This document shows, in pieces, positions 1 to 64,000 of a stretch of DNA of 64,000 bases. Within the stretch, counting starts at the first letter, position 1. Every line of letters starts with the position of its first letter. A model generated the notes under the pieces. That model had not been told where the DNA came from. It saw only the letters and a program-made list of their open reading frames with translations, and did not search any database. A program made the position numbers and the translations under genes. Source of the stretch: Diaporthe sp. PMI_573 (Eukaryota > Ascomycota > Sordariomycetes > Diaporthales > Diaporthaceae); NCBI GenBank assembly GCA_021399435.1, contig JAJTUP010000050.1:310001-374000 (forward strand), read 5' to 3'.

Positions 1-2140
1 CAGACTCTGTCTCTGCGTCCGTGCCTGCATCTACAAAAATGCAGTCCTGGAAGTCGTCCTCGAGCTCTAAGAGCAACTTCACGTCAGCCGTCTCCCAGGA
101 TTGGCCGCTCGGCATTCTCCAAGGTGTCTCTTGGGCCGTCTCAAGTCTTCTTAACACCCGACTATTCATATATATGAATGTCAATTTATTGGTGCTAGTG
201 ACAGTAAGACGATTGCGAATCTTGTTGTGGAGGAAATTGATCGTGGAAAAAGATCTCTCAGAAGGTACGGAATTAGCCAAAGCGCCCAGGACTTGTTTGG
301 CCAATACAGCAAGTGATACATTCATAGAACGAAGATACCGCCAACTGTCAAGGACGTGTTGGTGGTGTGGAGTGCCCTCGGATGCTGCTCTGTATATGCG
401 ACTTCCTGGGCCAAAGAGGTTGCCCTCCCGAGCCCTAAATTGACAAAACTCCCGGAAGATATTGCCGTATTCATCGGCGTTGGTGTTGTCCTCAAGAAAG
501 TTGTGTGCTCTTCTGACAATGTCTGTGGTCAACAAATGGTGCTTCGGGTCGGTAGTGGCAGGGTCCAAAGCAAAGGCCATGTAGTGTATGTCGTCCGTTT
601 GCGCGTCAAACCGTTGCTTTCGTAACGCTTTCAGTTCTTGGTAGTTTATTAGTGGGTCTTGACCAGCCTTTTCCAATGCGTCCCATGAAGCCTGAATGGA
701 TAGCCAACGTGGAATAACCTCGCCAAGACCCGCGCGGTCGCGTTCTGAGTTGGCTTGGGCATGGCCAATCGGCTGAAGAACTTTGAATAACATTTCCAGA
801 TTGGCCCAAAATTTGAGATCATTGATATATGATATTACCTAATGTAGACTTAACTGTGTCACTTGTTCCTCCTCTTTGATAATTACCTGCTTCATTCTGT
901 TGAGAATAACTGGATTGTGTGTGAAAGCTTGAAGGGCGTCTTTGTTGTTAAACACAGACTTAATAGCAGCAAGTTGTGTTCCCCAGCGTGTGATTGCAGT
1001 AGTAATGAACGCCTTGCGCTGCCCGTAGCATTCCTGCTGATGAATGCGAAGCCTTGACAACTGCAATTTGGCTTTCTTAAAGAAGGCAATGAGAAAAGTA
1101 GCCTTCCCAAGAATTGGCATCTACCGCTTTGACTCCACAATGTCTTTGATAAGCAATTGAAGTCTGTGAGAATTGCACAAGATATAAAGGCAGTGGCTGA
1201 ACTCTGGCAGCACCTTCATTTCTCGATGAAGCTTTCTCATTGTGCTACATGTATCTATACAGATAGCATTTAGCCGCGAGAAATTGTGTCCGAATATTTC
1301 AAGAAGAGATGGCTTGATAAGGCTCAAGGTCGTTAATACTGTGTGATTATAATCTTTGGTATCAATTATCGTCCAGTAAAATGCAACTAAACTAGGAATC
1401 TTAATGGATATATTAATAATTCGGTTGCTTGAGATATTATCGGAGGCATCAAATATAACGTTAAGATGCGGGGTGTAACGGCCTGCAATGTCCAGCATGG
1501 AAGCTGTTGTATTGGCACTACGTACGAAGATTCTAAGCTTGAGGAGGGGAGAAGAAAGAAAAGAAACTCGCGATGTGCGACGCGTTGGAGAAGTTTAATA
1601 ACCGTGGTCCGTGCCTGTCGCAGGGGCCAGCCCCCCTGCCAGCACCTTGTGGTGGTGTCAGCCCGTCTAGTGGTGACAACCGCCACACGGGGCCTCGTCC
1701 AGAAGAGCCTTGACACATTACTGATAGTCCAGGTAGACAGGGTCGAGGAATAAGGCAATTTAATTGCAATCTAGAGGTTTATATGCCGAATTTAGCATTT
1801 GGAATAGTTTCAGTGTCTCAGGCTCTTCATAGAGGGAATAGGGTTTGCCGGAGGTAAAGACTGTGACGGCAGCTTGACGGTCTAATGCATCCTTAGATGC
1901 TTTGCTAACACTATCCAACTTAGTGTTAATGAGCGGTTGTTGGCTGGGAATGACTTCATGAAGCTGTCGATATGCGGTGCATTGCGTGTGAAGGTGTCGA
2001 AGTTGTTTGGAGGTATGCTTTGCTATAGTCTTTGAGCAGAGCTTGCAGACTACACGGTTTAGAGTAAAGCCCTCTTCTGAAGCCGGCCGGAAATATTCGT
2101 CAATGCCATGAAGTTTAGGACGACCTCCCCGATTGGTCAT
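1..2140 (-). pseudogene. decayed hAT-family transposase (runs off left edge)
   Basis: Read on the minus strand this is one hAT transposase broken into pieces. The N-terminus (2140-1760) starts MTNRGGRPKLHG and has a BED-like zinc-finger pattern (VCKLCSK then H..H..C). A middle block (1498-1121) carries the DUF659-like stretch IFDASDNISSNRI and CSTMRKLHREMK. A further block (1120-839) has TRWGTQLAAIKSVF. The C-terminal dimerisation region reads ANSVPSERSFSTINFLHNKI near 295-225 and stays open to the window edge. The parts lie in different frames. About 150 bp of GC-rich sequence with a short palindrome (near 1619-1640) separates the N-terminal and middle blocks and looks like an insertion. Such proteins cut and paste their own element through terminal inverted repeats. 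The broken frames mean this copy is almost certainly inactive. The left end lies outside the window. Confidence 0.85.
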
Positions 2141-2391
2141 ATTGACTCAGTAATGACCATAAATAGTTGTTATCGGTAAAGAAATCTGAACAGCAACATC
2201 GGGGGGTGATAAAGCCTCCTCAGGGGTCGCAACAACTCATGGTCGTCTCCCACCCCAACCCCTTTTGGGATACTCACTAAACCCAGTTAGGAAGGAGGTT
2301 TATGACGGTAAATTACTTGTCAGTTGGGGTTTATGACGTCAATTGGTAACTTGGGGTTTATGACGTCAAAAACGCATCCCTAGTTCCAACT
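2141..2391. repeat. non-coding hAT flank with 19-bp direct repeats
   Basis: No coding sequence is seen. The motif ttggggtttatgacgtcaa occurs at 2324-2342 and 2351-2369, a 27-bp period, with a degenerate copy near 2300. Repeats just outside the transposase start are what subterminal regions of hAT elements usually look like, so this is probably the 5' end of the element at 1-2140. A terminal inverted repeat could not be fixed. Confidence 0.4.
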
Positions 2392-2499
2392 ATGGCTGTA
2401 GATAACGACCTTGACCTCGATCAGGACGTCCCGGATGCTCCTGAAGTAGCAGCGCCTATACCGCAATAGGAAGGCGACAGGGGTTGCAATTAGCGTCCA

Positions 2500-2640
2500 C
2501 CGCGTCCATTCCACCGTCCATCCATCCACTGAAGTGCCTGGTGGATCCATTCCACCAGGAAATTGCTTACATAAGTCCACCATCCATTCCACCAGACCCC
2601 TTGGTGGATGGAGTGGAGTGGATGACCACTCTGCTGCCAT
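2500..2640. repeat. cluster of short inverted repeats (TCCACC/GGTGGA)
   Basis: The segment is built from tccatccacc-like words in both orientations. A perfect 9-bp stem with a 5-base loop occupies 2537-2559. A second imperfect stem of about 20 bp spans roughly 2576-2622. It lies immediately upstream of the first ATG of the RING gene and is unlike coding sequence. It looks like the end of a MITE or DNA transposon that replaced the original 5' end of that gene. A small 25-codon ORF (2392-2469) precedes it; its origin is unknown. Confidence 0.45.
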
Positions 2641-3847
2641 GCGCACCACAACGTACCGCAGTCCGTCGGGACATACCAGTCTTACTATAACCACTGGAGC
2701 TGTGCCGCTCCGAGGAGTCAACCATGATTATGGCTTCGATATGTACGCCCAAGCCCCTGATGACCATTTTGCTGGGGTCCCAGAGGTTACGCTCGTCACT
2801 TTGCGCTCCGATGCTAATCATTGTTCCAGAACATTCGGCAACTTCATGGGTGGAGGAGGAATCCAACCGCCGAGGGCACAGAACTCCCAACTTGTTGGTG
2901 GTCTTGTCGACATCTTCCCTCTCCTTCTTGGTCCAGGAGTTCCACGCGCAACCCACGGTGACGCGGTGTACACACAAGAGGGTCTTGACCGGATTATCAC
3001 GCAGCTCATGGAAGCTAACCCCCAGTCAAACGCCGCGCCACCCGCTTCCGAGTTGGCTATCGAGAAGTTGGAAAAGAAGAAATTGGACAGGCAGATGATG
3101 GGCGATGGAGTCAAGGTGGGATGCACTATCTGCATAGACGAGATGCACCTGGGAGACGAGGTGACAGTTCTGCCTTGCAAGCATTGGTTCCACGGCGAAT
3201 GCGTGGTGCTATGGCTGAAGGAGCACAACACATGCCCGATATGTCGGGCGCCCATCGAAAAGCGAGGCGAAAACAGCGCTGGCGGCAACAACAACGGAAA
3301 CGGAGGCAGCGGCGCTGGAGATGACTCAGGCAACAACCAGCAGCATCGAGCCTCAGGAGCAAGACTTAGTTCCTTTGGCGCGCTCTTTGGCGGCGAACCG
3401 TGGTCGTCCCAGGGAGGATCAGGATCGGGCTCTTCTGCACCCTCTGGCTGGCAGCACAACACCCGGGGTGCCCAAACCCCAAAGGATAGGGAGCGACGCC
3501 TAAACTCAATCAGAAATCTGGCGGGGCCATCAAGCTACGGAAGGTCGCCACCTGATTCGTCTCGTCACGGCAGCCAGCGAAGAGAATCCTGGTCGCCCAC
3601 CAGCCGAGGTCCTACCAGTGTGACCTCGGCTAGGGCTCGGTCGCCCTCAGGGCCTCGTGCACGACTGGGCCGAGTCAATTCATCGGGACTTACAGGAGAT
3701 TGTGACTCACAGCCCTCCAGCCGTGGCAGTAAGAACTCCAACAGAGAGGCAGGGGGTTTCTTTAACTCTCTTAAGTGGATGAGGGGCCGCATGTCTGGCA
3801 GTAGTAGCAGTGGCAGTGGAGACAACAATGGGCGGCGGCGTTCCTAG
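2639..3847 (+). CDS. RING-H2 E3 ubiquitin-ligase-like protein, 5'-truncated
   Basis: The frame from the first ATG gives about 402 residues. A C3H2C3 RING-H2 finger is clear at roughly residues 162-205: CTICIDEM, then VLPCKHWFHGECVVLWL, then CPICRAP. It is preceded by an acidic/alanine linker and the conserved YTQEGLDRIITQLMEANPQ segment. That segment is typical of fungal relatives of the RNF115/126 group, which pass ubiquitin from an E2 to substrate. The C-terminus is low-complexity Gly/Ser/Arg. Family members usually begin with an N-terminal zinc ribbon and a longer disordered region. Here that part is absent and the start is abutted by transposon-like inverted repeats (2500-2640), so the gene probably lost its 5' end and promoter. 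No intron is needed. It could still be expressed from a new start. The RING call is firm; function of this copy is doubtful. Confidence 0.75.
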   Translation: MRTTTYRSPSGHTSLTITTGAVPLRGVNHDYGFDMYAQAPDDHFAGVPEVTLVTLRSDANHCSRTFGNFMGGGGIQPPRAQNSQLVGGLVDIFPLLLGPGVPRATHGDAVYTQEGLDRIITQLMEANPQSNAAPPASELAIEKLEKKKLDRQMMGDGVKVGCTICIDEMHLGDEVTVLPCKHWFHGECVVLWLKEHNTCPICRAPIEKRGENSAGGNNNGNGGSGAGDDSGNNQQHRASGARLSSFGALFGGEPWSSQGGSGSGSSAPSGWQHNTRGAQTPKDRERRLNSIRNLAGPSSYGRSPPDSSRHGSQRRESWSPTSRGPTSVTSARARSPSGPRARLGRVNSSGLTGDCDSQPSSRGSKNSNREAGGFFNSLKWMRGRMSGSSSSGSGDNNGRRRS

Positions 3848-4636
3848 CAGGCACGTTCGGGCTCCGCGCACTTGCCCACACCGCCGCAGCGCAATTACCA
3901 ACCTGGATCATACTTCATTTTGCCAGCTTTCAGGGGACCTTTCTGGAGCATTTCAACCATTATGGTCAGGCGCAGTCGAATTACAAGACAACTGGCACAT
4001 GGTTCCTCACATGATATCCGTGGATAGTTCTATGCAAACTACTGTATAACGTGCCCGGCCCGGATCTCGGCACACCCCCGTTTCAGCACCCTTCCTTCAC
4101 ACCCGACCCCTTTCTTGATCGACATCACAAAGAGTATGGCTCATCTTCGGCAACTAGGTTGCTAAGGATAGAAATTTTAAAAGATTTTACAAGCAGACTG
4201 AGAATTGTGCTGCATTATATACAAGTATCGTTAACTGAGCCTTTAACAGATGCTTAAAAAGGGTTTTGCGATTCCGAAAGTTATTTTATTCCTCCTGCTT
4301 ATCTCACCCACCCCGGCGCCGCGCTTTGTGAAGATTCTATTCGTTCCCTGCCTGGTGCAAGCTTAATTCTGAATACTTGTCTCTTCACAAATGAATGTTT
4401 TGTAACAGTGAAGAAGGCGGGAGCATTTAAAGGGACATTACAAGGAGTGAGTGCCGTTTGCGGAATTAGACGTCCAGAAACTGATGCCAAATCCTAGGGC
4501 ACATTCACAGAATCCGGAAACATCTCGGTGTGAATTTTGCGAGATTTCCAAAACCTTCTGTAGGTCTAAGAATTTCCCTTGCCACCTCCATCAACCGTGC
4601 TCAATGTAATGGCAGGAGTGATGAATATCAACCGAT
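3848..4636. other. gene-free interval 3' of the RING gene
   Basis: This holds the 3' untranslated region and intergenic DNA. Short ORFs here have no recognisable domain and are not supported. Confidence 0.5.
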
Positions 4637-5029
4637 TCATAAGCAAAGTGGCGATGACCTATAAATTTTGATAATATCTTTTAGGGTTGAGGCTTGTGAG
4701 AAATGCGATTGTACTCGGGTTGATAAGAATTCTATGAATATCGCGTCTAAGGCGGAAGCAATCTTCTCGATAGTGCCAGTGTAGTATTGAACCTCTAGGC
4801 GAAGTCTTTGATTTTCTTGGCGAGTCCTGGCAATTTCATCTTCCCTTTGATCTCGCTCTACTTCAAGTATCCTTATGCGACTCAGAAGTCCTCCGTATAG
4901 CTCTTTAGGTATCGTGGGTCCCGCACTCAGCATCGGCCGATCATGGAGGCGGGCTGGTGGTACAGGGCGCCTCTCGGGTACGAGTGGTAATGGGGGCAAC
5001 GCCTTTTCGCGAGCATCACCGGCGGACAT
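4637..5029 (-). CDS. small hypothetical coiled-coil protein
   Basis: An ATG-initiated ORF of 130 codons. Residues 1-40 are proline-rich (ALPPLPLVPERRPVPP). Residues about 43-100 form a charged, heptad-like stretch (RIRILEVERDQREDEIARTR, then ENQRLRLEVQYYTGTIEKIA) consistent with a coiled coil. No catalytic motif, signal peptide or membrane segment is visible. The family is not recognised. Composition looks coding rather than random, but a single small ORF between transposon remnants could be a fragment of a larger gene. Confidence 0.4.
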   Translation of the reverse strand: MSAGDAREKALPPLPLVPERRPVPPARLHDRPMLSAGPTIPKELYGGLLSRIRILEVERDQREDEIARTRQENQRLRLEVQYYTGTIEKIASALDAIFIEFLSTRVQSHFSQASTLKDIIKIYRSSPLCL

Positions 5030-5505
5030 CTTGTTCCCTGCTTAATCCAAACTTTTAGATTGGAAGTTCGTTAAAAGGCAAGCGTACTGTATCAGGTATT
5101 ATTATATGGATTTATAGGCTTCAGATCCCTCTAAAACTCTGAGCCTTGTATATGTTTTTTAATCCTCAAATTAAGACATTTAAGTATTTGAGACCGTTTT
5201 GTCTTCAAGAGATTCATTTAAGGTTTATAATACAGGATAATTACCAAATTCCCGTTTCATCAGCAGTTGCTTTTTACGAATCCTTAATTCGTACTTTTTC
5301 ATTTAGTTAGTTGACCAAACCATGTCAATATTCAGCCGTTGGCCAACACTAGCCTAGGTACAACACAGGTGGGACCCATTAAAACTAAAGGGTTCGTCCC
5401 CTGGGTAACCAGCGACGCTTAGTATTAGGTCGAAATGCTTTACGGAATATTCCCGAGCTTTTTCAACAAAGTAGAAGTTACGGTTGTCTAAGCCACCTTC
5501 GAACA
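5030..5505. other. AT-rich interval without recognised genes
   Basis: Nothing coding or structured was recognised between the two minus-strand ORFs. Confidence 0.5.
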
Positions 5506-6060
5506 TTAGGCTTTTTCATGAAAATCATCTTTAGCCTCGTTATTTACCTTCGCTAACCGAGTCATAGTAGGCTTCGCGGCAGCCATCGAGTACTGGAGGT
5601 CTATTCGAGGGGTCTGCCTACATTTGACCCGCGCTGTCACTCGGTCAAAGGACAGAGCAGAACCCGTATACTGGAGAGCTAGCGGCCGTAGCAGACACCC
5701 TCCGCTCGTTACCGAAGCTTCGGTACCACTCCTGAAGATTCTGGTCCAGGTCCGCGCGTGCATTGTCAAAGCTGTGGTAGCTGGTACGATCCCTGCGTCA
5801 GCCGCAGCAAGATAAGCATAAGGGGTGAGATGCTCAGCAATCTTGATCTGGACCTCCTCTGGAACACCGTTAAGGCTTGTCAAATAGCCCGTTTTGATTT
5901 GATTGGCTGCCTCGTAGAGGCTACAATGAAGTAGATCCGGGACATTTAAATAAATAGCTGCATTGATCAGATCGAGAATATCTACAACTGTTGGAATAGC
6001 ACTTGGGCTGACCGCACGACTGTGCCTAACACGAGCGGGATGACTAATCCCGCTGGGCAC
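5506..6060 (-). pseudogene. headless ORF with Skp1/BTB- and F-box-like segments
   Basis: The open frame is 184 codons but has no ATG before residue ~90, so it is a fragment or lacks its first exon. Residues 24-55 (VVDILDLINAAIYLNVPDLL, then ANQIKTGY) resemble the helical segment after the BTB fold in BTB/Skp1-type proteins. Residues 65-80 (GVPEEVQIKIAEHLTP) resemble the first helix of an F-box. Both matches are short and judged by eye only. The frame begins exactly at a hairpin cluster (6023-6092), which may mark a rearrangement point. Function is not assigned. Confidence 0.3.
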
Positions 6061-6092
6061 CGCACGGAAGGTTTACCTACCAAGCCGTGCGG
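6023..6092. repeat. two adjacent short hairpins at the edge of the headless ORF
   Basis: One hairpin is agcggga-tgactaa-tcccgct (around 6034-6054). The next has 8-bp perfect arms ccgcacgg (6060-6067) and ccgtgcgg (6085-6092) with a 17-base loop. They sit where the upstream ORF loses its start, and precede the retrotransposon leader. They could be transposon ends or a deletion scar. Confidence 0.4.
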
Positions 6093-6542
6093 CTTCCCCT
6101 CCCTCGTTTCATAGCTTAGAGAAGACAACGAATAACCAGACGCAATTGCAACCACCGTACGTACGTACAATCGCCATATGGCAAAGGCCATTCAACACTG
6201 ATCAGTGATTGCTTGGTGCGATCACAGATTGGCAAGAGTGAAGAGACGAGGGCACGTACGAATCCCTGACTACTTCTGCTGAACGAATAGGAACGCGGAA
6301 GAAGCCAGATTCGAACACTCGTGCTAAGAGCCCAGAGATCCCTTCAATCTTCCCGCCAGTCAGGTGGAGCGAAGAGGATTATCTGGAAGACGAAATCTAC
6401 TCTATCCGTACGAACCAGAACTACTCTACTGAACGAATAGGAACGTAGTAGTGGTTAGGGACTCGTACGACTAGGGAAGACAGAGTGTGCACCACGACAC
6501 AACAACGACAATACGCACGATATAACGCGAATACCCATCGAT
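6093..6542. other. leader of the LTR-retrotransposon gag
   Basis: No ORF is supported. The 17-base word ctgaacgaataggaacg occurs twice, at about 6279 and 6431, each in a similar context (ctact before, gta/gcg after). CGTAC-rich words (for example 6157-6169) continue into the gag gene, suggesting this is the element's own untranslated leader. No TG...CA long terminal repeat could be delimited. Confidence 0.4.
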
Positions 6543-8286
6543 ATGTCGTCCACAGCAAACAACCCCGAAAGATCCACACCCGGACCATCCGGCCAGAGTG
6601 GAAATACGATCACGTACGAAGAAATGAGCGAGGGAAGCTCAATCCGCATGCAGATATGGCGTGCGACAACAGACCCCCAGTTCTGGGACCAAGAAATCGA
6701 CCTCGAGCAAGCCCCATCAAGCAAACAGCTTACTACATACTTTGCACATGTAGTAATGGATATTGTACAACTCAATTTGAGCAAAAATGGACTCCTTGGA
6801 TCACTTGTCAATGATTTCAATGGATGGACGATCTACCAATTCAACCAAGTGAATCGTACGTTCAAGAAAGAGCTACTTCAGCTCATGGAGGCAAGAGGAA
6901 TCCAAACCGTGGGGACCACATACGCAGACCAAATCATACGTGCGATTCAAAAGCATAGATCAGAGACACAGCCCCTACCCGCACAACAGCCCTTACAAGT
7001 CAGAGAGACCATCGAACGAACAGAACCCCGACAACAGAGCGAACCAAACGAACCTCCAAGATCCGTACGAGCCAATACGGCCGATATACATACCGTACGA
7101 CAAGCCCCCGCCGGAGCAAGATTCATGCAAGAGGTGGGTAATTTCCCACAGCAGATAGACGGGGCACTCACCGCGCGATCAGTCTATATGGATGGTACTC
7201 CGTACGACCTACCTCCAACAAGGGTGATCTACAATGGACCAATCGACGCCCAGCTAGTCTCTGCATTTCAGAAGGGATGGAGGAAGGATCGCAACTATAC
7301 TGGGAAACCGTACGACCTGCTATACGATAAGGTACGAATCTTTTATCAGCTATTGTCAACGGCTGCAGATTACGAAAGATCAGTACCATGCAGTATTCCC
7401 AGATATCCTGTCAGATCGTGCAGAAGACTTCTACCTCTACCATATTGGACCAGACAAGAGATGGGACGAGATCTACAACCTATTAGATACCCATTTCAAC
7501 ACAAACATTAACCACAGCCAGTACTGGGTAGACTGGTCCACGCTATCCTTTGTACGGCTCCGCAGGGAAAACCCAGACAAGACCATGACAGAAGTACTGG
7601 AAACACTCCTGGATAGACTTCAGCTCGTACAACGAGCACTAGGAGAGGGGTACCAGGGCGAGATAGCACTCCGCACGACAGTAGCCAGGGCATGCCGAGC
7701 TGTACCGGAACTAAAACACGCCCTGGTAAACCAGAAACCAACGTGCGAGGCTCTATTTGCCGACCTTCGTGCAGCACTCCATGTTGCAATGGAACGAGAC
7801 TCTGTGCGACAATTTCCTACGCACGACGCAGAAGTCAATTTTGTGGATAGGCGGTACAACTCCAATTTCAAGAGCCGCCAGAAGCCATCGTACAACAAGG
7901 GACGATTCTTCCAGCAACAATTCCCAACCAGAGCAAGGTCAACTCCAGGGCAAATAGCACGAATACCACCTTCAAACCAGTTTACACGACAACCATTCAA
8001 ACCTTATCGTACGACAGCACAATCATCCCAACCAAAGAAATGCTTTGTATGCAAAAAGGAAGGGTGTTGGTCAACCAATCATTCGGACGAAGAAAGAAAT
8101 CGTGCAAGAGGTCAATACCTACAAGCGTGCGAGGATCTAAGACAGCACCCTGTTGTTGAAGATGAGGAATTCAATCAATACATCCTCGAGTACGAAGGGG
8201 AAGACCCTTTGAGCACAGACCAGACCCATCCGAAGGAGCCGGCTGAGGCCCGCCGGAAGCGCCTTGGCATTTGTGCCCTATGCTGA
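6543..8286 (+). pseudogene. LTR-retrotransposon Gag, one frameshift, no pol
   Basis: Starting at ATG 6543, the first frame (to 7511) has LVNDFNGWTIYQFNQVNRTF and GTTYADQIIRAI. The correct continuation lies in the next frame from about 7355 (ILSDRAEDFYLYHIGPDKRW, then NPDKTMTEVLETLLDRLQLV). An extra base near 7350-7356 therefore breaks one ORF of about 580 residues. Near the C-terminus is the zinc-knuckle variant CFVCKKEGCWSTNH, spaced C-X2-C-X4-C-X4-H rather than the usual CCHC order. Gag packages retroelement RNA into particles. No protease, integrase or reverse transcriptase follows. The last ~20 codons (HPKEPAEARRKR) do not look like gag, so the element is cut at about 8215-8225. Copia versus Gypsy membership is not decided. 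Confidence 0.75.
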
Positions 8287-8450
8287 CTGGGTATGTGCGA
8301 CAGCAGAAAAGGGTAATGAGTCTAACTGAATTTCCACCTAAGGCTTTTGAACCTTAGTATATACCATTTTAAAGTGCCCTCGAGGTATCCTCTTATCTTG
8401 TCCTCCGTTCACAGAATTTCTTCTATCAACTTACCCAGTCTATATACAAG

Positions 8451-9029
8451 ATGGTTAATGAATGGAATAAGTCTGTCGATAGCCCTATACAGCAGTTAGT
8501 CGAAGGTGGCTGGCCAGGTTACGATATTGAAGACGATGCCCAGTACGACGCAGACGTGAGCTTCGACGGATACAGCTCATCGACCCAGAGTAGCGTCATG
8601 GTTGGCGAGTCCACACACAAGACTAGCTATGAGGGTGTCGATACCGTCTTACATAATTTGGACTTTCAGATGAGCACCGCGGGGGTACCGAAGGACGGTG
8701 AAAATCGTTTGACCGCCGTGACCCGCAGCGGAATCGAGGGCTCGCGACGACAGCACACCCTCCTGCCAGCAGACCGCCACCTCAACACCTCCGGTGACGA
8801 CAGCGAGTTCCCGCCCGTACCACCCAGTGATCCGCACGTCCGCATCACTAACGCGCTCCACGATTCCGAGGCAACGCAGGAGCCCGGACACGACTACCTG
8901 GCGTCGAGCCCTAACAGCCCTTTCACACCCAATCCTCCGACACCGCTCGGCCCATCCGACTTCGACGAAGATGGAAATATCATCGACCGGCTCCGACACA
9001 ACAGGGACCCAAAGGAGGCGGAGGATTAA
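8451..9029 (+). CDS. hypothetical acidic, disordered protein
   Basis: An ATG-initiated ORF of 192 codons, preceded by a pyrimidine-rich leader as is common for fungal genes. The product is rich in Asp, Glu, Ser, Thr and Pro (YDIEDDAQYDADVSFDGY; PNSPFTPNPPTPLGPSDFDE) with no recognisable domain, signal peptide or membrane segment. It stands between a retrotransposon gag and a Tc1-mariner scrap. Codon use looks coding and the start is plausible. Function and family are unknown; it may also be the 5' end of a gene cut by the following transposons. Confidence 0.45.
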   Translation: MVNEWNKSVDSPIQQLVEGGWPGYDIEDDAQYDADVSFDGYSSSTQSSVMVGESTHKTSYEGVDTVLHNLDFQMSTAGVPKDGENRLTAVTRSGIEGSRRQHTLLPADRHLNTSGDDSEFPPVPPSDPHVRITNALHDSEATQEPGHDYLASSPNSPFTPNPPTPLGPSDFDEDGNIIDRLRHNRDPKEAED

Positions 9030-9339
9030 TATAAATTATCAGTGTCGAAAAGCGGAAAGTGCTTGATTCTTACCCTTTACTTCACGAGCTAGTCTCTCGG
9101 AAGAAGAGGCTGTAATTATACTCATCGTTCATCATATGGATAATATATCATGCGAGAGCCATCCATTTCTGCATACCGTGGTTGTTCATAATGCAAAGGA
9201 CACCTTGTTTTGTGATTTGGAACTTTACAGATAACTTATTGATAATTTCAACTTATTCCGGTAACTCGACTTTTGCATAAAAAGGAGTTATACGTGGTTG
9301 ATGCTGGTACTAATCGAGCCATGGAATAGCCCCACCCCC

Positions 9340-9745
9340 CATCCCCCATTCTCCATGAAATCACTGGTCTATATGCCCTTGCCCAGAAGAACGACCTATA
9401 TCTCGACGAAATGCAGTGGTGGTTAGTCCAAACGTATGAGGTTGAGATCTCGCTGTCTGCTATCAGCCGGGCACTCGACCAGGCCGACTGGGGAAAGAAA
9501 AAACAAGCCCTGGCAGCCACCCAACGCGACGAGCAACTTAGGGCCGAGTTTGTATTCAAGATCCAAGCGTGGCACCCCAGCCAGTTTGTTTATACCGACG
9601 AGTCTGGTGTTGATCGACGAGATAGCATTCGCCGTACGGGCTGGTCGCCGAAAGGTATCAAGCCGAAACGACTACTGCCCGGTGGTGGTAAAGATCGGGG
9701 TACACGATTTCAGGTTGTGCCCTCGCTGGCGATCAACGGGATCCT
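9340..9745 (+). pseudogene. Tc1/mariner-type transposase fragment
   Basis: The frame reads ILHEITGLYALAQKNDLYLD, then EISLSAISRALDQADWGKKK, then FVYTDESGVDRRDSIRRTGW. These match the end of the helix-turn-helix region and the first part of the DDE domain (first Asp in YTDESG) of Impala/Tc1-like fungal transposases. Homology stops at about 9740 (SLAINGIL), where the frame runs into unrelated acidic sequence. The second Asp and third acidic residue of the DDE triad are missing, so it cannot be active. Confidence 0.75.
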
Positions 9746-9756
9746 CGGCTTCGCTC

Positions 9757-10051
9757 CATTGACGCTCTTGCTTCAGAAGAGGAGACAGACGCAGAAGCGA
9801 GATCAGATACGGACTCGAATGACGAAAATGAGGAGCACGTGCAGAGTCTGCGTGCGACACACTTCGATACCTGGTACGACCCCGAAGACGAGAACAGCCT
9901 GGACGACACAACAGAGTCCGGCTCAATCGACGCAGCCGCCGCAACCGACGACGACCACGACAATGACGACAAGGATGACGTCTATATGGGAGGCGACGAG
10001 GACGAATACGACACTAGCAATGATGCCGAGGATGGCGATGGCCCAGTTTGA
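9757..10051 (+). pseudogene. C-terminal fragment of a very acidic protein
   Basis: From about 9757 a plus-strand frame encodes ALASEEETDAEARSDTDSND, HFDTWYDPEDENSLDD and a long run of Asp/Glu, ending at a TGA at 10049-10051. It follows the Tc1-mariner fragment and overlaps the Copia gag junction. It seems to be the tail of a host or element protein that lost its start. The family is not recognised. Confidence 0.35.
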
Positions 10052-10670
10052 GTCCTCTCGCCATGGCATCTTCCCACCGGTTAACCCATGCTGAAGCTTC
10101 CCGGATATTTCGGGGTGGTTTGATGGCTTGTTTATAAGATGCTAAGACTTCTGTCTTCTCATCCGTCTTGGTCAAGGCACATCTGTTTTCCAGATTCTGG
10201 TGCCATTGCCATAGTAGGTCGTCCTCCCCGCAACATGTGGATTTGTATGCTGGGGAAACCGTTTGGAGTACCCATTTGGTAAGTTTTTCAACGGCCTGGT
10301 TTTCTTCCTTATAGGCGGTTTCAAGTTGTTTATACCAAGTAAGGTCTAGGTTGAATGCCTTAACTCCGTTGTCCGTAAGGTCGGTCATCGTCCATTCGCC
10401 GTTTCCTCTTTCTTGAATAATATCCTCATCTTCCTCCTCGTCGTGTATGGTTTGCGATCTTGCATTTCGCTGCATATGCGGTTTCTTCGTGTATCTCTTT
10501 CGACGAATGTCTGGTAGTTTTGGACGGGGGATGAGGGAAGTCTTTTCTTTGATGTGGGATTGGAGTCCATGCGTTTTGGCCTGGAGTTTGAACTCGTGGT
10601 TCCAGTCGTTCCAATCTTCTGGTTTCGCTAGGAATGCATTAAGGGTCCTCGTATTGACGTAGTCAGTCAT
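10046..10670 (-). pseudogene. Ty1/Copia Gag N-terminal part, 3'-truncated
   Basis: The minus-strand ORF begins MTDYVNTRTLNAFLAKPEDW and has WNDWNHEFKLQAKTHGL, then LLWQWHQNLENRCALTK and AIKPPRNIREASAWVNRWED. This layout is the N-terminal Gag of fungal Copia elements. The next residues (GHRHPRHHC) come from neighbouring acidic-ORF DNA read backwards, so the element is cut at about 10046. Protease, integrase and RT are absent. A matching 5' LTR lies just upstream at 10705-10898. Confidence 0.7.
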
Positions 10671-10704
10671 ATTTGAATCGGCTTGAGGCAGTGAGACTCT
10701 TAAT

Positions 10705-10898
10705 TGTCAGATTATCACCCTTTTAGGTATGTGGGACGTGTAATTATGGTCCAATTGATGGGGTGGTCACTGTGTGTATTGTGATCATGTCTTGTCTAGG
10801 TTCTCTAGCGCGACCCCTCCGGTTGGGGGCTGGTTTTGTCATGACGGACATATTGATGCCTCAGGCACACACCTCTTGGCTACCCGTCACATCTGACA
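10705..10898 (-). repeat. 194-bp 5' long terminal repeat of the Copia remnant
   Basis: The segment is bounded by a perfect 8-bp inverted repeat, TGTCAGAT at one end and ATCTGACA at the other, with the canonical TG...CA termini. It ends 34 bp before the gag ATG on the minus strand, leaving room only for a primer-binding site and short leader. That position and its size fit a small Copia LTR. The 3' LTR is not in the window. Confidence 0.7.
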
Positions 10899-12162
10899 AT
10901 AGTTATTAAAATTAAAGTTGCTTAATATAAAAAGTAAATTTAATATATAACGTAAGGAAAACTTATACTAAGGCGAGAGTTATTAATAAAGTTATTTGTT
11001 AAACGGAAACGCTTGAATTCGGCGTGGGCACTTCACGTAAGGAGTTACCCTAGAATGCACGTAAGGAGTTACCCTAGACTTGGCACTGGATTCCTCTAAG
11101 TGCCTATGGGGCGTGCGCGCCGAAAGATGAGTTTGGTGGCCGTGAGTCGATTTTTTGGGCTATTGTAAGACCCTAACTTCGAACCTCTGCATTCCCCTTA
11201 TTTCTTACCCAAAAAGCATGTAACTTAGTTCATTAGATAGCCTGATTTCTGAAGTTTATCTGTATTTAGTTTAGTTACTGTCAGGGTTAGGGTTGGCTGG
11301 TTATTTATAGCCAAAGATGGTGGGTCTGAGGGCCGAATTTTCCGGCCCCTCCATTCGCGCACCAGAGCCAACCCACGCGTGCCCAAGGGTGAGACGATGT
11401 CGGAGGGACTGTGAGGAGGGCTGACAGAAGCCCACTCAAATTCAATGCAAAGTTGTCCAAACTATTCTCAAGATTCCAAAGAAGCCTCCAGGCACCCTAC
11501 TGCTACCTGACCTATTCAATCCATCAACCTTCAGATTATTATAAGTAGGTAGTAGATGAATAGACAAATAGCTGGTTTGCTCCTCTAACCCTAGATACGA
11601 GGAACAAGACGAGGTAGTTCTTTGGATTAACAGTAGCAACGCCAAGCCACGGTCCTTGGCACCCACGGGTTAGTCAGCCTGTCTCCTCTTGGTTTACTCA
11701 TGGCTTCGAGTGTCCACTGTTCTCTTCTTCCTTTGCCGAACAACGGTCTGGTCCCATTCCACGTTTGTGACACGCATGCTGCAAGTCGCAGTATTCGCTG
11801 TCATTATCCACGGTCAATTTCCTTCCTCAGCCTCGATCACTGGCTACTGGCATAGCTGAGACTTGTGGTGAGTAGTAGGTGATCCCCAACAAGCCTGGCC
11901 GAAAATTGCTAAAGAACCATCTCAGTCTGCGAATCAACCTTCAAATCACTTTGCAGTAGAGCTCTGTAGGCCAGCTTGAAGAGGTCAGCATCGGACTCTC
12001 CCAACCTTCTTGAGTAGTGCAGTGGCATCGCGGCGATTGATGATGCCCACCACAGCCTCAAGCTGAAAGCTGGCCGTGGACATCCGGCCTTTCTGTTGCG
12101 ACAGGACTGCTCGGTACCTACGTACCCTGCTCCAAGTGTTAACATTTCATCTGGATATCGCA
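10899..12162. other. intergenic region upstream of the Zn2Cys6 gene
   Basis: No gene is supported. A direct repeat, cacgtaaggagttaccctag, occurs at about 11033 and 11058 (25-bp period). AT-rich sequence spans 10900-11000. The final 300-400 bp presumably contain the promoter of the transcription-factor gene. Confidence 0.5.
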
Positions 12163-14981
12163 ATGGGGACAACCGGCCCAGTGAAGCAGCCGGATCCCGC
12201 CCAGGGCCCATTGCGGCGCTCTGGATCTCCGGCCTCATCCTCGTCGCATAACACACAACGTTTGCGGGAGGGACCACAGCGTACGACTGCCGAGGCCGAA
12301 ACCTCAAGCCAGGCTCTGCAGCGGGTGGTTCGGAAACGGCGAAGGACGACAAAAGCCTGCGATGATTGTCGGCGGAAGAAAATCAAGTGTGATGGAAACA
12401 GGCCGTGTTCGAGCTGTGCGGACTTTGATTCGAGTAAGGACCCGTTGTCACCAGCTTGCGTATCTCCAGTGAATGACCGCCCATCTCCATTAGAGTGTTG
12501 TTATACAGGAATATCCACTCGAGGCCGTGGCACTAATCCCAGTGGCACCGGCTCTCTAGAGCGAAAAGCGCTTGCGGCAGAGACTCTGCTTCGCAGGTTC
12601 ATGCCGCACATAGATCTGGACAACCCGGAGGAGGTTGCTGCATTGCTGGCGCAACCGGCACATTCCGCCTCACCGGCCCAGCACGATGCTGTGGGTGACC
12701 AAAGGGCGTGCAGGGCCACTACCACGCCGGCGAGCGTAAATTCCGAGACAACAGCGAATGCTGCGAGGCGAATGCCCCTGGTCGAGAACGTCGGTCAACT
12801 AGATCTGACTGCCACTGGCGAATATGACTTCCATGGTATGTCGTCAGGGGCAGCGTTCTTGAGTCGTATTACCCAACAATTCCCGGGCTTGTTTCGATAT
12901 GACTCCAGAATGCCCTTCTTGCCCGAACCTGGCCGACCCTATCCAGCCAAGACATTTGACTTACCCCGGTATGCGGCTTCCCCATGGTCCCATGTCAGCG
13001 ACGGCTTCTCTCCAGTGCCCCCCAAGCCTCTTGCCCACGACCTGTGCGAATTTTCGTTCAGCCGGGCCACCTGCATTCTACGAGTGGTTCATGCTCCATC
13101 ATTTTGGCGGATGTTCGACAGGCTCTACGAAGAACGACCACAGAGATACACGCCCGAGGAGAGAAGGTTTGTGGGGTTGCTCTTTTCTGTCATGGCCTTG
13201 GGGTCGATGTACGACGTTGACGAGAATGATCCGACCAACCCCGATCACTACGCTGTGGCAATGGAGCGAGGGTAAGACAGAAAAATAATGTTCACCATGT
13301 CCTCCTGCTTTAGACTGACCGCTGCTGTGGCTCCAGTTATAAGTTCTACACTCTGGGACGACATTACCTCCAAGACATAACGGAATGTAGCGACATGACC
13401 ACCTTACAAGCGCTAGTGTTTAACATTCAATTCTTGCAAGCCACTGGAGAACTGAATAGTTGCCACACCTTCCTGGGCATCGCCCTTCGCTCTGCCCTGC
13501 GCATGGGCTTGCATCGTCATCTACCTGCTATTTCACTCGGACCAATCAAAGACGAGACAAGGAGAAGGCTTTTCTATACGATTCGGCAAATGGACATCTA
13601 CCTGTCCACCACGCTTGGACTCCCACTTCTTCTGGAAGAAAGAGACATTGACCAGCCCTGGCCGGCGGAAGTAGATGATGAATATATCACAGACAGTGGG
13701 ATCCAATGGCCGCCGCCTGGAACTCCTTCCATACTCGAAGCGTCGAATGCTAATTTGAGGCTTATGCACATCCTTGCCAAGGTCGTTCGCGACATCTATC
13801 CTCCCACAGGGACGGTCGAGGGGCCGGCAGAAACGTACATGATCAGCTTTTCCAAGATCAGGGAATTGGACCAAGACCTCCGCGACTGGCAGGAACAACT
13901 TTCACCTATGTGGCGTCCCGGCCACGAGGAAGATATTCAAGTCACACGGTATGCAAACTCGGCGTCTTCATGATTAACAACGTGGTATCCTCGTCTAAAC
14001 ACCTCACTACCCAGGGTAAAAATCCTACTTCGCTTCACTTATGCTCATGTTCAAATGATGCTATACCAACCTTTTATTCAATACTATTCACATCAGATTC
14101 CATCACAGGAGACGGTGGACGAGCGCTACTTTGCCCTCGCGTCAGCTGGCATCAATGTGTGCCGCAATATCATACACATCGGGCTCGAGATCCGCAAGCA
14201 GGCTGTTCTTATCGGTCCGTATTGGTTCATCACCTACACGCAATTCTTCGCGGTTCTCAGCCTAGTATTATTTGTCCTGAACAACCCGAACCAGCCCGGC
14301 GTCTCGGATCTCTTTGCGGACGCCAAGCTGGGCAAAGACTGTATCTCTGGTCTGACTCAGAGAAGCCTTGCGGCGGACAGGGTGACAGTCGCACTGAACG
14401 TGAGTTCATCATCCAACAGAGTGATTAGAACGGTCAAGTACAAGACCAAAATTGACAAGTAATAGTCCCTCTTCGATCAGCTTCCTGACCAATACAAGCC
14501 GAAAAGACCTCGCCCCCATGATGGCAGACCACAAAGTCCCACAGCGAGTCGCGGCCAGTCATCTTGTCGCCATCGAGACGAGCCAGTCCCCGCCCAGCCC
14601 CCGAGTCCTCACACCACCCAGCAGCACCAGTGGGCTCTGAATTCATTCTCCGCTGAAGACTCTGCCACGGCAAGCCCCATGGAAGCACTCCAGGCAACCC
14701 CTACAGCACAGCTTCCTGGGCACGCATCAAGGCCGTTCCAAGACGATTTCATGGACTTTCTCTTGGAGGACCCCTTTGCATACCCTTTGATGCCCGGCGT
14801 GGGCCTTGCAGAAAACGAGCTCGCTGCTTTCCCTGAAGATAGTCTGCGGCTTCCACTCTATAACACCGAGGTGGATATTGAAGGACAGCTCCTTGACGTC
14901 CATGTGCCAGATTTGCAGAATATTCCGCCACTGGCGATATCCCCGCCCAATGTTCCACTTGACCCCTCGGTTGGGCCTTGA
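12163..14981 (+). CDS. Zn2Cys6 fungal transcription factor (5 exons)
   Basis: Proposed exons are 12163-12433, 12494-13271, 13337-13948, 14015-14399 and 14466-14981. Introns are 60-66 bp with GT..AG ends, and phases join exactly (853 residues). The first intron splits the last part of the zinc cluster; splicing gives CDDCRRKKIKCDGNRPCSSC then ADFDSKC, a correct C6 spacing. A coiled/leucine segment (ALAAETLLRRFMPHIDLDNP) follows. The fungal-specific middle homology domain runs from about residue 270 to 560 (CILRVVHAPSFWRMF; TTLQALVFNIQFLQATGE; ALRMGLHRHLPA; ETRRRLFYTIRQMDIYLST). The C-terminus is proline/acidic and suits an activation domain. The architecture resembles Asg1/XlnR-like regulators; no target is assigned. 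The neighbour is a HAL-type kinase in convergent orientation. ATG 12163 is the first in frame after a GTG-only extension. Confidence 0.88.
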
Positions 14982-15592
14982 AATTCGTAGCCCGGGTCGA
15001 TGACGAGTGGGAGGACAACGGCTGGCAGATACTACTCGCTCAGATGCACACCATTTTTAACCCACTCCCTTCTATTTGATGAATCGAAGTTGAAACATTG
15101 ACCGTTGTCTGGAACTCGACGGATATCTTCAAGGACATGTATTTTCAGCTCGTCGCAATCATAAATTGAAATGCATCCAATACCGCAAAACTGGGGGCGC
15201 GTGGGCGCCACAGCTATCTGTACATAGGTACAGGTCCTGGCAAGCAGTGATCACATTAAGTCCGCAACACAATGGATTGCAAACGCGGCCGTATAACGCA
15301 GTGAGAAGCATTAATGCTTGCTACTGACAACACCATTCGTTGTCTCCAGGGATATTCCAAGGTTGATTCAGTGATGGGCTTCAGAACCGACTGACTGGGC
15401 CATGGATTATGTTTTATTCAGTCTTGATTATGATTTTGACCGCCCAAGCAAACTTGTCTGTAGTTCAGGTCCTCCACTTTCTGTTTTATATGCCAACCGT
15501 CTCTCTCGTATGGTACCAGGCTCTCTCGATGTTATGGATCAGGTCCGTCATGGGTGGGTATCAACAATGGAAAATCGCGAAGCGCTGCCCTT
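14982..15592. terminator. intergenic region between convergent genes
   Basis: About 610 bp separates the stops of the transcription factor (plus) and the kinase (minus), so it should hold both 3' untranslated regions and polyadenylation sites. A plus-strand ORF at 15402-15701 overlaps the kinase last exon and is not supported. A small GC hairpin occurs near 15190-15215. Confidence 0.4.
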
Positions 15593-16894
15593 CTATTCAC
15601 TCCCGGCTCCGTGGCAGACCTGCATGGCGCGACCCCATTCTGATCTGAAGAATTGGGATGATGTCAGTCGTCGGGTCGGCAGCGATTCTAAGAGGCAGTA
15701 GACGATGTCACGACACTCGGCCTGGATGATTGTCAGATTTGCGGCTGGGAGAGAGCGCAGGCCACGTTGCGACCCAAGGGCGAGAGCTCACCGGGTCCAG
15801 TGATTCCACCGGCTCAAAGCCGGCTTCCACTCGACGACCCTCCACGTATGAAGTGTAATATCTATCCTCCTTCCTTGCTGATGGCCAGAAGTAATGGCCC
15901 AGGCGGAGGACCATGTAGATCACGCCGCACGCCCATACATCTGCAGCTTGTCCGTCAAACTCGTCGTCCGTGTACTCCTCCGGCGCCACGTACGGCGCGG
16001 AGCCCCGTCGCCCGGACACAAGCCGCAACCCACCGTCGCCGTCCCCGGGACGTCGGAGCCACTGGCTGCAGCTGAAGTCGCTGATCTTTAGGTTTCCCGT
16101 CTCGGTCAGCAGCAGGTTCTCCGGCTTTAGGTCGAGGTGCGCGATGCCGAGCTCGTGCAGGTACCGGACGCCGCGCATGAGCTGCTTGAAGAAGCAATGG
16201 GCTTCCTCGACCTCGAAGGGCCACTCGGACTGGATCAGGGAGAAGAGATCCCCGGCCGCACAATACTCCATGGCTTCGTAAAGCTTGCCGTGCTCGCTCT
16301 GGAAGACATCGAAAACGCGGACCACGTTCGCGTGCTGCAGGTCGCTCGTGAGGTGTGACCCGTACTCGATCAGCATCTGCTTGTCATCTTCTACCGAATC
16401 CTGGCCAGGTCTTTGGTGGGACTCCTTGACGGCAACCAGCCTGACTTCTCGGCCATCTGGGGTAGTTTTGCGGAATATGCTAATCGTGCCATGGGCGCCA
16501 CGGCCAATGGTCTTCCAATATTTACCATATTTCTGCTCCAGTGTAGAGTATCCATCGACCATGTGGTCTGAGATCCCCGGGGTCTCCTGTAAATCCTTTT
16601 CTGCGTTGCGCTTGAGAATGAGCTGTGAAAGACCTTCTCGCACTCTGCCGTACTCTCTATCAAACAAGTTTCTCCAAGCGCTTGGTTTCTCCGGGCGAAT
16701 TGGTGAGTCGAGGAAGTGCTGATGTCCGTTGGGCAGAGCTGGATCGGAAATAAAGCGAAAATGAGCCGCAGCTTTAGAGGATCTCGCTTCAATCGAGAAA
16801 CCACAGTTAGCTCGATTCCTCACTTCGGGAAAGTCGTGACCCGTCCTCGGGGACTCAGTTAGGTGAATGTCGGGACAGGCTTACGGATGGACAT
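15593..16894 (-). CDS. HAL4/HAL5-type serine/threonine protein kinase
   Basis: Proposed exons on the minus strand are 16894-16885, 16822-15792 and 15721-15593. The long ORF has no ATG upstream of the domain. A 10-nt first exon (atgtccatcc) with a 62-bp GTAAGC..AAG intron containing CTAAC supplies one in frame. A 70-bp intron near the 3' end restores the conserved C-lobe (AECRDIVYCLLESLPTRRLT, SSQFFRSEWGRAM). Total 389 residues. The kinase fold is clear: IGRGAHGT loop, VAVKES lysine, YLHELGIAHLDLKPENLLL, KISDFSCSQW, APEEYTDDEFDGQAADVWAC. The catalytic Asp is kept, but HRD is HLD and DFG is DFS. The family (yeast Hal4/Sat4, Hal5) regulates K+ uptake by stabilising Trk1. A TRK gene starts about 1 kb away in divergent orientation. 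The tiny first exon is inference. Confidence 0.82.
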
Positions 16895-17921
16895 CCTCGA
16901 GGGTACGCGCAGGACTGACCAAGCGCAGGCAATGAAACTTGCCAGAAACCACATACTCTTCGACAGCGACTTACCTGCTCCTTAAGCATAAACATTCCAA
17001 TCCCCTCCCATTTGAAGGAGGCCGGAAATGATTACACCAAGTCGCAGGCAGCCAAACCGTCATTTTGCAACTCGACTTCCCAAGGGCTGTCTTCTGTACA
17101 TGGTGCCAAGGTCACCACTGATAGGCCGCAGCGAAGTGGTCCGTATTGCCAAGCTTGCGGCTGGCCCGAGGTTCCGGCTTTCTCGCAATTGATTGGCTCT
17201 TTCCGGAAAATCGGATTTACTGATGGGGTCTCTTTGCAGCACCCGGCTTGGCTGCTCTGTCGTGTCGCTTAGGTCAGGCCTTTGCCCATTGGTTGAGATC
17301 CGCCGAAGAACAAGAACGTATCAACACAGGTAACAAGCCTGCAGATTTTCTGTAGGTTAGAGGGACGCAGTTGAGGGAATTCAAAGTCGAATATGAATTG
17401 GAATCCGTAAGAATGATACGAAACACCTCAAGTATATAAATATGTTTCAATTTGTCTATTGGCCTTGATATGGGACAGTTGCTTTCGCGCAAGGCTGATC
17501 TCAGCCGCCAAAAAAAAAAACCCCCCCAAAAAAAAAAAAAAAAAAAAAAAACCCTTCCTCTTTTTCTGATCCCTCCAGGGCTTGATGCCCACCATCAGGT
17601 GCTCCTTCAAGCCTAGAGCTGCGCCATTTATTGCATTCCCCTCATGCCAAGTCTTTTACATATAAAGTACCGTACGTAGGACTGTCATGTCTCGACTGCC
17701 GCCACTCTTCGGCCCAGCAACAAAATACGACCCTTGGCACGTGGGCTCCTGGAACAGTTCTGCACTGAGTACGTCTCATGACGGGCCTGAAACAGCTCCA
17801 AATCACTATCAGTTTGTTACACAGCTTTTCCTAGGCTGTTTTCCTCCCCGTCTCATTCGCCTCATATTAATTTGCCTCTCTCATCAGAACCAGTTCATCC
17901 CGCGCTTCATACGTGGGAGCG
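16895..17921. promoter_or_regulatory. shared intergenic region of kinase and TRK genes
   Basis: This lies between the divergent starts of the kinase (16894, minus) and TRK (17922, plus), so it should contain both promoters. A low-complexity block of A and C runs occupies about 17510-17551. Several short ORFs have no domain. No specific operator can be named. Confidence 0.45.
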
Positions 17922-18245
17922 ATGTGGAAACCACATCTCAATTTCATTACGCTTCACTGTCAGTATCAAGTTTCTCCATCTCTGGCAGAATGCGTCCGGT
18001 TCGCTGACGCAATGACCGACAGATGCGTGGATCATATTGTGTGGTCTTCTTGGTCTGGTGGTCCTCACCCCAGAGGGAAACATCGCTGCCATCGATGCCT
18101 ACTTCTTTGGTGCAAGCGCTTCAACTGAATCCGGCCTCAATACGTGTGTTGAAAACGTTTTGTACTGAGTTTAAAGCGTGGCTAATATGGAATTCTCAAG
18201 TGTCGACGTGAAAGCTCTGAGGACATATCAGCAAGTCTTCCTATA
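17922..18245 (+). pseudogene. trk: TRK potassium transporter, 5' exons, cut by transposon
   Basis: Three exons are supported: 17922-17958, 18023-18143 and 18201-18243, with 64- and 57-bp introns (GTCAGT..CAG and GTGTGT..AAG). Spliced, they read MWKPHLNFITLHYAWII, LVVLTPEGNIAAIDAYFFG, ASASTESGLNTVDVKAL and RTYQQVFL. This is the first membrane hairpin and pore signature of fungal TRK K+ transporters, including the ESGLNT segment. The frame stops at the TA target of transposon copy 1. The next TRK codons (YIIPTITNLGFVN) are not downstream on this strand. They occur on the minus strand beginning at 22639, at the far side of the segment between the two transposon copies. The gene is therefore interrupted and its remainder is in the wrong orientation. 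Confidence 0.85.
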
Positions 18246-20138
18246 CCGTATATACTCGACAAATTCACGATACCCCCGGTCGCCTAATTAGGCCTAATCT
18301 TACCTAGGCTGAAGCTATAGCCACCTTACTAATCTACGCTAGGTTTAGCCCCCCAGAGATGCCCATCACGTCTCTAACGCGTCGATCTTGAAGTTATTTG
18401 TTTACTGCTGGTCTCATGGGTCACAATGCCTCCCCTAGGCCCAATCTCAACCAACATCCTACAAAAAAAGCCAGGGCCAAAGCCCAAGCCCCTTCATGAG
18501 CGAAAAGCTCCTTCATTTAAGCCAGTTACACGGGTAGAACGGTCATACAAGCAGAAAAAACGTGTTGAAGTTCTTCTATTTCTTTTGAACCACCGTATCC
18601 CAGGAACTACTGGAGGTAGAGGTGGCCATTATCGACAAGACCTCCCACCTTCCCAAGATGGCTTCCGTCCTCCTACACTATTTGAAGCCTCCCAGTTCTT
18701 CAAGATCCCTGAAGCAACTATAAGGACTTGGTGGAAAAAGCGGGATCAGCTTGTACGCAAAGAGGATCAACGAAGGTATCACCCTAGATGGCCAGAGTTG
18801 GAAGACAAGCTTTACACCTGTTTTCTTACACGGCGAACAGAAAATAGAATTGTTTCTATCGGCTGGTTTCGACGAGAATCAAAAAGGCTATTTAAGGACA
18901 CCTACCCTGAAAGCGTTCACCTCTGGGTATTCTCTACCGGCTGGTTTAGAGGCTTTCTACATCGACATAGGATTTCACATAGAAGGGTTACTAAGAAGGC
19001 CACCAAGCTTCCTGCAGAGTACCTTGAAGTTGTGAATAACTTCGTCAAGTTCATTAGACGTATATCTCAACCAAGAGATTCTCTCTCAGTACCAGTATCA
19101 GCACCAGCACCAGCACCAGCACCAGTTGTCAACAACTCACCTCCTCGGCGGTTCTCCAAATCAGCAATCCTAAATCTGGACGAAACTCCTATTCCATTTG
19201 AGTATAATTCTGGATGTACATATACTTCTACAGGCTCGAAGTCAGTACAGGCAAAAACAGAACGGAGTGGATGGGATAAACGACAAGCTACTCTTATTCT
19301 CTACATCTCTGCAGATGGCATACAGAGATTCAAGCCGAAGATTATATTCCATGGTACTTCAGGACCTGCAGGAAGGATATACAATCAGGAATCCTCATCC
19401 TACAGTCCTGATGTTACTGTGGAATTCAATCCTACAGCTTACAATAATGAGGAATTATTCGGTAAATGGATTACTGAAGAACTAGACGCAGTAGCTAAGG
19501 ATATGAAGGATTTCCTATTGGTTATGGATGTTGCTAGATTCCATGTAACTGACACTATCAAGCAACAGTTGAAGGATCTAGGGGTTACTATTGCATTGAT
19601 ACCAGCTGGCTGTACTAGTCTCCTTCAGCCATTGGATACTGCAGTCAACCATCCCTTCAAGCTTTGGCTTCAGGAATTTACTGACGAATATATGACAGAG
19701 AAAGAGAAGGAAAGCCCTGGACATATATGGACAGTCTCTGACATGCGTATAATGACTACCTGGGTAGTAGCCAGGGCAGTAAAACGTCTGGAAGAAAGGC
19801 CAGAGTTGGTTCAGAATGCCTTCATTCACACTGGAATTTCTATTCGTCCTGATGGAAGTCAGGTTAACATGGTCCGTATCAAGAATATAGAGCCTTCTCA
19901 AACCAACTGGGAAGGCTGGGAAACGGCTAAGGAACCTACCATGAAGATGGAGTATGAGGAAGTGTCTGTAACACCTCTGGAAGAGATGGACCTCTTTGTG
20001 AAGGAAGAGGAGGTTCAAGACTGTATTACTGTAGCTTGTTAGTGTATCCAAAACCCTGGCCATGGTGGCTTCAAACTAGACCAAAATAGGACTAGTCTTA
20101 GTGACCGGGGGTATCGTGAATTTGTCGAGTATATACGG
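18246..20138 (+). mobile_element. Fot1/pogo-type DNA transposon, copy 1 (intact)
   Basis: The element is 1893 bp with perfect 36-bp terminal inverted repeats beginning CCGTATATACTCGAC, flanked by TA on both sides (18244-18245 and 20139-20140). It contains one uninterrupted transposase gene. It appears identical, base for base over the parts compared, to copy 2 at 22640-24532, which lies in opposite orientation. Identical ends and an open ORF indicate very recent transposition or gene conversion. Confidence 0.93.
18426..20042 (+). CDS. Fot1/pogo-type DDE transposase (copy 1)
   Basis: A 538-residue uninterrupted ORF from an ATG. The N-terminus is basic (KPGPKPKPLHERKAP). A helix-turn-helix-like region covers about residues 75-150 (FEASQFFKIPEATIRTWWKK). 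The catalytic DDE_1 domain has Asp at about residue 252 (LNLDETPIPF), Asp 368 (LLVMDVARFH) and Asp 404 (LLQPLDTAVN). The last two are separated by 35 residues (DD35D). The enzyme cuts at the terminal repeats and reinserts at TA. All three acidic residues are present and no stop or frameshift is seen, so it is potentially active. The same protein is encoded by copy 2. Confidence 0.92.
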   Translation: MPPLGPISTNILQKKPGPKPKPLHERKAPSFKPVTRVERSYKQKKRVEVLLFLLNHRIPGTTGGRGGHYRQDLPPSQDGFRPPTLFEASQFFKIPEATIRTWWKKRDQLVRKEDQRRYHPRWPELEDKLYTCFLTRRTENRIVSIGWFRRESKRLFKDTYPESVHLWVFSTGWFRGFLHRHRISHRRVTKKATKLPAEYLEVVNNFVKFIRRISQPRDSLSVPVSAPAPAPAPVVNNSPPRRFSKSAILNLDETPIPFEYNSGCTYTSTGSKSVQAKTERSGWDKRQATLILYISADGIQRFKPKIIFHGTSGPAGRIYNQESSSYSPDVTVEFNPTAYNNEELFGKWITEELDAVAKDMKDFLLVMDVARFHVTDTIKQQLKDLGVTIALIPAGCTSLLQPLDTAVNHPFKLWLQEFTDEYMTEKEKESPGHIWTVSDMRIMTTWVVARAVKRLEERPELVQNAFIHTGISIRPDGSQVNMVRIKNIEPSQTNWEGWETAKEPTMKMEYEEVSVTPLEEMDLFVKEEEVQDCITVAC

Positions 20139-20161
20139 TACACCTTCTCCAGCACAACCTT

Positions 20162-22639
20162 TCACGTAGGTTTTGATTTCACAGCAGTTCTACTCGCATG
20201 AGTAGAGGCCTTGGAGGCACTCCGGGTGATTGGCCCATCCAGGTCTCTCCGTGAAGACTCGCCCGGCAGCATGACAGCACGATCAAGCGCGTACGGGAGG
20301 CCGCGATGGCGACCACGGATCATCAGAGCACAGGTCACGAGCTTTGCAAACGTGCCGAACTGGCCAGACAGTGAGGTCATGACCGTTGGGTGCCCAAGCG
20401 AGAGCCCGACGTTGCCGCTAGGACGAGATTGTTAGCAGCGAACGTGGGGACAAGATGCGCATTGATTTCTTGCGTGCACTCACTAGGCCGAAACCACCTC
20501 AAAAAACACCGAGAAGACCGAGAATGCCTGGCCCGGGTGCGTTAGCTGAAAGCTCCTGTGTCGTAAAAGCATACTCTTGGTTGCTTGGGGCGGCTAGGCA
20601 GGTACCAACCGGCTCTGCCAAGTCCTTGATCCTCCCCGACTCGGCCACGCAGATGCAAAACGTCCCGAGAAATATGTACCACAGGTCAAAGCTCAGCTGG
20701 TTTCGAACGTGCGTCATGATGTAACTGGCTGCCCCGGACTCGTCGACGGGGCGGTCTGCTGGGTATAACCCGATGGCCTGCTCCTCGTACGTGTTGGAGG
20801 CGCCTGGGACGTGTTAGTCACCTGCTAATGGTGTGCACTCTCAAACGGTCCAAACCGTGACAGATTGGGGGGGGGGGGGCGGCGGGAAAAGATACGGATG
20901 ACACTGACGAATGCTGATAGCTATTGGAAGAATGGCGATGTACATCATGACGAGGAGGCTGAATTGGACAGCCGGGTTGATTTCGGCGAGATTCAACGTC
21001 GAGGTACCTGTGTGGCGAGAAGATGCTGCCTGAAATAGGGCAGAGAGGATTCGTGGGCCCATCGGAAGGTCGTTCACGGCTGGGTTGTCCAGATCTAGGA
21101 CGACAATAAGCAGCACGTCAACGAAGTTTAGTGCAGCAATTATCCCGAATAGAATCCAGGTTGGGTGACTGGGAAACAACAGGGTGTAACATCGGCGTGG
21201 ATGGTCGAGGAGAAACTTCAATGCTGCGTTTGTGGGCTTGTTGGAATGCGTCAATTTGTACGTGACCCATATGCAGAAGCGCAGCACCACTGGGTAGCAG
21301 GTGTTGCCGGCAAAAGCCAAAAAGGTCATGAGCAACATGGGCCATGTGGCGTCCTTGAATGTGATCATGGAGTCCGGAGTCAATGTGAAGCCGAGGTTGT
21401 TGATCATGGTCTGTGAAGAATAAAACGCCCTTTTCAACGGCTTCAGCAACGACGACGCGTAGAATGTGGCAAGATGGAAACAAACAGAATAACTTACCAC
21501 CAAGTCTTGTCTTGGCCGCACTCCGCCAGCCAGTCTGTGTACTTTGACGGAGCAGTATGGATCCATGGGAGCAAGCTAATTACACCGAGGAAATGCAGCC
21601 CGAGATAATATCCTAACGTGGAGCTCGTCAATATCGAAGCCAACACAATGGCACCCCAGACATACCGCAAACGATTTTGAGGAGCAGCTTCAGCGCCGTA
21701 TACTCAATACCACCCAGCGTTTCCGCGTCTTCGGCTGTCAGGTCATGGAACTGCGAGTTCCTGCCAATAGTCACTTGTTTGGAAAGTCCCGGCAGATTAT
21801 TGGGCCTTGGATGTTGCGAAGTACTCGAGAGCCTCCGCTCCGCACTGGGTCGAGATCCTAGCACAAACATGGATCCGGCGGCATTCTCGATCGATTTAGC
21901 CGCGGATATGGCGGGGCCTTCGTTGCCAACATACTTTCGTTGTTTAAGCATGGAGGCAGTCTCTCCTGTCGTTCGAGAAGGCTTTACTTCATCTTGACCT
22001 GCGCAAGAGGGGAGAAATTAGCATGACTGCCGCGAGGAACTCGTATTTCACTCACCTTCATCGGCTGGCTCGGTTTCCCGAAGGCGCTTCTCTATAAATG
22101 GCTGGCCTATCTCTTTGGTCAGACTTCCATGAATGAATGGCATGTGGTAGCCACATCAAGACCCCCAGCGTCGCGACTAACCGTTGTCACGCTCCAATGG
22201 AGGTGGTATGTAGTATTCCGTGCTGGAGGACTTCGGTCGTTTATAATCAGAGTCGCTCGAAGTAGGGCCACTTGGATCAGCCGAGGAGACAACTTCTCCA
22301 TCACTCGTAACCCGCTTTGCTTCACTGTACCACCCATTAGGCGCGCTCAACTTTGCAGGAGGTTGTGGCATGACCTACTTCACGGCCGAGGGATCATCTG
22401 GGGTCCTTTTGTGCCCCTCTAAGTCCTCGTCGCGTCTCAGTGAGAAAACCACGCCCTTTGGAGTCGGCCGGGGGTTGGATTGAGCTGAAAAGAAGCTATT
22501 CTATCAGCGCCCATCTTGCCTTGGGGGGAAACAGGGAGAACTTGCCAGAGGCGTTGAGCTTCTTTCTGAACCAGAAAATCCGGGCCACAACCACCATGAT
22601 ATTTACGAAGCCCAGATTGGTAATGGTTGGGATGATGTA
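20162..22639 (-). pseudogene. trk: TRK potassium transporter, remaining exons, inverted
   Basis: The minus strand continues the TRK frame from the TA at 22639: YIIPTITNLGFVNIMVV, ARIFWFRKKLNA. Introns that restore the frame are 22545-22485 (GC-AG, 61 bp), 22055-21999, 21665-21613, 21497-21430, 20908-20804, 20609-20528 and 20483-20418. Membrane segments and pore motifs include YYLGLHFLGVISLLPWI, SSQTMINNLGFTLTPDSM, AFAGNTCYPVVLRFCIWV, VVSAYGNVGLSLGHPTV and MIRGRHRGLPYALDRAV. The stop is at 20164-20162, 24 bp from copy 1. In the long cytoplasmic loop there are TAG codons at 22377-22375 and 22179-22177 and a frame change before 22140, so this copy appears dead even apart from the inversion. TRK proteins import K+ across the plasma membrane. 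Confidence 0.87.
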
Positions 22640-24532
22640 CCGTATATACTCGACAAATTCACGATACCCCCGGTCACTAAGACTAGTCCTATTTTGGTCT
22701 AGTTTGAAGCCACCATGGCCAGGGTTTTGGATACACTAACAAGCTACAGTAATACAGTCTTGAACCTCCTCTTCCTTCACAAAGAGGTCCATCTCTTCCA
22801 GAGGTGTTACAGACACTTCCTCATACTCCATCTTCATGGTAGGTTCCTTAGCCGTTTCCCAGCCTTCCCAGTTGGTTTGAGAAGGCTCTATATTCTTGAT
22901 ACGGACCATGTTAACCTGACTTCCATCAGGACGAATAGAAATTCCAGTGTGAATGAAGGCATTCTGAACCAACTCTGGCCTTTCTTCCAGACGTTTTACT
23001 GCCCTGGCTACTACCCAGGTAGTCATTATACGCATGTCAGAGACTGTCCATATATGTCCAGGGCTTTCCTTCTCTTTCTCTGTCATATATTCGTCAGTAA
23101 ATTCCTGAAGCCAAAGCTTGAAGGGATGGTTGACTGCAGTATCCAATGGCTGAAGGAGACTAGTACAGCCAGCTGGTATCAATGCAATAGTAACCCCTAG
23201 ATCCTTCAACTGTTGCTTGATAGTGTCAGTTACATGGAATCTAGCAACATCCATAACCAATAGGAAATCCTTCATATCCTTAGCTACTGCGTCTAGTTCT
23301 TCAGTAATCCATTTACCGAATAATTCCTCATTATTGTAAGCTGTAGGATTGAATTCCACAGTAACATCAGGACTGTAGGATGAGGATTCCTGATTGTATA
23401 TCCTTCCTGCAGGTCCTGAAGTACCATGGAATATAATCTTCGGCTTGAATCTCTGTATGCCATCTGCAGAGATGTAGAGAATAAGAGTAGCTTGTCGTTT
23501 ATCCCATCCACTCCGTTCTGTTTTTGCCTGTACTGACTTCGAGCCTGTAGAAGTATATGTACATCCAGAATTATACTCAAATGGAATAGGAGTTTCGTCC
23601 AGATTTAGGATTGCTGATTTGGAGAACCGCCGAGGAGGTGAGTTGTTGACAACTGGTGCTGGTGCTGGTGCTGGTGCTGATACTGGTACTGAGAGAGAAT
23701 CTCTTGGTTGAGATATACGTCTAATGAACTTGACGAAGTTATTCACAACTTCAAGGTACTCTGCAGGAAGCTTGGTGGCCTTCTTAGTAACCCTTCTATG
23801 TGAAATCCTATGTCGATGTAGAAAGCCTCTAAACCAGCCGGTAGAGAATACCCAGAGGTGAACGCTTTCAGGGTAGGTGTCCTTAAATAGCCTTTTTGAT
23901 TCTCGTCGAAACCAGCCGATAGAAACAATTCTATTTTCTGTTCGCCGTGTAAGAAAACAGGTGTAAAGCTTGTCTTCCAACTCTGGCCATCTAGGGTGAT
24001 ACCTTCGTTGATCCTCTTTGCGTACAAGCTGATCCCGCTTTTTCCACCAAGTCCTTATAGTTGCTTCAGGGATCTTGAAGAACTGGGAGGCTTCAAATAG
24101 TGTAGGAGGACGGAAGCCATCTTGGGAAGGTGGGAGGTCTTGTCGATAATGGCCACCTCTACCTCCAGTAGTTCCTGGGATACGGTGGTTCAAAAGAAAT
24201 AGAAGAACTTCAACACGTTTTTTCTGCTTGTATGACCGTTCTACCCGTGTAACTGGCTTAAATGAAGGAGCTTTTCGCTCATGAAGGGGCTTGGGCTTTG
24301 GCCCTGGCTTTTTTTGTAGGATGTTGGTTGAGATTGGGCCTAGGGGAGGCATTGTGACCCATGAGACCAGCAGTAAACAAATAACTTCAAGATCGACGCG
24401 TTAGAGACGTGATGGGCATCTCTGGGGGGCTAAACCTAGCGTAGATTAGTAAGGTGGCTATAGCTTCAGCCTAGGTAAGATTAGGCCTAATTAGGCGACC
24501 GGGGGTATCGTGAATTTGTCGAGTATATACGG
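22640..24532 (-). mobile_element. Fot1/pogo-type DNA transposon, copy 2 (intact, inverted)
   Basis: Same 1893-bp length, same 36-bp terminal repeats and same encoded protein as copy 1, but in opposite orientation. TA flanks lie at 22638-22639 and 24533-24534. The left flank is TRK coding sequence; the right flank (tgtactatctagtagg) is intergenic and not TRK-like. With copy 1 it forms a pair of 1.9-kb inverted repeats around 2.5 kb. Confidence 0.93.
22736..24352 (-). CDS. Fot1/pogo-type DDE transposase (copy 2)
   Basis: A 538-residue ORF with the same predicted sequence as the copy 1 transposase, including the complete DD35D triad (Asp 252, 368, 404) and the N-terminal DNA-binding region. It is intact. 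Having two intact copies means either could supply transposase to both and to any shorter derivatives elsewhere. Confidence 0.92.
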   Translation of the reverse strand: MPPLGPISTNILQKKPGPKPKPLHERKAPSFKPVTRVERSYKQKKRVEVLLFLLNHRIPGTTGGRGGHYRQDLPPSQDGFRPPTLFEASQFFKIPEATIRTWWKKRDQLVRKEDQRRYHPRWPELEDKLYTCFLTRRTENRIVSIGWFRRESKRLFKDTYPESVHLWVFSTGWFRGFLHRHRISHRRVTKKATKLPAEYLEVVNNFVKFIRRISQPRDSLSVPVSAPAPAPAPVVNNSPPRRFSKSAILNLDETPIPFEYNSGCTYTSTGSKSVQAKTERSGWDKRQATLILYISADGIQRFKPKIIFHGTSGPAGRIYNQESSSYSPDVTVEFNPTAYNNEELFGKWITEELDAVAKDMKDFLLVMDVARFHVTDTIKQQLKDLGVTIALIPAGCTSLLQPLDTAVNHPFKLWLQEFTDEYMTEKEKESPGHIWTVSDMRIMTTWVVARAVKRLEERPELVQNAFIHTGISIRPDGSQVNMVRIKNIEPSQTNWEGWETAKEPTMKMEYEEVSVTPLEEMDLFVKEEEVQDCITVAC

Positions 24533-24870
24533 TATGTACTATCTAGTAGGTGTAGTGGCGGTCTTATCGATAAGGCAGGGGACATGGAGTGGGGCTGTCA
24601 AATGGTATCAGTGCTGTTTCTGTACCACAACCCCAACCCTAATAAGCTTCACCCTCCCCTGCTCACGGCGGGGGTGGTGGATGTGTAATAAAGCTGGATT
24701 GTTGTTGTTGACTGTTGCCTGGCGCCATCATCCTCCATCCAGTGTTACTCGAACAAACGTGTCCCATATGGCAAATTCCCTCTTTCAAGTCGCCCGCAGG
24801 TCTCCCATGAGTTGGCCATGACCTGATGACTACAATATCGTTCCGAATTCCATCCAGTGTCGAGCTCGAG
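24533..24870. promoter_or_regulatory. upstream region of the F-box gene
   Basis: This 338-bp interval should include the F-box gene promoter and, if the inversion model is right, DNA that originally followed the TRK stop codon. An antisense ORF at 24663-25058 is an artefact overlapping the F-box first exons. Nothing else is recognised. Confidence 0.4.
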
Positions 24871-26796
24871 ATGCCGTCATCTTCGCCATCAGAGGCCCTC
24901 GAGGCCATCGTCTCATCCGAGGACTTGGTGCATTGCGTTGCCCGATACGTGAGTTTTGTCCCCATCCATCTGATCCCTTTCTCCGGCACAACTGACTGTG
25001 GATAGGTGCCATCTCGAGCGACATTACGAAGCCTTTGCCTTGTCTCGAAATTCTTCAATCAGACATTCTCACAGTTTCTCTACTCCAGCATTGTCTTCCA
25101 TGACGGAAACGCTCACATCCTCCGGGATCCAGAGCAACTCGAGAAATTCACTTCCAACCCCAATCTTATTTATTGCAAATCTTTGTCATTCAAACTTATC
25201 GAAGGTTCCTGGGCCGTCGGTAACCACCGTGAAGTTGGCCGGCTGGTCGACGCTCCTGGCTATGGCCGGATGGGGGACATAAGACATTGGGCGGGCCGAT
25301 ACAATGAGAGCATCATCAAGATCTTATCGTTGACTCCCAACATCTATAGATTCGAGTGAGTGTGAGAGATGAACCCCAAGATATTTTCTAACTAACCTCC
25401 TGGTAGATGGGAGAATTGGCCAATATCAGAATCTGTGCTCGAGATGCTTGAAGAACAGTGCCCATCCTTGCGGGATGTATCCATCATCTACCCGAACCTA
25501 GCAAAGTTCTCCCGGACCGAGAGGTTCTATCGAAACGGGAAGAGCGCCTTCGACGAAGAAAAGCCCAAGATAATACCTCTACCGACCCCGGAGCTACAGA
25601 ACCTCCGCAAGCTCTACTTGTACGAGATCAACGGTGATCTTGACGTGTGGATTCCAAAGATAGCCACCATGCTGGGCAAGTCGCGGTTCTTGGAGGAGCT
25701 TGGCCTGTCCTTGTCAGCAGAGTGTGAAAGGCAGCATGCGCTTACTGGGAAGTCCAAGACATTCTTGAACTTCTTCCCGTCTCTGGTGGAGCGATACCGT
25801 GACCAGGGGGACGAGCCGCTGAGGCTGCGCGTCCTCAAGATGGGCTATGGGGTGCTTTTGAACACGCCAAAGGAAGGCCTCGAGGACAGTGAACCGTATC
25901 AGGGTGTATACCTTTCTTCCCTCATTCATCGAGCCTACCTCGAGGAACTCTACGTGGACAATGATCTGGACGTCGGCTGCCCGCTAAAGATCCGCACCTC
26001 TGTGGGCCGTATCGCATGGTCCTGGATCACACCCTCCTTTCTGCCGAACCTCAAGCGCTTCACCTTCACCAGCCTGTCTGTTCAGAGCCAAGTCTGGCTC
26101 GGCCAGCACCCAGACCCGACATTCGCGAGCAACCTCGCCATGGGCATCGGCACCGAGAAGCTCGCATTCAGCTACATCGACGATAATGGCACCCTGCAAA
26201 GCGTGCGCAACAACAACATCCACCGACACATCGGCCAGATAGGCGAGAGGACCTTCTTCCTGCACAAGTACCGGAACCACCCAAACCTGCCCCTCAAGAG
26301 CTCCGTCGTGTCCGTCCTGAAGCCCTGCCACAAGGATCTCCTCTGTCTTGGCAGCTGTACCTGGATCAAGACCCTCTCCATCTGTCTTCAGAAGCAGACC
26401 ACCATCCCCGCGCTAAAGAAGATCGCACAGACTCTGCCACAGACTGAACATCTGTGGATTCGTATCGGGATGGACTATCCGCTCGTGGACGGCCAGAGCG
26501 AGGCCAATCATAAGGGCAACGCGATACGGATGAAGGATGGGGCGCTGGTTGATGAGCAGCAGTATCTGCACTCTACTTGGAGGCAGAAGTGGGCGGAGAT
26601 GGCGGCCACCGTGGCCGAGGCGAAGTCGTGCCCCATCAAATATCTCAAGATTGGGCATCTGGCATGGCGGGTGCTGCCACGTCCAAAGGGGGCCAGGAAG
26701 GCTGTTCTGGAGCCACTTGATCGATGGGAGGATGAGGCGAAGGGCCCGGATGTCTTCCGGTATAATGATCCTGTGAGGAGGGATCATCCTTACTGA
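24871..26796 (+). CDS. F-box-like protein (3 exons)
   Basis: Proposed exons 24871-24948, 25006-25355 and 25407-26796, with introns of 57 and 51 bp carrying CTGAC and CTAAC branch points, give 605 residues. The N-terminus (ALEAIVSSEDLVHCVARY, then VPSRATLRSLCLVSKFFNQT) has the helix pattern of a degenerate F-box at residues 8-50. The rest is a long alternating alpha/beta region with leucine-rich, repeat-like segments (LEELGLSLSAECERQHAL; SLIHRAYLEELYVDNDLDV; PIKYLKIGHLAWRVL). F-box proteins link substrates to the Skp1-Cul1 ubiquitin ligase. No substrate can be inferred. The gene looks intact and lies directly to the right of transposon copy 2. Confidence 0.75.
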
Positions 26797-27125
26797 GACA
26801 AGGGTATCGAAGCTGTTTACTATAGTGGAAAGTGACTCGAGTCCTGCTAAGAGACCCATATGTAAGCCCTGGAGGTCTATGTAAATATATCAGCAACCAA
26901 CGGGACAGAATACTCAAGTGCTCTCAGTATCCACGAGTCGCCTTCTCCAATGTTCAATGCCAGATCTCTACTTGGGAACCAGTTTAAGTTTTCCCGGCCG
27001 AGTCAGGAATTTACACCTGCGCTGCATCATACTCATCCGCGAGGCGAAATCCCTTCGCGTCTGCCAAGTGGAAGGACGGTTGACGGAGGAAAAAGGCACA
27101 CGGCCATTCATGGTTCAAAATAGGT
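26797..27125. other. intergenic interval
   Basis: This holds the 3' untranslated region of the F-box gene and DNA up to the Pot2-like element. No gene, RNA or repeat was recognised. Confidence 0.5.
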
Positions 27126-27127
27126 TA

Positions 27128-28755
27128 ACGTGGTTCATCACATAAGTTAGTGGTTTTTATCAGATAGTGGCGGATTTTTAGCAAGTCTACCAACTTTAGC
27201 CAACCCCAGCACCCACCCAGGGCGAAAAGATCAATACAAGCTGGCACGTATTGGTGCCAACTGCTTCTAATTGCTTATTTTCAATTGATTTTATTAGTTT
27301 AGAGGGGTTGGTGTGGCTGCAGGCCGGTTTTAAATATTAAACTTTTGGTGGAAGGGTCTGTTTTTGGTGCAGATCGCGTCCCAGTTTTTCGCGTCAATCT
27401 CGCATCATTCCACCTACTTAACTATTTAACACGCTAGAACTCAGCCTCCATCATGCCAATGCCGCCCAAGCTGCACGAATCTTTAATATCCCCGAAACTA
27501 CACTACGCAGGAGAATGAACCACCAACCTAGTCGCGAGGAATCACGCGTCAACAAACACAAACTTGAACCAATTGAAGAACAAGTGCTTGTCTAACTTAT
27601 CATCGACCAAGATGCACGAGGTTTTCCAATGCGACTTTCTGGTGTGGAAGATATGGCCAACCTCCTGCTGGCATCGCGTGATGGCAAGCCTGTCGGTAAG
27701 CGCTGGGCTCGACGCTTCGTGGATGCACAACCAGCCTTGAAGACCAAGTTTAATCGGTCTTATGACTATCAGAGGGCCCTCTGCGAAGATCCAGAGGTCA
27801 TTGGGAACTGGTTACGGCTGCTCCGCAACATGATGGCCAAGTATGGGGTCCTAGACGACGACCTATATAACTTTGACGAAACTGGCTTTATGATGGGCGT
27901 GATAACTGCATCAATGGTTGTTACACGTTCTGATCGCCATGGAAAGTCTAAATCTGTACAGCCTGGACACCGTGAATGGGCAACAGTCATCGAATGTATC
28001 AATGCAAAGGGCTGGTGTATCCCACCGTTCGTCATTGTGCAAGGTGCCTACCACCTTGCCAACTGGACAACAGAGTCAGGCTTCCCACCAAGCTGGGTTA
28101 TCAAGCCCACTCCAAATGGGTGGACGGATATGCTCGTTATCCACGTGTCCCTGATCAGCCCTGGAATCAATCCCATTTCCGAATGGTGGGAGGTGGGAAA
28201 GAGAGGACGAAGGATTGTATACTCGAATGAGGGAGATTATTGGCGAAGCCCGAAAGGATCCGAAGGTGGCGGCGGAGATATAGCTACGTAACGGGCAGAG
28301 TGCAGTGATTCCACAGCTTCCAGGCGTTTGTCCCACTTGTCATGCGGTGCACACGACAAGAATGCCCTCCGAACGCTTCGACAGGCCAACGAGGCACTTG
28401 CTAAGCGACGACGGGCCAAAAAAACACGTATCCAAGCAGGAGGCGCACTTAGTGTACAAGATGCACAAGAGTTGATTGCCCAGAAAGAGGTTGTTGGGCG
28501 ACAATCGGGTAAGAAGTCGGAGAGAGGGGGTCTAGCGGAGGAAGGATCATCGCATTTACAGCGTTGTAGAAGGTGCGGAAAGACTGGTCATAACATACGA
28601 ACTTGTCAGAAGGATGAAGAAATGTCTGGAGAAGAAAGTTGTATTGAGTGTAATTAATTTTCCTAATTTCGTAGTTGTGTAAATGAGTTTGGAGGTCTTG
28701 GGGTGGTGGAAAGTGGACCGCGCGATGATATGGACCGCGCGATGATAAACCACGT
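27128..28755 (+). mobile_element. Pot2/Fot1-type DNA transposon with internal deletion
   Basis: Terminal inverted repeats begin ACGTGGTT (27128) and end AACCACGT (28755), each flanked by TA (27126-27127; 28756-28757). The 1628-bp element contains a mutated transposase gene with part of the catalytic domain missing. Nine bases after the right end another TAACGTGGTT begins, suggesting a second insertion of the same family nearby. Confidence 0.7.
27459..28657 (+). pseudogene. Pot2/Fot1-type transposase, stop and internal deletion
   Basis: The frame reads AAQAARIFNIPETTLRRRMN (helix-turn-helix), EEQVLV, a TAA, then LIIDQDARGFPMRLSGVEDM and YNFDETGFMMGVITASMVVT (first Asp of the DDE domain). It goes on to VIECINAKGWCIPPFVIVQG and NGWTD. 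After GWTD the expected domain with the second and third Asp is missing. Sequence resumes with the typical C-terminal tail ALRTLRQANEALAKRRRAKK, SVQDAQELIAQKEVVG and a CRRCGKTGHNIRTC zinc knuckle. A CAA-to-TAA change would explain the stop. Inactive. Confidence 0.8.
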
Positions 28756-28757
28756 TA

Positions 28758-28885
28758 GTAATCAATTAACGTGGTTTACCACCCAGCCGGTCAGGACACC
28801 CAGCCGGACACTTTTTTTACATACAAAAAACGTCCGTGCCAACCCTACCTACTTCTTCAAACTAGGCCTAATTGGGATGAAAATT
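28758..28885. repeat. transposon-end debris with short tandem repeats
   Basis: This interval has an orphan TAACGTGGTT end (28767-28776) and a doubled cacccagccgg word. A 17-bp tandem repeat, tggaccgcgcgatgata, lies just upstream at about 28712-28746. It joins the Pot2-like element to the truncated 3' end of the Helitron gene. Confidence 0.45.
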
Positions 28886-31800
28886 TCAGTATCGATAGAA
28901 ATTTATTTCACTATTCCCATGTCTCGGTTCTCTCCACAGTGCTGGCCCTTTTACAGGCGGGAATTGGAAGAAGTCCCCAAAGAAAATGATAACTGGCAGT
29001 CCACCAAAGAGGTCAGGCGAGCTGCGATCTAGGGATTTTGCAATCTTGCACTGATTGTTGATCATGCTTAACGAAGTTAAATCCAACATACTAACTTCGT
29101 CCATGATTATAATCGTCTTCCTGGACCACAACTTTTTGATGCGAGCGCTTACTGTAGGCTTTTGGGTCTTGGAAATTGAAATACCCAAAGAGGTATGGTA
29201 GGTATTTCCACTGATATTGTCAGCAGCAGCTCCTGTAGGCGCCATCAGGATGACCTCATGCTTTCGCATCATAAGGTCCATGCCGGCAACAATGGCTTTG
29301 ATGACTCGACTCTTGCCAGTTCCGCCTTCTCCTCCAACGTAGAGGAGCATCTGATCCCGCCTGGATGCATCATATGGATTATCTCTCCAAGCTATCGCGG
29401 CAGAAAGCACTCTTTCTATAACAAGTCTCTGCTTTGTATTGAGAGGGAGAACTTTGCAGACTAGCGTGGTAAGAGTTGTGCCAGAAGGGCTATCGCCGAC
29501 TCGAGAGCGAAGGTTTATTAAGTTTGGTATGGCTTGGAGTGAACTCAGAGTAGGGTGGAAAGTGCCATCACCAAGATCAGGACCGAAACTGTCGCCCTCG
29601 AGTGCAATACGCTCTTCTGGTTCGATGTTATCAAGCTCATCGCGTGTAGCAAGGCCTTTGATTTGTAGCTTCCAGCTCTCTAGTGTAGGGTTGGGGAAGA
29701 ATCTAATGCCAGAGGTAGTAAACGTGGGAAGTCGAAAAATATCAAGAGGCACAAGACTTCGTGATTGCAGGCACTGAACAAGGTGCGCTTTTGAAGATAA
29801 GAATGGAATACGCTGGCTGGCGGCATGAAGTTCCTTGCGCCAAGATGTAGCGATGGAATGGTATGCCGATATCAGAGCCTCATCGGTGAATTCCTGTTGT
29901 GGAGAATCCTGAGATTCTTCGGCATCCAAGTCGGAATTAGCAATTTCCATATCGTCAATGTTATGGTCGAGGTCGTCCTGAGATATCGCCGTTGCGTTAC
30001 GGAGAGCGGCGTCAACCATTGCATCCTCTCTGGATTTCCGAAGGAGCTCCATGTTCCTAGCGAAGTTGCGATTATGAGGCGAAAGCGTGGGTTCAACAAT
30101 GTCCCATATTCTCGAACAGGCATCCCGTTTTGTGTCATACTCAGAAGCGTGTTGTTGAAATAGGGCCGGCAGTTGGTCCCATGGTAGGAAAAACCCCAAT
30201 TGCACTTCGGCGAGGTCATTCTTGATAGCAGTTGTGTTTGGATGACCTCCACAAACACCTTCCTCCTGGATCTGGTACTGAGAGAATTGGCCGTTGAAGG
30301 ACACGGTCTTCACCTGAGACTCGGTACGTGCCATGCACTGCACGTGTGTGTTGCTCTTGGGGTGGGTCGTATCGAATTCCACGTCGGATGTCGTTGCGTC
30401 AGACCTTCTCTTAACATCTACTAACATGCAGTATTCGAAAAGGGTAAGATGAGCTAGATCTGGACCACGCCATCTGTAGTTGTCGAAACGGCTTACGGGA
30501 GCCGTATCCTTGGGTTGAAAGGTGCATTCCTCTTCGCCTGTGAACTCGGGAGAGCCATCGAACAGTGATCCGGTAGACTCAATGGCGGTGCGTACATATC
30601 GCCTTAGCCACCAGAGATTGACTTGGACAAAGTTGTAATTCCTTGTGTAATATGTCGGTAGCTGAAGCAAGGAGTTGGCGATCTGTACACCGCTAATCTC
30701 GCGGTCGTGAGACAGAGTGTTGAAGCAGCGAAGAGCAAATTGGTCCATATCCATTTTCCGAAATCGCATGTCGGCAGCATCTGGTGTCTGAGTGGCCTTT
30801 GCCTTATCCATGCTTTGTTTCAGCAATGCAGCCTTTACTAGCATTTGGTGTGGGGAAACGTCATCCTTCGTCGCATAATTTGTAAGGTAGTAGATGAGAG
30901 CCAGGCACTTGGTAGTGGTTGGGATCCAGGAGATATCGTGATTTGATCGGATGCAACTGGCGATTGCTGGATTCCATGGATTGACCCAACCATGGTTTCG
31001 AGCGAGATGGACCACACCTAGCTCGTCCACTTCAGAATGCGGCCGAAGGTCCCGTGGCATACCAAATCTGCAAGCATCCTTCCCTCGCCCCCTTTGACGA
31101 TACTTGAAACAGGTAGCGGTGTGGTTCGAGGAATGGATTTGACTTTTGCCAGCAACTGCATTGCTATCAGCCGTGAGCCTTTGACGGAATTCGTTATCAG
31201 AACCCGGATCCTTAGAAGAAGGTGGCGTATTTGCGGGCCCTGATTCCGGAATGCTATCATTCTCCGAGTTTATGCTGTGAACAATGATAGATTCAAGATA
31301 CCGTATCACCCGTTGAGCAAAGGCCCCATCTTGTACAAGCCGTTCCCGCAGAGTGCTGAAGGCAAGATTGCCCGTAAGCCATATCAAGACATGAAGATGT
31401 AGCATGCCACGACCGTTTGTCTCAACAACGCCGTAGTGATTTGCCACTTGCCCAAGGATTCCAATACGTCCTGTGCCAGACTGGATGAGACCATCAAAGA
31501 TGGCTTTACAAACGTGATTGAAGAATTGGGCAACTGCCACTGGGTTTGACGTTGCTGCTGTATGACGAATAGCCGCGGTCGCTGCAGGGACGGCATCGGC
31601 AGGAATTTCGATTCCTGCCAAGATTAGAACGAGAGGGTTCCGTAAATCGGAAGGATTGATCGTCGCCCAAATTGCCGGTTCGGCACCCCGTACAATAAGT
31701 CCTTTAATTTCAGTCCGCATCATCAGCTTTTGGGAGAATGATTCAGGTACTCGCATGCCAATTGTTGTAAGGCCTTGCTGAAGTCTACGGACTGCGGGGT

Positions 31801-33530
31801 CCTTAATGGGTTGTCCATTGGAAACTGCTGTTGCGGCAGTCTGCAACTGATCGACAGTCAAAGAGGCGATATCATCCCTAACAGATCTCCAGTTTTGGCG
31901 TTTAACAAGCATAGCGTTTCCGAGAGATGATCGGCGCAGCTGTATCACGTCGTAGAGAAGGTACATGAATGTCTTATGGCGAGCAAACCTGCGAAGGTTA
32001 GTATAAATAACATCATAGTTTCGGAGACTCTAACCTTCTGCTATGGTGGCTTAATGCCCACTGTGCAAAAGTATTAAGTGACACTGGTACTGGCCTCTGA
32101 TCTTGGTGGCCACCGAGGCCGTTGGGAGACAATGTCGGGAAAGCGCCAGTGAAATAATGGGGATCTTCCCAGCTACTCATCAGTGTAGCCTGGCTGTGAA
32201 TAGCATAAGAGATTGTTGGCAAATCTCTTTGTCTATGCTCGTGCTCGGGCTCATGCGAACTATCTGCAGCTTGATCTGTTTCATCCACCCAACGCGTGTT
32301 GCCTGTTACCACTCCTAACAAGGCATCAATCAACCGAAGGTTAGAATCCGTCCGTTCTCCATTGACATCCGCGTAGACTGAGCCGGTCACGAACGGATCA
32401 TTGTCATTGGGAAGAAATGCCTCATCTTGAGCCGCCTGGAAGTCATTTTCATAGTTCCCAGTTTGAAGGCTAACAGTATATCCTTCGCGTTCGTGATGAT
32501 CCGGATCCTCAAGATGAATGATGCTATCAGCGATTTCAGGCGGGATAAAGTCGGAAGGCCAGGCGTCTGTCATCGTATGGTTGATTGTGATATCGTGATA
32601 AAGATGGTTGTGCTGGACAAGATAATGCAACGCCGTCAGAACTTTGTCCTTTCGAACGCGTAAGAACGGTTTTAGATCCTGATTGGTAGGAGGGTGTTTA
32701 CCAAGCCAGAAGACCTTGAATAGATTGTCTAACCTCAGTTCAGGGCTTGGGAGGATCTGAAGGAGGGGTCCAGGGTCTTGCGGAATGACAATCATGTGGC
32801 CTCGCAACGCATTGTAGTTTGTTGGAGAGGCATGGTCACCAGGTCGCAATTTGAGGATCGTACCAACAGGGTGGCATTTCGCGATAAGGCATTCCTCGGC
32901 GGGCGTAAGGTCTTCCAATGCCGATGGATAATGCTGGCACATTGAGACGTTGACGAAGTTTTCCGCCGAAAATTTGGGAATGCTGCTGCGTCTAATAGCT
33001 GTATAGCATTGACTACAGAAATCCCAAGAATCTTCGGGATGGCCACATCGATCCAAGCTCGTTTGGTGGGTTTGGATGAAATGATCGTGATCGTCAATTT
33101 GATATACATATCCTGTGAAAAACTTGCCGCACGAACAGCATATTGATCTTTGGGACGCAGCTAACATCTCATCTTCGTATAGGCTGATAGAAGACCGAAT
33201 ATGGGAGGAAGAGATTTCTGGTGGAAATTCTCGCGAAGCCACCTCTCGCAGATCGAATTCATCTTCTAACAAGCCCACAGCAAGTTTCACACAGTTCGGC
33301 GGAGGATTCCCTGATAAAGGACCTCCCGTTAGAGGCGTCAGGTTTATAGAATTGTGAAACGGATCGAAGTTGGGTGGAAGAATTGAAGGGATGGTGTTCT
33401 CAGGAACGTTAGGTTGCCGTCGAATCCAGTGGTAGGGTCGTGTTCGAGACCGACATCTATCGCATGTACGATACCGAGAATCAGTCCATTCCCGGAGACA
33501 ACTGGTGCAAACAGTGGCAGGAGTGAACAT
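28886..33530 (-). CDS. Helitron Rep/helicase, helicase C-terminus missing
   Basis: Two long minus-strand ORFs join through a 46-bp intron (32034-31989, GTTAGA..CAG with ACTAAC). Exons 33530-32035 and 31988-28886 give 1532 residues. The N-terminus has CX2C zinc motifs (CTSCLREW; CDRCRSR) and a DUF6570-like region. The Helitron-like N domain contains the HUH motif in GRGMLHLHVLIWL (about residue 697) and the tyrosine motif IYYLTNYATK (about 866) for rolling-circle nicking. A Pif1-type helicase begins with Walker A GGEGGTGKS, then APTGAAADNI, Walker B IIIMDEVSM and GDFFQFPPV. It ends soon after (LWREPRHGNS), so motifs IV-VI are absent. The truncation lies next to a Pot2-like element. Helitrons copy themselves by rolling circle and often carry host gene pieces. 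Confidence 0.85.
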
Positions 33531-33886
33531 TTCCCCAAGACGTACAAGTCAGCAGTGAGCAATGGTGGCAGGAAGTATATTTGAGGGTGCGAGCATGGGT
33601 GTATGTGGACATTGACCAGGTGACCGAAACCAGCGACATAGATGGAAGTCAGAAGCGATTACATCACGTCGCTTACAAGGGCGGAGATAGCGGCAAGACC
33701 TGCCAATTTTGTTTGTTTGCAATGGTAAGAAACACAAAGCAAGGGTGGCAGGAACAAATTTTATCCGAGTCGAACACGTGCTTCGAAATCAGCCGAGATC
33801 ACGTTACAGTAAAAACGAATCGGGAAGGCTTGGCGTCAGATTTGTAGTGGGAACAACCCCTGTCGGTTCCCGGGGTAGTAGTCCCC
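33531..33886. other. upstream region of the Helitron gene
   Basis: Leader or promoter region of the Helitron gene on the minus strand. Small ORFs here lack domains. No Helitron 5'-TC terminus could be fixed. Confidence 0.4.
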
Positions 33887-34018
33887 TTCACTTCTCGCTT
33901 CGCTTTCAGTTCCGGGGCATTCACTTCTCGCTTCGCTTTCAGTTCCGGGGCATTCACTTCTCGCTTCGCTTTCAGTTCCGGGGCATTCACTTCTCGCTTC
34001 GCTTTCAGTTCCGGGGCA
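33887..34018. repeat. four perfect tandem copies of a 33-bp unit
   Basis: The units at 33887-33919, 33920-33952, 33953-33985 and 33986-34018 appear identical. Each begins ttcacttctcgcttcgc and ends ccggggca. Being a multiple of three, the array is open in several frames, but no host protein is evident. It lies between the Helitron gene and a captured-looking importin-alpha fragment. Confidence 0.9.
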
Positions 34019-34059
34019 TAGAGGCGCCAATTGCACTTATTGCCTAGCTGACAGTTACA

Positions 34060-34221
34060 ATGTCGTTTCACCCTCCATCAATCCGATCTCAAGTTTTCAT
34101 CAATGAGATAAACCTCTTACGAGAGACAGTTTGTCACCACGCTTTTCTAAGAGAAGCCGACACCCGCCTGAAAGTTATAATCATCGGAACTGCCAAGCAG
34201 CCTATCGAGATCGGAAAATAA
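34060..34221 (+). CDS. small ORF of unknown significance
   Basis: An ATG-initiated 53-codon ORF (MSFHPPSIRSQVFINEIN...). It is hydrophilic in the middle and ends IIIGTAKQPIEIGK. No family is recognised. It lies between a tandem array and a gene fragment, so it may be noise or another captured exon. Confidence 0.2.
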   Translation: MSFHPPSIRSQVFINEINLLRETVCHHAFLREADTRLKVIIIGTAKQPIEIGK

Positions 34222-34244
34222 ACTTAATACCTCTGTGACGTGAG

Positions 34245-34517
34245 CCCCTGTGCGACCTTCTTGGCTGTCTAGACAACAAGGTCATCGAGATCGCTCTACA
34301 CGGTCTCGAGAACATTCTTAAGGTTGGCGACGCATACAAGCAGGCTGCCGGTGACACACCTGGCGCCATCAACCGCTACGCCCTGTTCATTGGTGAGTGC
34401 GGCGGTATCAAGAAGATTCACAAGTGCCAGGCCAACGCCAACGAGGAGATCTACATAAGGGCCTGTAACATCACCGAGAAGTACTTCTCTGATGAGGACA
34501 AAAAAACGACTGGGTAA
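34245..34517 (+). pseudogene. importin-alpha C-terminal fragment
   Basis: One open frame of 90 codons reads [77 protein letters not shown] and SDEDKK before a TAA. This is the last armadillo repeats and autonomous C-terminal helix of karyopherin alpha (yeast Srp1/Kap60), which carries NLS cargo with importin-beta. Everything upstream, including the NLS-binding groove, is absent, and a stop precedes it in frame. A host genome needs one full gene elsewhere, so this is a copied or displaced fragment. Its position just beyond the Helitron 5' region suggests capture by that element. Confidence 0.8.
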
Positions 34518-35594
34518 CCCTCATCCATACTGGACGAATATCCCCACAGATCCAAACCCAGTCCTAGAAGAAGGCCGTGGTGGGGTAGCGGCAGGCCCTG
34601 AGGTCGCTATTACCACAGATTAGGCCACGTAGGGGAAGGAAGCGACCAGAGCACGAAGACTCGAGCAGATCCTCCTCACAGAGACCGCGGACTGAAAGTG
34701 GTGGTGGTGGACCTGGTGGTGGCGGTGGCATACGGCTTCTTACATATTTAAAGTTCGAGAATGGATGAAAGCAATATATAGCCCCCGAGTCCCTAATCAT
34801 TCGCTTTACCTCATAAAACTGAAGATCAACACTACTTTCCTGAGGGAAACTTCGGCGGTAACCAGCTACTAGACAGTTCGATTAGTCTTTCGCCCCCATG
34901 CTCATATTTGATGGGCGGCACAGCGACGGAACGCTTTTTGTGATCCTGTAACGGGGTCTCCAGGGCAACGGAGGCGTTCCAAACAACTGCAGCCCAGTTG
35001 GACGTACCCCTCGTCTTCCCCCTCCTGTGTAACAACTGTGGGCTAGGGCCATGTGTTCCGCGGCCCCCCGTAGTGTGGATGTACGTTCTCCTCGTCGTCC
35101 TCGCGCACCACGATACGTTCCTTTACACAGTCGACTTTCTGCCGTGGAATTCAGCCCCCGACGATGGCGAACGGTGGAGAAGGGAAACGGGCTATATGCC
35201 AAGTCAGTTTTTTGGGCCTCGGCATCCATTCCTTTAGACCCTAACGTCCGGTCTTTTAATTTGCGGTTGTTTAGAAATTTCGAAAGTTGTACCCACTTTC
35301 TAGAAGCCCTAGGATGATCGTAACATGCATTCATTCAAGTTACTAGAATTCAAAATCCAGAAATTGGCCTGCTTTCCACGTATAGAAAAGAGGTCATCCA
35401 ACTTTAAACAACTAAAATATGTCGAGAGGTCAGGGGAAGATGCTGGGCAAAGATTGCTTGAGGGCAGATCAGGATCTGAACATTCCGTGCTATGTTACGA
35501 TTGATACCTGACTACATTGTGATTCCAGTGCGTCTAGCCACCCATCTTATAACCTGACCTGCCCATCCCTCATGGATCTCGATGCACGCTGGCC
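34518..35594. other. interval without recognised genes
   Basis: A minus-strand ORF of 150 codons (34882-35334) has an ATG but biased Arg/Gly composition and no domain; it is not called. A GGT/CCA-rich low-complexity stretch occurs at about 34695-34730. Confidence 0.45.
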
Positions 35595-35716
35595 TGAGCG
35601 AGGCTCAGCCCTGACTTGGGCGCCATATGGGCCTGAGCGGTGCTGCGGTGCCTTTCGCCGATACTACGGTGCCCTTCACCGGGCCTCCGACGGGCCCGAA
35701 GTGCTGCCTTCCAACA
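35595..35716 (+). repeat. 122-bp dispersed repeat, copy 1 (uninterrupted)
   Basis: This 122-bp segment begins tgagcgaggctcagccctga and ends gtgctgccttccaaca. It matches 52186-52258 plus 52483-52531 with a few substitutions. It serves as the empty site for the solo LTR inserted in the second copy. It is probably internal debris of a larger transposon, since hAT sequence lies near both copies. Confidence 0.7.
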
Positions 35717-36066
35717 CTATTTCATTTATTCTAGTCTACTATGATCTGCCGTGGTACAAGCCCTTCACCATCTCACCAATCACCTACCACTTCTTTTAGC
35801 GATGAGTACTCTTTCACATCTGAATCATCAGCCAGTACGATAGAGTGTGAGGGATTGTGCTGCCGCGCCGCTGAAGTGGGAAGCCAGGTAGCCAACCATG
35901 ATGGTACCCAGCCGTCATGGTGTAGATATTCGCCACCTGAGGGAATTAAATACGACTAACATACTATGGCGGCCGAGGCTGTAGCAAATAAAGGTGAGAG
36001 ACCTCACAAAACTCTTGACCAGGTAAATCTGACATCAACTAGTTGATTTAACCTGCAATTACATAT

Positions 36067-36291
36067 CCTGTCGAGAGGTGGTTATCTACAAAGAGCGATG
36101 TGTATTCAAAGCATGATAACCAGCTTGATTACTGGTCTGCGAAGCGGTTTGAGTATCCTCGTGTAGCCAAAATGGCGATTGACGTCTTGTCAATTCCCGC
36201 CATGGCTGCCGAGTGTGAGAAGACGTTTTCTTCTTCTGGTAGTATGGTTTCACCTAAACGACACCGATTGGACGCGAGCACAGACAGTTAG
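36067..36291 (+). pseudogene. hAT transposase C-terminal dimerisation fragment
   Basis: The frame reads PVERWLSTKSDVYSKHD, QLDYWSAKRFEYPRVAKMAI and SIPAMAAECEKTFSSSG, then MVSPKRHRLDAST before a stop. This is the conserved C-terminal hAT dimerisation region (SxxAExxFSxxG). The next ~90 bp continue in degraded form. Catalytic and BED regions are absent. Confidence 0.8.
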
Positions 36292-36382
36292 ATCATGGCT
36301 AAGAGGAGGCTTGTTGGAGGAATATGATGGGTTGCTGAAGGAGATAGGTGACGACGTGGTTGAGGCTGTGAACCAGGGGTAG

Positions 36383-37513
36383 TCAGCAAGGAGGGCACGA
36401 TTCATAGTCAGTCGTGGCGAAGAGACAGTTTCTCTAGTACTATCACAGGGCCCGAATGAAGGTATTTACAGCAACAAATATCCGTTCTGGCTGGCGGGCG
36501 ACGGGTCTCTGGCTAGTGTCTAAGCATAGGGCACATGGAAGCCACTTTATGGAAGATAACCGGCGGAAGGAAGCGATACCGTCAAATTCTAAGGCAAGGG
36601 AACCACGAGGGCATCAATTCTGCACAGATAAGTCTTTTTGTCCACGCCAAGGGACCGTTTTTTCAACACCCAGGAGCTACGGGGCATGGTGGCCCAGTAT
36701 GCCCGTCAGAAGAATCTAAGCCCCACATCACGACTAGAACATCATGACCTCAACCAGAGCCGGGTTCAGTCCCTCCCTTGCCAGTGAACTGGTTCTTGGA
36801 AACTTGCTTTTCTTCCTTTTTTCCTTTTTCCTTTTTTTTTTTTTTTTTTTTTTTTCGCGGGGGGTCGATCGGCTCTCACATCGCTGACCCATCTGCCCGG
36901 GGCGCTCTTGAACCACTGCATCGTCACCTTTTGGATCCGGCTGGCTTGATCTAGGGTAGGATTTCTGAGAATCAGAAGGGCGTCGGTGCCTCAAGGTATG
37001 GTTTGTACTGGGACGGGGGCTCAATGCCTCCTGAATTACGAGCTCATGATAGCGCAATACGATGAAACGAGCAAGTTCATGCCTTCAAATATGGCTTTGA
37101 GACCTTTGCCTCGACGGCGGTCTCTTCCATTGCGACAAGGTTGGAACAAGAGTATCCAGAAAAATCAAGAGATCTTGTCCCGGTGTTATTAGGCTTTGAA
37201 TTCACGCAAAGAAAGGAAGGCGAGGGAGACTGGCCGTTTTCCACTCCCGCCTTCAGGTAATAGGATGGCTACCACGTGGCGCACTGGCCCCTTAAGCTAT
37301 GTTCACCCCCTCAGCCGGTGCATCCCCTAATTTTTGCCTGAGGCAGCAAATGAATTCTCACCCTATTATATATCGAGAAAAAATGCTCATCTATCACTCC
37401 AGGCAGGTTTCATTACCCTAACATACACATGACTATTACTAAAGCATCAGACTACTGCCTCTGCACTTCACTGAAGATTCCCCACTTCCTTTTGCCCACC
37501 AACAACTCACAGG
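36383..37513. other. interval upstream of the BCS1-like gene
   Basis: A run of about 26 T residues lies near 36830-36855 and could be the tail of a retroposed sequence. No coding region is supported. The last few hundred bases should include the BCS1-like promoter. Confidence 0.4.
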
Positions 37514-38656
37514 ATGGACTTCTCTTCGGTTTTCAGCAAAACTCTGTCTCGATACACCATGGACTTCAACACGACAGGCACCGTCGCCGATGGGTCAGTC
37601 ATTAATGTCCAAGACATCATAACCTTGCTCGGCAGTCATAACGCTGTTGTCCAAATCTTCATATTGCTGTACCGCATTTTCCCTTCACAAACAAGCATCA
37701 TTCTTGCAGTCGTGATGCTTTGGACGTTCAACAAAATATGGCACCAGATCTCTGAGGTTACATGCAGATTTGTTGCCAAACACTTCAGTTCCAGCCTATC
37801 CATATCCAGCCACGATGTAATGTATCGTCCCATGGTGGACTGGCTAGCTTCGCAACCTGGTCTGATTGACACAAGATGCATCGCTGTACATACAACATTC
37901 AGATCAGCCTGGGAGCGAGGCAACGAATCACGGATGGTGTCAAGAGCCACCTTAGACACAAAGGGTGGCTACCTCAACTTCTCAGGCCAGGACGCCCACA
38001 CTATTTCAAGGTTTATCCCAGCGATAGGCATACACAGCTTCTGGTTCGAAGGTCGATACTTCCGGCTTTATCGTGAGCAAGAAAATTTCCTAGAGGACAA
38101 CGGCGTCAACTCCCAAACGTTCAAGGACAAGGAGAAGCTCATCATCTCCTGCCTTGGCCGCTCCCCCGAACCGCTCAAAAAGCTCCTCTACCATGCCAAA
38201 AAGGCACATCAGGATGGTCTTGGCGCCAAAACCCTTATCAAACATCCATCTCCACCCGCAATACGGCGTTCCGGAGGACCACAAGCCTGGTCGCTGGTGT
38301 CAAGCCGCGATATTCGCCCGATGCGTACAGTAGTGCTCAATGAGCAGCGAAAAGTTCAAATCTTGCACGATATGAACGAATACCTTCATCCCGACACATC
38401 AAAATGGTATTCCAACCGCGGCATCCCTTTGAGGCGTGGGTATCTCTTCCACGGTCCACCTGGAACAGGTAAAACGTCACTTGCGTTCGTACTTGCCGGC
38501 GTCTTTGGGCTTGAGATTCACGTCATCAGCCTTCACGACCCGTCAGTTACGGAGGAGGACCTGTTATCACTCTTCAACTCATTACCACGCAGATGTATTA
38601 TACTTCTGGAGGACATCGATACTGCGGGCCTCGTAAGACTGTCCCCTCAGGTATGA
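37514..38656 (+). pseudogene. BCS1-like AAA ATPase, 3'-truncated
   Basis: From ATG 37514, 380 residues are open. A hydrophobic segment at about residues 45-75 (IFILLYRIFPSQTSIILAVV) is a likely membrane anchor. The BCS1 N-terminal domain follows (SHDVMYRPMVDWLASQPG to IHSFWFEGRYFRLYRE). The AAA module then starts with NRGIPLRRGYLFHGPPGTGK (Walker A) and RRCIILLEDIDTAGL (Walker B). Sensor 1, the arginine finger and the C-terminal lid are missing; a complete family member needs roughly 120-200 more residues. No continuation was found downstream, where an LTR-like 58-bp insertion lies. BCS1 proteins help assemble mitochondrial complex III; the larger fungal BCS1-like group is mostly uncharacterised. 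Probably non-functional. Confidence 0.75.
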
Positions 38657-38699
38657 AATCCTTGAGGGAGAGACGCAACAGGTATGTGAGTAGGGCATG

Positions 38700-38757
38700 T
38701 GTCACGCACAAAAGCAGCTGCCAATGCGCTGTGCATTGGCTACCCTATATCGTGACA
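38700..38757. mobile_element. 58-bp LTR-like mini-insertion with 5-bp duplication
   Basis: The element starts TGTCACG and ends CGTGACA, a perfect 7-bp inverted repeat. It is flanked by the direct repeat gcatg at 38695-38699 and 38758-38762. Inside is an 8-bp perfect hairpin (gccaatgc/gcattggc). The TG...CA ends and 5-bp duplication are the mark of integrase, yet 58 bp is far below normal LTR size. Confidence 0.6.
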
Positions 38758-38762
38758 GCATG

Positions 38763-39599
38763 TAACCCACTTCTAGCCCTGACTCTATAAAGCAGTCTAA
38801 ATGTGTGATGTGATCTGAGCCTGGGAGAGCATTCGTGAGGTGAAGAGTGAACTCGTTGTGCTGCTGGTCTCAGCTCCATGCTCATTACTTCCATAGTGGT
38901 TCTCAAACTGTAGAGATTTCCGATAGACTGAAATGCTTTTCAACGCCAGACTTTTCAAGGCACAGCCGGCAGTGCCGACGCGTTCGCCGAATCAGCCTCG
39001 AGAGTGTTCCATAGCCTTCCTAATTCATCGAAATCACGTTGCCACGCTTTTCGGCCGACATCTGTTCGAAATCCTGAAAACCAATCCTTTCGAGCCGCTT
39101 CTGAATGGATAGAAATGAATCCGACTCTGTAAGCGGGAGGTCTCGCAATCGTGAAGTTACAGGGTAGTACTGACTCAGGGGCTCTATGCCTGAGACCAGC
39201 AAGTGCCAGCTATCCATCATAACTCACTCAATCGGGTCAAGGCTATCTGGGAGACAATTGTCCTCCTCCTCGAGCTTCTCAGTCGACGGGATAAGGTTTG
39301 GCAATCGATCCCAATCAGTGGCCCCAGTGGACCAAGCAGTCAAAACGGGACCTTTGTCATCTACCCTTTGGAGCCTGGATGGCGAATTAGTTGGTAAGGA
39401 GAGGGTTTTGACCGTGTGCTTCTCTCACAGCGGCGGATACTCATGCTTTTACTTCCATCCGACTAATGGAGGGACTTCGTACGACCCGGCGCAGACATGT
39501 CAGCTGTTGGTGACCTCAACAACGATGAAAGTATTGGCTCCCTTGTATGTGAACCCAGAGAATTAGACACTTTGTAACTACAGCAAACCATCGTGGAAA
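38763..39599. other. interval without recognised genes
   Basis: An ORF at 39186-39566 (plus) has no domain. Nothing else is supported. Confidence 0.4.
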
Positions 39600-39945
39600 G
39601 CGAAAAAAGGTGTCGCCGGCCAGCGGAAGTCAGCAGACTTCTAAAAGACGGCGTACTTTATCTTCCATTACAGTAGCCCTACCTACATTACCGTGCCCAG
39701 CCTTATCGCCGTTAAAGCCTCTACCAGAGCCAGCAGTTCGAGAAGCCACCAACCGCCCTACTTTCGAACGGATCCAATTGCAGCCTTTTGATCGCCGTAT
39801 CTCGCCCGACCTACCTCGACTAAATCAACCACAACTAGTAAATCGACCACCTCAGAAACACTCGGTTATTACGGGGTGCCAAGAATGCGGCGTCGCGTTG
39901 TGTACTAATTCGAAGAGGAACATAAACCCTACAGGTTACCTCTAG
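39600..39945 (+). pseudogene. possible piggyBac-type transposase C-terminus
   Basis: The frame (starting non-ATG upstream) encodes a Pro/Arg-rich stretch and ends SVITGCQECGVALCTNSKRN, then INPTGYL. The CxxC-x4-C cluster at the very end resembles the cysteine-rich C-terminal domain of piggyBac-like transposases. There is no catalytic domain. The match is short, so the identification is tentative. Confidence 0.3.
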
Positions 39946-40175
39946 ACCCCACGAAGGTTTAGTGTGATCATTACAATTAAGCTTATTACTGAATTGCTTA
40001 TTTTGATGTTTTGTTGAAGAAGGTAGACTTTATCTCCCTCTTTGAGAATTAGTCTTTTAATTCTCCTTTTATTTACATATTTGGCCATTCTACAGTTAAG
40101 AGCATAAATAGCTTCCGCTTCCGCAACATTTATCAGATTTCTAAAAGTATCCCACCTAGTGCCATTTTGTTTCAT
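39942..40175 (-). pseudogene. Ty3/Gypsy pol fragment (end of integrase)
   Basis: The minus-strand frame contains NVAEAEAIYALNCRMAKYVN and KRRIKRLILKEGDKVYLL, QQNIK. That is the conserved segment after the integrase core in Gypsy polyproteins, normally followed by a chromodomain. Only about 60 residues are recognisable. Confidence 0.65.
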
Positions 40176-40340
40176 TTACACATTGTACACACCAACGACC
40201 ATAGTTGAGTGCAATAAGGGGGCAGTCTTGACGCGGTGCGATAAAGGAAGCTCCACTTCGGTGCTGTGACATGCTAGGCAGTCCCAACAAGCTGACATTC
40301 TTACGGGCATGGTCGTTAATGATAGCGACGTGGTCACTCG

Positions 40341-40535
40341 GTCGCCTTCTCGGCAGACGGGCGGCAGCTTGCATCTGGGTCCTGGGATAAGACGGTTAAG
40401 ATCTGGGATGCCGAGAGCGGCGCCAAAATAAACACGCTCGAGGGCCATAGCGGTACGGTTACATCAGTCACCTTCTCGGCAGACGGGCGGCGGCTCGCAT
40501 CTGGGTCCTACGATACGACGGTCCTGGGGCCGTCA
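40341..40535 (+). pseudogene. WD40-repeat fragment of an NLR-type (HET-like) protein
   Basis: One frame reads [40 protein letters not shown] and [20 protein letters not shown], which is one and a half WD40 repeats. The two repeats share nearly the same FSADGR.LASGS core, as in the high-identity WD40 arrays of fungal STAND/NLR proteins that take part in non-self recognition. A one-base loss just upstream (around 40336) shifts the previous repeat. The NACHT domain and other repeats are not in the window. Confidence 0.7.
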
Positions 40536-42531
40536 TCTGATGCAGTATATTGAGTAGGGCCGGGAGTTAGGCTTAGAGCGGGCGGGAATGGTTGAATGCT
40601 GATATCAAGACTAGCTGGTGAAACTGCCGATATTGGATCTCGGGCGCTGATGGTCCTTCATAGTTAACGTCTGGTAGCTGTGCCTAGACGCCACAGATAA
40701 TGATGTTATTTTAGTTTTAGCTAGGTGGGTACTTTTGCAACTATAAACGTCCTCTGTATTCGTTCTGAACACGGTATTTCCGCATTAGGGCGTAAAGGAA
40801 TGTCTTACTATTATGAAAAAGAGTGTGACGCTCTCATGTAACGTTACTGCCTATAGTTTAGTGTGCCAAAGCTGTCTGTTTCCGCTTGAGCAGGGTCAAA
40901 GTGTATTGCTGATCAGTTAATGGCGGAATGAAGGTGTCTTTAATCGTAAAGCGATTGTATTCTTGAGCGTCGTTGATAAGTCGTAGGCCCCTATCTAACT
41001 CATCATACAGAAACTACTTAAGAACTCCTTTGCTAAGATGCTTTTTGAACACCTTGACGACCTTGTTGCAAAAGATAAAAGGTATCGGAATACTTTGTGA
41101 TTGATAGGGCTCGTAGGGAATTCTCGCTCCTCCCGACTGCATCCTGGGGCTTGTGCGAGGCAGGGAGAGCGATGGGATCCAGCGAGAGAAAGCAAAAACG
41201 TGTTTTGTGAACGGAGGACGGCCTGGAGATTTGAGGAGAGCTTGGCTTAGTCATCCTGCATGGCACACCCCTTGCGGGATGCAATGCTGCAAATTCCGGT
41301 GATGCGCTTGTGGGCGGACCAGAAGCCAACGTAAATCATCTCATTATCAAAAGATTATCTTCAGCGGCCATCCATGCCCCGATTGGAATCTCAGAGAGCA
41401 GCTGCACAGCTTCGGATGCTCCAGAGTTTGCAGCGGGATGGCGCTGATATCACTAGCGAGATGGGCTACCAAGAGCATGCAGTCCAAATACCCTATTCCC
41501 CCAGCCCCTGCCAGATAAATCATGCAAGAATACCACTGACCCTTTACAAATGTATATCTCTAACCGATGTTAGAAATGGTCCAGAATTATATGGTCATAT
41601 AAAACCAATCTAGCAAACACACAGCAACACAGCGACAGACTAGTGTATCGTCTCATATGTGGTCACCCCCTATGGCCGATGTTGGGCGGGTACTTTTACC
41701 CGACTACCTTAACATTTTATATGAAGGACCGTGGCGCCTTGTAAAGAAGAATTTAGTTACAGCCTTATGGCCATCCTTCGTAAGCGCAACGTCGGCCCCG
41801 GTATTAGAGCCCGACCTTTCAAAGCAGTCCTTGTAAGATGATACAGTGTAGCGGAGGTGCGGCAGTATCGTCGATACATTTATGTTACTATGTCCTTTGT
41901 TAGCAAAATCAGTTGCTTTTAAGCCAAAAGCTAAACACAAACCTGGATTCAATGTATTTCCATGGAATAGCTCTGTACGCTGTGATCAACGCCTGTATCG
42001 CGTATTTATTGTCTGTGTTTGACGCCACTATTCGTCGAAGTGGTTAGGTCCTCCCCCTGCGTTGCATGCTGATCTTGTCTCAGCTCGGTTTCAATTGCTA
42101 CATAGGTATTGACCACATTACAGTGACCCGCTCCCTTTACCAACGTGAGGGCGAACTCTGTGCAGAGGCTCAGGCTGATGATATTGAGTTCCTGCTTACC
42201 AGACATTGCGAAAGCTTATTGTTGGCTGACGGCAACGCGTATGAAAAGACGAACACAATGGAAGATCAAGACAGGATGCTCACAAGACGACGCAAGCCGG
42301 CGAATCGTCGTCGGTTTTATATAACGCCGTCGCTGGGCAACCTTTTTCCGAACCACATGTATCCACCGCAAGGATACGTGCCGGCGCTCAAGAAGACGGG
42401 CGATATAGTGCCTTCTATCCATACTTTCGGTTTTGGTTGCACTCTCAGGTGAGGACTCCTGAATTCCATCGCAGAATCGGCGGTTGGCGTTATTGCCCAA
42501 CGGACAGCTTTCGCTTTTCCAAACTATTGAA
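40536..42531. other. 2-kb interval without recognised genes
   Basis: ORFs here are short and domain-free. It is mostly AT-rich intergenic DNA, possibly eroded transposon sequence. Confidence 0.45.
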
Positions 42532-43590
42532 TTACACCACCTCAGCTGTGCAGAAAAGTTTGTATTCTTTCTCCAAACCTTCGCCCTCATCGTCAAGACC
42601 GCCATGAATGTTTGCAATTGCAAGTTTGATGTCGTCGTCATTCTCTAGGAGAACAAGATCACCGTCTTTGTCGCGGTACTTTATACGCAACTCGAGACGG
42701 CCAAGATTTGATCTGGTCATCATGAGAAGCTCAGAGCCTATGCTTTCCACAACCGAGTAATATGTAGTGTTGCTGGTAACTGAGAGCTCAGCGTCAATCC
42801 GGAGTCTTTGCACCTTGACATCGGACCGCGTGAACGCACCAATGGGGGTATGTCCGGGCAAGTGTTTCGATCTTGGCCATGTATGCGTACCAATCGACTG
42901 TGAGGTCTTACTGTCCATCAGCTCTGCCCGGGTGTTGGTTTTTTGGGCCTCAAGACACTGCTTTGAAGCCCATTTTCCCAATCGGTATGAGGGACTATAT
43001 CCGAAGCCTCCCTTTGTTGCTGAGGGCTGGAGTGAACTTCCTTTACCGACTCCGCGTGTAATTGATCTAGAACAGGGCACTGCCCAGCTCCTCTACCACA
43101 TTGTGACCCCAGACTAGCAACCCAGTTCTCCCTGATCTCCTCGTTTATAAACTTGATTACCAAAGTCTCTTTCTCACAGACGCCCTTCCACGAAATGTGT
43201 AATTCGCTTCTCTCCAACCGCGTCAGTTGAATGTTCTTTTGCATTTTGATGGAAATCTGCAGTTAACTGTTAGCATCTAATGTCCTGTACGTTTGCTAAT
43301 CTTACGATGGTACCCCCCTTGAGCTGCAACCTTTCTGTCTTCCCACCCACTTTTGGACTCCGGAGCCTCGTCTTTTTCTGCTTTGTTGTAACTTTTTCCC
43401 AGAACGTCAGCTCTTGCTGAAAGAGATAGACCTCGAACGTCTTCTCTCGACACCTCTTTCCGAGAATGACGGTATGTCGATCATAAAGCAGAAGCTTCCC
43501 AAGCGATTCGATCCATTGGCTCTCTTGGCAGGCAGGCGCATGGTGCGGCCTCTCATCGGGGACTGGCGGCGCATCTTGTATGAGGTAGGT
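42532..43590 (-). pseudogene. Cdc24-like C-terminal piece (PH and PB1 domains)
   Basis: The minus strand from about 43590 reads IESLGKLLLYDRHTVILGKR, TFEVYLFQQELTFWEKVTT and ERLQLKGGTI. After a 49-bp intron (43305-43257, with GCTAAC) it continues ISIKMQKNIQLTRLERSELH, ISWKGVCEKETLVIKFINEE and IRENWVASL. This is a PH domain like that of the Rho-GEF Cdc24. A frame change occurs in the linker (between about 43000 and 42915). Then comes a PB1 domain: GRLELRIKYRDKDGDLVLLE, NDDDIKLAIANIHGG. In Cdc24, PB1 binds Bem1 and the DH domain activates Cdc42. Calponin-homology and DH domains are absent here, replaced by an unrelated upstream gene on the same strand. Confidence 0.7.
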
Positions 43591-43692
43591 TCTATGTCAT
43601 ATATTCATCTCAACAAATGGACTATGTCATATGCATCATGGACTCAATCTTTAGTGCTTCGCATGCCTTCGCTCTTTGTCCGACTGTTATCC

Positions 43693-45629
43693 TCACTCGG
43701 ATGCATCTTCGTTCTTCACTTCAGGCTCTTCCTTCTTCACGTCAAGCTCTTCCTTCTTGACTCCAGGCTCTTCCTTCTTGACTCCAAGCTCCTCCTCTTT
43801 CGCTTGACGCTCTTTCTCTTGACGCTGTTCCTCCTCACGCTCTCTTTCTTTACGCTCTCTCTCCTCGTCCTCTTTCTCTTTCATCTTCTGTTCCACTGTA
43901 TAGATCTTCGTCATAATCTCTTTTCTGTTTGTGGAGAGCAGCACGGCAGCGCCCAGCACTTTTCCGGCGGCTCTCTCATCGAGCAGCATGGTGTCGCGGC
44001 TGTACCGATCCGGACTTTCCTGCTCCGTCCACGGTGACAGTGCGCCGATGCCGTGCTGCCACGCCCGCAACCGCCTTCTCGTCGTCCGCCGCTCGGGCGA
44101 CGTCGATGGGATCAAGCACCAGGAGCTTCCCCGTCACGGTACGCGTCACGAAGGCAATGCGTAGGCGGCCATGGTCCGGCTCCCGCACAAACATGAGCGT
44201 GTACTCACCATGTACGATGGGGTAGGGCCCGCGCGTAATCAGCGAGTTCGTGTGTTTGCCGGCTAGCGACTCCCTCGAGGCGAGAGTGAAAGCCTCGTAT
44301 GGCAAGGAGGAGGACACCGCGTACTCGGACTGTTTGTTTTGTTTCGGTTAGTCCATGGCACGCTGGCATTTGGGCAGCCGTGGAGGAATTAGGAAATGAC
44401 AGTCTAGAGAAGTAAAGACGTAGACGTGGGCACCGATAAAAGCTACTTACCTGTTCGTTTCCCAACGCCATCATCAGAGGCAAGGCTAACGGCCAACGCT
44501 GCGCTACATTATCGTACCCATCATCGATGAACGACTCGTCGGCCATGAAAGTCTCGAAACGCGCTATAGACGTATAAAACTCGGCGAGCGGGACCCAGGC
44601 ATCGTGGAGCGGCAAAGGGACAACCTGGCCATAGGTCGCGTTCTTGCCGTGATAGCCGTATATGTAATAGTGGAAATTCGGGTGACATAGTGTAGCTAGT
44701 GTATCGATGTCGAAACTCTCGACGCTTAGCTTGCCTTCGGGAATCGGCAATTGGCCGGCCAAATCGGTTCGAGAATTCGAATCGTAAAGGTCGACAGTCC
44801 CCAGCTGCATCCACATGACCTGGCGAATCTTTGTTGGCATGGGCGACACAAAAGGCGGCGCGGGCTCGTACGGAATCAGGCTCCTTTTGGTGCGCCAGTT
44901 CGACTTGGCCCGCTTCTCGAGCGCCGCCTGAAAGCCGGCGCGGGTTGTGAACTTGCCAATGCGGCAATTCGAAGCCCTAGCGACATTCTCTTGGGATAGG
45001 GCTGGATTGTTCCAGGCGATGAGTTCATTCACCGCCGTCACCTCGACAATCCGCGTTATGTCGTCCGGCACAAGGAACCGGTTGAAGGAGATGTCGAGTA
45101 CATCAAGGTCCGCTGCCTCTCGTTTATAATAGCGGCTGTTATGGGCGACGGCGCCTTTCACCAGCTCGACCACCTGGTCGCTCGATAAGTCTCGGAATTG
45201 GTGTAGATCGACATCTTTCAGGCTCTTGTTGAAGTAGATAAAGGCGGTCAGCAGCAGAGGTACGGCGCCCGGGTGCTCGCCTGAGAATTTCTCTGGGTGC
45301 TTGTTCATGAAACGCTTGAGGGAAGGTCGGAAAGTCCTTTGCCTCTTCAGAACACCTAGATTCGTGGAGGAATAGGAAATCAACAGATCCTCGATGGTGC
45401 CCCAAAAGCGCTGATCGTCTGACTCTGGATCCCTCTTGCGCTTCCTCGACGTGTTAGTAGGTTGCTCTGTCTGCGATTGAGGGGATGCCTGCGCCTCTGC
45501 ACCTAGCTCGGGAAATACCTCTTCCCCTAGTTCAGGTGATCCCTCTGTCTTGAAGGCAGGTGTCGTCTCTGCCTTGAAAGCAGGTGCTTCCTCTGTCTTG
45601 GGCGCAGGTGTTGTCTCTGTCTTGAGCAT
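43693..45629 (-). CDS. orphan nuclear-looking protein, two exons, one frameshift
   Basis: First ATG is 45629. Exon 1 is 45629-44451 and exon 2 is 44330 to 43693, with a 120-bp GTAAGT..CAG intron that joins ALGNEQ to SEYAVSSSLPYEAFTLASR. The N-terminus holds repeats of the type KTEETPAF (residues 1-45) and a basic SRKRKRDPESDD, a likely nuclear signal. The central 300 residues are compact and unfamiliar (LKRQRTFRPSLKRFMNKHPE; YYIYGYHGKNATYGQVVPL). Near 44085-44105 the frame shifts by one base. After it the tail is open again (DRYSRDTMLLDERAAGKVLG) and ends in charged KKEEPGVKKEELDVKKEEPE repeats. Without a second-frame reading the protein would stop at 43976. The shift could be a real mutation or a sequencing error. 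No known domain is recognised. Confidence 0.55.
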
Positions 45630-46790
45630 AAGAAGCAGGATGAACCCGTGCCTAGACGTTGGCGCCACATTCGGAGACGAGAGCTGAACAAGAAGCTGGA
45701 TGAGTTAAGGAAGGTGTATCTTGTGGCCGAGGTGCCCCGCTTCCCCTTCATTCACTTGTGTCTGTATCTTGGTGCCGTCTCGACTGACTGTTTTATCTCA
45801 TCGTCTCGACTTCTTCGCGGCACGGGAAACGTTCAGACAGAGCTGCTAATTAACGTCCCGAGACGAGGACCGGCCGGGCTAGTCATTCCGAACAGAGGAA
45901 AGGGAAAGCTTCTGGGGATTCTTCCGTTCATTCTCTTCTCGCGGCGCTTCGTGCCCTCGACAGCCAACTGCGCATAGGGCCCGTGCTCTGACCTCCATGG
46001 GTAGGGGTTTCTACGTATTCCCAACACCACACTAAACTATGTACAACAAACAGTATTGTTACTCATAAACCCACCCGCCGACCGGAATGTGCACTACGAG
46101 GCCTGACGACGGGCAGGTGCCAAATCAGGGACATCAATCCTTCGCGATATTCTTCATGGAAGCCAGCAATGGTTTGTGTTCCCACGTAATTTCATTACAA
46201 TCGTACAGTCCATAGCCGGCTGTATGCTATCAAACAATGCCTAAAGTCTCCTCCACCTAGGCCTCTTGCTTATGCTGGCCTTGATCCCACGCAGCGGGCT
46301 TGTATTATACTGCGATTGCTAGGAAGAGGCTTCCGAATACAATCTTGCTGCGTTCCTTTACAGCTTAAAGCGAGCTATGATACCGAGCAGGGGCATAACC
46401 AGGTTGAGATGCGGGTCATCCGAGTGGGGGCCTAGGAGTGAGGTGGGGAAGTTCACCTGCAAAGTACAAATGAAAAGGACCATCATCTCGCCAAAAAAAA
46501 TACCGGGATTTTGTTGGTCAATTTGACACTTAGCAAGGGAACGTGAGGAAGACATGTAAGTGGAGACGATCAGCCTAGGGCAGATGTAACACTTGTCCCG
46601 CCACTACCATCCTTATCGACTTCCAAACTTCTTCCCAGTACGGTAGTAGCGTGCGACTGGCACAGAAGTTAAACTCGATGAAGCCTCCATATCCGGCGGG
46701 ATCAACCACGACCATGGTGACGAACTGACACTGTGCAGTCAAATGTCTAGGTTTAAGAGATGTTGTTGTATCAGCTGGTTGAAATGCTAG
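45630..46790. other. interval between two minus-strand genes
   Basis: An antisense ORF (45648-45977) is not supported. The sequence includes the presumed promoter of the orphan gene. No repeats of note. Confidence 0.4.
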
Positions 46791-47434
46791 CTAACTTCGC
46801 AAGGCAGTGACCCAGGTGTGATACCCTACGAGTCCAATGTTTTCATCTGGCTGCGGAGCGGCTAGATCCCCCTCCATTCTGTTAACCCAGTCCAAGAGAC
46901 CATGAATTATCTCAAAGTCTATTGAAATACTGCCCGGGGCAGGGGATAACAAGATATAGGGATCTCCTAGATCGACAGCGATTGGCTCTCCATCATGAAC
47001 TTCGATCAGCTGGCCCCGAGACTGCTGAAATACTGTTGCGTTGGAGCAAGAATCAGTAATGCTGCCCCCAGCGCCAACAAACATAATCACGTCCTGCAGT
47101 TCTGTTGTCAGAGTGGTAGGCATAATAGCCAAGAAGAATTCGTCAGCAATAGCTGACGTAGAGGCAGAAGCTGAGGATAAGACCGCAGTTGACGAGGTAG
47201 GCGTTGTTGTTAATGTGGAATTCCCCGTGCCGAATGAGACCGCTGCGCTGCTAGGTGATAATATTGCAGACTTGGAACTGGTACTCGTCCGAGAAACTCC
47301 TGGTTGCGTGTTAAACGACGCAGTTGACGAGTTAGGTGCTACAGTTGACGTGGAACTCTCTGTACTGAATGAGACCACTGCGCTGTTGAGTGATGCCGTT
47401 GCAGACCCAGAACTGGAACCTGCAGTGATGGAAA
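46791..47434 (-). pseudogene. Ser/Thr-rich protein with DUF7908-like C-terminus, 5'-cut
   Basis: The open minus-strand frame begins after a possible CTGCAG splice acceptor near 47434. It runs through a Ser/Thr-rich linker with repeats (SFSTESSTSTVAPNSSTASF), then DEFFLAIMPTTLTTELQD, VIMFVGAGGSITDSCSNATV, FQQSRGQLIEVHDGEPIAVD and PAPGSISIDFEIIHGLLDWV. The last part resembles the fungal DUF7908 domain of secreted or wall-anchored proteins. The 5' side is replaced by the end of a hAT element (from about 47445), so the signal peptide and any N-terminal domain are gone. Function unknown. Confidence 0.45.
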
Positions 47435-47444
47435 AAAACGTATC

Positions 47445-47560
47445 AGTTTCAATGGTGTTTCGTTGAAACTGAAACCGACCGTCCCATGTTTCAATTGAAA
47501 CCAGCCAGATGTTTGTTTCAAGGTTTCAAACGTTTCAACATAATTCTAGGTTTCCCTGCT
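47445..47560. repeat. hAT subterminal region rich in GTTTCAA/TTGAAAC
   Basis: The heptamer gtttcaa or its complement ttgaaac, and close variants, occurs many times in about 110 bp, in both orientations. Such clusters serve as transposase-binding subterminal motifs in hAT elements. It precedes the hAT ORF at 47738 and directly abuts the truncated Ser/Thr-rich gene. Confidence 0.55.
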
Positions 47561-47737
47561 GCCTAATTAGTTCAAACTGATCTCTGTGGTTGCCTGTGTT
47601 GCCTACGCTGCCTACGAAGTGTCTTAGCTGCCTGGCTGTCAATGGTGCGTTTATATTACAGGTCGTGCATTGCTCGATTGAGTAATCCAGTAATAAATAG
47701 TCAACTGACCTCCTCTGTTAATCACACAAATTTGATC

Positions 47738-48690
47738 ATGTCCACCACCGCCAGCCAACCTAGCTCAGTGACGAAGGCTAATGTGGCCTCAGACGATGAA
47801 TTCAGCGTCTCCGAGCTCACGGAGTACACTGAAAATCTCGAATCACACCCAGTACCCCGAAACGAGCGCAAGAGATCAGCGGCAAGTGGGGAGGACGAAC
47901 CAGCAAAGCGGAAAGCGCGGCAACAAAGACCTCTGGGCTCACACGAGGCCTCCTAAAGATGGAGAACCTCTAAGGAACAAGCATAAACACGAGATCTACT
48001 ATTGTGGCCAGCCACACTGTACGTATGGCGGCACACCGAATTCGAGTCGATTCCGCGCCCATCTGAGCAGCAAGCACAACATCGTCATGAGAGGCGCGCC
48101 ACCAGGAGCTCAAACGATTGCCAATCAAGCGACCATTAATGATATTTTCGGGAGAGAAGGCGAACGCCAGAGAGAACGAGATATTCAGCAAGAAAAAGCC
48201 CTTGTCTCGGCTATTCAACTTCCCGAGTTTAACGAAGCTTGCGCTAGGCTTATTGCTATCCGAAATCTTCCGCATACTCTCCTCGATTGGCCTGAGTTCT
48301 GGGCAGTTATCCTCTCCGTTAACTACATGGGAAAGGATATGATTAGAGTATGCCGCAAGGATGTGCCTCAGCTTCTCCGAAGGACTTTCACCCTCCACAA
48401 GAAAGCGCTTGCGCAAAAGCTTCAAAGTTCGCTCTCGTGGATCCATTTCTCTATCGATATGTGGACAGCCCCGTCAAAAACTGGCTACCAAGCTATCGTT
48501 GCCTCTTGGGTCGATGCAGAATCAATGCAAGCAGAGACTGCTCTCCTTTCCCTCCGCGAATTTAGAGGAACTCACGGCGGCGAGCAGCAAGCTGGTATAT
48601 TCCTTGAGGTTGTTGAAGACTATGCAATCCGGTTAGACAGGATTGGTTTCTTTACCCTTGATAACGCGGCATCGAATGATAATAAGTGGG
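47738..48690 (+). pseudogene. hAT transposase N-terminal two-thirds, frameshifted
   Basis: From ATG 47738 the frame reads MSTTASQPSSVTKANVASDD and RSAASGEDEPAKRKARQQ. A frameshift near 47920-47935 moves it to the frame with WAHTRPPKDGEPLRNKHKHE, then IYYCGQPHCTYGG and RFRAHLSSKH, a BED zinc finger. The central catalytic part follows: LPHTLLDWPEFWAVILSVNY, WIHFSIDMWTAPSKTGYQAI and IGFFTLDNAASND. Homology stops there; the rest of the catalytic domain and the dimerisation domain are missing. Inactive. Confidence 0.8.
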
Positions 48691-49186
48691 AACGGCCCCT
48701 GCACTCTACCACACCAGTAGTCTATTCGGGCCTGTCGCCTGCATTCCGAACCTTAAAGGCGTGAGGTATAGGCTGGCACAGGTGCGCAACTGTGGCGGCC
48801 CATGATCCCAAAGGGGCCTAGCTTACGGAGAAACCGCTACGTCGGCCAATGGTACCACCAGCTCAGACTCGTTCGATTTGAACGAGTCTCGTCCGGGGCA
48901 CGCAAGCGCAAGAGCACAGGATGGCATTGTATAAATGGCACCATTCCACTATTCACACGAGGAGCAGTCACTTGACGCCCCAGCCTGGCCACCACAGTTT
49001 CTTCTCTGATCAGAAGCTCACTAATCATTCAAAGGATCAGCGCGAGCAGCGTCGTACGGCCGCATTAAGCAGCACAACGAAGCATATAACCGATTTTCGA
49101 GTGGACGAAGACAAGCCCACACCCCGCCGCGGGTACGGCACTGACTCAAACTGTTCCTTCCGCCGATAGCAAACAATACAGCCCCG
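48691..49186. other. interval between hAT remnant and orphan gene
   Basis: No supported gene. A short inverted repeat (cgttcgatttgaacg) occurs at about 48870-48885. Confidence 0.4.
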
Positions 49187-50518
49187 ATGGAGGAAGAAAA
49201 GATCAGCCAATTTGAGGTCCTCCTAACGGAGTCGCAGGCCGCGCCCCTCAAGGAGTTCAATGAAAGTGTTCGCCGCTGCGAGACCGATGCTGAGAAATTC
49301 TCCCTGTGCAAGCAGATGCGCAGCCAACTGCTGGAACAGCAAAATGCATTGGACATGTTCATTGCCGTTACCGAGCAGGTAATGCTTGATATCTGCCCAA
49401 AATATCAAAAATATAAGAAAAGAAGGCAGACACAGGACAAGGCCGAGGACGACGAAGAATGGCACCGATTTATTGGCGTCGCAGCCAGCGGATCCGATAT
49501 CATTGAGAAGTGTTTGCCACACCTGAGAACGGCAAGCCTTGTCTGGGGTCGCGATAAAATCCAACATTACCGCTGGCACGACAGAGGGTGGTCCTTCTGC
49601 AAGAAACTTGGCGCCGTCGCGAAGAAGATGACGTGGCAGGAATTTGTTACCAAGGCAAACAAACTCTTGTGGCAAAGAGCTACCATGGAGCGCAAGCACA
49701 GGAGACGCCACATAAGGAACTCGCCAGATCCGCTCGATGAGAACGAATTACATAGTCTACGAGCCTGGTCAGGCGAGCACCCGTACATCAAAGACAAAGA
49801 CCCTGATCAGATCGAGCTCGTCCCCGAGTTCCTGGCTCCTGGGGAGTTGCCCGATGGGTTCGGATTCGACAAATTTGGCCTCCTAGTCCGCAGCCAGCAT
49901 GCACTACCACTTTCACAACACGGGACCGACGCGCCCGAGGTTGATCCCAAGACAGCTGCGTCGCTGGATCCCGAGCCTGTCGACGGCAGCCCTCGAACTG
50001 TGGACCAGGATACGAGAATGATCTCACCGGCGTCTGAAATAGCCAGCGAGGCATCATCAAGTAACCTCACCATCTTTGATTCCACTCCTGGCCAGTGTTC
50101 GGGATCCGCTGCCAGGAGGGGGAGTCCGGATTCAAGGGGCTTCGATACTGCTGGCACTTCCTCACCTTGCTCAGACCCTGCGGTCCCCGGGGAGGAGGCT
50201 GATGCTCAAGCCGCGGATGACGCTCACGACGCCAATGGTGATAGGGTCGCTGTCGTTGGTGAGCCGAGCCGTCCCAAAGTGCGAGCACTTCGCCGACGAA
50301 AAGGCCGTATCTTCCGTTCAAAGTCGAAACCTAGCACCACAGAAGGGGCCACTGGGCCACTCGAGACAGCACGCACAGGGCGGTGTTGTCCAGCTACTAT
50401 TACACCTGAGTTCTTACGGATTCTCGACCTTGAACCTTGGATCGCACTTCTGCACCGAGCGCTCTGTCCAGCCTCATTCGGTATAGCGGCGACGCTATCC
50501 CGCGAGAGTTATGTGTGA
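49187..50518 (+). CDS. orphan 443-residue protein, coiled-coil N-terminus
   Basis: An intronless ORF from ATG 49187. Residues 1-75 are helical and charged (FNESVRRCETDAEKFSLCKQ; LLEQQNALDMFIAV). Residues 90-215 form the most protein-like part (HRFIGVAASGSDIIEKCLPH; YRWHDRGWSFCKKLGAVAKK; MTWQEFVTKANKLLWQRATM). Residues 240-380 are acidic and disordered, followed by a basic patch (KVRALRRRKGRIFRSKSKP) that could be a nuclear signal. No domain is recognised. It sits alone between hAT remnants, typical of lineage-specific fungal genes. It may be part of a mobile element; no terminal repeats were found around it. Confidence 0.5.
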   Translation: MEEEKISQFEVLLTESQAAPLKEFNESVRRCETDAEKFSLCKQMRSQLLEQQNALDMFIAVTEQVMLDICPKYQKYKKRRQTQDKAEDDEEWHRFIGVAASGSDIIEKCLPHLRTASLVWGRDKIQHYRWHDRGWSFCKKLGAVAKKMTWQEFVTKANKLLWQRATMERKHRRRHIRNSPDPLDENELHSLRAWSGEHPYIKDKDPDQIELVPEFLAPGELPDGFGFDKFGLLVRSQHALPLSQHGTDAPEVDPKTAASLDPEPVDGSPRTVDQDTRMISPASEIASEASSSNLTIFDSTPGQCSGSAARRGSPDSRGFDTAGTSSPCSDPAVPGEEADAQAADDAHDANGDRVAVVGEPSRPKVRALRRRKGRIFRSKSKPSTTEGATGPLETARTGRCCPATITPEFLRILDLEPWIALLHRALCPASFGIAATLSRESYV

Positions 50519-50876
50519 AACATTGATCAATTCATTTCCTAGTGAGCTATGTCTACTCATCGACCAGAGGGCAAAGTGTGCATCCGCCACCGAACCACTT
50601 GAGGTCATTTGGGTTAGAGATCCACAGCCAAAAGCATCAAGTACTTGCCCGCTTATGTCGGAGAAACCCCAAGACAATGGAGAAACTCTGGCTAAAGACC
50701 ATCCGTTCATGCAACTCAAGGATTTAGCTGTCAAAGCAGTGTTGGAAGAGTTTTGCTTCGTGGAAGATCGAGCAGATGGGGACGGGCACAACGGAGTCTC
50801 TAGGATCTGCCCAAGGAGAGTTGGAACAAGCCTTCGGCGACCAGCACGACTCGTTCATCGCGCTCGGTGCGGTTAG
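50511..50876 (+). CDS. hypothetical ORF overlapping the orphan gene end
   Basis: An ATG-initiated 121-codon ORF in another frame, overlapping the previous stop by 8 bases. Part of it (HPFMQLKDLAVKAVLEEFCF) looks helical, but no family is recognised. It may be a former 3' exon or chance. Confidence 0.2.
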   Translation: MCETLINSFPSELCLLIDQRAKCASATEPLEVIWVRDPQPKASSTCPLMSEKPQDNGETLAKDHPFMQLKDLAVKAVLEEFCFVEDRADGDGHNGVSRICPRRVGTSLRRPARLVHRARCG

Positions 50877-50879
50877 CGA

Positions 50880-51780
50880 TGGCATCGGCAGCTAGTTCGG
50901 CCCTTCGACTTTTGCTGTCCTTCGGGGGCTGAAATCCGGCTGACTGTCCACCTACGTTACAACGATTAATGTCATTTGACATCAACACTCCGTGAGGTTG
51001 CTGTAATGAAATCCGGTTGGCTGTGATTTTGAGAAATGTAGAAGAAGAACGATATGAAACGGATTGAAGTACAAAAAGATTGACGCAGCACGAGCATTCA
51101 TATACCAACTAATATTTGCAATTAAGTCTTACTATTAAGAAGAACGGAATTTTGACGGGCTTTGAACACCACTCTGTACCACATGTACCAGCCCATGAAA
51201 TCGCGTAGGCGGGAAGACACGGATGCACGAGGTGCCAAGTCATTGTTCTGTCCGAGTTTTTGAACCGGTCAACATATATATATCGCGTCTCTACTTCGCT
51301 CCTATGTGCATCTCTACCAACCTCCCACTTCCAGAGGCTGGTTGTTGAGTGGATCGTGGATTCGAACCTCCCCTTTTCAAAACATTGAGGATTCATAATG
51401 CCACAAGCCCCATAATAACTTTTATAGGCGGTCTAGTTGATAAATTCCAGGTTGGAGATCTAGGTTCTTCGTTTCGTTTTCTTTCTCACTTCTCCTTCGG
51501 GGCTACTCTATCCTCGATCGGCTTCAGGGGAGGGTGCGCACCCATCTAGTCTATCATCTTGGAATCGAAATCAATGAGCGGGCTAGTATTGAGCGTGTAT
51601 GACTCCTTTATAGTATTCCTTACCGTACGTCGTGTTGTAAACGACTAGTCTATGTGAGAAAAAGTCTAACGCGCCATCTGTTTTTTTAGGTGCAAATATC
51701 CTCTTTCTTTCACATTTTCTAACCCACACCGATGAACTATCCCGTCTGGTTTACCTGACACTGCACGTGTCTGTACACGC
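50880..51780. other. interval without recognised genes
   Basis: Mostly AT-rich. No ORF, RNA gene or long repeat is supported. Confidence 0.4.
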
Positions 51781-51989
51781 AGTGTCGTCCCAGGCCGTCA
51801 CCAACAATCTGAGGACAACTCCAGAGGTGGCAAAAATATCATCCTGTGGCTTGATGATGGTTTCAAATGTCTTGGTAACGACACTGCCCAGACGGGCGGT
51901 AAGTTGCTGGTTGATACAGAACCCGGATATAGACATCCACACGGTTTAGTCGTTCCTCTTGTGCAAGAACAGCCCCATCCACTATGCGA

Positions 51990-52188
51990 AGTGGCGGCTC
52001 AAGGTATCCACAATCTATCCGCTGAGGACTGGTCCGTTATTGCAGAGTATTTGGCGATCCTGAAACCATTGAAGATCGCGACGAAGCGTCTAGAGGGCCG
52101 GCCGCGAAAAGGCAAATTCGGCGCGATTTGGGAGGTTTTGTTGACAATGGAGTGGCTCCTGAAGCACTTAGAAGAGGCAAAGTTATGA
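51990..52188 (+). pseudogene. hAT transposase central fragment
   Basis: The frame AAQGIHNLSAEDWSVIAEYL, AILKPLKIATKRLEGR, FGAIWEVLLTMEWLLKHLEE matches the helical segment between the catalytic residues of hAT transposases (L..EDW..I..Y...L.P...AT..LEG). It ends at a TGA inside the 122-bp dispersed repeat. The same frame is open upstream to about 51780 without recognisable homology. Confidence 0.7.
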
Positions 52189-52531
52189 GCGAGGCTCAGC
52201 CCTGACCTGGGCGCCGTATGGGCCTGAGCTGTGCTGCGGTGCCTTTCGCCGATGCTACTGTCGTGCTCTACAGGAGACTGATGTAGAGGGAGCTCCACGG
52301 AATCACCACGGCTCACTGGTCACATGTTTGATATGGCCTTTGGTGTGAGTATTGTAGATATGGATGAGATTGAGTCTCTCTAAGCTATAGATGCGATGGA
52401 TGCTCGTCTTAAGTAGACGGAGCGTGATCACGTGTAAATCTGGGTACGTACCGTAAGGTCCCAGATTTGGCGTGACAGCTACGGCGCCCTCCACCGGGCC
52501 TCCGACGGGCCCGAAGTGCTGCCTTCCAACA
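52186..52531 (+). repeat. 122-bp dispersed repeat, copy 2, split by a solo LTR
   Basis: The parts at 52186-52258 and 52483-52531 together match copy 1 (35595-35716) with a few substitutions. The insertion between them is the LTR at 52259-52477 plus a second copy of gctac. Confidence 0.75.
52259..52477. mobile_element. 219-bp solo LTR with 5-bp target duplication
   Basis: The insert starts TGTCGTGC and ends CGTGACA, with TG...CA ends and a short TGTC/GACA inverted repeat. It is flanked by the direct repeat gctac (52254-52258 and 52478-52482). The paralogous copy at 35.6 kb lacks the insert. No internal retroelement DNA is nearby, so it is a solo LTR left after recombination. Confidence 0.8.
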
Positions 52532-52690
52532 ACTAGTATTTCTGTTTCTTGACTTTAAAATCATATATTTTGGCTTTTAAAGTTTATGATTACTCTATTT
52601 GGGACTTAATATTCTAAAATTTACTATTAAAGATTCAAAACGAGGTTTCTCGTTTTCCTTAGTCTTAATGCAAGTTTAATTTGTCCATGA
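52532..52690. other. AT-rich spacer
   Basis: Nothing recognised. Confidence 0.4.
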
Positions 52691-53234
52691 ATGCTTTATA
52701 CTGTGATGCAGACCAAGTATAAATATAAGTCAATCCCGCCGCCGTCGCCAGAAAAAAAGAAGGAAAACAGACTCTCGAAACATTTTTATTCATATTATTC
52801 CTGCGTCACAATTCATTCACCAGAAGAAGTCATTTCTACAAAAACATCCAATCCGAAGCTGGCGACAACATCTTCCTCAAATGCAGTAAAGATGCAAGGA
52901 AGGCAGACCCGCAGCAGCTCGAAAGCTGTGAAACCTCTCAAGACCGCGCAGTTGGCTACGCCGCCACCAGAGGCTGGCACTAGCACTACTGACACTCACC
53001 GAGCCCCCAGAGGTGACACCGATAACGAGGCGCCAGCAGACAAGGTTAAAAAGACGCCGAAGCAGCGCAAGAAAGATTCAAAACAGCCTACCAGCTGCCT
53101 CTCAAACATTCGATAGATTTTGAAGGACAATGAATCCGGATATTATGTTCAGCAGTGTGTAATGGCACTCAGGAAGCTGATGTACATAATTCTTTCTGCT
53201 GGTTTGGATCCAGATGGCAATCAAATTTCTTGCT
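52691..53234 (+). pseudogene. basic N-terminal ORF with in-frame stop, possibly gag-like
   Basis: The likely start is ATG 52892 (MQGRQTRSSSKAVKPLKTAQ), giving a short basic, Ser/Thr/Pro-rich peptide that stops with TAG at 53114-53116. The same frame stays open after it (ILKDNESGYYVQQCVMALRK, LMYIILSAGLDPDGN) up to about 53232, which suggests one protein broken by the stop. The basic head followed by a short helical segment is reminiscent of retroelement gag starts, but no diagnostic motif is present. Confidence 0.3.
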
Positions 53235-53367
53235 GGCACACCGCCTCCTGAATTACAACAACAAGAAGAACAAACCAACCCCCCCCCCCCCCAAAAAAAA
53301 GGGGAGACTGGAATGCAACGCCGACTCAGGTCTGAACCTAAACCCGCGCCCCTCCCTGTTCCTCCCG

Positions 53368-53460
53368 CTACCCTGCGCCATGTTCCGGGCTTAGCCAGCC
53401 CGGAGGATGGTCCAGCACTATGTTCCCGGTCTGGCCAACCGGGAGGATGGCGCAGGGTAG
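53368..53460. repeat. T-shaped palindrome, copy A (93 bp)
   Basis: Perfect 14-bp outer ar­ms (ctaccctgcgccat at 53368-53381; atggcgcagggtag at 53447-53460) enclose two hairpins: ccgggct-tagcc-agcccgg and a near-perfect cccggtc-tggcc-aaccggg. The two inner units are also diverged direct repeats (atgttcc...ggaggatgg). On paper it folds into a stem with two side hairpins. It is homologous to the core of copy B, 0.9 kb away. Confidence 0.85.
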
Positions 53461-54218
53461 AGAGCTGGAGTTGGTGGTGGATTGACTGTTTGCTTGGCGG
53501 TGGGATTTGGGTCAGGGAGAGTCCGGTATCTTGGTGGGCGGACAGGTGGAAATATGCAGGAGGAGAGTTGGGGGCAGGCGCTTCCGACAACTATAACAAC
53601 CAGAATTCTTTACCGAAAACCCGTGGGATTCGTTGCAAAACCACAATCGCCTTTACACACACGCACCTCGATCCCGGTTGACTAGTCTCTCGCTGTAGCG
53701 AACGAAGGGACCGGAATACAACGCCCGCCGACTGGAGCGAGTCCATCTCGCCTGTTATGTCTGAATCCCTCCCTGCCATAATCCCGTCCCTGTCCCTCCT
53801 ATACTATGATGACCGATGACGACAGTAATACCGAGAAGAGCGGCAATACAAGGCTAGAGAACCAACGGAATTGCTAGCATTGGGGACACTATTGACTTGC
53901 TGGGCGAGGCTGACATATGTGACGATGAGGCGATGGCATATGCATGCCAATCGGAAGTGGGCGTTACAAATCTGAAGCTGCTGCAAGCAAGGAGACAAGC
54001 ACCTGCAATGCAAGATCGAGAAAGAACAGGAGGATGTCGACGACATAGTGGAAGCCGAGAACATGGTCGTAGAACCATGTACCAATTTGTTCGGCGCACT
54101 CCAGAAAATGAGATTACCAAGGAGAAGGAACAATTCCTCGAGAAAATTCGACATGATTAGACGGAGTAAGAGACAAACGGGGCAAGTTTCGAGAGGGCGG
54201 CGGAGAGGAAAAAGAGAA
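53461..54218. other. spacer between the two T-shaped palindromes
   Basis: No supported gene. The stretch just after copy A (gagagctggagttggtggtgg) resembles the stretch just after copy B (gagagctggggttggttggt), so homology extends beyond the palindromes on that side. Confidence 0.4.
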
Positions 54219-54439
54219 AAGACAAGAAAATTATCTGTTTTTGTGACCTCGAATTGATCAGTGGTTGAAGCTGTGTTAGGAAGTACCCTATGCCATGTTC
54301 CGGGCTTAGCTAGCCCGGAAGATGGTCCCGCACTATGTTCCCGGTTTGGCTAACCGGGAGGATGGCATAGGGTACTTCCTAACACAGCTTCAACCACTGA
54401 TCAATTCGAGGTCACAAAAACAGATAATTTTCTTGTCTT
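54219..54439. repeat. T-shaped palindrome, copy B, with 78-bp perfect arms
   Basis: The left arm 54219-54296 and right arm 54362-54439 are exact reverse complements over 78 bp. The 65-bp centre holds two hairpins with perfect 7-bp stems (ccgggct/agcccgg and cccggtt/aaccggg). The 93-bp core (54283-54375) matches copy A. Differences in the outer arms occur as compensated pairs on both sides. No ORF is present. Confidence 0.9.
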
Positions 54440-54686
54440 GAGAGCTGGGGTTGGTTGGTGGTGGATGGTTGGGGGCTGCGATTTTGGTTAGAGCATCTGG
54501 TGGCGTTGGTGGTAGATGTCACGGTTTTGGCACCGTATCGGCCTCTCGTCCTCTATATGCATTGCATGCTTTCTCGCCGGGCTGATCACCCGGTTAGAAA
54601 GGCCGGGCTGATCACCCCGCTAGTTGACAATCTTGAGTGATACTGTGGATAGTTATAGAATTGAACGAGCAATCTAATCCAGTCAC

Positions 54687-54855
54687 TTTCGTGGCTTTAC
54701 GTTTCGTGGCTGTATATTCCGTGAAGGTACGCTTCGTGGCTGTATGTTTCGTAGCCGTAGATTGCGTGGCTGTATATTTCGTGGCCGTAGATTGCGTGGC
54801 TGCATGTTCCGTGGCTGTATGTTTCATGGCCGTATATTCCGTTTCCATAGCTCTC
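54687..54855. repeat. 15-bp minisatellite (about 11 units)
   Basis: Imperfect tandem units of the type cgtggctgtatgttt cover this stretch. In the minus-strand frame they encode repeating TATKH/TATQS pentapeptides, but without a recognisable gene. Confidence 0.8.
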
Positions 54856-57114
54856 TCGGGCTGGAATGAAGTCACATAAAATCAGAGAGATTTTCAAAAA
54901 ATGCAGTTCCAGTTTCAGAATTGCAACAAAAGTACGTACGATCAGTAGTGCAGGGTCGCCGCGAACCAGACCTCAGTCTCCAGAGCATCATGCGAGGATA
55001 AATCCATAGCCTGTCTCCAGAGACAGGACAGAACATTCTTTGAAAGTGTATCATTTAAATAGCGGCGACCTAGACCCCAGGCTATTCATAATTGATCAAA
55101 ATGCCACTAATAATGAGCCAGGAGTAGCTGGCTCAGTATTAGATAATAAAAACTATTTCTATAACTCTCAAAGGCATCTAAATCCCCATCTTCCGGTACA
55201 GGCGTCAAGGGGCCCACAGAACGTTGATAATTTGTATTGTCACCGTCGGCTCCGATGCCCACAGCACCTCACTAGTCTTAGACCGTAGGGGATCCTGATC
55301 TAGGGTTTTGAAAGTTGATTGCGCCTGGTCAGTTGAGGAAGACGAAGGTGCCTGGCTCCCATGCCGGTTAAGCAAGATAGAGTCGTTTTCGGATGCTTCG
55401 CCGTGCTCAGCACGAACACTGAGAAAAATGCTAGTCCTCATGTCGCTTAACCATCTTTCTGATACACTCCGATCCCCAAACTGGTTCATAAAATTCGTTG
55501 ATTATGCCTGAAGGAAAGTCTCCGTGCATTCAAGCCATAGAAAATATTAGTAAATATTGCGAGGGTATGCTATTCGTGGCGTGGGTTTTGATGCTCACTT
55601 ACCTTGATGGACAGTTCTGAGAAGCCAACAAATGAAAGTCCTCCTTGGGCATTGCAAAGGGCTCACATGAGGTAGGAGAGCTGCTTGCTCGAATAATTTG
55701 AATGCCAAAGCAGTGGAATTTGAGGCTTCGGTACTGTATATTCAAATACTCGACAGAAGTCCTGTTTTTTGAAAGGTTACATCATGGCTGTTGGATTGAG
55801 TACAGGGACTTGTGGCACGCAGGAAACTTTGTTGCATGTAAATGTTCATTTTTAGAGGTAATTTACTGTGGCATCATATTATTTATTTTGAATAAAGTAC
55901 GTATGTAGTAGTAAAGAAATCGGTACTGTACAATACAGTAGTGTACTTATGCTAATGTTTTATGCCCTGTTATAGCAAGCGAGCCTTCTATGTACGTTAC
56001 CTCATAGTGTATCTGCCGTACATAATAACGTACTATATTATCTAGACCCTTCATTCTAAAAAGAGTTACAAAGTACGGTGGACTTAATTAGTGTAAAATA
56101 TGGTTTTCTTTACAGTTCTTTCCATGTTTTAAAGGTTGGTTCTACAATCAATCTTATGTACTGTACATGTATGGTGTTTTACCAAGAGGTATGGTTTTAA
56201 GAAAGAAGGGCTTCCAGCAGCAGAGCAATCCAGACAAGCTGCTCACGCTGAATTCGGCACCCAGATGAAGATCGGCGCGTGGCGAAACTTCGAATCTCAT
56301 TATGTGATAATCGCCTCTTAAGGTAGGTCCCGTTAGCCTGTCTAGGATTGCCGGCCGCTCGGCACGGCAGTGAGCATCGTGTGATGCACAAGTTTCTATT
56401 AGAAGTGGCTGAGTCAAATTCGCCGGATCGACCCTTATCTTACAGATTGCCTCGATCGAGCCATTGATCTTGTCCAGACCGCTCCAGGATAACGGTTCTG
56501 AAGTTCTTTGAATAGTCGTTCGGTCTAGTCGAACACGTTGTCATATTTGAACCCCTTTCTAGAAAATAGCACGTGCTCAAATAGCCGAATCGAACAGCAA
56601 AATAGTGAACCCTCTGATATGTAACAAATATTCTCCTCTATACTTGTTTGTTTCTTACATTATGTTTCAAATGAGTGGTGTCTAAAAGTGAAAGGCTAAC
56701 ACGGTTTCGGCATTTAATGAGTGTCATGAGCGCTCACCGTATCTCGCTCCCCAGTCTAGATCATTCGACCTGCTTCAAATCCCGCAATCCAGTTGATTGT
56801 TCTGTAAGGAGTTGTACTATTTGTCGGGTAAAGTCCTTAATCATCCTTTGTATCTACACTTGGAACTGTCATGGTAAGTAACGTTGTGATAGTCCGAGTT
56901 AAGGTGAGCACCTTCGAGTGTTGTGAGATAGCACAGGAAACAGGTTTGTTGGGTGCAATGATGAAGATGTGTCAATTCTTCCAAATGCGATGTTGCATGT
57001 ATGTTGCTTGTTCTCAATAATACATGAAAAGCAGCTTCATCATATAGTTATGTGCAGGACGTCTTTGTGCGGCTCTGCCGCACTAATCTGCCTTGCGTTT
57101 AGCCTTGTGTTGTG
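54856..57114. other. 2.3-kb AT-rich interval without recognised genes
   Basis: ORFs are short and domain-free. Words such as gtactgta and tacagta recur at 55730-56040. The region looks like eroded intergenic DNA. Confidence 0.5.
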
Positions 57115-57880
57115 CCCTGTGTTGCTGGGGTAGAGCGTGACATCTGCCGCGTGAATCGTTCTCATCGTCCGCCTTATTGGTGCTCACGTTTCGCTACACC
57201 TGCATCAACGATGGTAGTCCGCATACATGCAGTCAGTAGCACCGGGATGATCGATTGGTTCCAATGTGGGGGGACTGCCGTGTTGCTGTCTTTCTTCTTT
57301 TCTCCTGCATATTACGGCGTCATCAGCGCGTCTTGCTTCCACGGCGGTTGGTGGTCGGGAGATGGTCCCGTTTGGCCAGAAATTGCCCAATGGTGGGTCT
57401 CTCGACCTCCAGCCTCGGAGTAGAGCGTGACTTCTGCTGCGTGTATCATTCCCATCACCAGCCTCGTTGGTGCCCGGCGCATCCCACCCTCCAATATCGC
57501 CGAGGGACCAGGGCTCTCGTTGGAAACTGGTGCCTTTCTGCTCCTGCATATTACGGCGTCAGCAGCGCGTCTTGCTTCCACGGTGGTTGGCGATCAGGAG
57601 GTGGTCCGTTATTACCTTTGAGGGACGAGGCCATCTTTTGAAACTGGTGCCTTCTGCTCCTACACCCTTCCGTTCTCAGCAGCACGTCTTGGTTCCACAG
57701 CGGTTGGCGATCCAGATGTGGTCGCCGTTTAGCCAGCAATCGCGTTCGCGTCAGGGGGTCTCTTCGCTTCCAGCCTCGTCGCCGGGGTAGAGCGTGACAC
57801 CTGCTGGGCGAACCATTCTCATCACTCGCCTTATTGGTGCCCATATCTCGCTAAACCTGCATTCATGATGGTTGTCTGCA
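57115..57880. repeat. imperfect long tandem-repeat array
   Basis: Segments containing gtagagcgtgacttctgctg followed by catcaccagcctcgttggtgc recur at about 57130, 57421 and 57787. Segments with tcctgcatattacggcgtca and gcgcgtcttgcttccacgg recur at about 57303, 57540 and (diverged) 57655. The period is about 240-370 bp. ORFs in it are repeat artefacts. Confidence 0.75.
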
Positions 57881-58407
57881 TGCACATGTAGTCAGGAACG
57901 CCGGCCAACGTCGGATGATCGATTCATTTCAATCTGGTTGGCTCATCAGTGCCCAAGAATTTTGTGTCGACAGTCTATGGCGCCGAAGCAGTCTCGCTAG
58001 CCTCGTCTATATGGCTGTTACAAGGCTGTCAATGTTTTTTGGGCCACGTGCCACAATCGTATTCTGAACCTACTGTTATCGGCATTGTTTTTCTTTTAAA
58101 CGCTGGGTGTTTAAGCGTTTACCACTGTATGAAGGGACCGCCTACATATTGCTTAAGAAGCATATCGACTGCTCGCCATGAATTAATCCTAAATCGTCGA
58201 AATCCGAGTTGCCTAGAGGTACATCAAAGGAGTCTTAGTCTCCATGTTGGGAGGCTAGACCTGGATATACTTAAACTAACTTCATACGATAAGGAAAGGC
58301 AGCAAGATTGTATTCGAAAGCCCGTTCCTAGCAGTCGCAGTATAATACAAGACTACTGCGTGGGGTCAAGGCCAACATAACCAACTGCCCTCGGCAGAGA
58401 AGGCTGG
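57881..58407. other. interval without recognised genes
   Basis: A 143-codon ORF (57949-58380) has no domain and is not called. Confidence 0.4.
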
Positions 58408-58600
58408 TTGATTTCGAAAACTACCTTCGCAAGGGCGATTGGAGGCGTACAGTCGGGCTTGATTCCCACATATGGCTGTGGAACCTCGGACAGTGTCAGA
58501 GGTTCGTTTAGAGGTAGCCGCGACCTCGTGAAGTGCATCAGTTCACTCTTGGCTGCGTTGAAGCACATTCCCCTTTCCTCTGCCCATAGACTTTCTCCGG
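58408..58600 (-). pseudogene. LINE (Tad1-like) reverse-transcriptase fragment
   Basis: The minus-strand frame AEERGMCFNAAKSELMHFTR, SRLPLNEPLTLSEV matches the segment after the RT catalytic core of Tad1/I-type elements (G..F...K.E..HF.R). Only about 40 residues are recognisable. The YADD catalytic part is absent. Confidence 0.6.
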
Positions 58601-58745
58601 GGCATTTCGAGGCACCTCCGCCGAACGGGAACCAGTTTTCAGCCAGCCCCGCCTTAATCAGCGCCTTCCTACGATCACCAAGGAATCTTTCTGCCCAAAA
58701 TGCTTCTACCGGATGCTTAGTTTTCCCCCAAGGTACTTTAGCACC

Positions 58746-58990
58746 CCTGCTTTTGGTACCCCCCCCCTCCTGCCTTTCAGGACCCCCCCTGCCTTCCAGG
58801 AACCCTCCTGCTTTTCTGTACCACCCCCTCTCATGCTTTTGGGTACCCCCTCTCCTGCCATTTAGGATCCCCTCTCCTGCCTTTCAGGACCCCTCTCTCC
58901 TGCTTTTCGGTATATCATGCTTTTCGGTACCCCCTCTCCTGCCTTTTAGGACCCCCTCTCCTGCTTTTCGCTACCACCCCCTCTCCTCAA
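58746..58990. repeat. CT-rich minisatellite (about 20-bp units)
   Basis: Units of the type ctcctgcctttcaggacccc and ctcctgcttttcggtacccc alternate through the stretch, with runs of C. No gene lies within. Confidence 0.8.
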
Positions 58991-60183
58991 GCGGGTAAGG
59001 CTTTTTATACTTAACAGGTATTGTTAATTCGGTCTTGGCGTTGAGTTTAAATGCAGCCCCAGTTGATGGCTTGTCGTGTGATATGGGACAATAAGAAAGG
59101 AGACAATGTAAGAGTTACAGTACAGTACTGTATGTATCCGTCTCTCTGAACTGAGTCATCTTAGGAGACCGTACCTTCGTCTACAACGGAAGGTTATTTC
59201 CACCTAGCCACCGTACTGCATGCATGCGCGACATTAAGAGGGATAATTTCGTATCTACAGAGTACTTCCTTATAGGGAAATGGTTGGTGCGGAGTAGCTA
59301 GGACTTTTATTCTAAGCGAGTAGCGATAAGATACGACTACAGAAAGTGAGCCTAAGTACATAGGTGTGAGCTCGGTAACATTAATTGCGTGAATGATCCA
59401 GCAGGTACTTTTGGACCTGTATAGTATTTCTGCCTTCTTTTATCGAGGGTATTTTGTTGAGTACTCCCAAAGAGTGAAATACTTCTGAATGAGCTTTTTG
59501 TCGACCACGTGTTCAGAGACGAATGCTGCAGGAAGGGCTAAATAGCGACTAGTACGTCATTCGCTGTTGGCGGAAAATATCACACAGTGGTGACGGAAAT
59601 GTGAGCATGAGATTCACGTATATGTACACCATGCCGAGAACTCCTCGAAAAAGACGGCAGAGAACAGAAGTCGGGCGCGGTGCAGACTCAAGAGCACGCA
59701 CAAGAGCCAGCGGGATCACGGAACATGGCACGCCATTGGGTCTTGGGGCTACTTCAGTCGAATACAGTCTCTGTAATAGTCTGGCGGTGGTGATTGACGC
59801 TTCGTGTAATGGTAGACTGAGATAAAGCCCTGTATACAAGCTTATCATTGTCAGTAGCGGTTTTTATCGAAGTACTACATCGTTCTGCGGGCAAGTCCAT
59901 GCTCCATTTCTCTTCGTGATGAGGGAACATCTCACCTCTTCCCTCACCATCAGAGCTTCTCGAGTGAATTGAGCTTTTACGAGAAAGCGCTGTTAGCGAC
60001 CATCCCACTCGTTCACGGAACATCAACATCCCAGAGTCTGGCATAGCATATGGATAGCATTCGAAAAACTATTCTTGTGATCCAGGTATGTTCCGATATT
60101 CCGTGTGCGTTGACTTCGATTGGTATGTTAAGACAATTATATTTATTGCCATTTTTTCACTTGCGTTAAAAACTGTCAACATA
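58991..60183. other. interval without recognised genes
   Basis: Short ORFs only. Nothing structured is seen. Confidence 0.45.
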
Positions 60184-60984
60184 TTACCCGTCTCGTTTGG
60201 CGGTGCCCTTGTCGGCCCTGACCACGTCGAGCGTTATGAGCGTGTCGAACTTGTCGCCGAGCAGCTCTTTCAGCTTGTCCTGTGGCAGGCTCTGGAGAGC
60301 CTTTATTGCCTCTTTGCAATCCTCCTCCCACTGATTTCGCTGCAATTCCCACCCCTTCAAAGTCTTTGTAAGACGAGCTTTGTTGCCCTCGGAGTCTTCG
60401 ATTTTCAGGAAGCGGAAGGTGATCTCCACATGATAACTTCCAACCCTTCCAAAGTCCATTGTGTGGTGCTCGGCCAGTGGATCTTCCAAGAATCTTTTCA
60501 CTTCGGGACATTCATCACACCCGGACCGTGTGCATGCTTTGGCAGCTTCCGCTGGGCGGGCCCAATCCTCTGGCTTCGCAGGCTCCTGGCCCACGGCCTT
60601 CGTAATGTAGGTTTCCACGAGCGATATGAAGCAACTCTTAATGGTTGGAGCGCCTGTGTTTACCGACGGAATCAATTCTGCCATCAGCTGTGGCAGGACT
60701 CTCTTTACTGTCTCCTTCTCGGCCTTGGGAGCCTGCGTCTGAAGCTTCAACAACAATTCAGAGGCTAAACCCTCGTTGTAAGCGCCCGCTCGGTCGTAGA
60801 GCGCCCGAATCGGTCCAACGACACTGGTTCGACGCTCCTTCTGTGCATCCTGGAAGATGGGGCAACCGGTTGGGTAGTGCTTCTTAAGGTGGTCGAAATA
60901 CCGGTCAAAATCGAAGGTCAAGATTGCGGGTGCCAGAAGAATGTGTAGAAGACGGTGAAGAAACAGGTCACAGACGCTGTTCAA
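60184..60984 (-). pseudogene. C-terminal part of a fungal 2OG-oxygenase-like protein
   Basis: The open frame has no ATG at its start, so it is a 3' part. It contains FDRYFDHLKKHYPTGCPIFQ, TVKRVLPQLMAELIPS, ACTRSGCDECPEVKRFLEDP and SYHVEITFRFLKIEDSEGNK, and ends in LPQDKLKELLGDKFDTLI. The CxxC segment with FL.DP and the preceding Y...CPIF helix resemble the C-terminal region of large fungal 2OG-Fe(II)-oxygenase-fold proteins. The iron-binding HxD...H part would lie upstream and is not found. Possible alternatives are an uncharacterised family sharing only this tail. Confidence 0.4.
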
Positions 60985-61178
60985 ATATTGGGGTTGGAGT
61001 AACAGCTTAATTCTCCCTGCCTGGACGGCAGCCTATGAAATTAGCCAACAAAACCTGATTGTCTGGTGAGTCAATCGGCACTTGTTCCGCTTCAATGTCC
61101 TTGTTTATCCAGAGCATGCTCCGAATCGCCCATCTTCCCTCTCTCCACGTAGAGGGCACCATCTTGATCCACTTATGA

Positions 61179-61346
61179 TCCCGCACGGACTCCGATACAA
61201 CAAGAAACGAAGCATTCGTACGAGCCAGAGAAGAGCTGCGCCAGATGCAGGATCGGTTCGCTCTCGCTGTGAAGGAACAGAAGGCAATTGTTGAGCAGAG
61301 TTGTATAGCGCCGCCTGGATCGGAGCCTGAAATGGAGTGGCGCTAA
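61179..61346 (+). pseudogene. coiled-coil C-terminal fragment
   Basis: An open frame right after a stop reads SRTDSDTTRNEAFVRAREEL, RQMQDRFALAVKEQKAIVEQ and ends MEWR. It is strongly helical and could be the last exon of a small coiled-coil protein. It lies antisense to, and just upstream of, the oxygenase-like fragment. Confidence 0.3.
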
Positions 61347-62022
61347 GATATTATTTCCACGAAACTTTGTAGCGTCTATGCGCCAGCAGTGGGTGCACGG
61401 AAGCCGAAGCGACCCACGGGTAATGCCACCATCGCCTAGATCTGCGCGCTGGGAGGGGAGGGCTCCACGTCTTCTGGCCTTCTGGCCTCCCCTCCTTCTG
61501 CCCCCCCCCCCACCACCTCCACTGGCTTCTCAAAGGCGCCGACGGTCTTGTCCCGCGCTTGTTGTATTAGGCCGGTCCTTGCGCAGCTCCAGCGTGGAGG
61601 TGAGTGAGGGTTGAGGTGTTTACTCTACCGTTGCCAGGACCGGGTGGCTAGAGCGTTTTGTGCACTGGCCATTGTGTCGTCCTATGTATATATACTATGC
61701 GCAACACCTGAATCCTGTGCCAGGCGCGGGGAGATCGATGTACCGATGGTCTTTTTGGCCCATGGGCCATGGGCGGCGGTGTGCGTGCCCCAAATCTCAC
61801 AAGTGAGAAATTTTCTTCCGCAGGCTCCTGCAGGGGAGTAAGCGGGGTAGAGACACCGAGGCAGACGTTAATCAGGTTAGTGCCGTTTACCTGCACGTGA
61901 CCTCAATTCACTTCGTGTCTTCCACAGACGAAAGGAGTCAATCGCCACACTCGCCCGACACTTATGCTTCACAGACTCCCAACACAAGCTTTCTACCATT
62001 GCTACATCCTTGTTCCGCTTTA
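61347..62022. other. interval with C-run, before the coiled-coil ORF
   Basis: Contains a run of C near 61501-61512. A possible short intron (61576 onwards GTGAGT) cannot be placed in a gene. Nothing else is recognised. Confidence 0.35.
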
Positions 62023-62420
62023 ATGGATCGCAATTTGGAATCTCCGTCAGCCAGGCCATCTGCTGCGGACCCAACGAATGATGTACTAGACCCGCAGAAC
62101 TCGTGGTTCGAGCAGTTGAAGGAACAGCACACAGCCGATCGCAGGCGCCTGGACAACGAGTACGAAGCTAGGAAGGCGGAACTCGATGCACAGCTGCGCC
62201 ACGAGGAAGACCATTTTGTTTCGGACTTGGATCAAACCGCCCGGATGGTGCGCGAGGCTTTTGTGACGGTCCAACAGTCCTTCAGTTTAGCAGTCGCGAA
62301 AAAAGTAGACCTTCACCTGAAAAAGAACGAACTACATCGCGATTATGAAAGGACAAAAACAAAGGCGGAAGCGAATCTGCTTAACAAGGTCCAAGAATTG
62401 ATTACCGGTTCGGCCGCTGA
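62023..62420 (+). pseudogene. coiled-coil protein fused into a hAT remnant
   Basis: ATG 62023 opens MDRNLESPSARPSAADPTND, then a long helical stretch: FEQLKEQHTADRRRLDNEYE, ARKAELDAQLRHEEDHFVSD, RDYERTKTKAEANLLNKVQE. At about 62420-62435 the DNA becomes hAT sequence in another frame, so the last residues of the ORF (to 62496) are not its own. This type of charged helical protein is common in fungal accessory regions; function unknown. Truncated by the junction. Confidence 0.4.
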
Positions 62421-62435
62421 GCAAAATAGAACCCT

Positions 62436-63299
62436 TGGCACAGACCTTTCACTGATGCCGAGGACCCTGACTTACGCGCCATCTTCGAATACCTGAATCC
62501 ATCTGTTGCATTGCGGATAGCCCATGTAACCAGAGATTCCATTCGAAACAAGATCATTGCAGAGTACTTCAAACACTGAGATACCATTACCAGTATTCTG
62601 CGTCACTGCCCTGGTTTGGTGCACATCTCCTTTGATGGCTGGACTGCTTGAAATCAAAAGAGCCTGTGTGGGATGGCATGCTTCTTCAGAGACAAGCAGA
62701 ATCGTCCCTTGAAAATTGTCCTCAGTCTACCCAAGATATCGAAACGGCATACCAGCAAGAACATTGCGGCCAAGGTATTCACAATCATCGATCTATTTGG
62801 CATTGGAGACAAAGTAGGATACGCAACCCTCAACAATGCTCCCAATAACGATACAGCAATGAACTCGCTTGGTGAACTCATTGGGTTTGAGGGTAAGCGC
62901 CAACGCATGCACTGCTTTGGCCATACCCTCAATCTTGCAGCGAAAGCCCTTCTTTTCGGCAAGTGTGCGGATGCTCTCAAGCTGGACGACCCAGTCAGTG
63001 GTGCCAGTGTCGTACCTGATGTCAAATGGGAAAGGTGGTTGAAGAAAGGGCCTGTTGGTGTGTCAACAACCCTGAATCTTGGGTTCCTTCGCTAAGATGT
63101 TTTAGGCAAGCTGCATAATATTGTGCATCACATTTATCGTGCGCAACGCTTATCCTATCTACTCCGAGACATCCAAGCCGATGATATTAAAAAGGCATCA
63201 AGGGCCAAGTTACGAGCTAGAAAACCACTCCAAGTCATTCGAGACAACGACACGCGCTGGCTCTCGCAGCTCTACAATATTGTATATTTAAATGTTGTA
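62436..63299 (+). pseudogene. Restless-like hAT transposase, three in-frame stops
   Basis: A single frame reads DPDLRAIFEYLNPSVALRIA, a TGA at 62577, GLVHISFDGWTA, a TGA at 62649, GMACFFRDKQNRPLKIVLSL, KVGYATLNNAPNNDTAMNSL, HCFGHTLNLAAKALLFGKCA, a TAA at 63093 and then GKLHNIVHHIYRAQRLSYLL, VIRDNDTRWLSQLYNI. These are the central hAT catalytic blocks (FDGW, T.DNA.NND, C..H.LNLAAK, DNDTRW). No frameshift is needed. Two of the stops are TGA at positions where CGA would fit. The N-terminal zinc finger and C-terminal dimerisation domain are missing. Confidence 0.85.
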
Positions 63300-63563
63300 T
63301 AAGCCAAAGTCTTCTTAGTCATATGACAAGACGCTTGGGCCCATGAACAGCTCTCCGAGGGCCAGCCCCCTACATGTCTCTTCATCTTTCCACTAAATGC
63401 TACAATACCTCTTCCAACGCTAAACCCAGCTCTCGCCAGTTCCTTTTCCATGAGTTTAAATGTGAACCGGAAACTACGTCGACTCAGGTACGTGTTCGGT
63501 ACAAGTATCACCCACCGCACGGACGACCGTTCCCATCCCGAGGATCCGGGTTATGTGACAGGT
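63300..63563. other. short interval before the C2H2-type gene
   Basis: Presumed 3' untranslated region of the neighbouring minus-strand gene. Nothing else recognised. Confidence 0.4.
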
Positions 63564-64000
63564 TCAGATATGCATGTCTATCTCTCCTTCCAAATACCCA
63601 AAAAATGCATCCACCACAAGGCCCACCTGCGCTGCATCCATGCCGCTTGTCTGTTTCAGGATCGTAGAGCTCCAAAAGGCCCACTTTTGTCTAATAACAG
63701 GGACCAGATCCTTCAAAAAATCACCCTGATACGCAGATCTTGGCTCTTCAGTGTTAGGGAAGAGCACGTTCCAGATCTGATACCACTGTTCCTCTTCGCT
63801 CATAGTCCGAATTGACCTCTCGCTCAGCTTCTTCCGCTGGTCCTCGTTGATACCCATAAATTGCTCAAAAGATGGATTATCCACAGTCTGGCATACTCTC
63901 TGCCGGCTGTGTCTATCTCGATTCACAGCCGTATCAAAGATTTGGTAACAAGCAGCGCAATAGTGTTCGGGATTGGAATGGCAGCGGTAGACGTGCTGCT
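63564..64000 (-). CDS. fungal C2H2-type zinc-finger protein, partial (runs off right edge)
   Basis: The minus-strand frame is open to the window edge. It has HVYRCHSNPEHYCAACYQIF, DTAVNRDRHSRQRVC (a C2H2/C2HC-like finger), then NEDQRKKLSERSIRTMSEEE and QWYQIWNVLFPNTEEPRSAY before a stop. The WY.IW..LFP segment after a degenerate finger is a recurrent tail in Pezizomycotina C2H2-type proteins of unknown role. The N-terminus lies outside the window. No stop or frameshift is seen in the visible part. Confidence 0.65.
   Translation of the reverse strand, partial: QHVYRCHSNPEHYCAACYQIFDTAVNRDRHSRQRVCQTVDNPSFEQFMGINEDQRKKLSERSIRTMSEEEQWYQIWNVLFPNTEEPRSAYQGDFLKDLVPVIRQKWAFWSSTILKQTSGMDAAQVGLVVDAFFGYLEGEIDMHI

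Follow-up and report, generated by a model that had tools for sequence, protein, structure and literature searches.

A fungal TRK potassium-transporter gene of Diaporthe sp. PMI_573 is split, with its start on the plus strand before one transposon and its remainder on the minus strand between that transposon and a second, identical one. Two transposons inserted into the locus, and the 2.5 kb between them was then inverted, very probably by a homologous crossover within the copies. The window, which is the whole 64,000-bp stretch of DNA analysed here, corresponds to C164:310001-374000; C164 is a contig of 469,167 bp in a genome of 83.7 Mb assembled into 217 contigs. The features of the locus, in window coordinates, are as follows.

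17922..18245, plus strand: TRK start, exons 1 and 2 and the first part of exon 3 (17922-17958, 18023-18143 and 18201-18245 in the gene model); spliced, stop-free and matched by 10 of 10 relatives
18246..20138, plus strand: transposon copy 1, pogo/Fot-like, 1,893 bp, 36-bp perfect terminal inverted repeat; TA at 18244-18245 and 20139-20140
18426..20042, plus strand: transposase frame of copy 1, 538 amino acids, DDE_1 (PF03184); open reading frame and profile scan
20139..22639, minus strand: inverted segment, from the remainder of exon 3 of TRK through exon 12, plus 21 bp behind the stop; BLASTN against C212 and gene model
22639-22546, 22484-22379, 22324-22182, 22112-22056 and 21998-21666, minus strand: first five TRK minus exons, from the rest of exon 3 onward; gene model
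21612-21498, 21429-20909, 20803-20610, 20527-20484 and 20417-20162, minus strand: last five TRK minus exons; gene model
22640..24532, minus strand: transposon copy 2, same sequence as copy 1 in opposite orientation; TA at 22638-22639 and 24533-24534
22736..24352, minus strand: transposase frame of copy 2, 538 amino acids; open reading frame
24533..27127, no strand: right flank, which follows TRK immediately in the uninverted C212 copy; BLASTN and letters at the joint

The plus piece of TRK encodes 67 residues, the last of which are TYQQVFL, and runs up to the TA that precedes copy 1. From the TA adjoining copy 2, the minus piece opens with the residues YIIPTITNLGFVN and comprises 620 residues in the present gene model, or 618 with the public splice site, at which the fourth minus exon (22112-22056) starts 6 nt later. 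Both pieces are stop-free when they are translated apart with the introns of C212. The TrkH domain (PF02386) was located by profile scan at 20841-21566 on the minus strand with 178.8 bits, and further exons were also matched in a TrkH search.

The original order of the gene is retained on two other contigs, C212 (extract L053) and C65 (64,986 bp; extract L054). On C212 the gene is contiguous and is modelled with 12 exons and 11 introns, encoding 687 residues with no internal stops. The public proteins of this strain and of its relatives lack two residues of the C212 model at one intron, which suggests that the acceptor at that intron probably lies 6 nt downstream and that the full protein has 685 rather than 687 residues. 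BLASTN aligns C212 with the window in three blocks, 16274-18246 (98.1%), 22639 back to 20139 (99.4%) and 24532-27127 (99.3%), which abut on C212, with neighbours overlapping by three positions. The C212 copy bears no transposons, its segment is uninverted and each joint contains a single TA; the two indels between the window and C212 segments are both intronic. C65 is likewise transposon-free and uninverted with a single TA at the first joint, and its homology stops at window position 20869, short of the second. The empty, uninverted state is thus found at joint one in both sister copies and at joint two in the one copy that spans it. The split is more than a chance juxtaposition, because the uninverted, transposon-free DNA is present at two other places in the genome.

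These copies bear out the core of the original prediction, namely that TRK was split by an inversion between identical inverted transposons, that the plus piece ending in YQQVFL at the TA of copy 1 continues on the minus strand at the TA next to copy 2, and that reversal of the segment restores a single TA at the joint. The prediction had also placed the TRK stop 24 bp before the other copy; the stop is indeed near that copy, at a corrected distance of 23 bp from the transposon and 21 bp from the TA. The comparison with relatives, which had been proposed as a check, agrees. All 10 relatives' TRK proteins tried (of 120 listed) are colinear, matching the plus strand from 18025 or 18028 to 18252 and then the minus strand, and none is arranged as in the window. 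The change from the plus to the minus piece falls at about residue 70 to 79 of these proteins; the minus match begins exactly at 22639 in seven proteins and extends a few residues into the transposon (22663-22672) in the other three. The colinearity of these proteins indicates that the change ran from the colinear to the inverted order. Among the proteins tried, the closest relative of the window gene is Diaporthe batatas P0003, to which the protein predicted from C212 is colinear over its full length (75% identity over 100%). The record is unusually complete: one genome contains the empty sites, the segment in its original orientation and the rearranged locus, and no second strain is needed to read the change.

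The TrkH search revealed five further TRK loci in the genome, on C112, C148, C165, C57 and C161, and the gene on C112 is closest to P0086 and P0053 among the proteins tried. Only the TRK gene of the window has near-identical partners (C212 and C65). An interpretation of the sister copies as haplotypes of a diploid assembly is disfavoured, as the five other TRK loci are each present at one place only. The window stretch 11536-27127 is a segmental duplication that carries TRK, a Zn2Cys6 regulator and a protein kinase, and parts of it recur at 98-100% on C212 (173980-184559), C195 (127282-130969), C65 and C15. C212 contains a 1,168-bp insertion that is absent from the window (C212:178445-179612; L057 46-1213), with an 11-bp repeat of window 16274-16284 on either side, so that it resembles a mobile element that has duplicated its target. 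Of the 11 substitution sites in the segment with letters in the window, C212 and C65, the first seven (columns 33-973) are differences of C212 alone, and the remaining four (columns 1393-1745) are differences of the window alone. This separation of the private differences into two halves is no more than suggestive of gene conversion among the three duplicates.

The two transposon copies are identical at 1,893 of 1,893 bp, each with perfect terminal repeats and a TA on both sides, and the transposase frame is intact in both. The transposase matches DDE_1 at 49.1 bits (cut-off 22) and the CENP-B/Tc5-type DNA-binding domain PF03221 at 20.4 bits, just below the cut-off of 22.2. It shows the DD35D spacing, with 35 residues between the last two of D252, D368 and D404, which we take from the motif to be the catalytic residues. 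Copies that match at least 92% of the element occur at no fewer than 27 places in the genome, and the 26 copies aligned (L001-L026) differ from copy 1 by 0 to 7 substitutions. The TA target is found on the left side of 26/26 and on the right side of 25/26 of these copies, the exception being L021, which is shifted by one base. The window pair has in common a length allele and two nucleotides that are absent from the other 24 of the 26. Among transposases that cover 90% or more of the query, the closest has 56% identity, and shorter matches reach 61% (among the best 120 of 231). Judged by their sequences, the window elements are a young, so far unnamed pogo/Fot-like family. They share with the Fot family a fungal host, DDE_1, DD35D and short terminal repeats, and with clades FotC and FotD the TA target (PMC7386202). 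In contrast, Fot elements as described there mostly use a TAA target (341/385) and have repeats of 40-60 bp, whereas the window element has TA and a 36-bp perfect repeat.

Element length varies mostly in 6-bp steps from 1,893 to 1,941, with other lengths up to 1,958 (L001-L026), and the likely site of this variation is an Ala-Pro codon run that reads APAPAP in the window copies and lies in the transposase frame. Dating by transposon divergence is uninformative: identical pairs make up 7 of the 325 pairs among the 26 aligned copies, so the identity of the window pair is not special in itself. A second identical inverted pair, of 1,917 bp and about 53 kb apart, lies on C158 (298224-300145, plus strand, L012; 353402-355323, minus strand, L011) and offers a second place to look for an inversion.

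Inverted homologous transposons are located exactly at both breakpoints of the window locus, the two flanks of each copy now stem from different original target sites, and no DNA was lost at either joint. In the mechanism that we propose, two pogo/Fot-like elements would have entered one copy of the duplicated TRK locus in opposite orientations, with one target in exon 3 and the other just behind the stop codon. After both insertions, a crossover between the inverted copies (non-allelic homologous recombination) would have flipped the 2.5 kb. This TRK copy would already have been broken by the exon insertion, and the inversion would then have placed the first pore loop and the other three on opposite strands. 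The intermediate, with both transposons and an uninverted segment, was not found among the copies of the segment in this genome. Non-allelic homologous recombination between inverted transposon copies is known to invert the intervening DNA (PMC8225341), so the process is of a known kind and the present locus is a very clean instance. As in the inversions described in that source, homologous copies lie in opposite orientation around a flipped segment, the flanks are exchanged and no DNA is lost; unlike them, the present locus has empty, uninverted sister loci in the same genome, and its TA target is no marker. A test of mechanism by mismatched target duplications is therefore weak here, the target being only TA, and comparison with the empty sites was used instead. 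Our literature searches found no paper on the locus or on a Fot-like inversion in Diaporthe, and such a paper may still exist.

Orientation errors arise at identical inverted repeats, and an assembly artefact would leave both transposons real and merely misorient the segment between the identical 1.9-kb copies. We consider this improbable: the assembly has contigs of more than 3.4 Mb (C1 and C112) and resolves many near-identical 1.9-kb copies, which together suggest long reads that would be able to span the 6.3-kb structure. A related JGI-type project used PacBio, although its main text does not mention Diaporthe (PMC8664821). An origin by alternative transposition, of the reversed-ends or hybrid-element kind, in which the transposase itself generated both the inversion and the second copy, appears improbable to the same degree. 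The transposase frame is intact in both copies, the private nucleotides and length allele of the pair are as expected of a local copy, and events of this type are cited for further elements, among them Fusarium impala (PMC8225341). However, the reversed-ends model in that source starts from elements in direct orientation and loses the DNA between them, and here nothing was lost relative to C212 at either joint. The flipped DNA coincides exactly with the interval between the two inverted copies, and this precision without loss argues for homologous recombination rather than reversed-ends transposition. An inversion that came first, by breakage and joining, with one independent transposon insertion per breakpoint thereafter, has no specific point in its favour and is hardly credible, as it would require that each breakpoint fell precisely on a TA, that the same transposon variant later struck both of these TAs, and that neither joint lost or gained a base.

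TRK function needs four pore loops. We assign the first to the plus piece and the other three to the minus piece; with the loops divided in this way between the strands, neither piece should be able to work alone. Read from its sequence, the window copy is probably null, and its function was presumably lost at the insertion and not at the inversion. Since an uninterrupted sister copy exists, the inversion event was probably close to neutral. Two functional proposals of the original prediction do not hold. Stop codons in a cytoplasmic loop had been taken to indicate decay of the gene, but the apparent stops lie in two introns, one of 54 nt and one that the present model puts at 69 nt, and they are absent from both pieces once these are spliced. 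A natural flip switch had also been envisaged; copy 1 lies in exon 3 and interrupts the coding sequence in both orientations, and this 1.9-kb insert excludes an uninterrupted TRK from either. The locus is thus not an on/off switch of TRK.

Because the arms are identical, further flips may be mechanistically possible within the proposed recombination mechanism. It is unlikely, though somewhat less so than the rival origins weighed above, that the locus is a live invertible element whose two orientations arise repeatedly in growth or at meiosis and alternate the transcriptional context of the minus TRK piece. That piece would then lie alternately behind the transposase and behind the TRK promoter plus transposon, and the locus would be comparable to the Sclerotinia MAT flip, but built from transposons. 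The locus is small and allows one to ask whether pairs of identical transposons continue to flip in a filamentous fungus.

Mating-type switching in Hansenula/Ogataea polymorpha reportedly flips a chromosomal region by inverted-repeat recombination. The likeness to the Diaporthe locus is that recombining inverted repeats would flip a region; the yeast system is a regulated switch with a function, and nothing of that kind is shown for the Diaporthe locus. At the MAT locus of Sclerotinia sclerotiorum, a 3.6-kb inversion between identical inverted repeats of 250 bp truncates MAT1-1-1; it is described as occurring in every meiotic generation and as not seen in mycelial growth (PMC3574095). Like the Diaporthe locus, this case concerns an ascomycete in which a segment lies between identical inverted repeats and a gene is truncated by its inversion. 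The Sclerotinia arms derive from a gene fragment, whereas here they are 1.9-kb transposons; the Sclerotinia inversion segregates 1:1 in progeny and has effects on expression (PMC3574095), whereas here one orientation is seen and the gene was already interrupted by an insert.

The split bears on the public annotation. P0001, 'potassium transporter [Diaporthe sp. PMI_573]', comes from the contig of the window and agrees with the window minus piece where C212 differs, and P0002 is a public protein of the same strain from C65. In both, the 54-nt intron containing the loop stop is spliced out. The start of P0001 is an internal methionine, and the first 81 residues are missing from it. This annotated potassium transporter (22639-20162, minus strand) is the truncated remainder of the rearranged gene, and its listing as a 604-residue 'potassium transporter' is a warning for annotation.

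Other repeated sequences lie elsewhere in the window. A 3.2-kb stretch at 35420-38639 recurs at 97-99% at four or more other places and partially at two or more besides; all recurrences stop at 38639, and the first 297 bp alone are found at many places (both among the 40 scored of 652 candidates). Most of an AAA-ATPase frame at 37514-38656, which we take to resemble BCS1, falls within this stretch. A Helitron-type helicase frame of 1,026 amino acids (Helitron_like_N, PIF1) is located at 28886-31966 on the minus strand, a few kb to the right of the locus.
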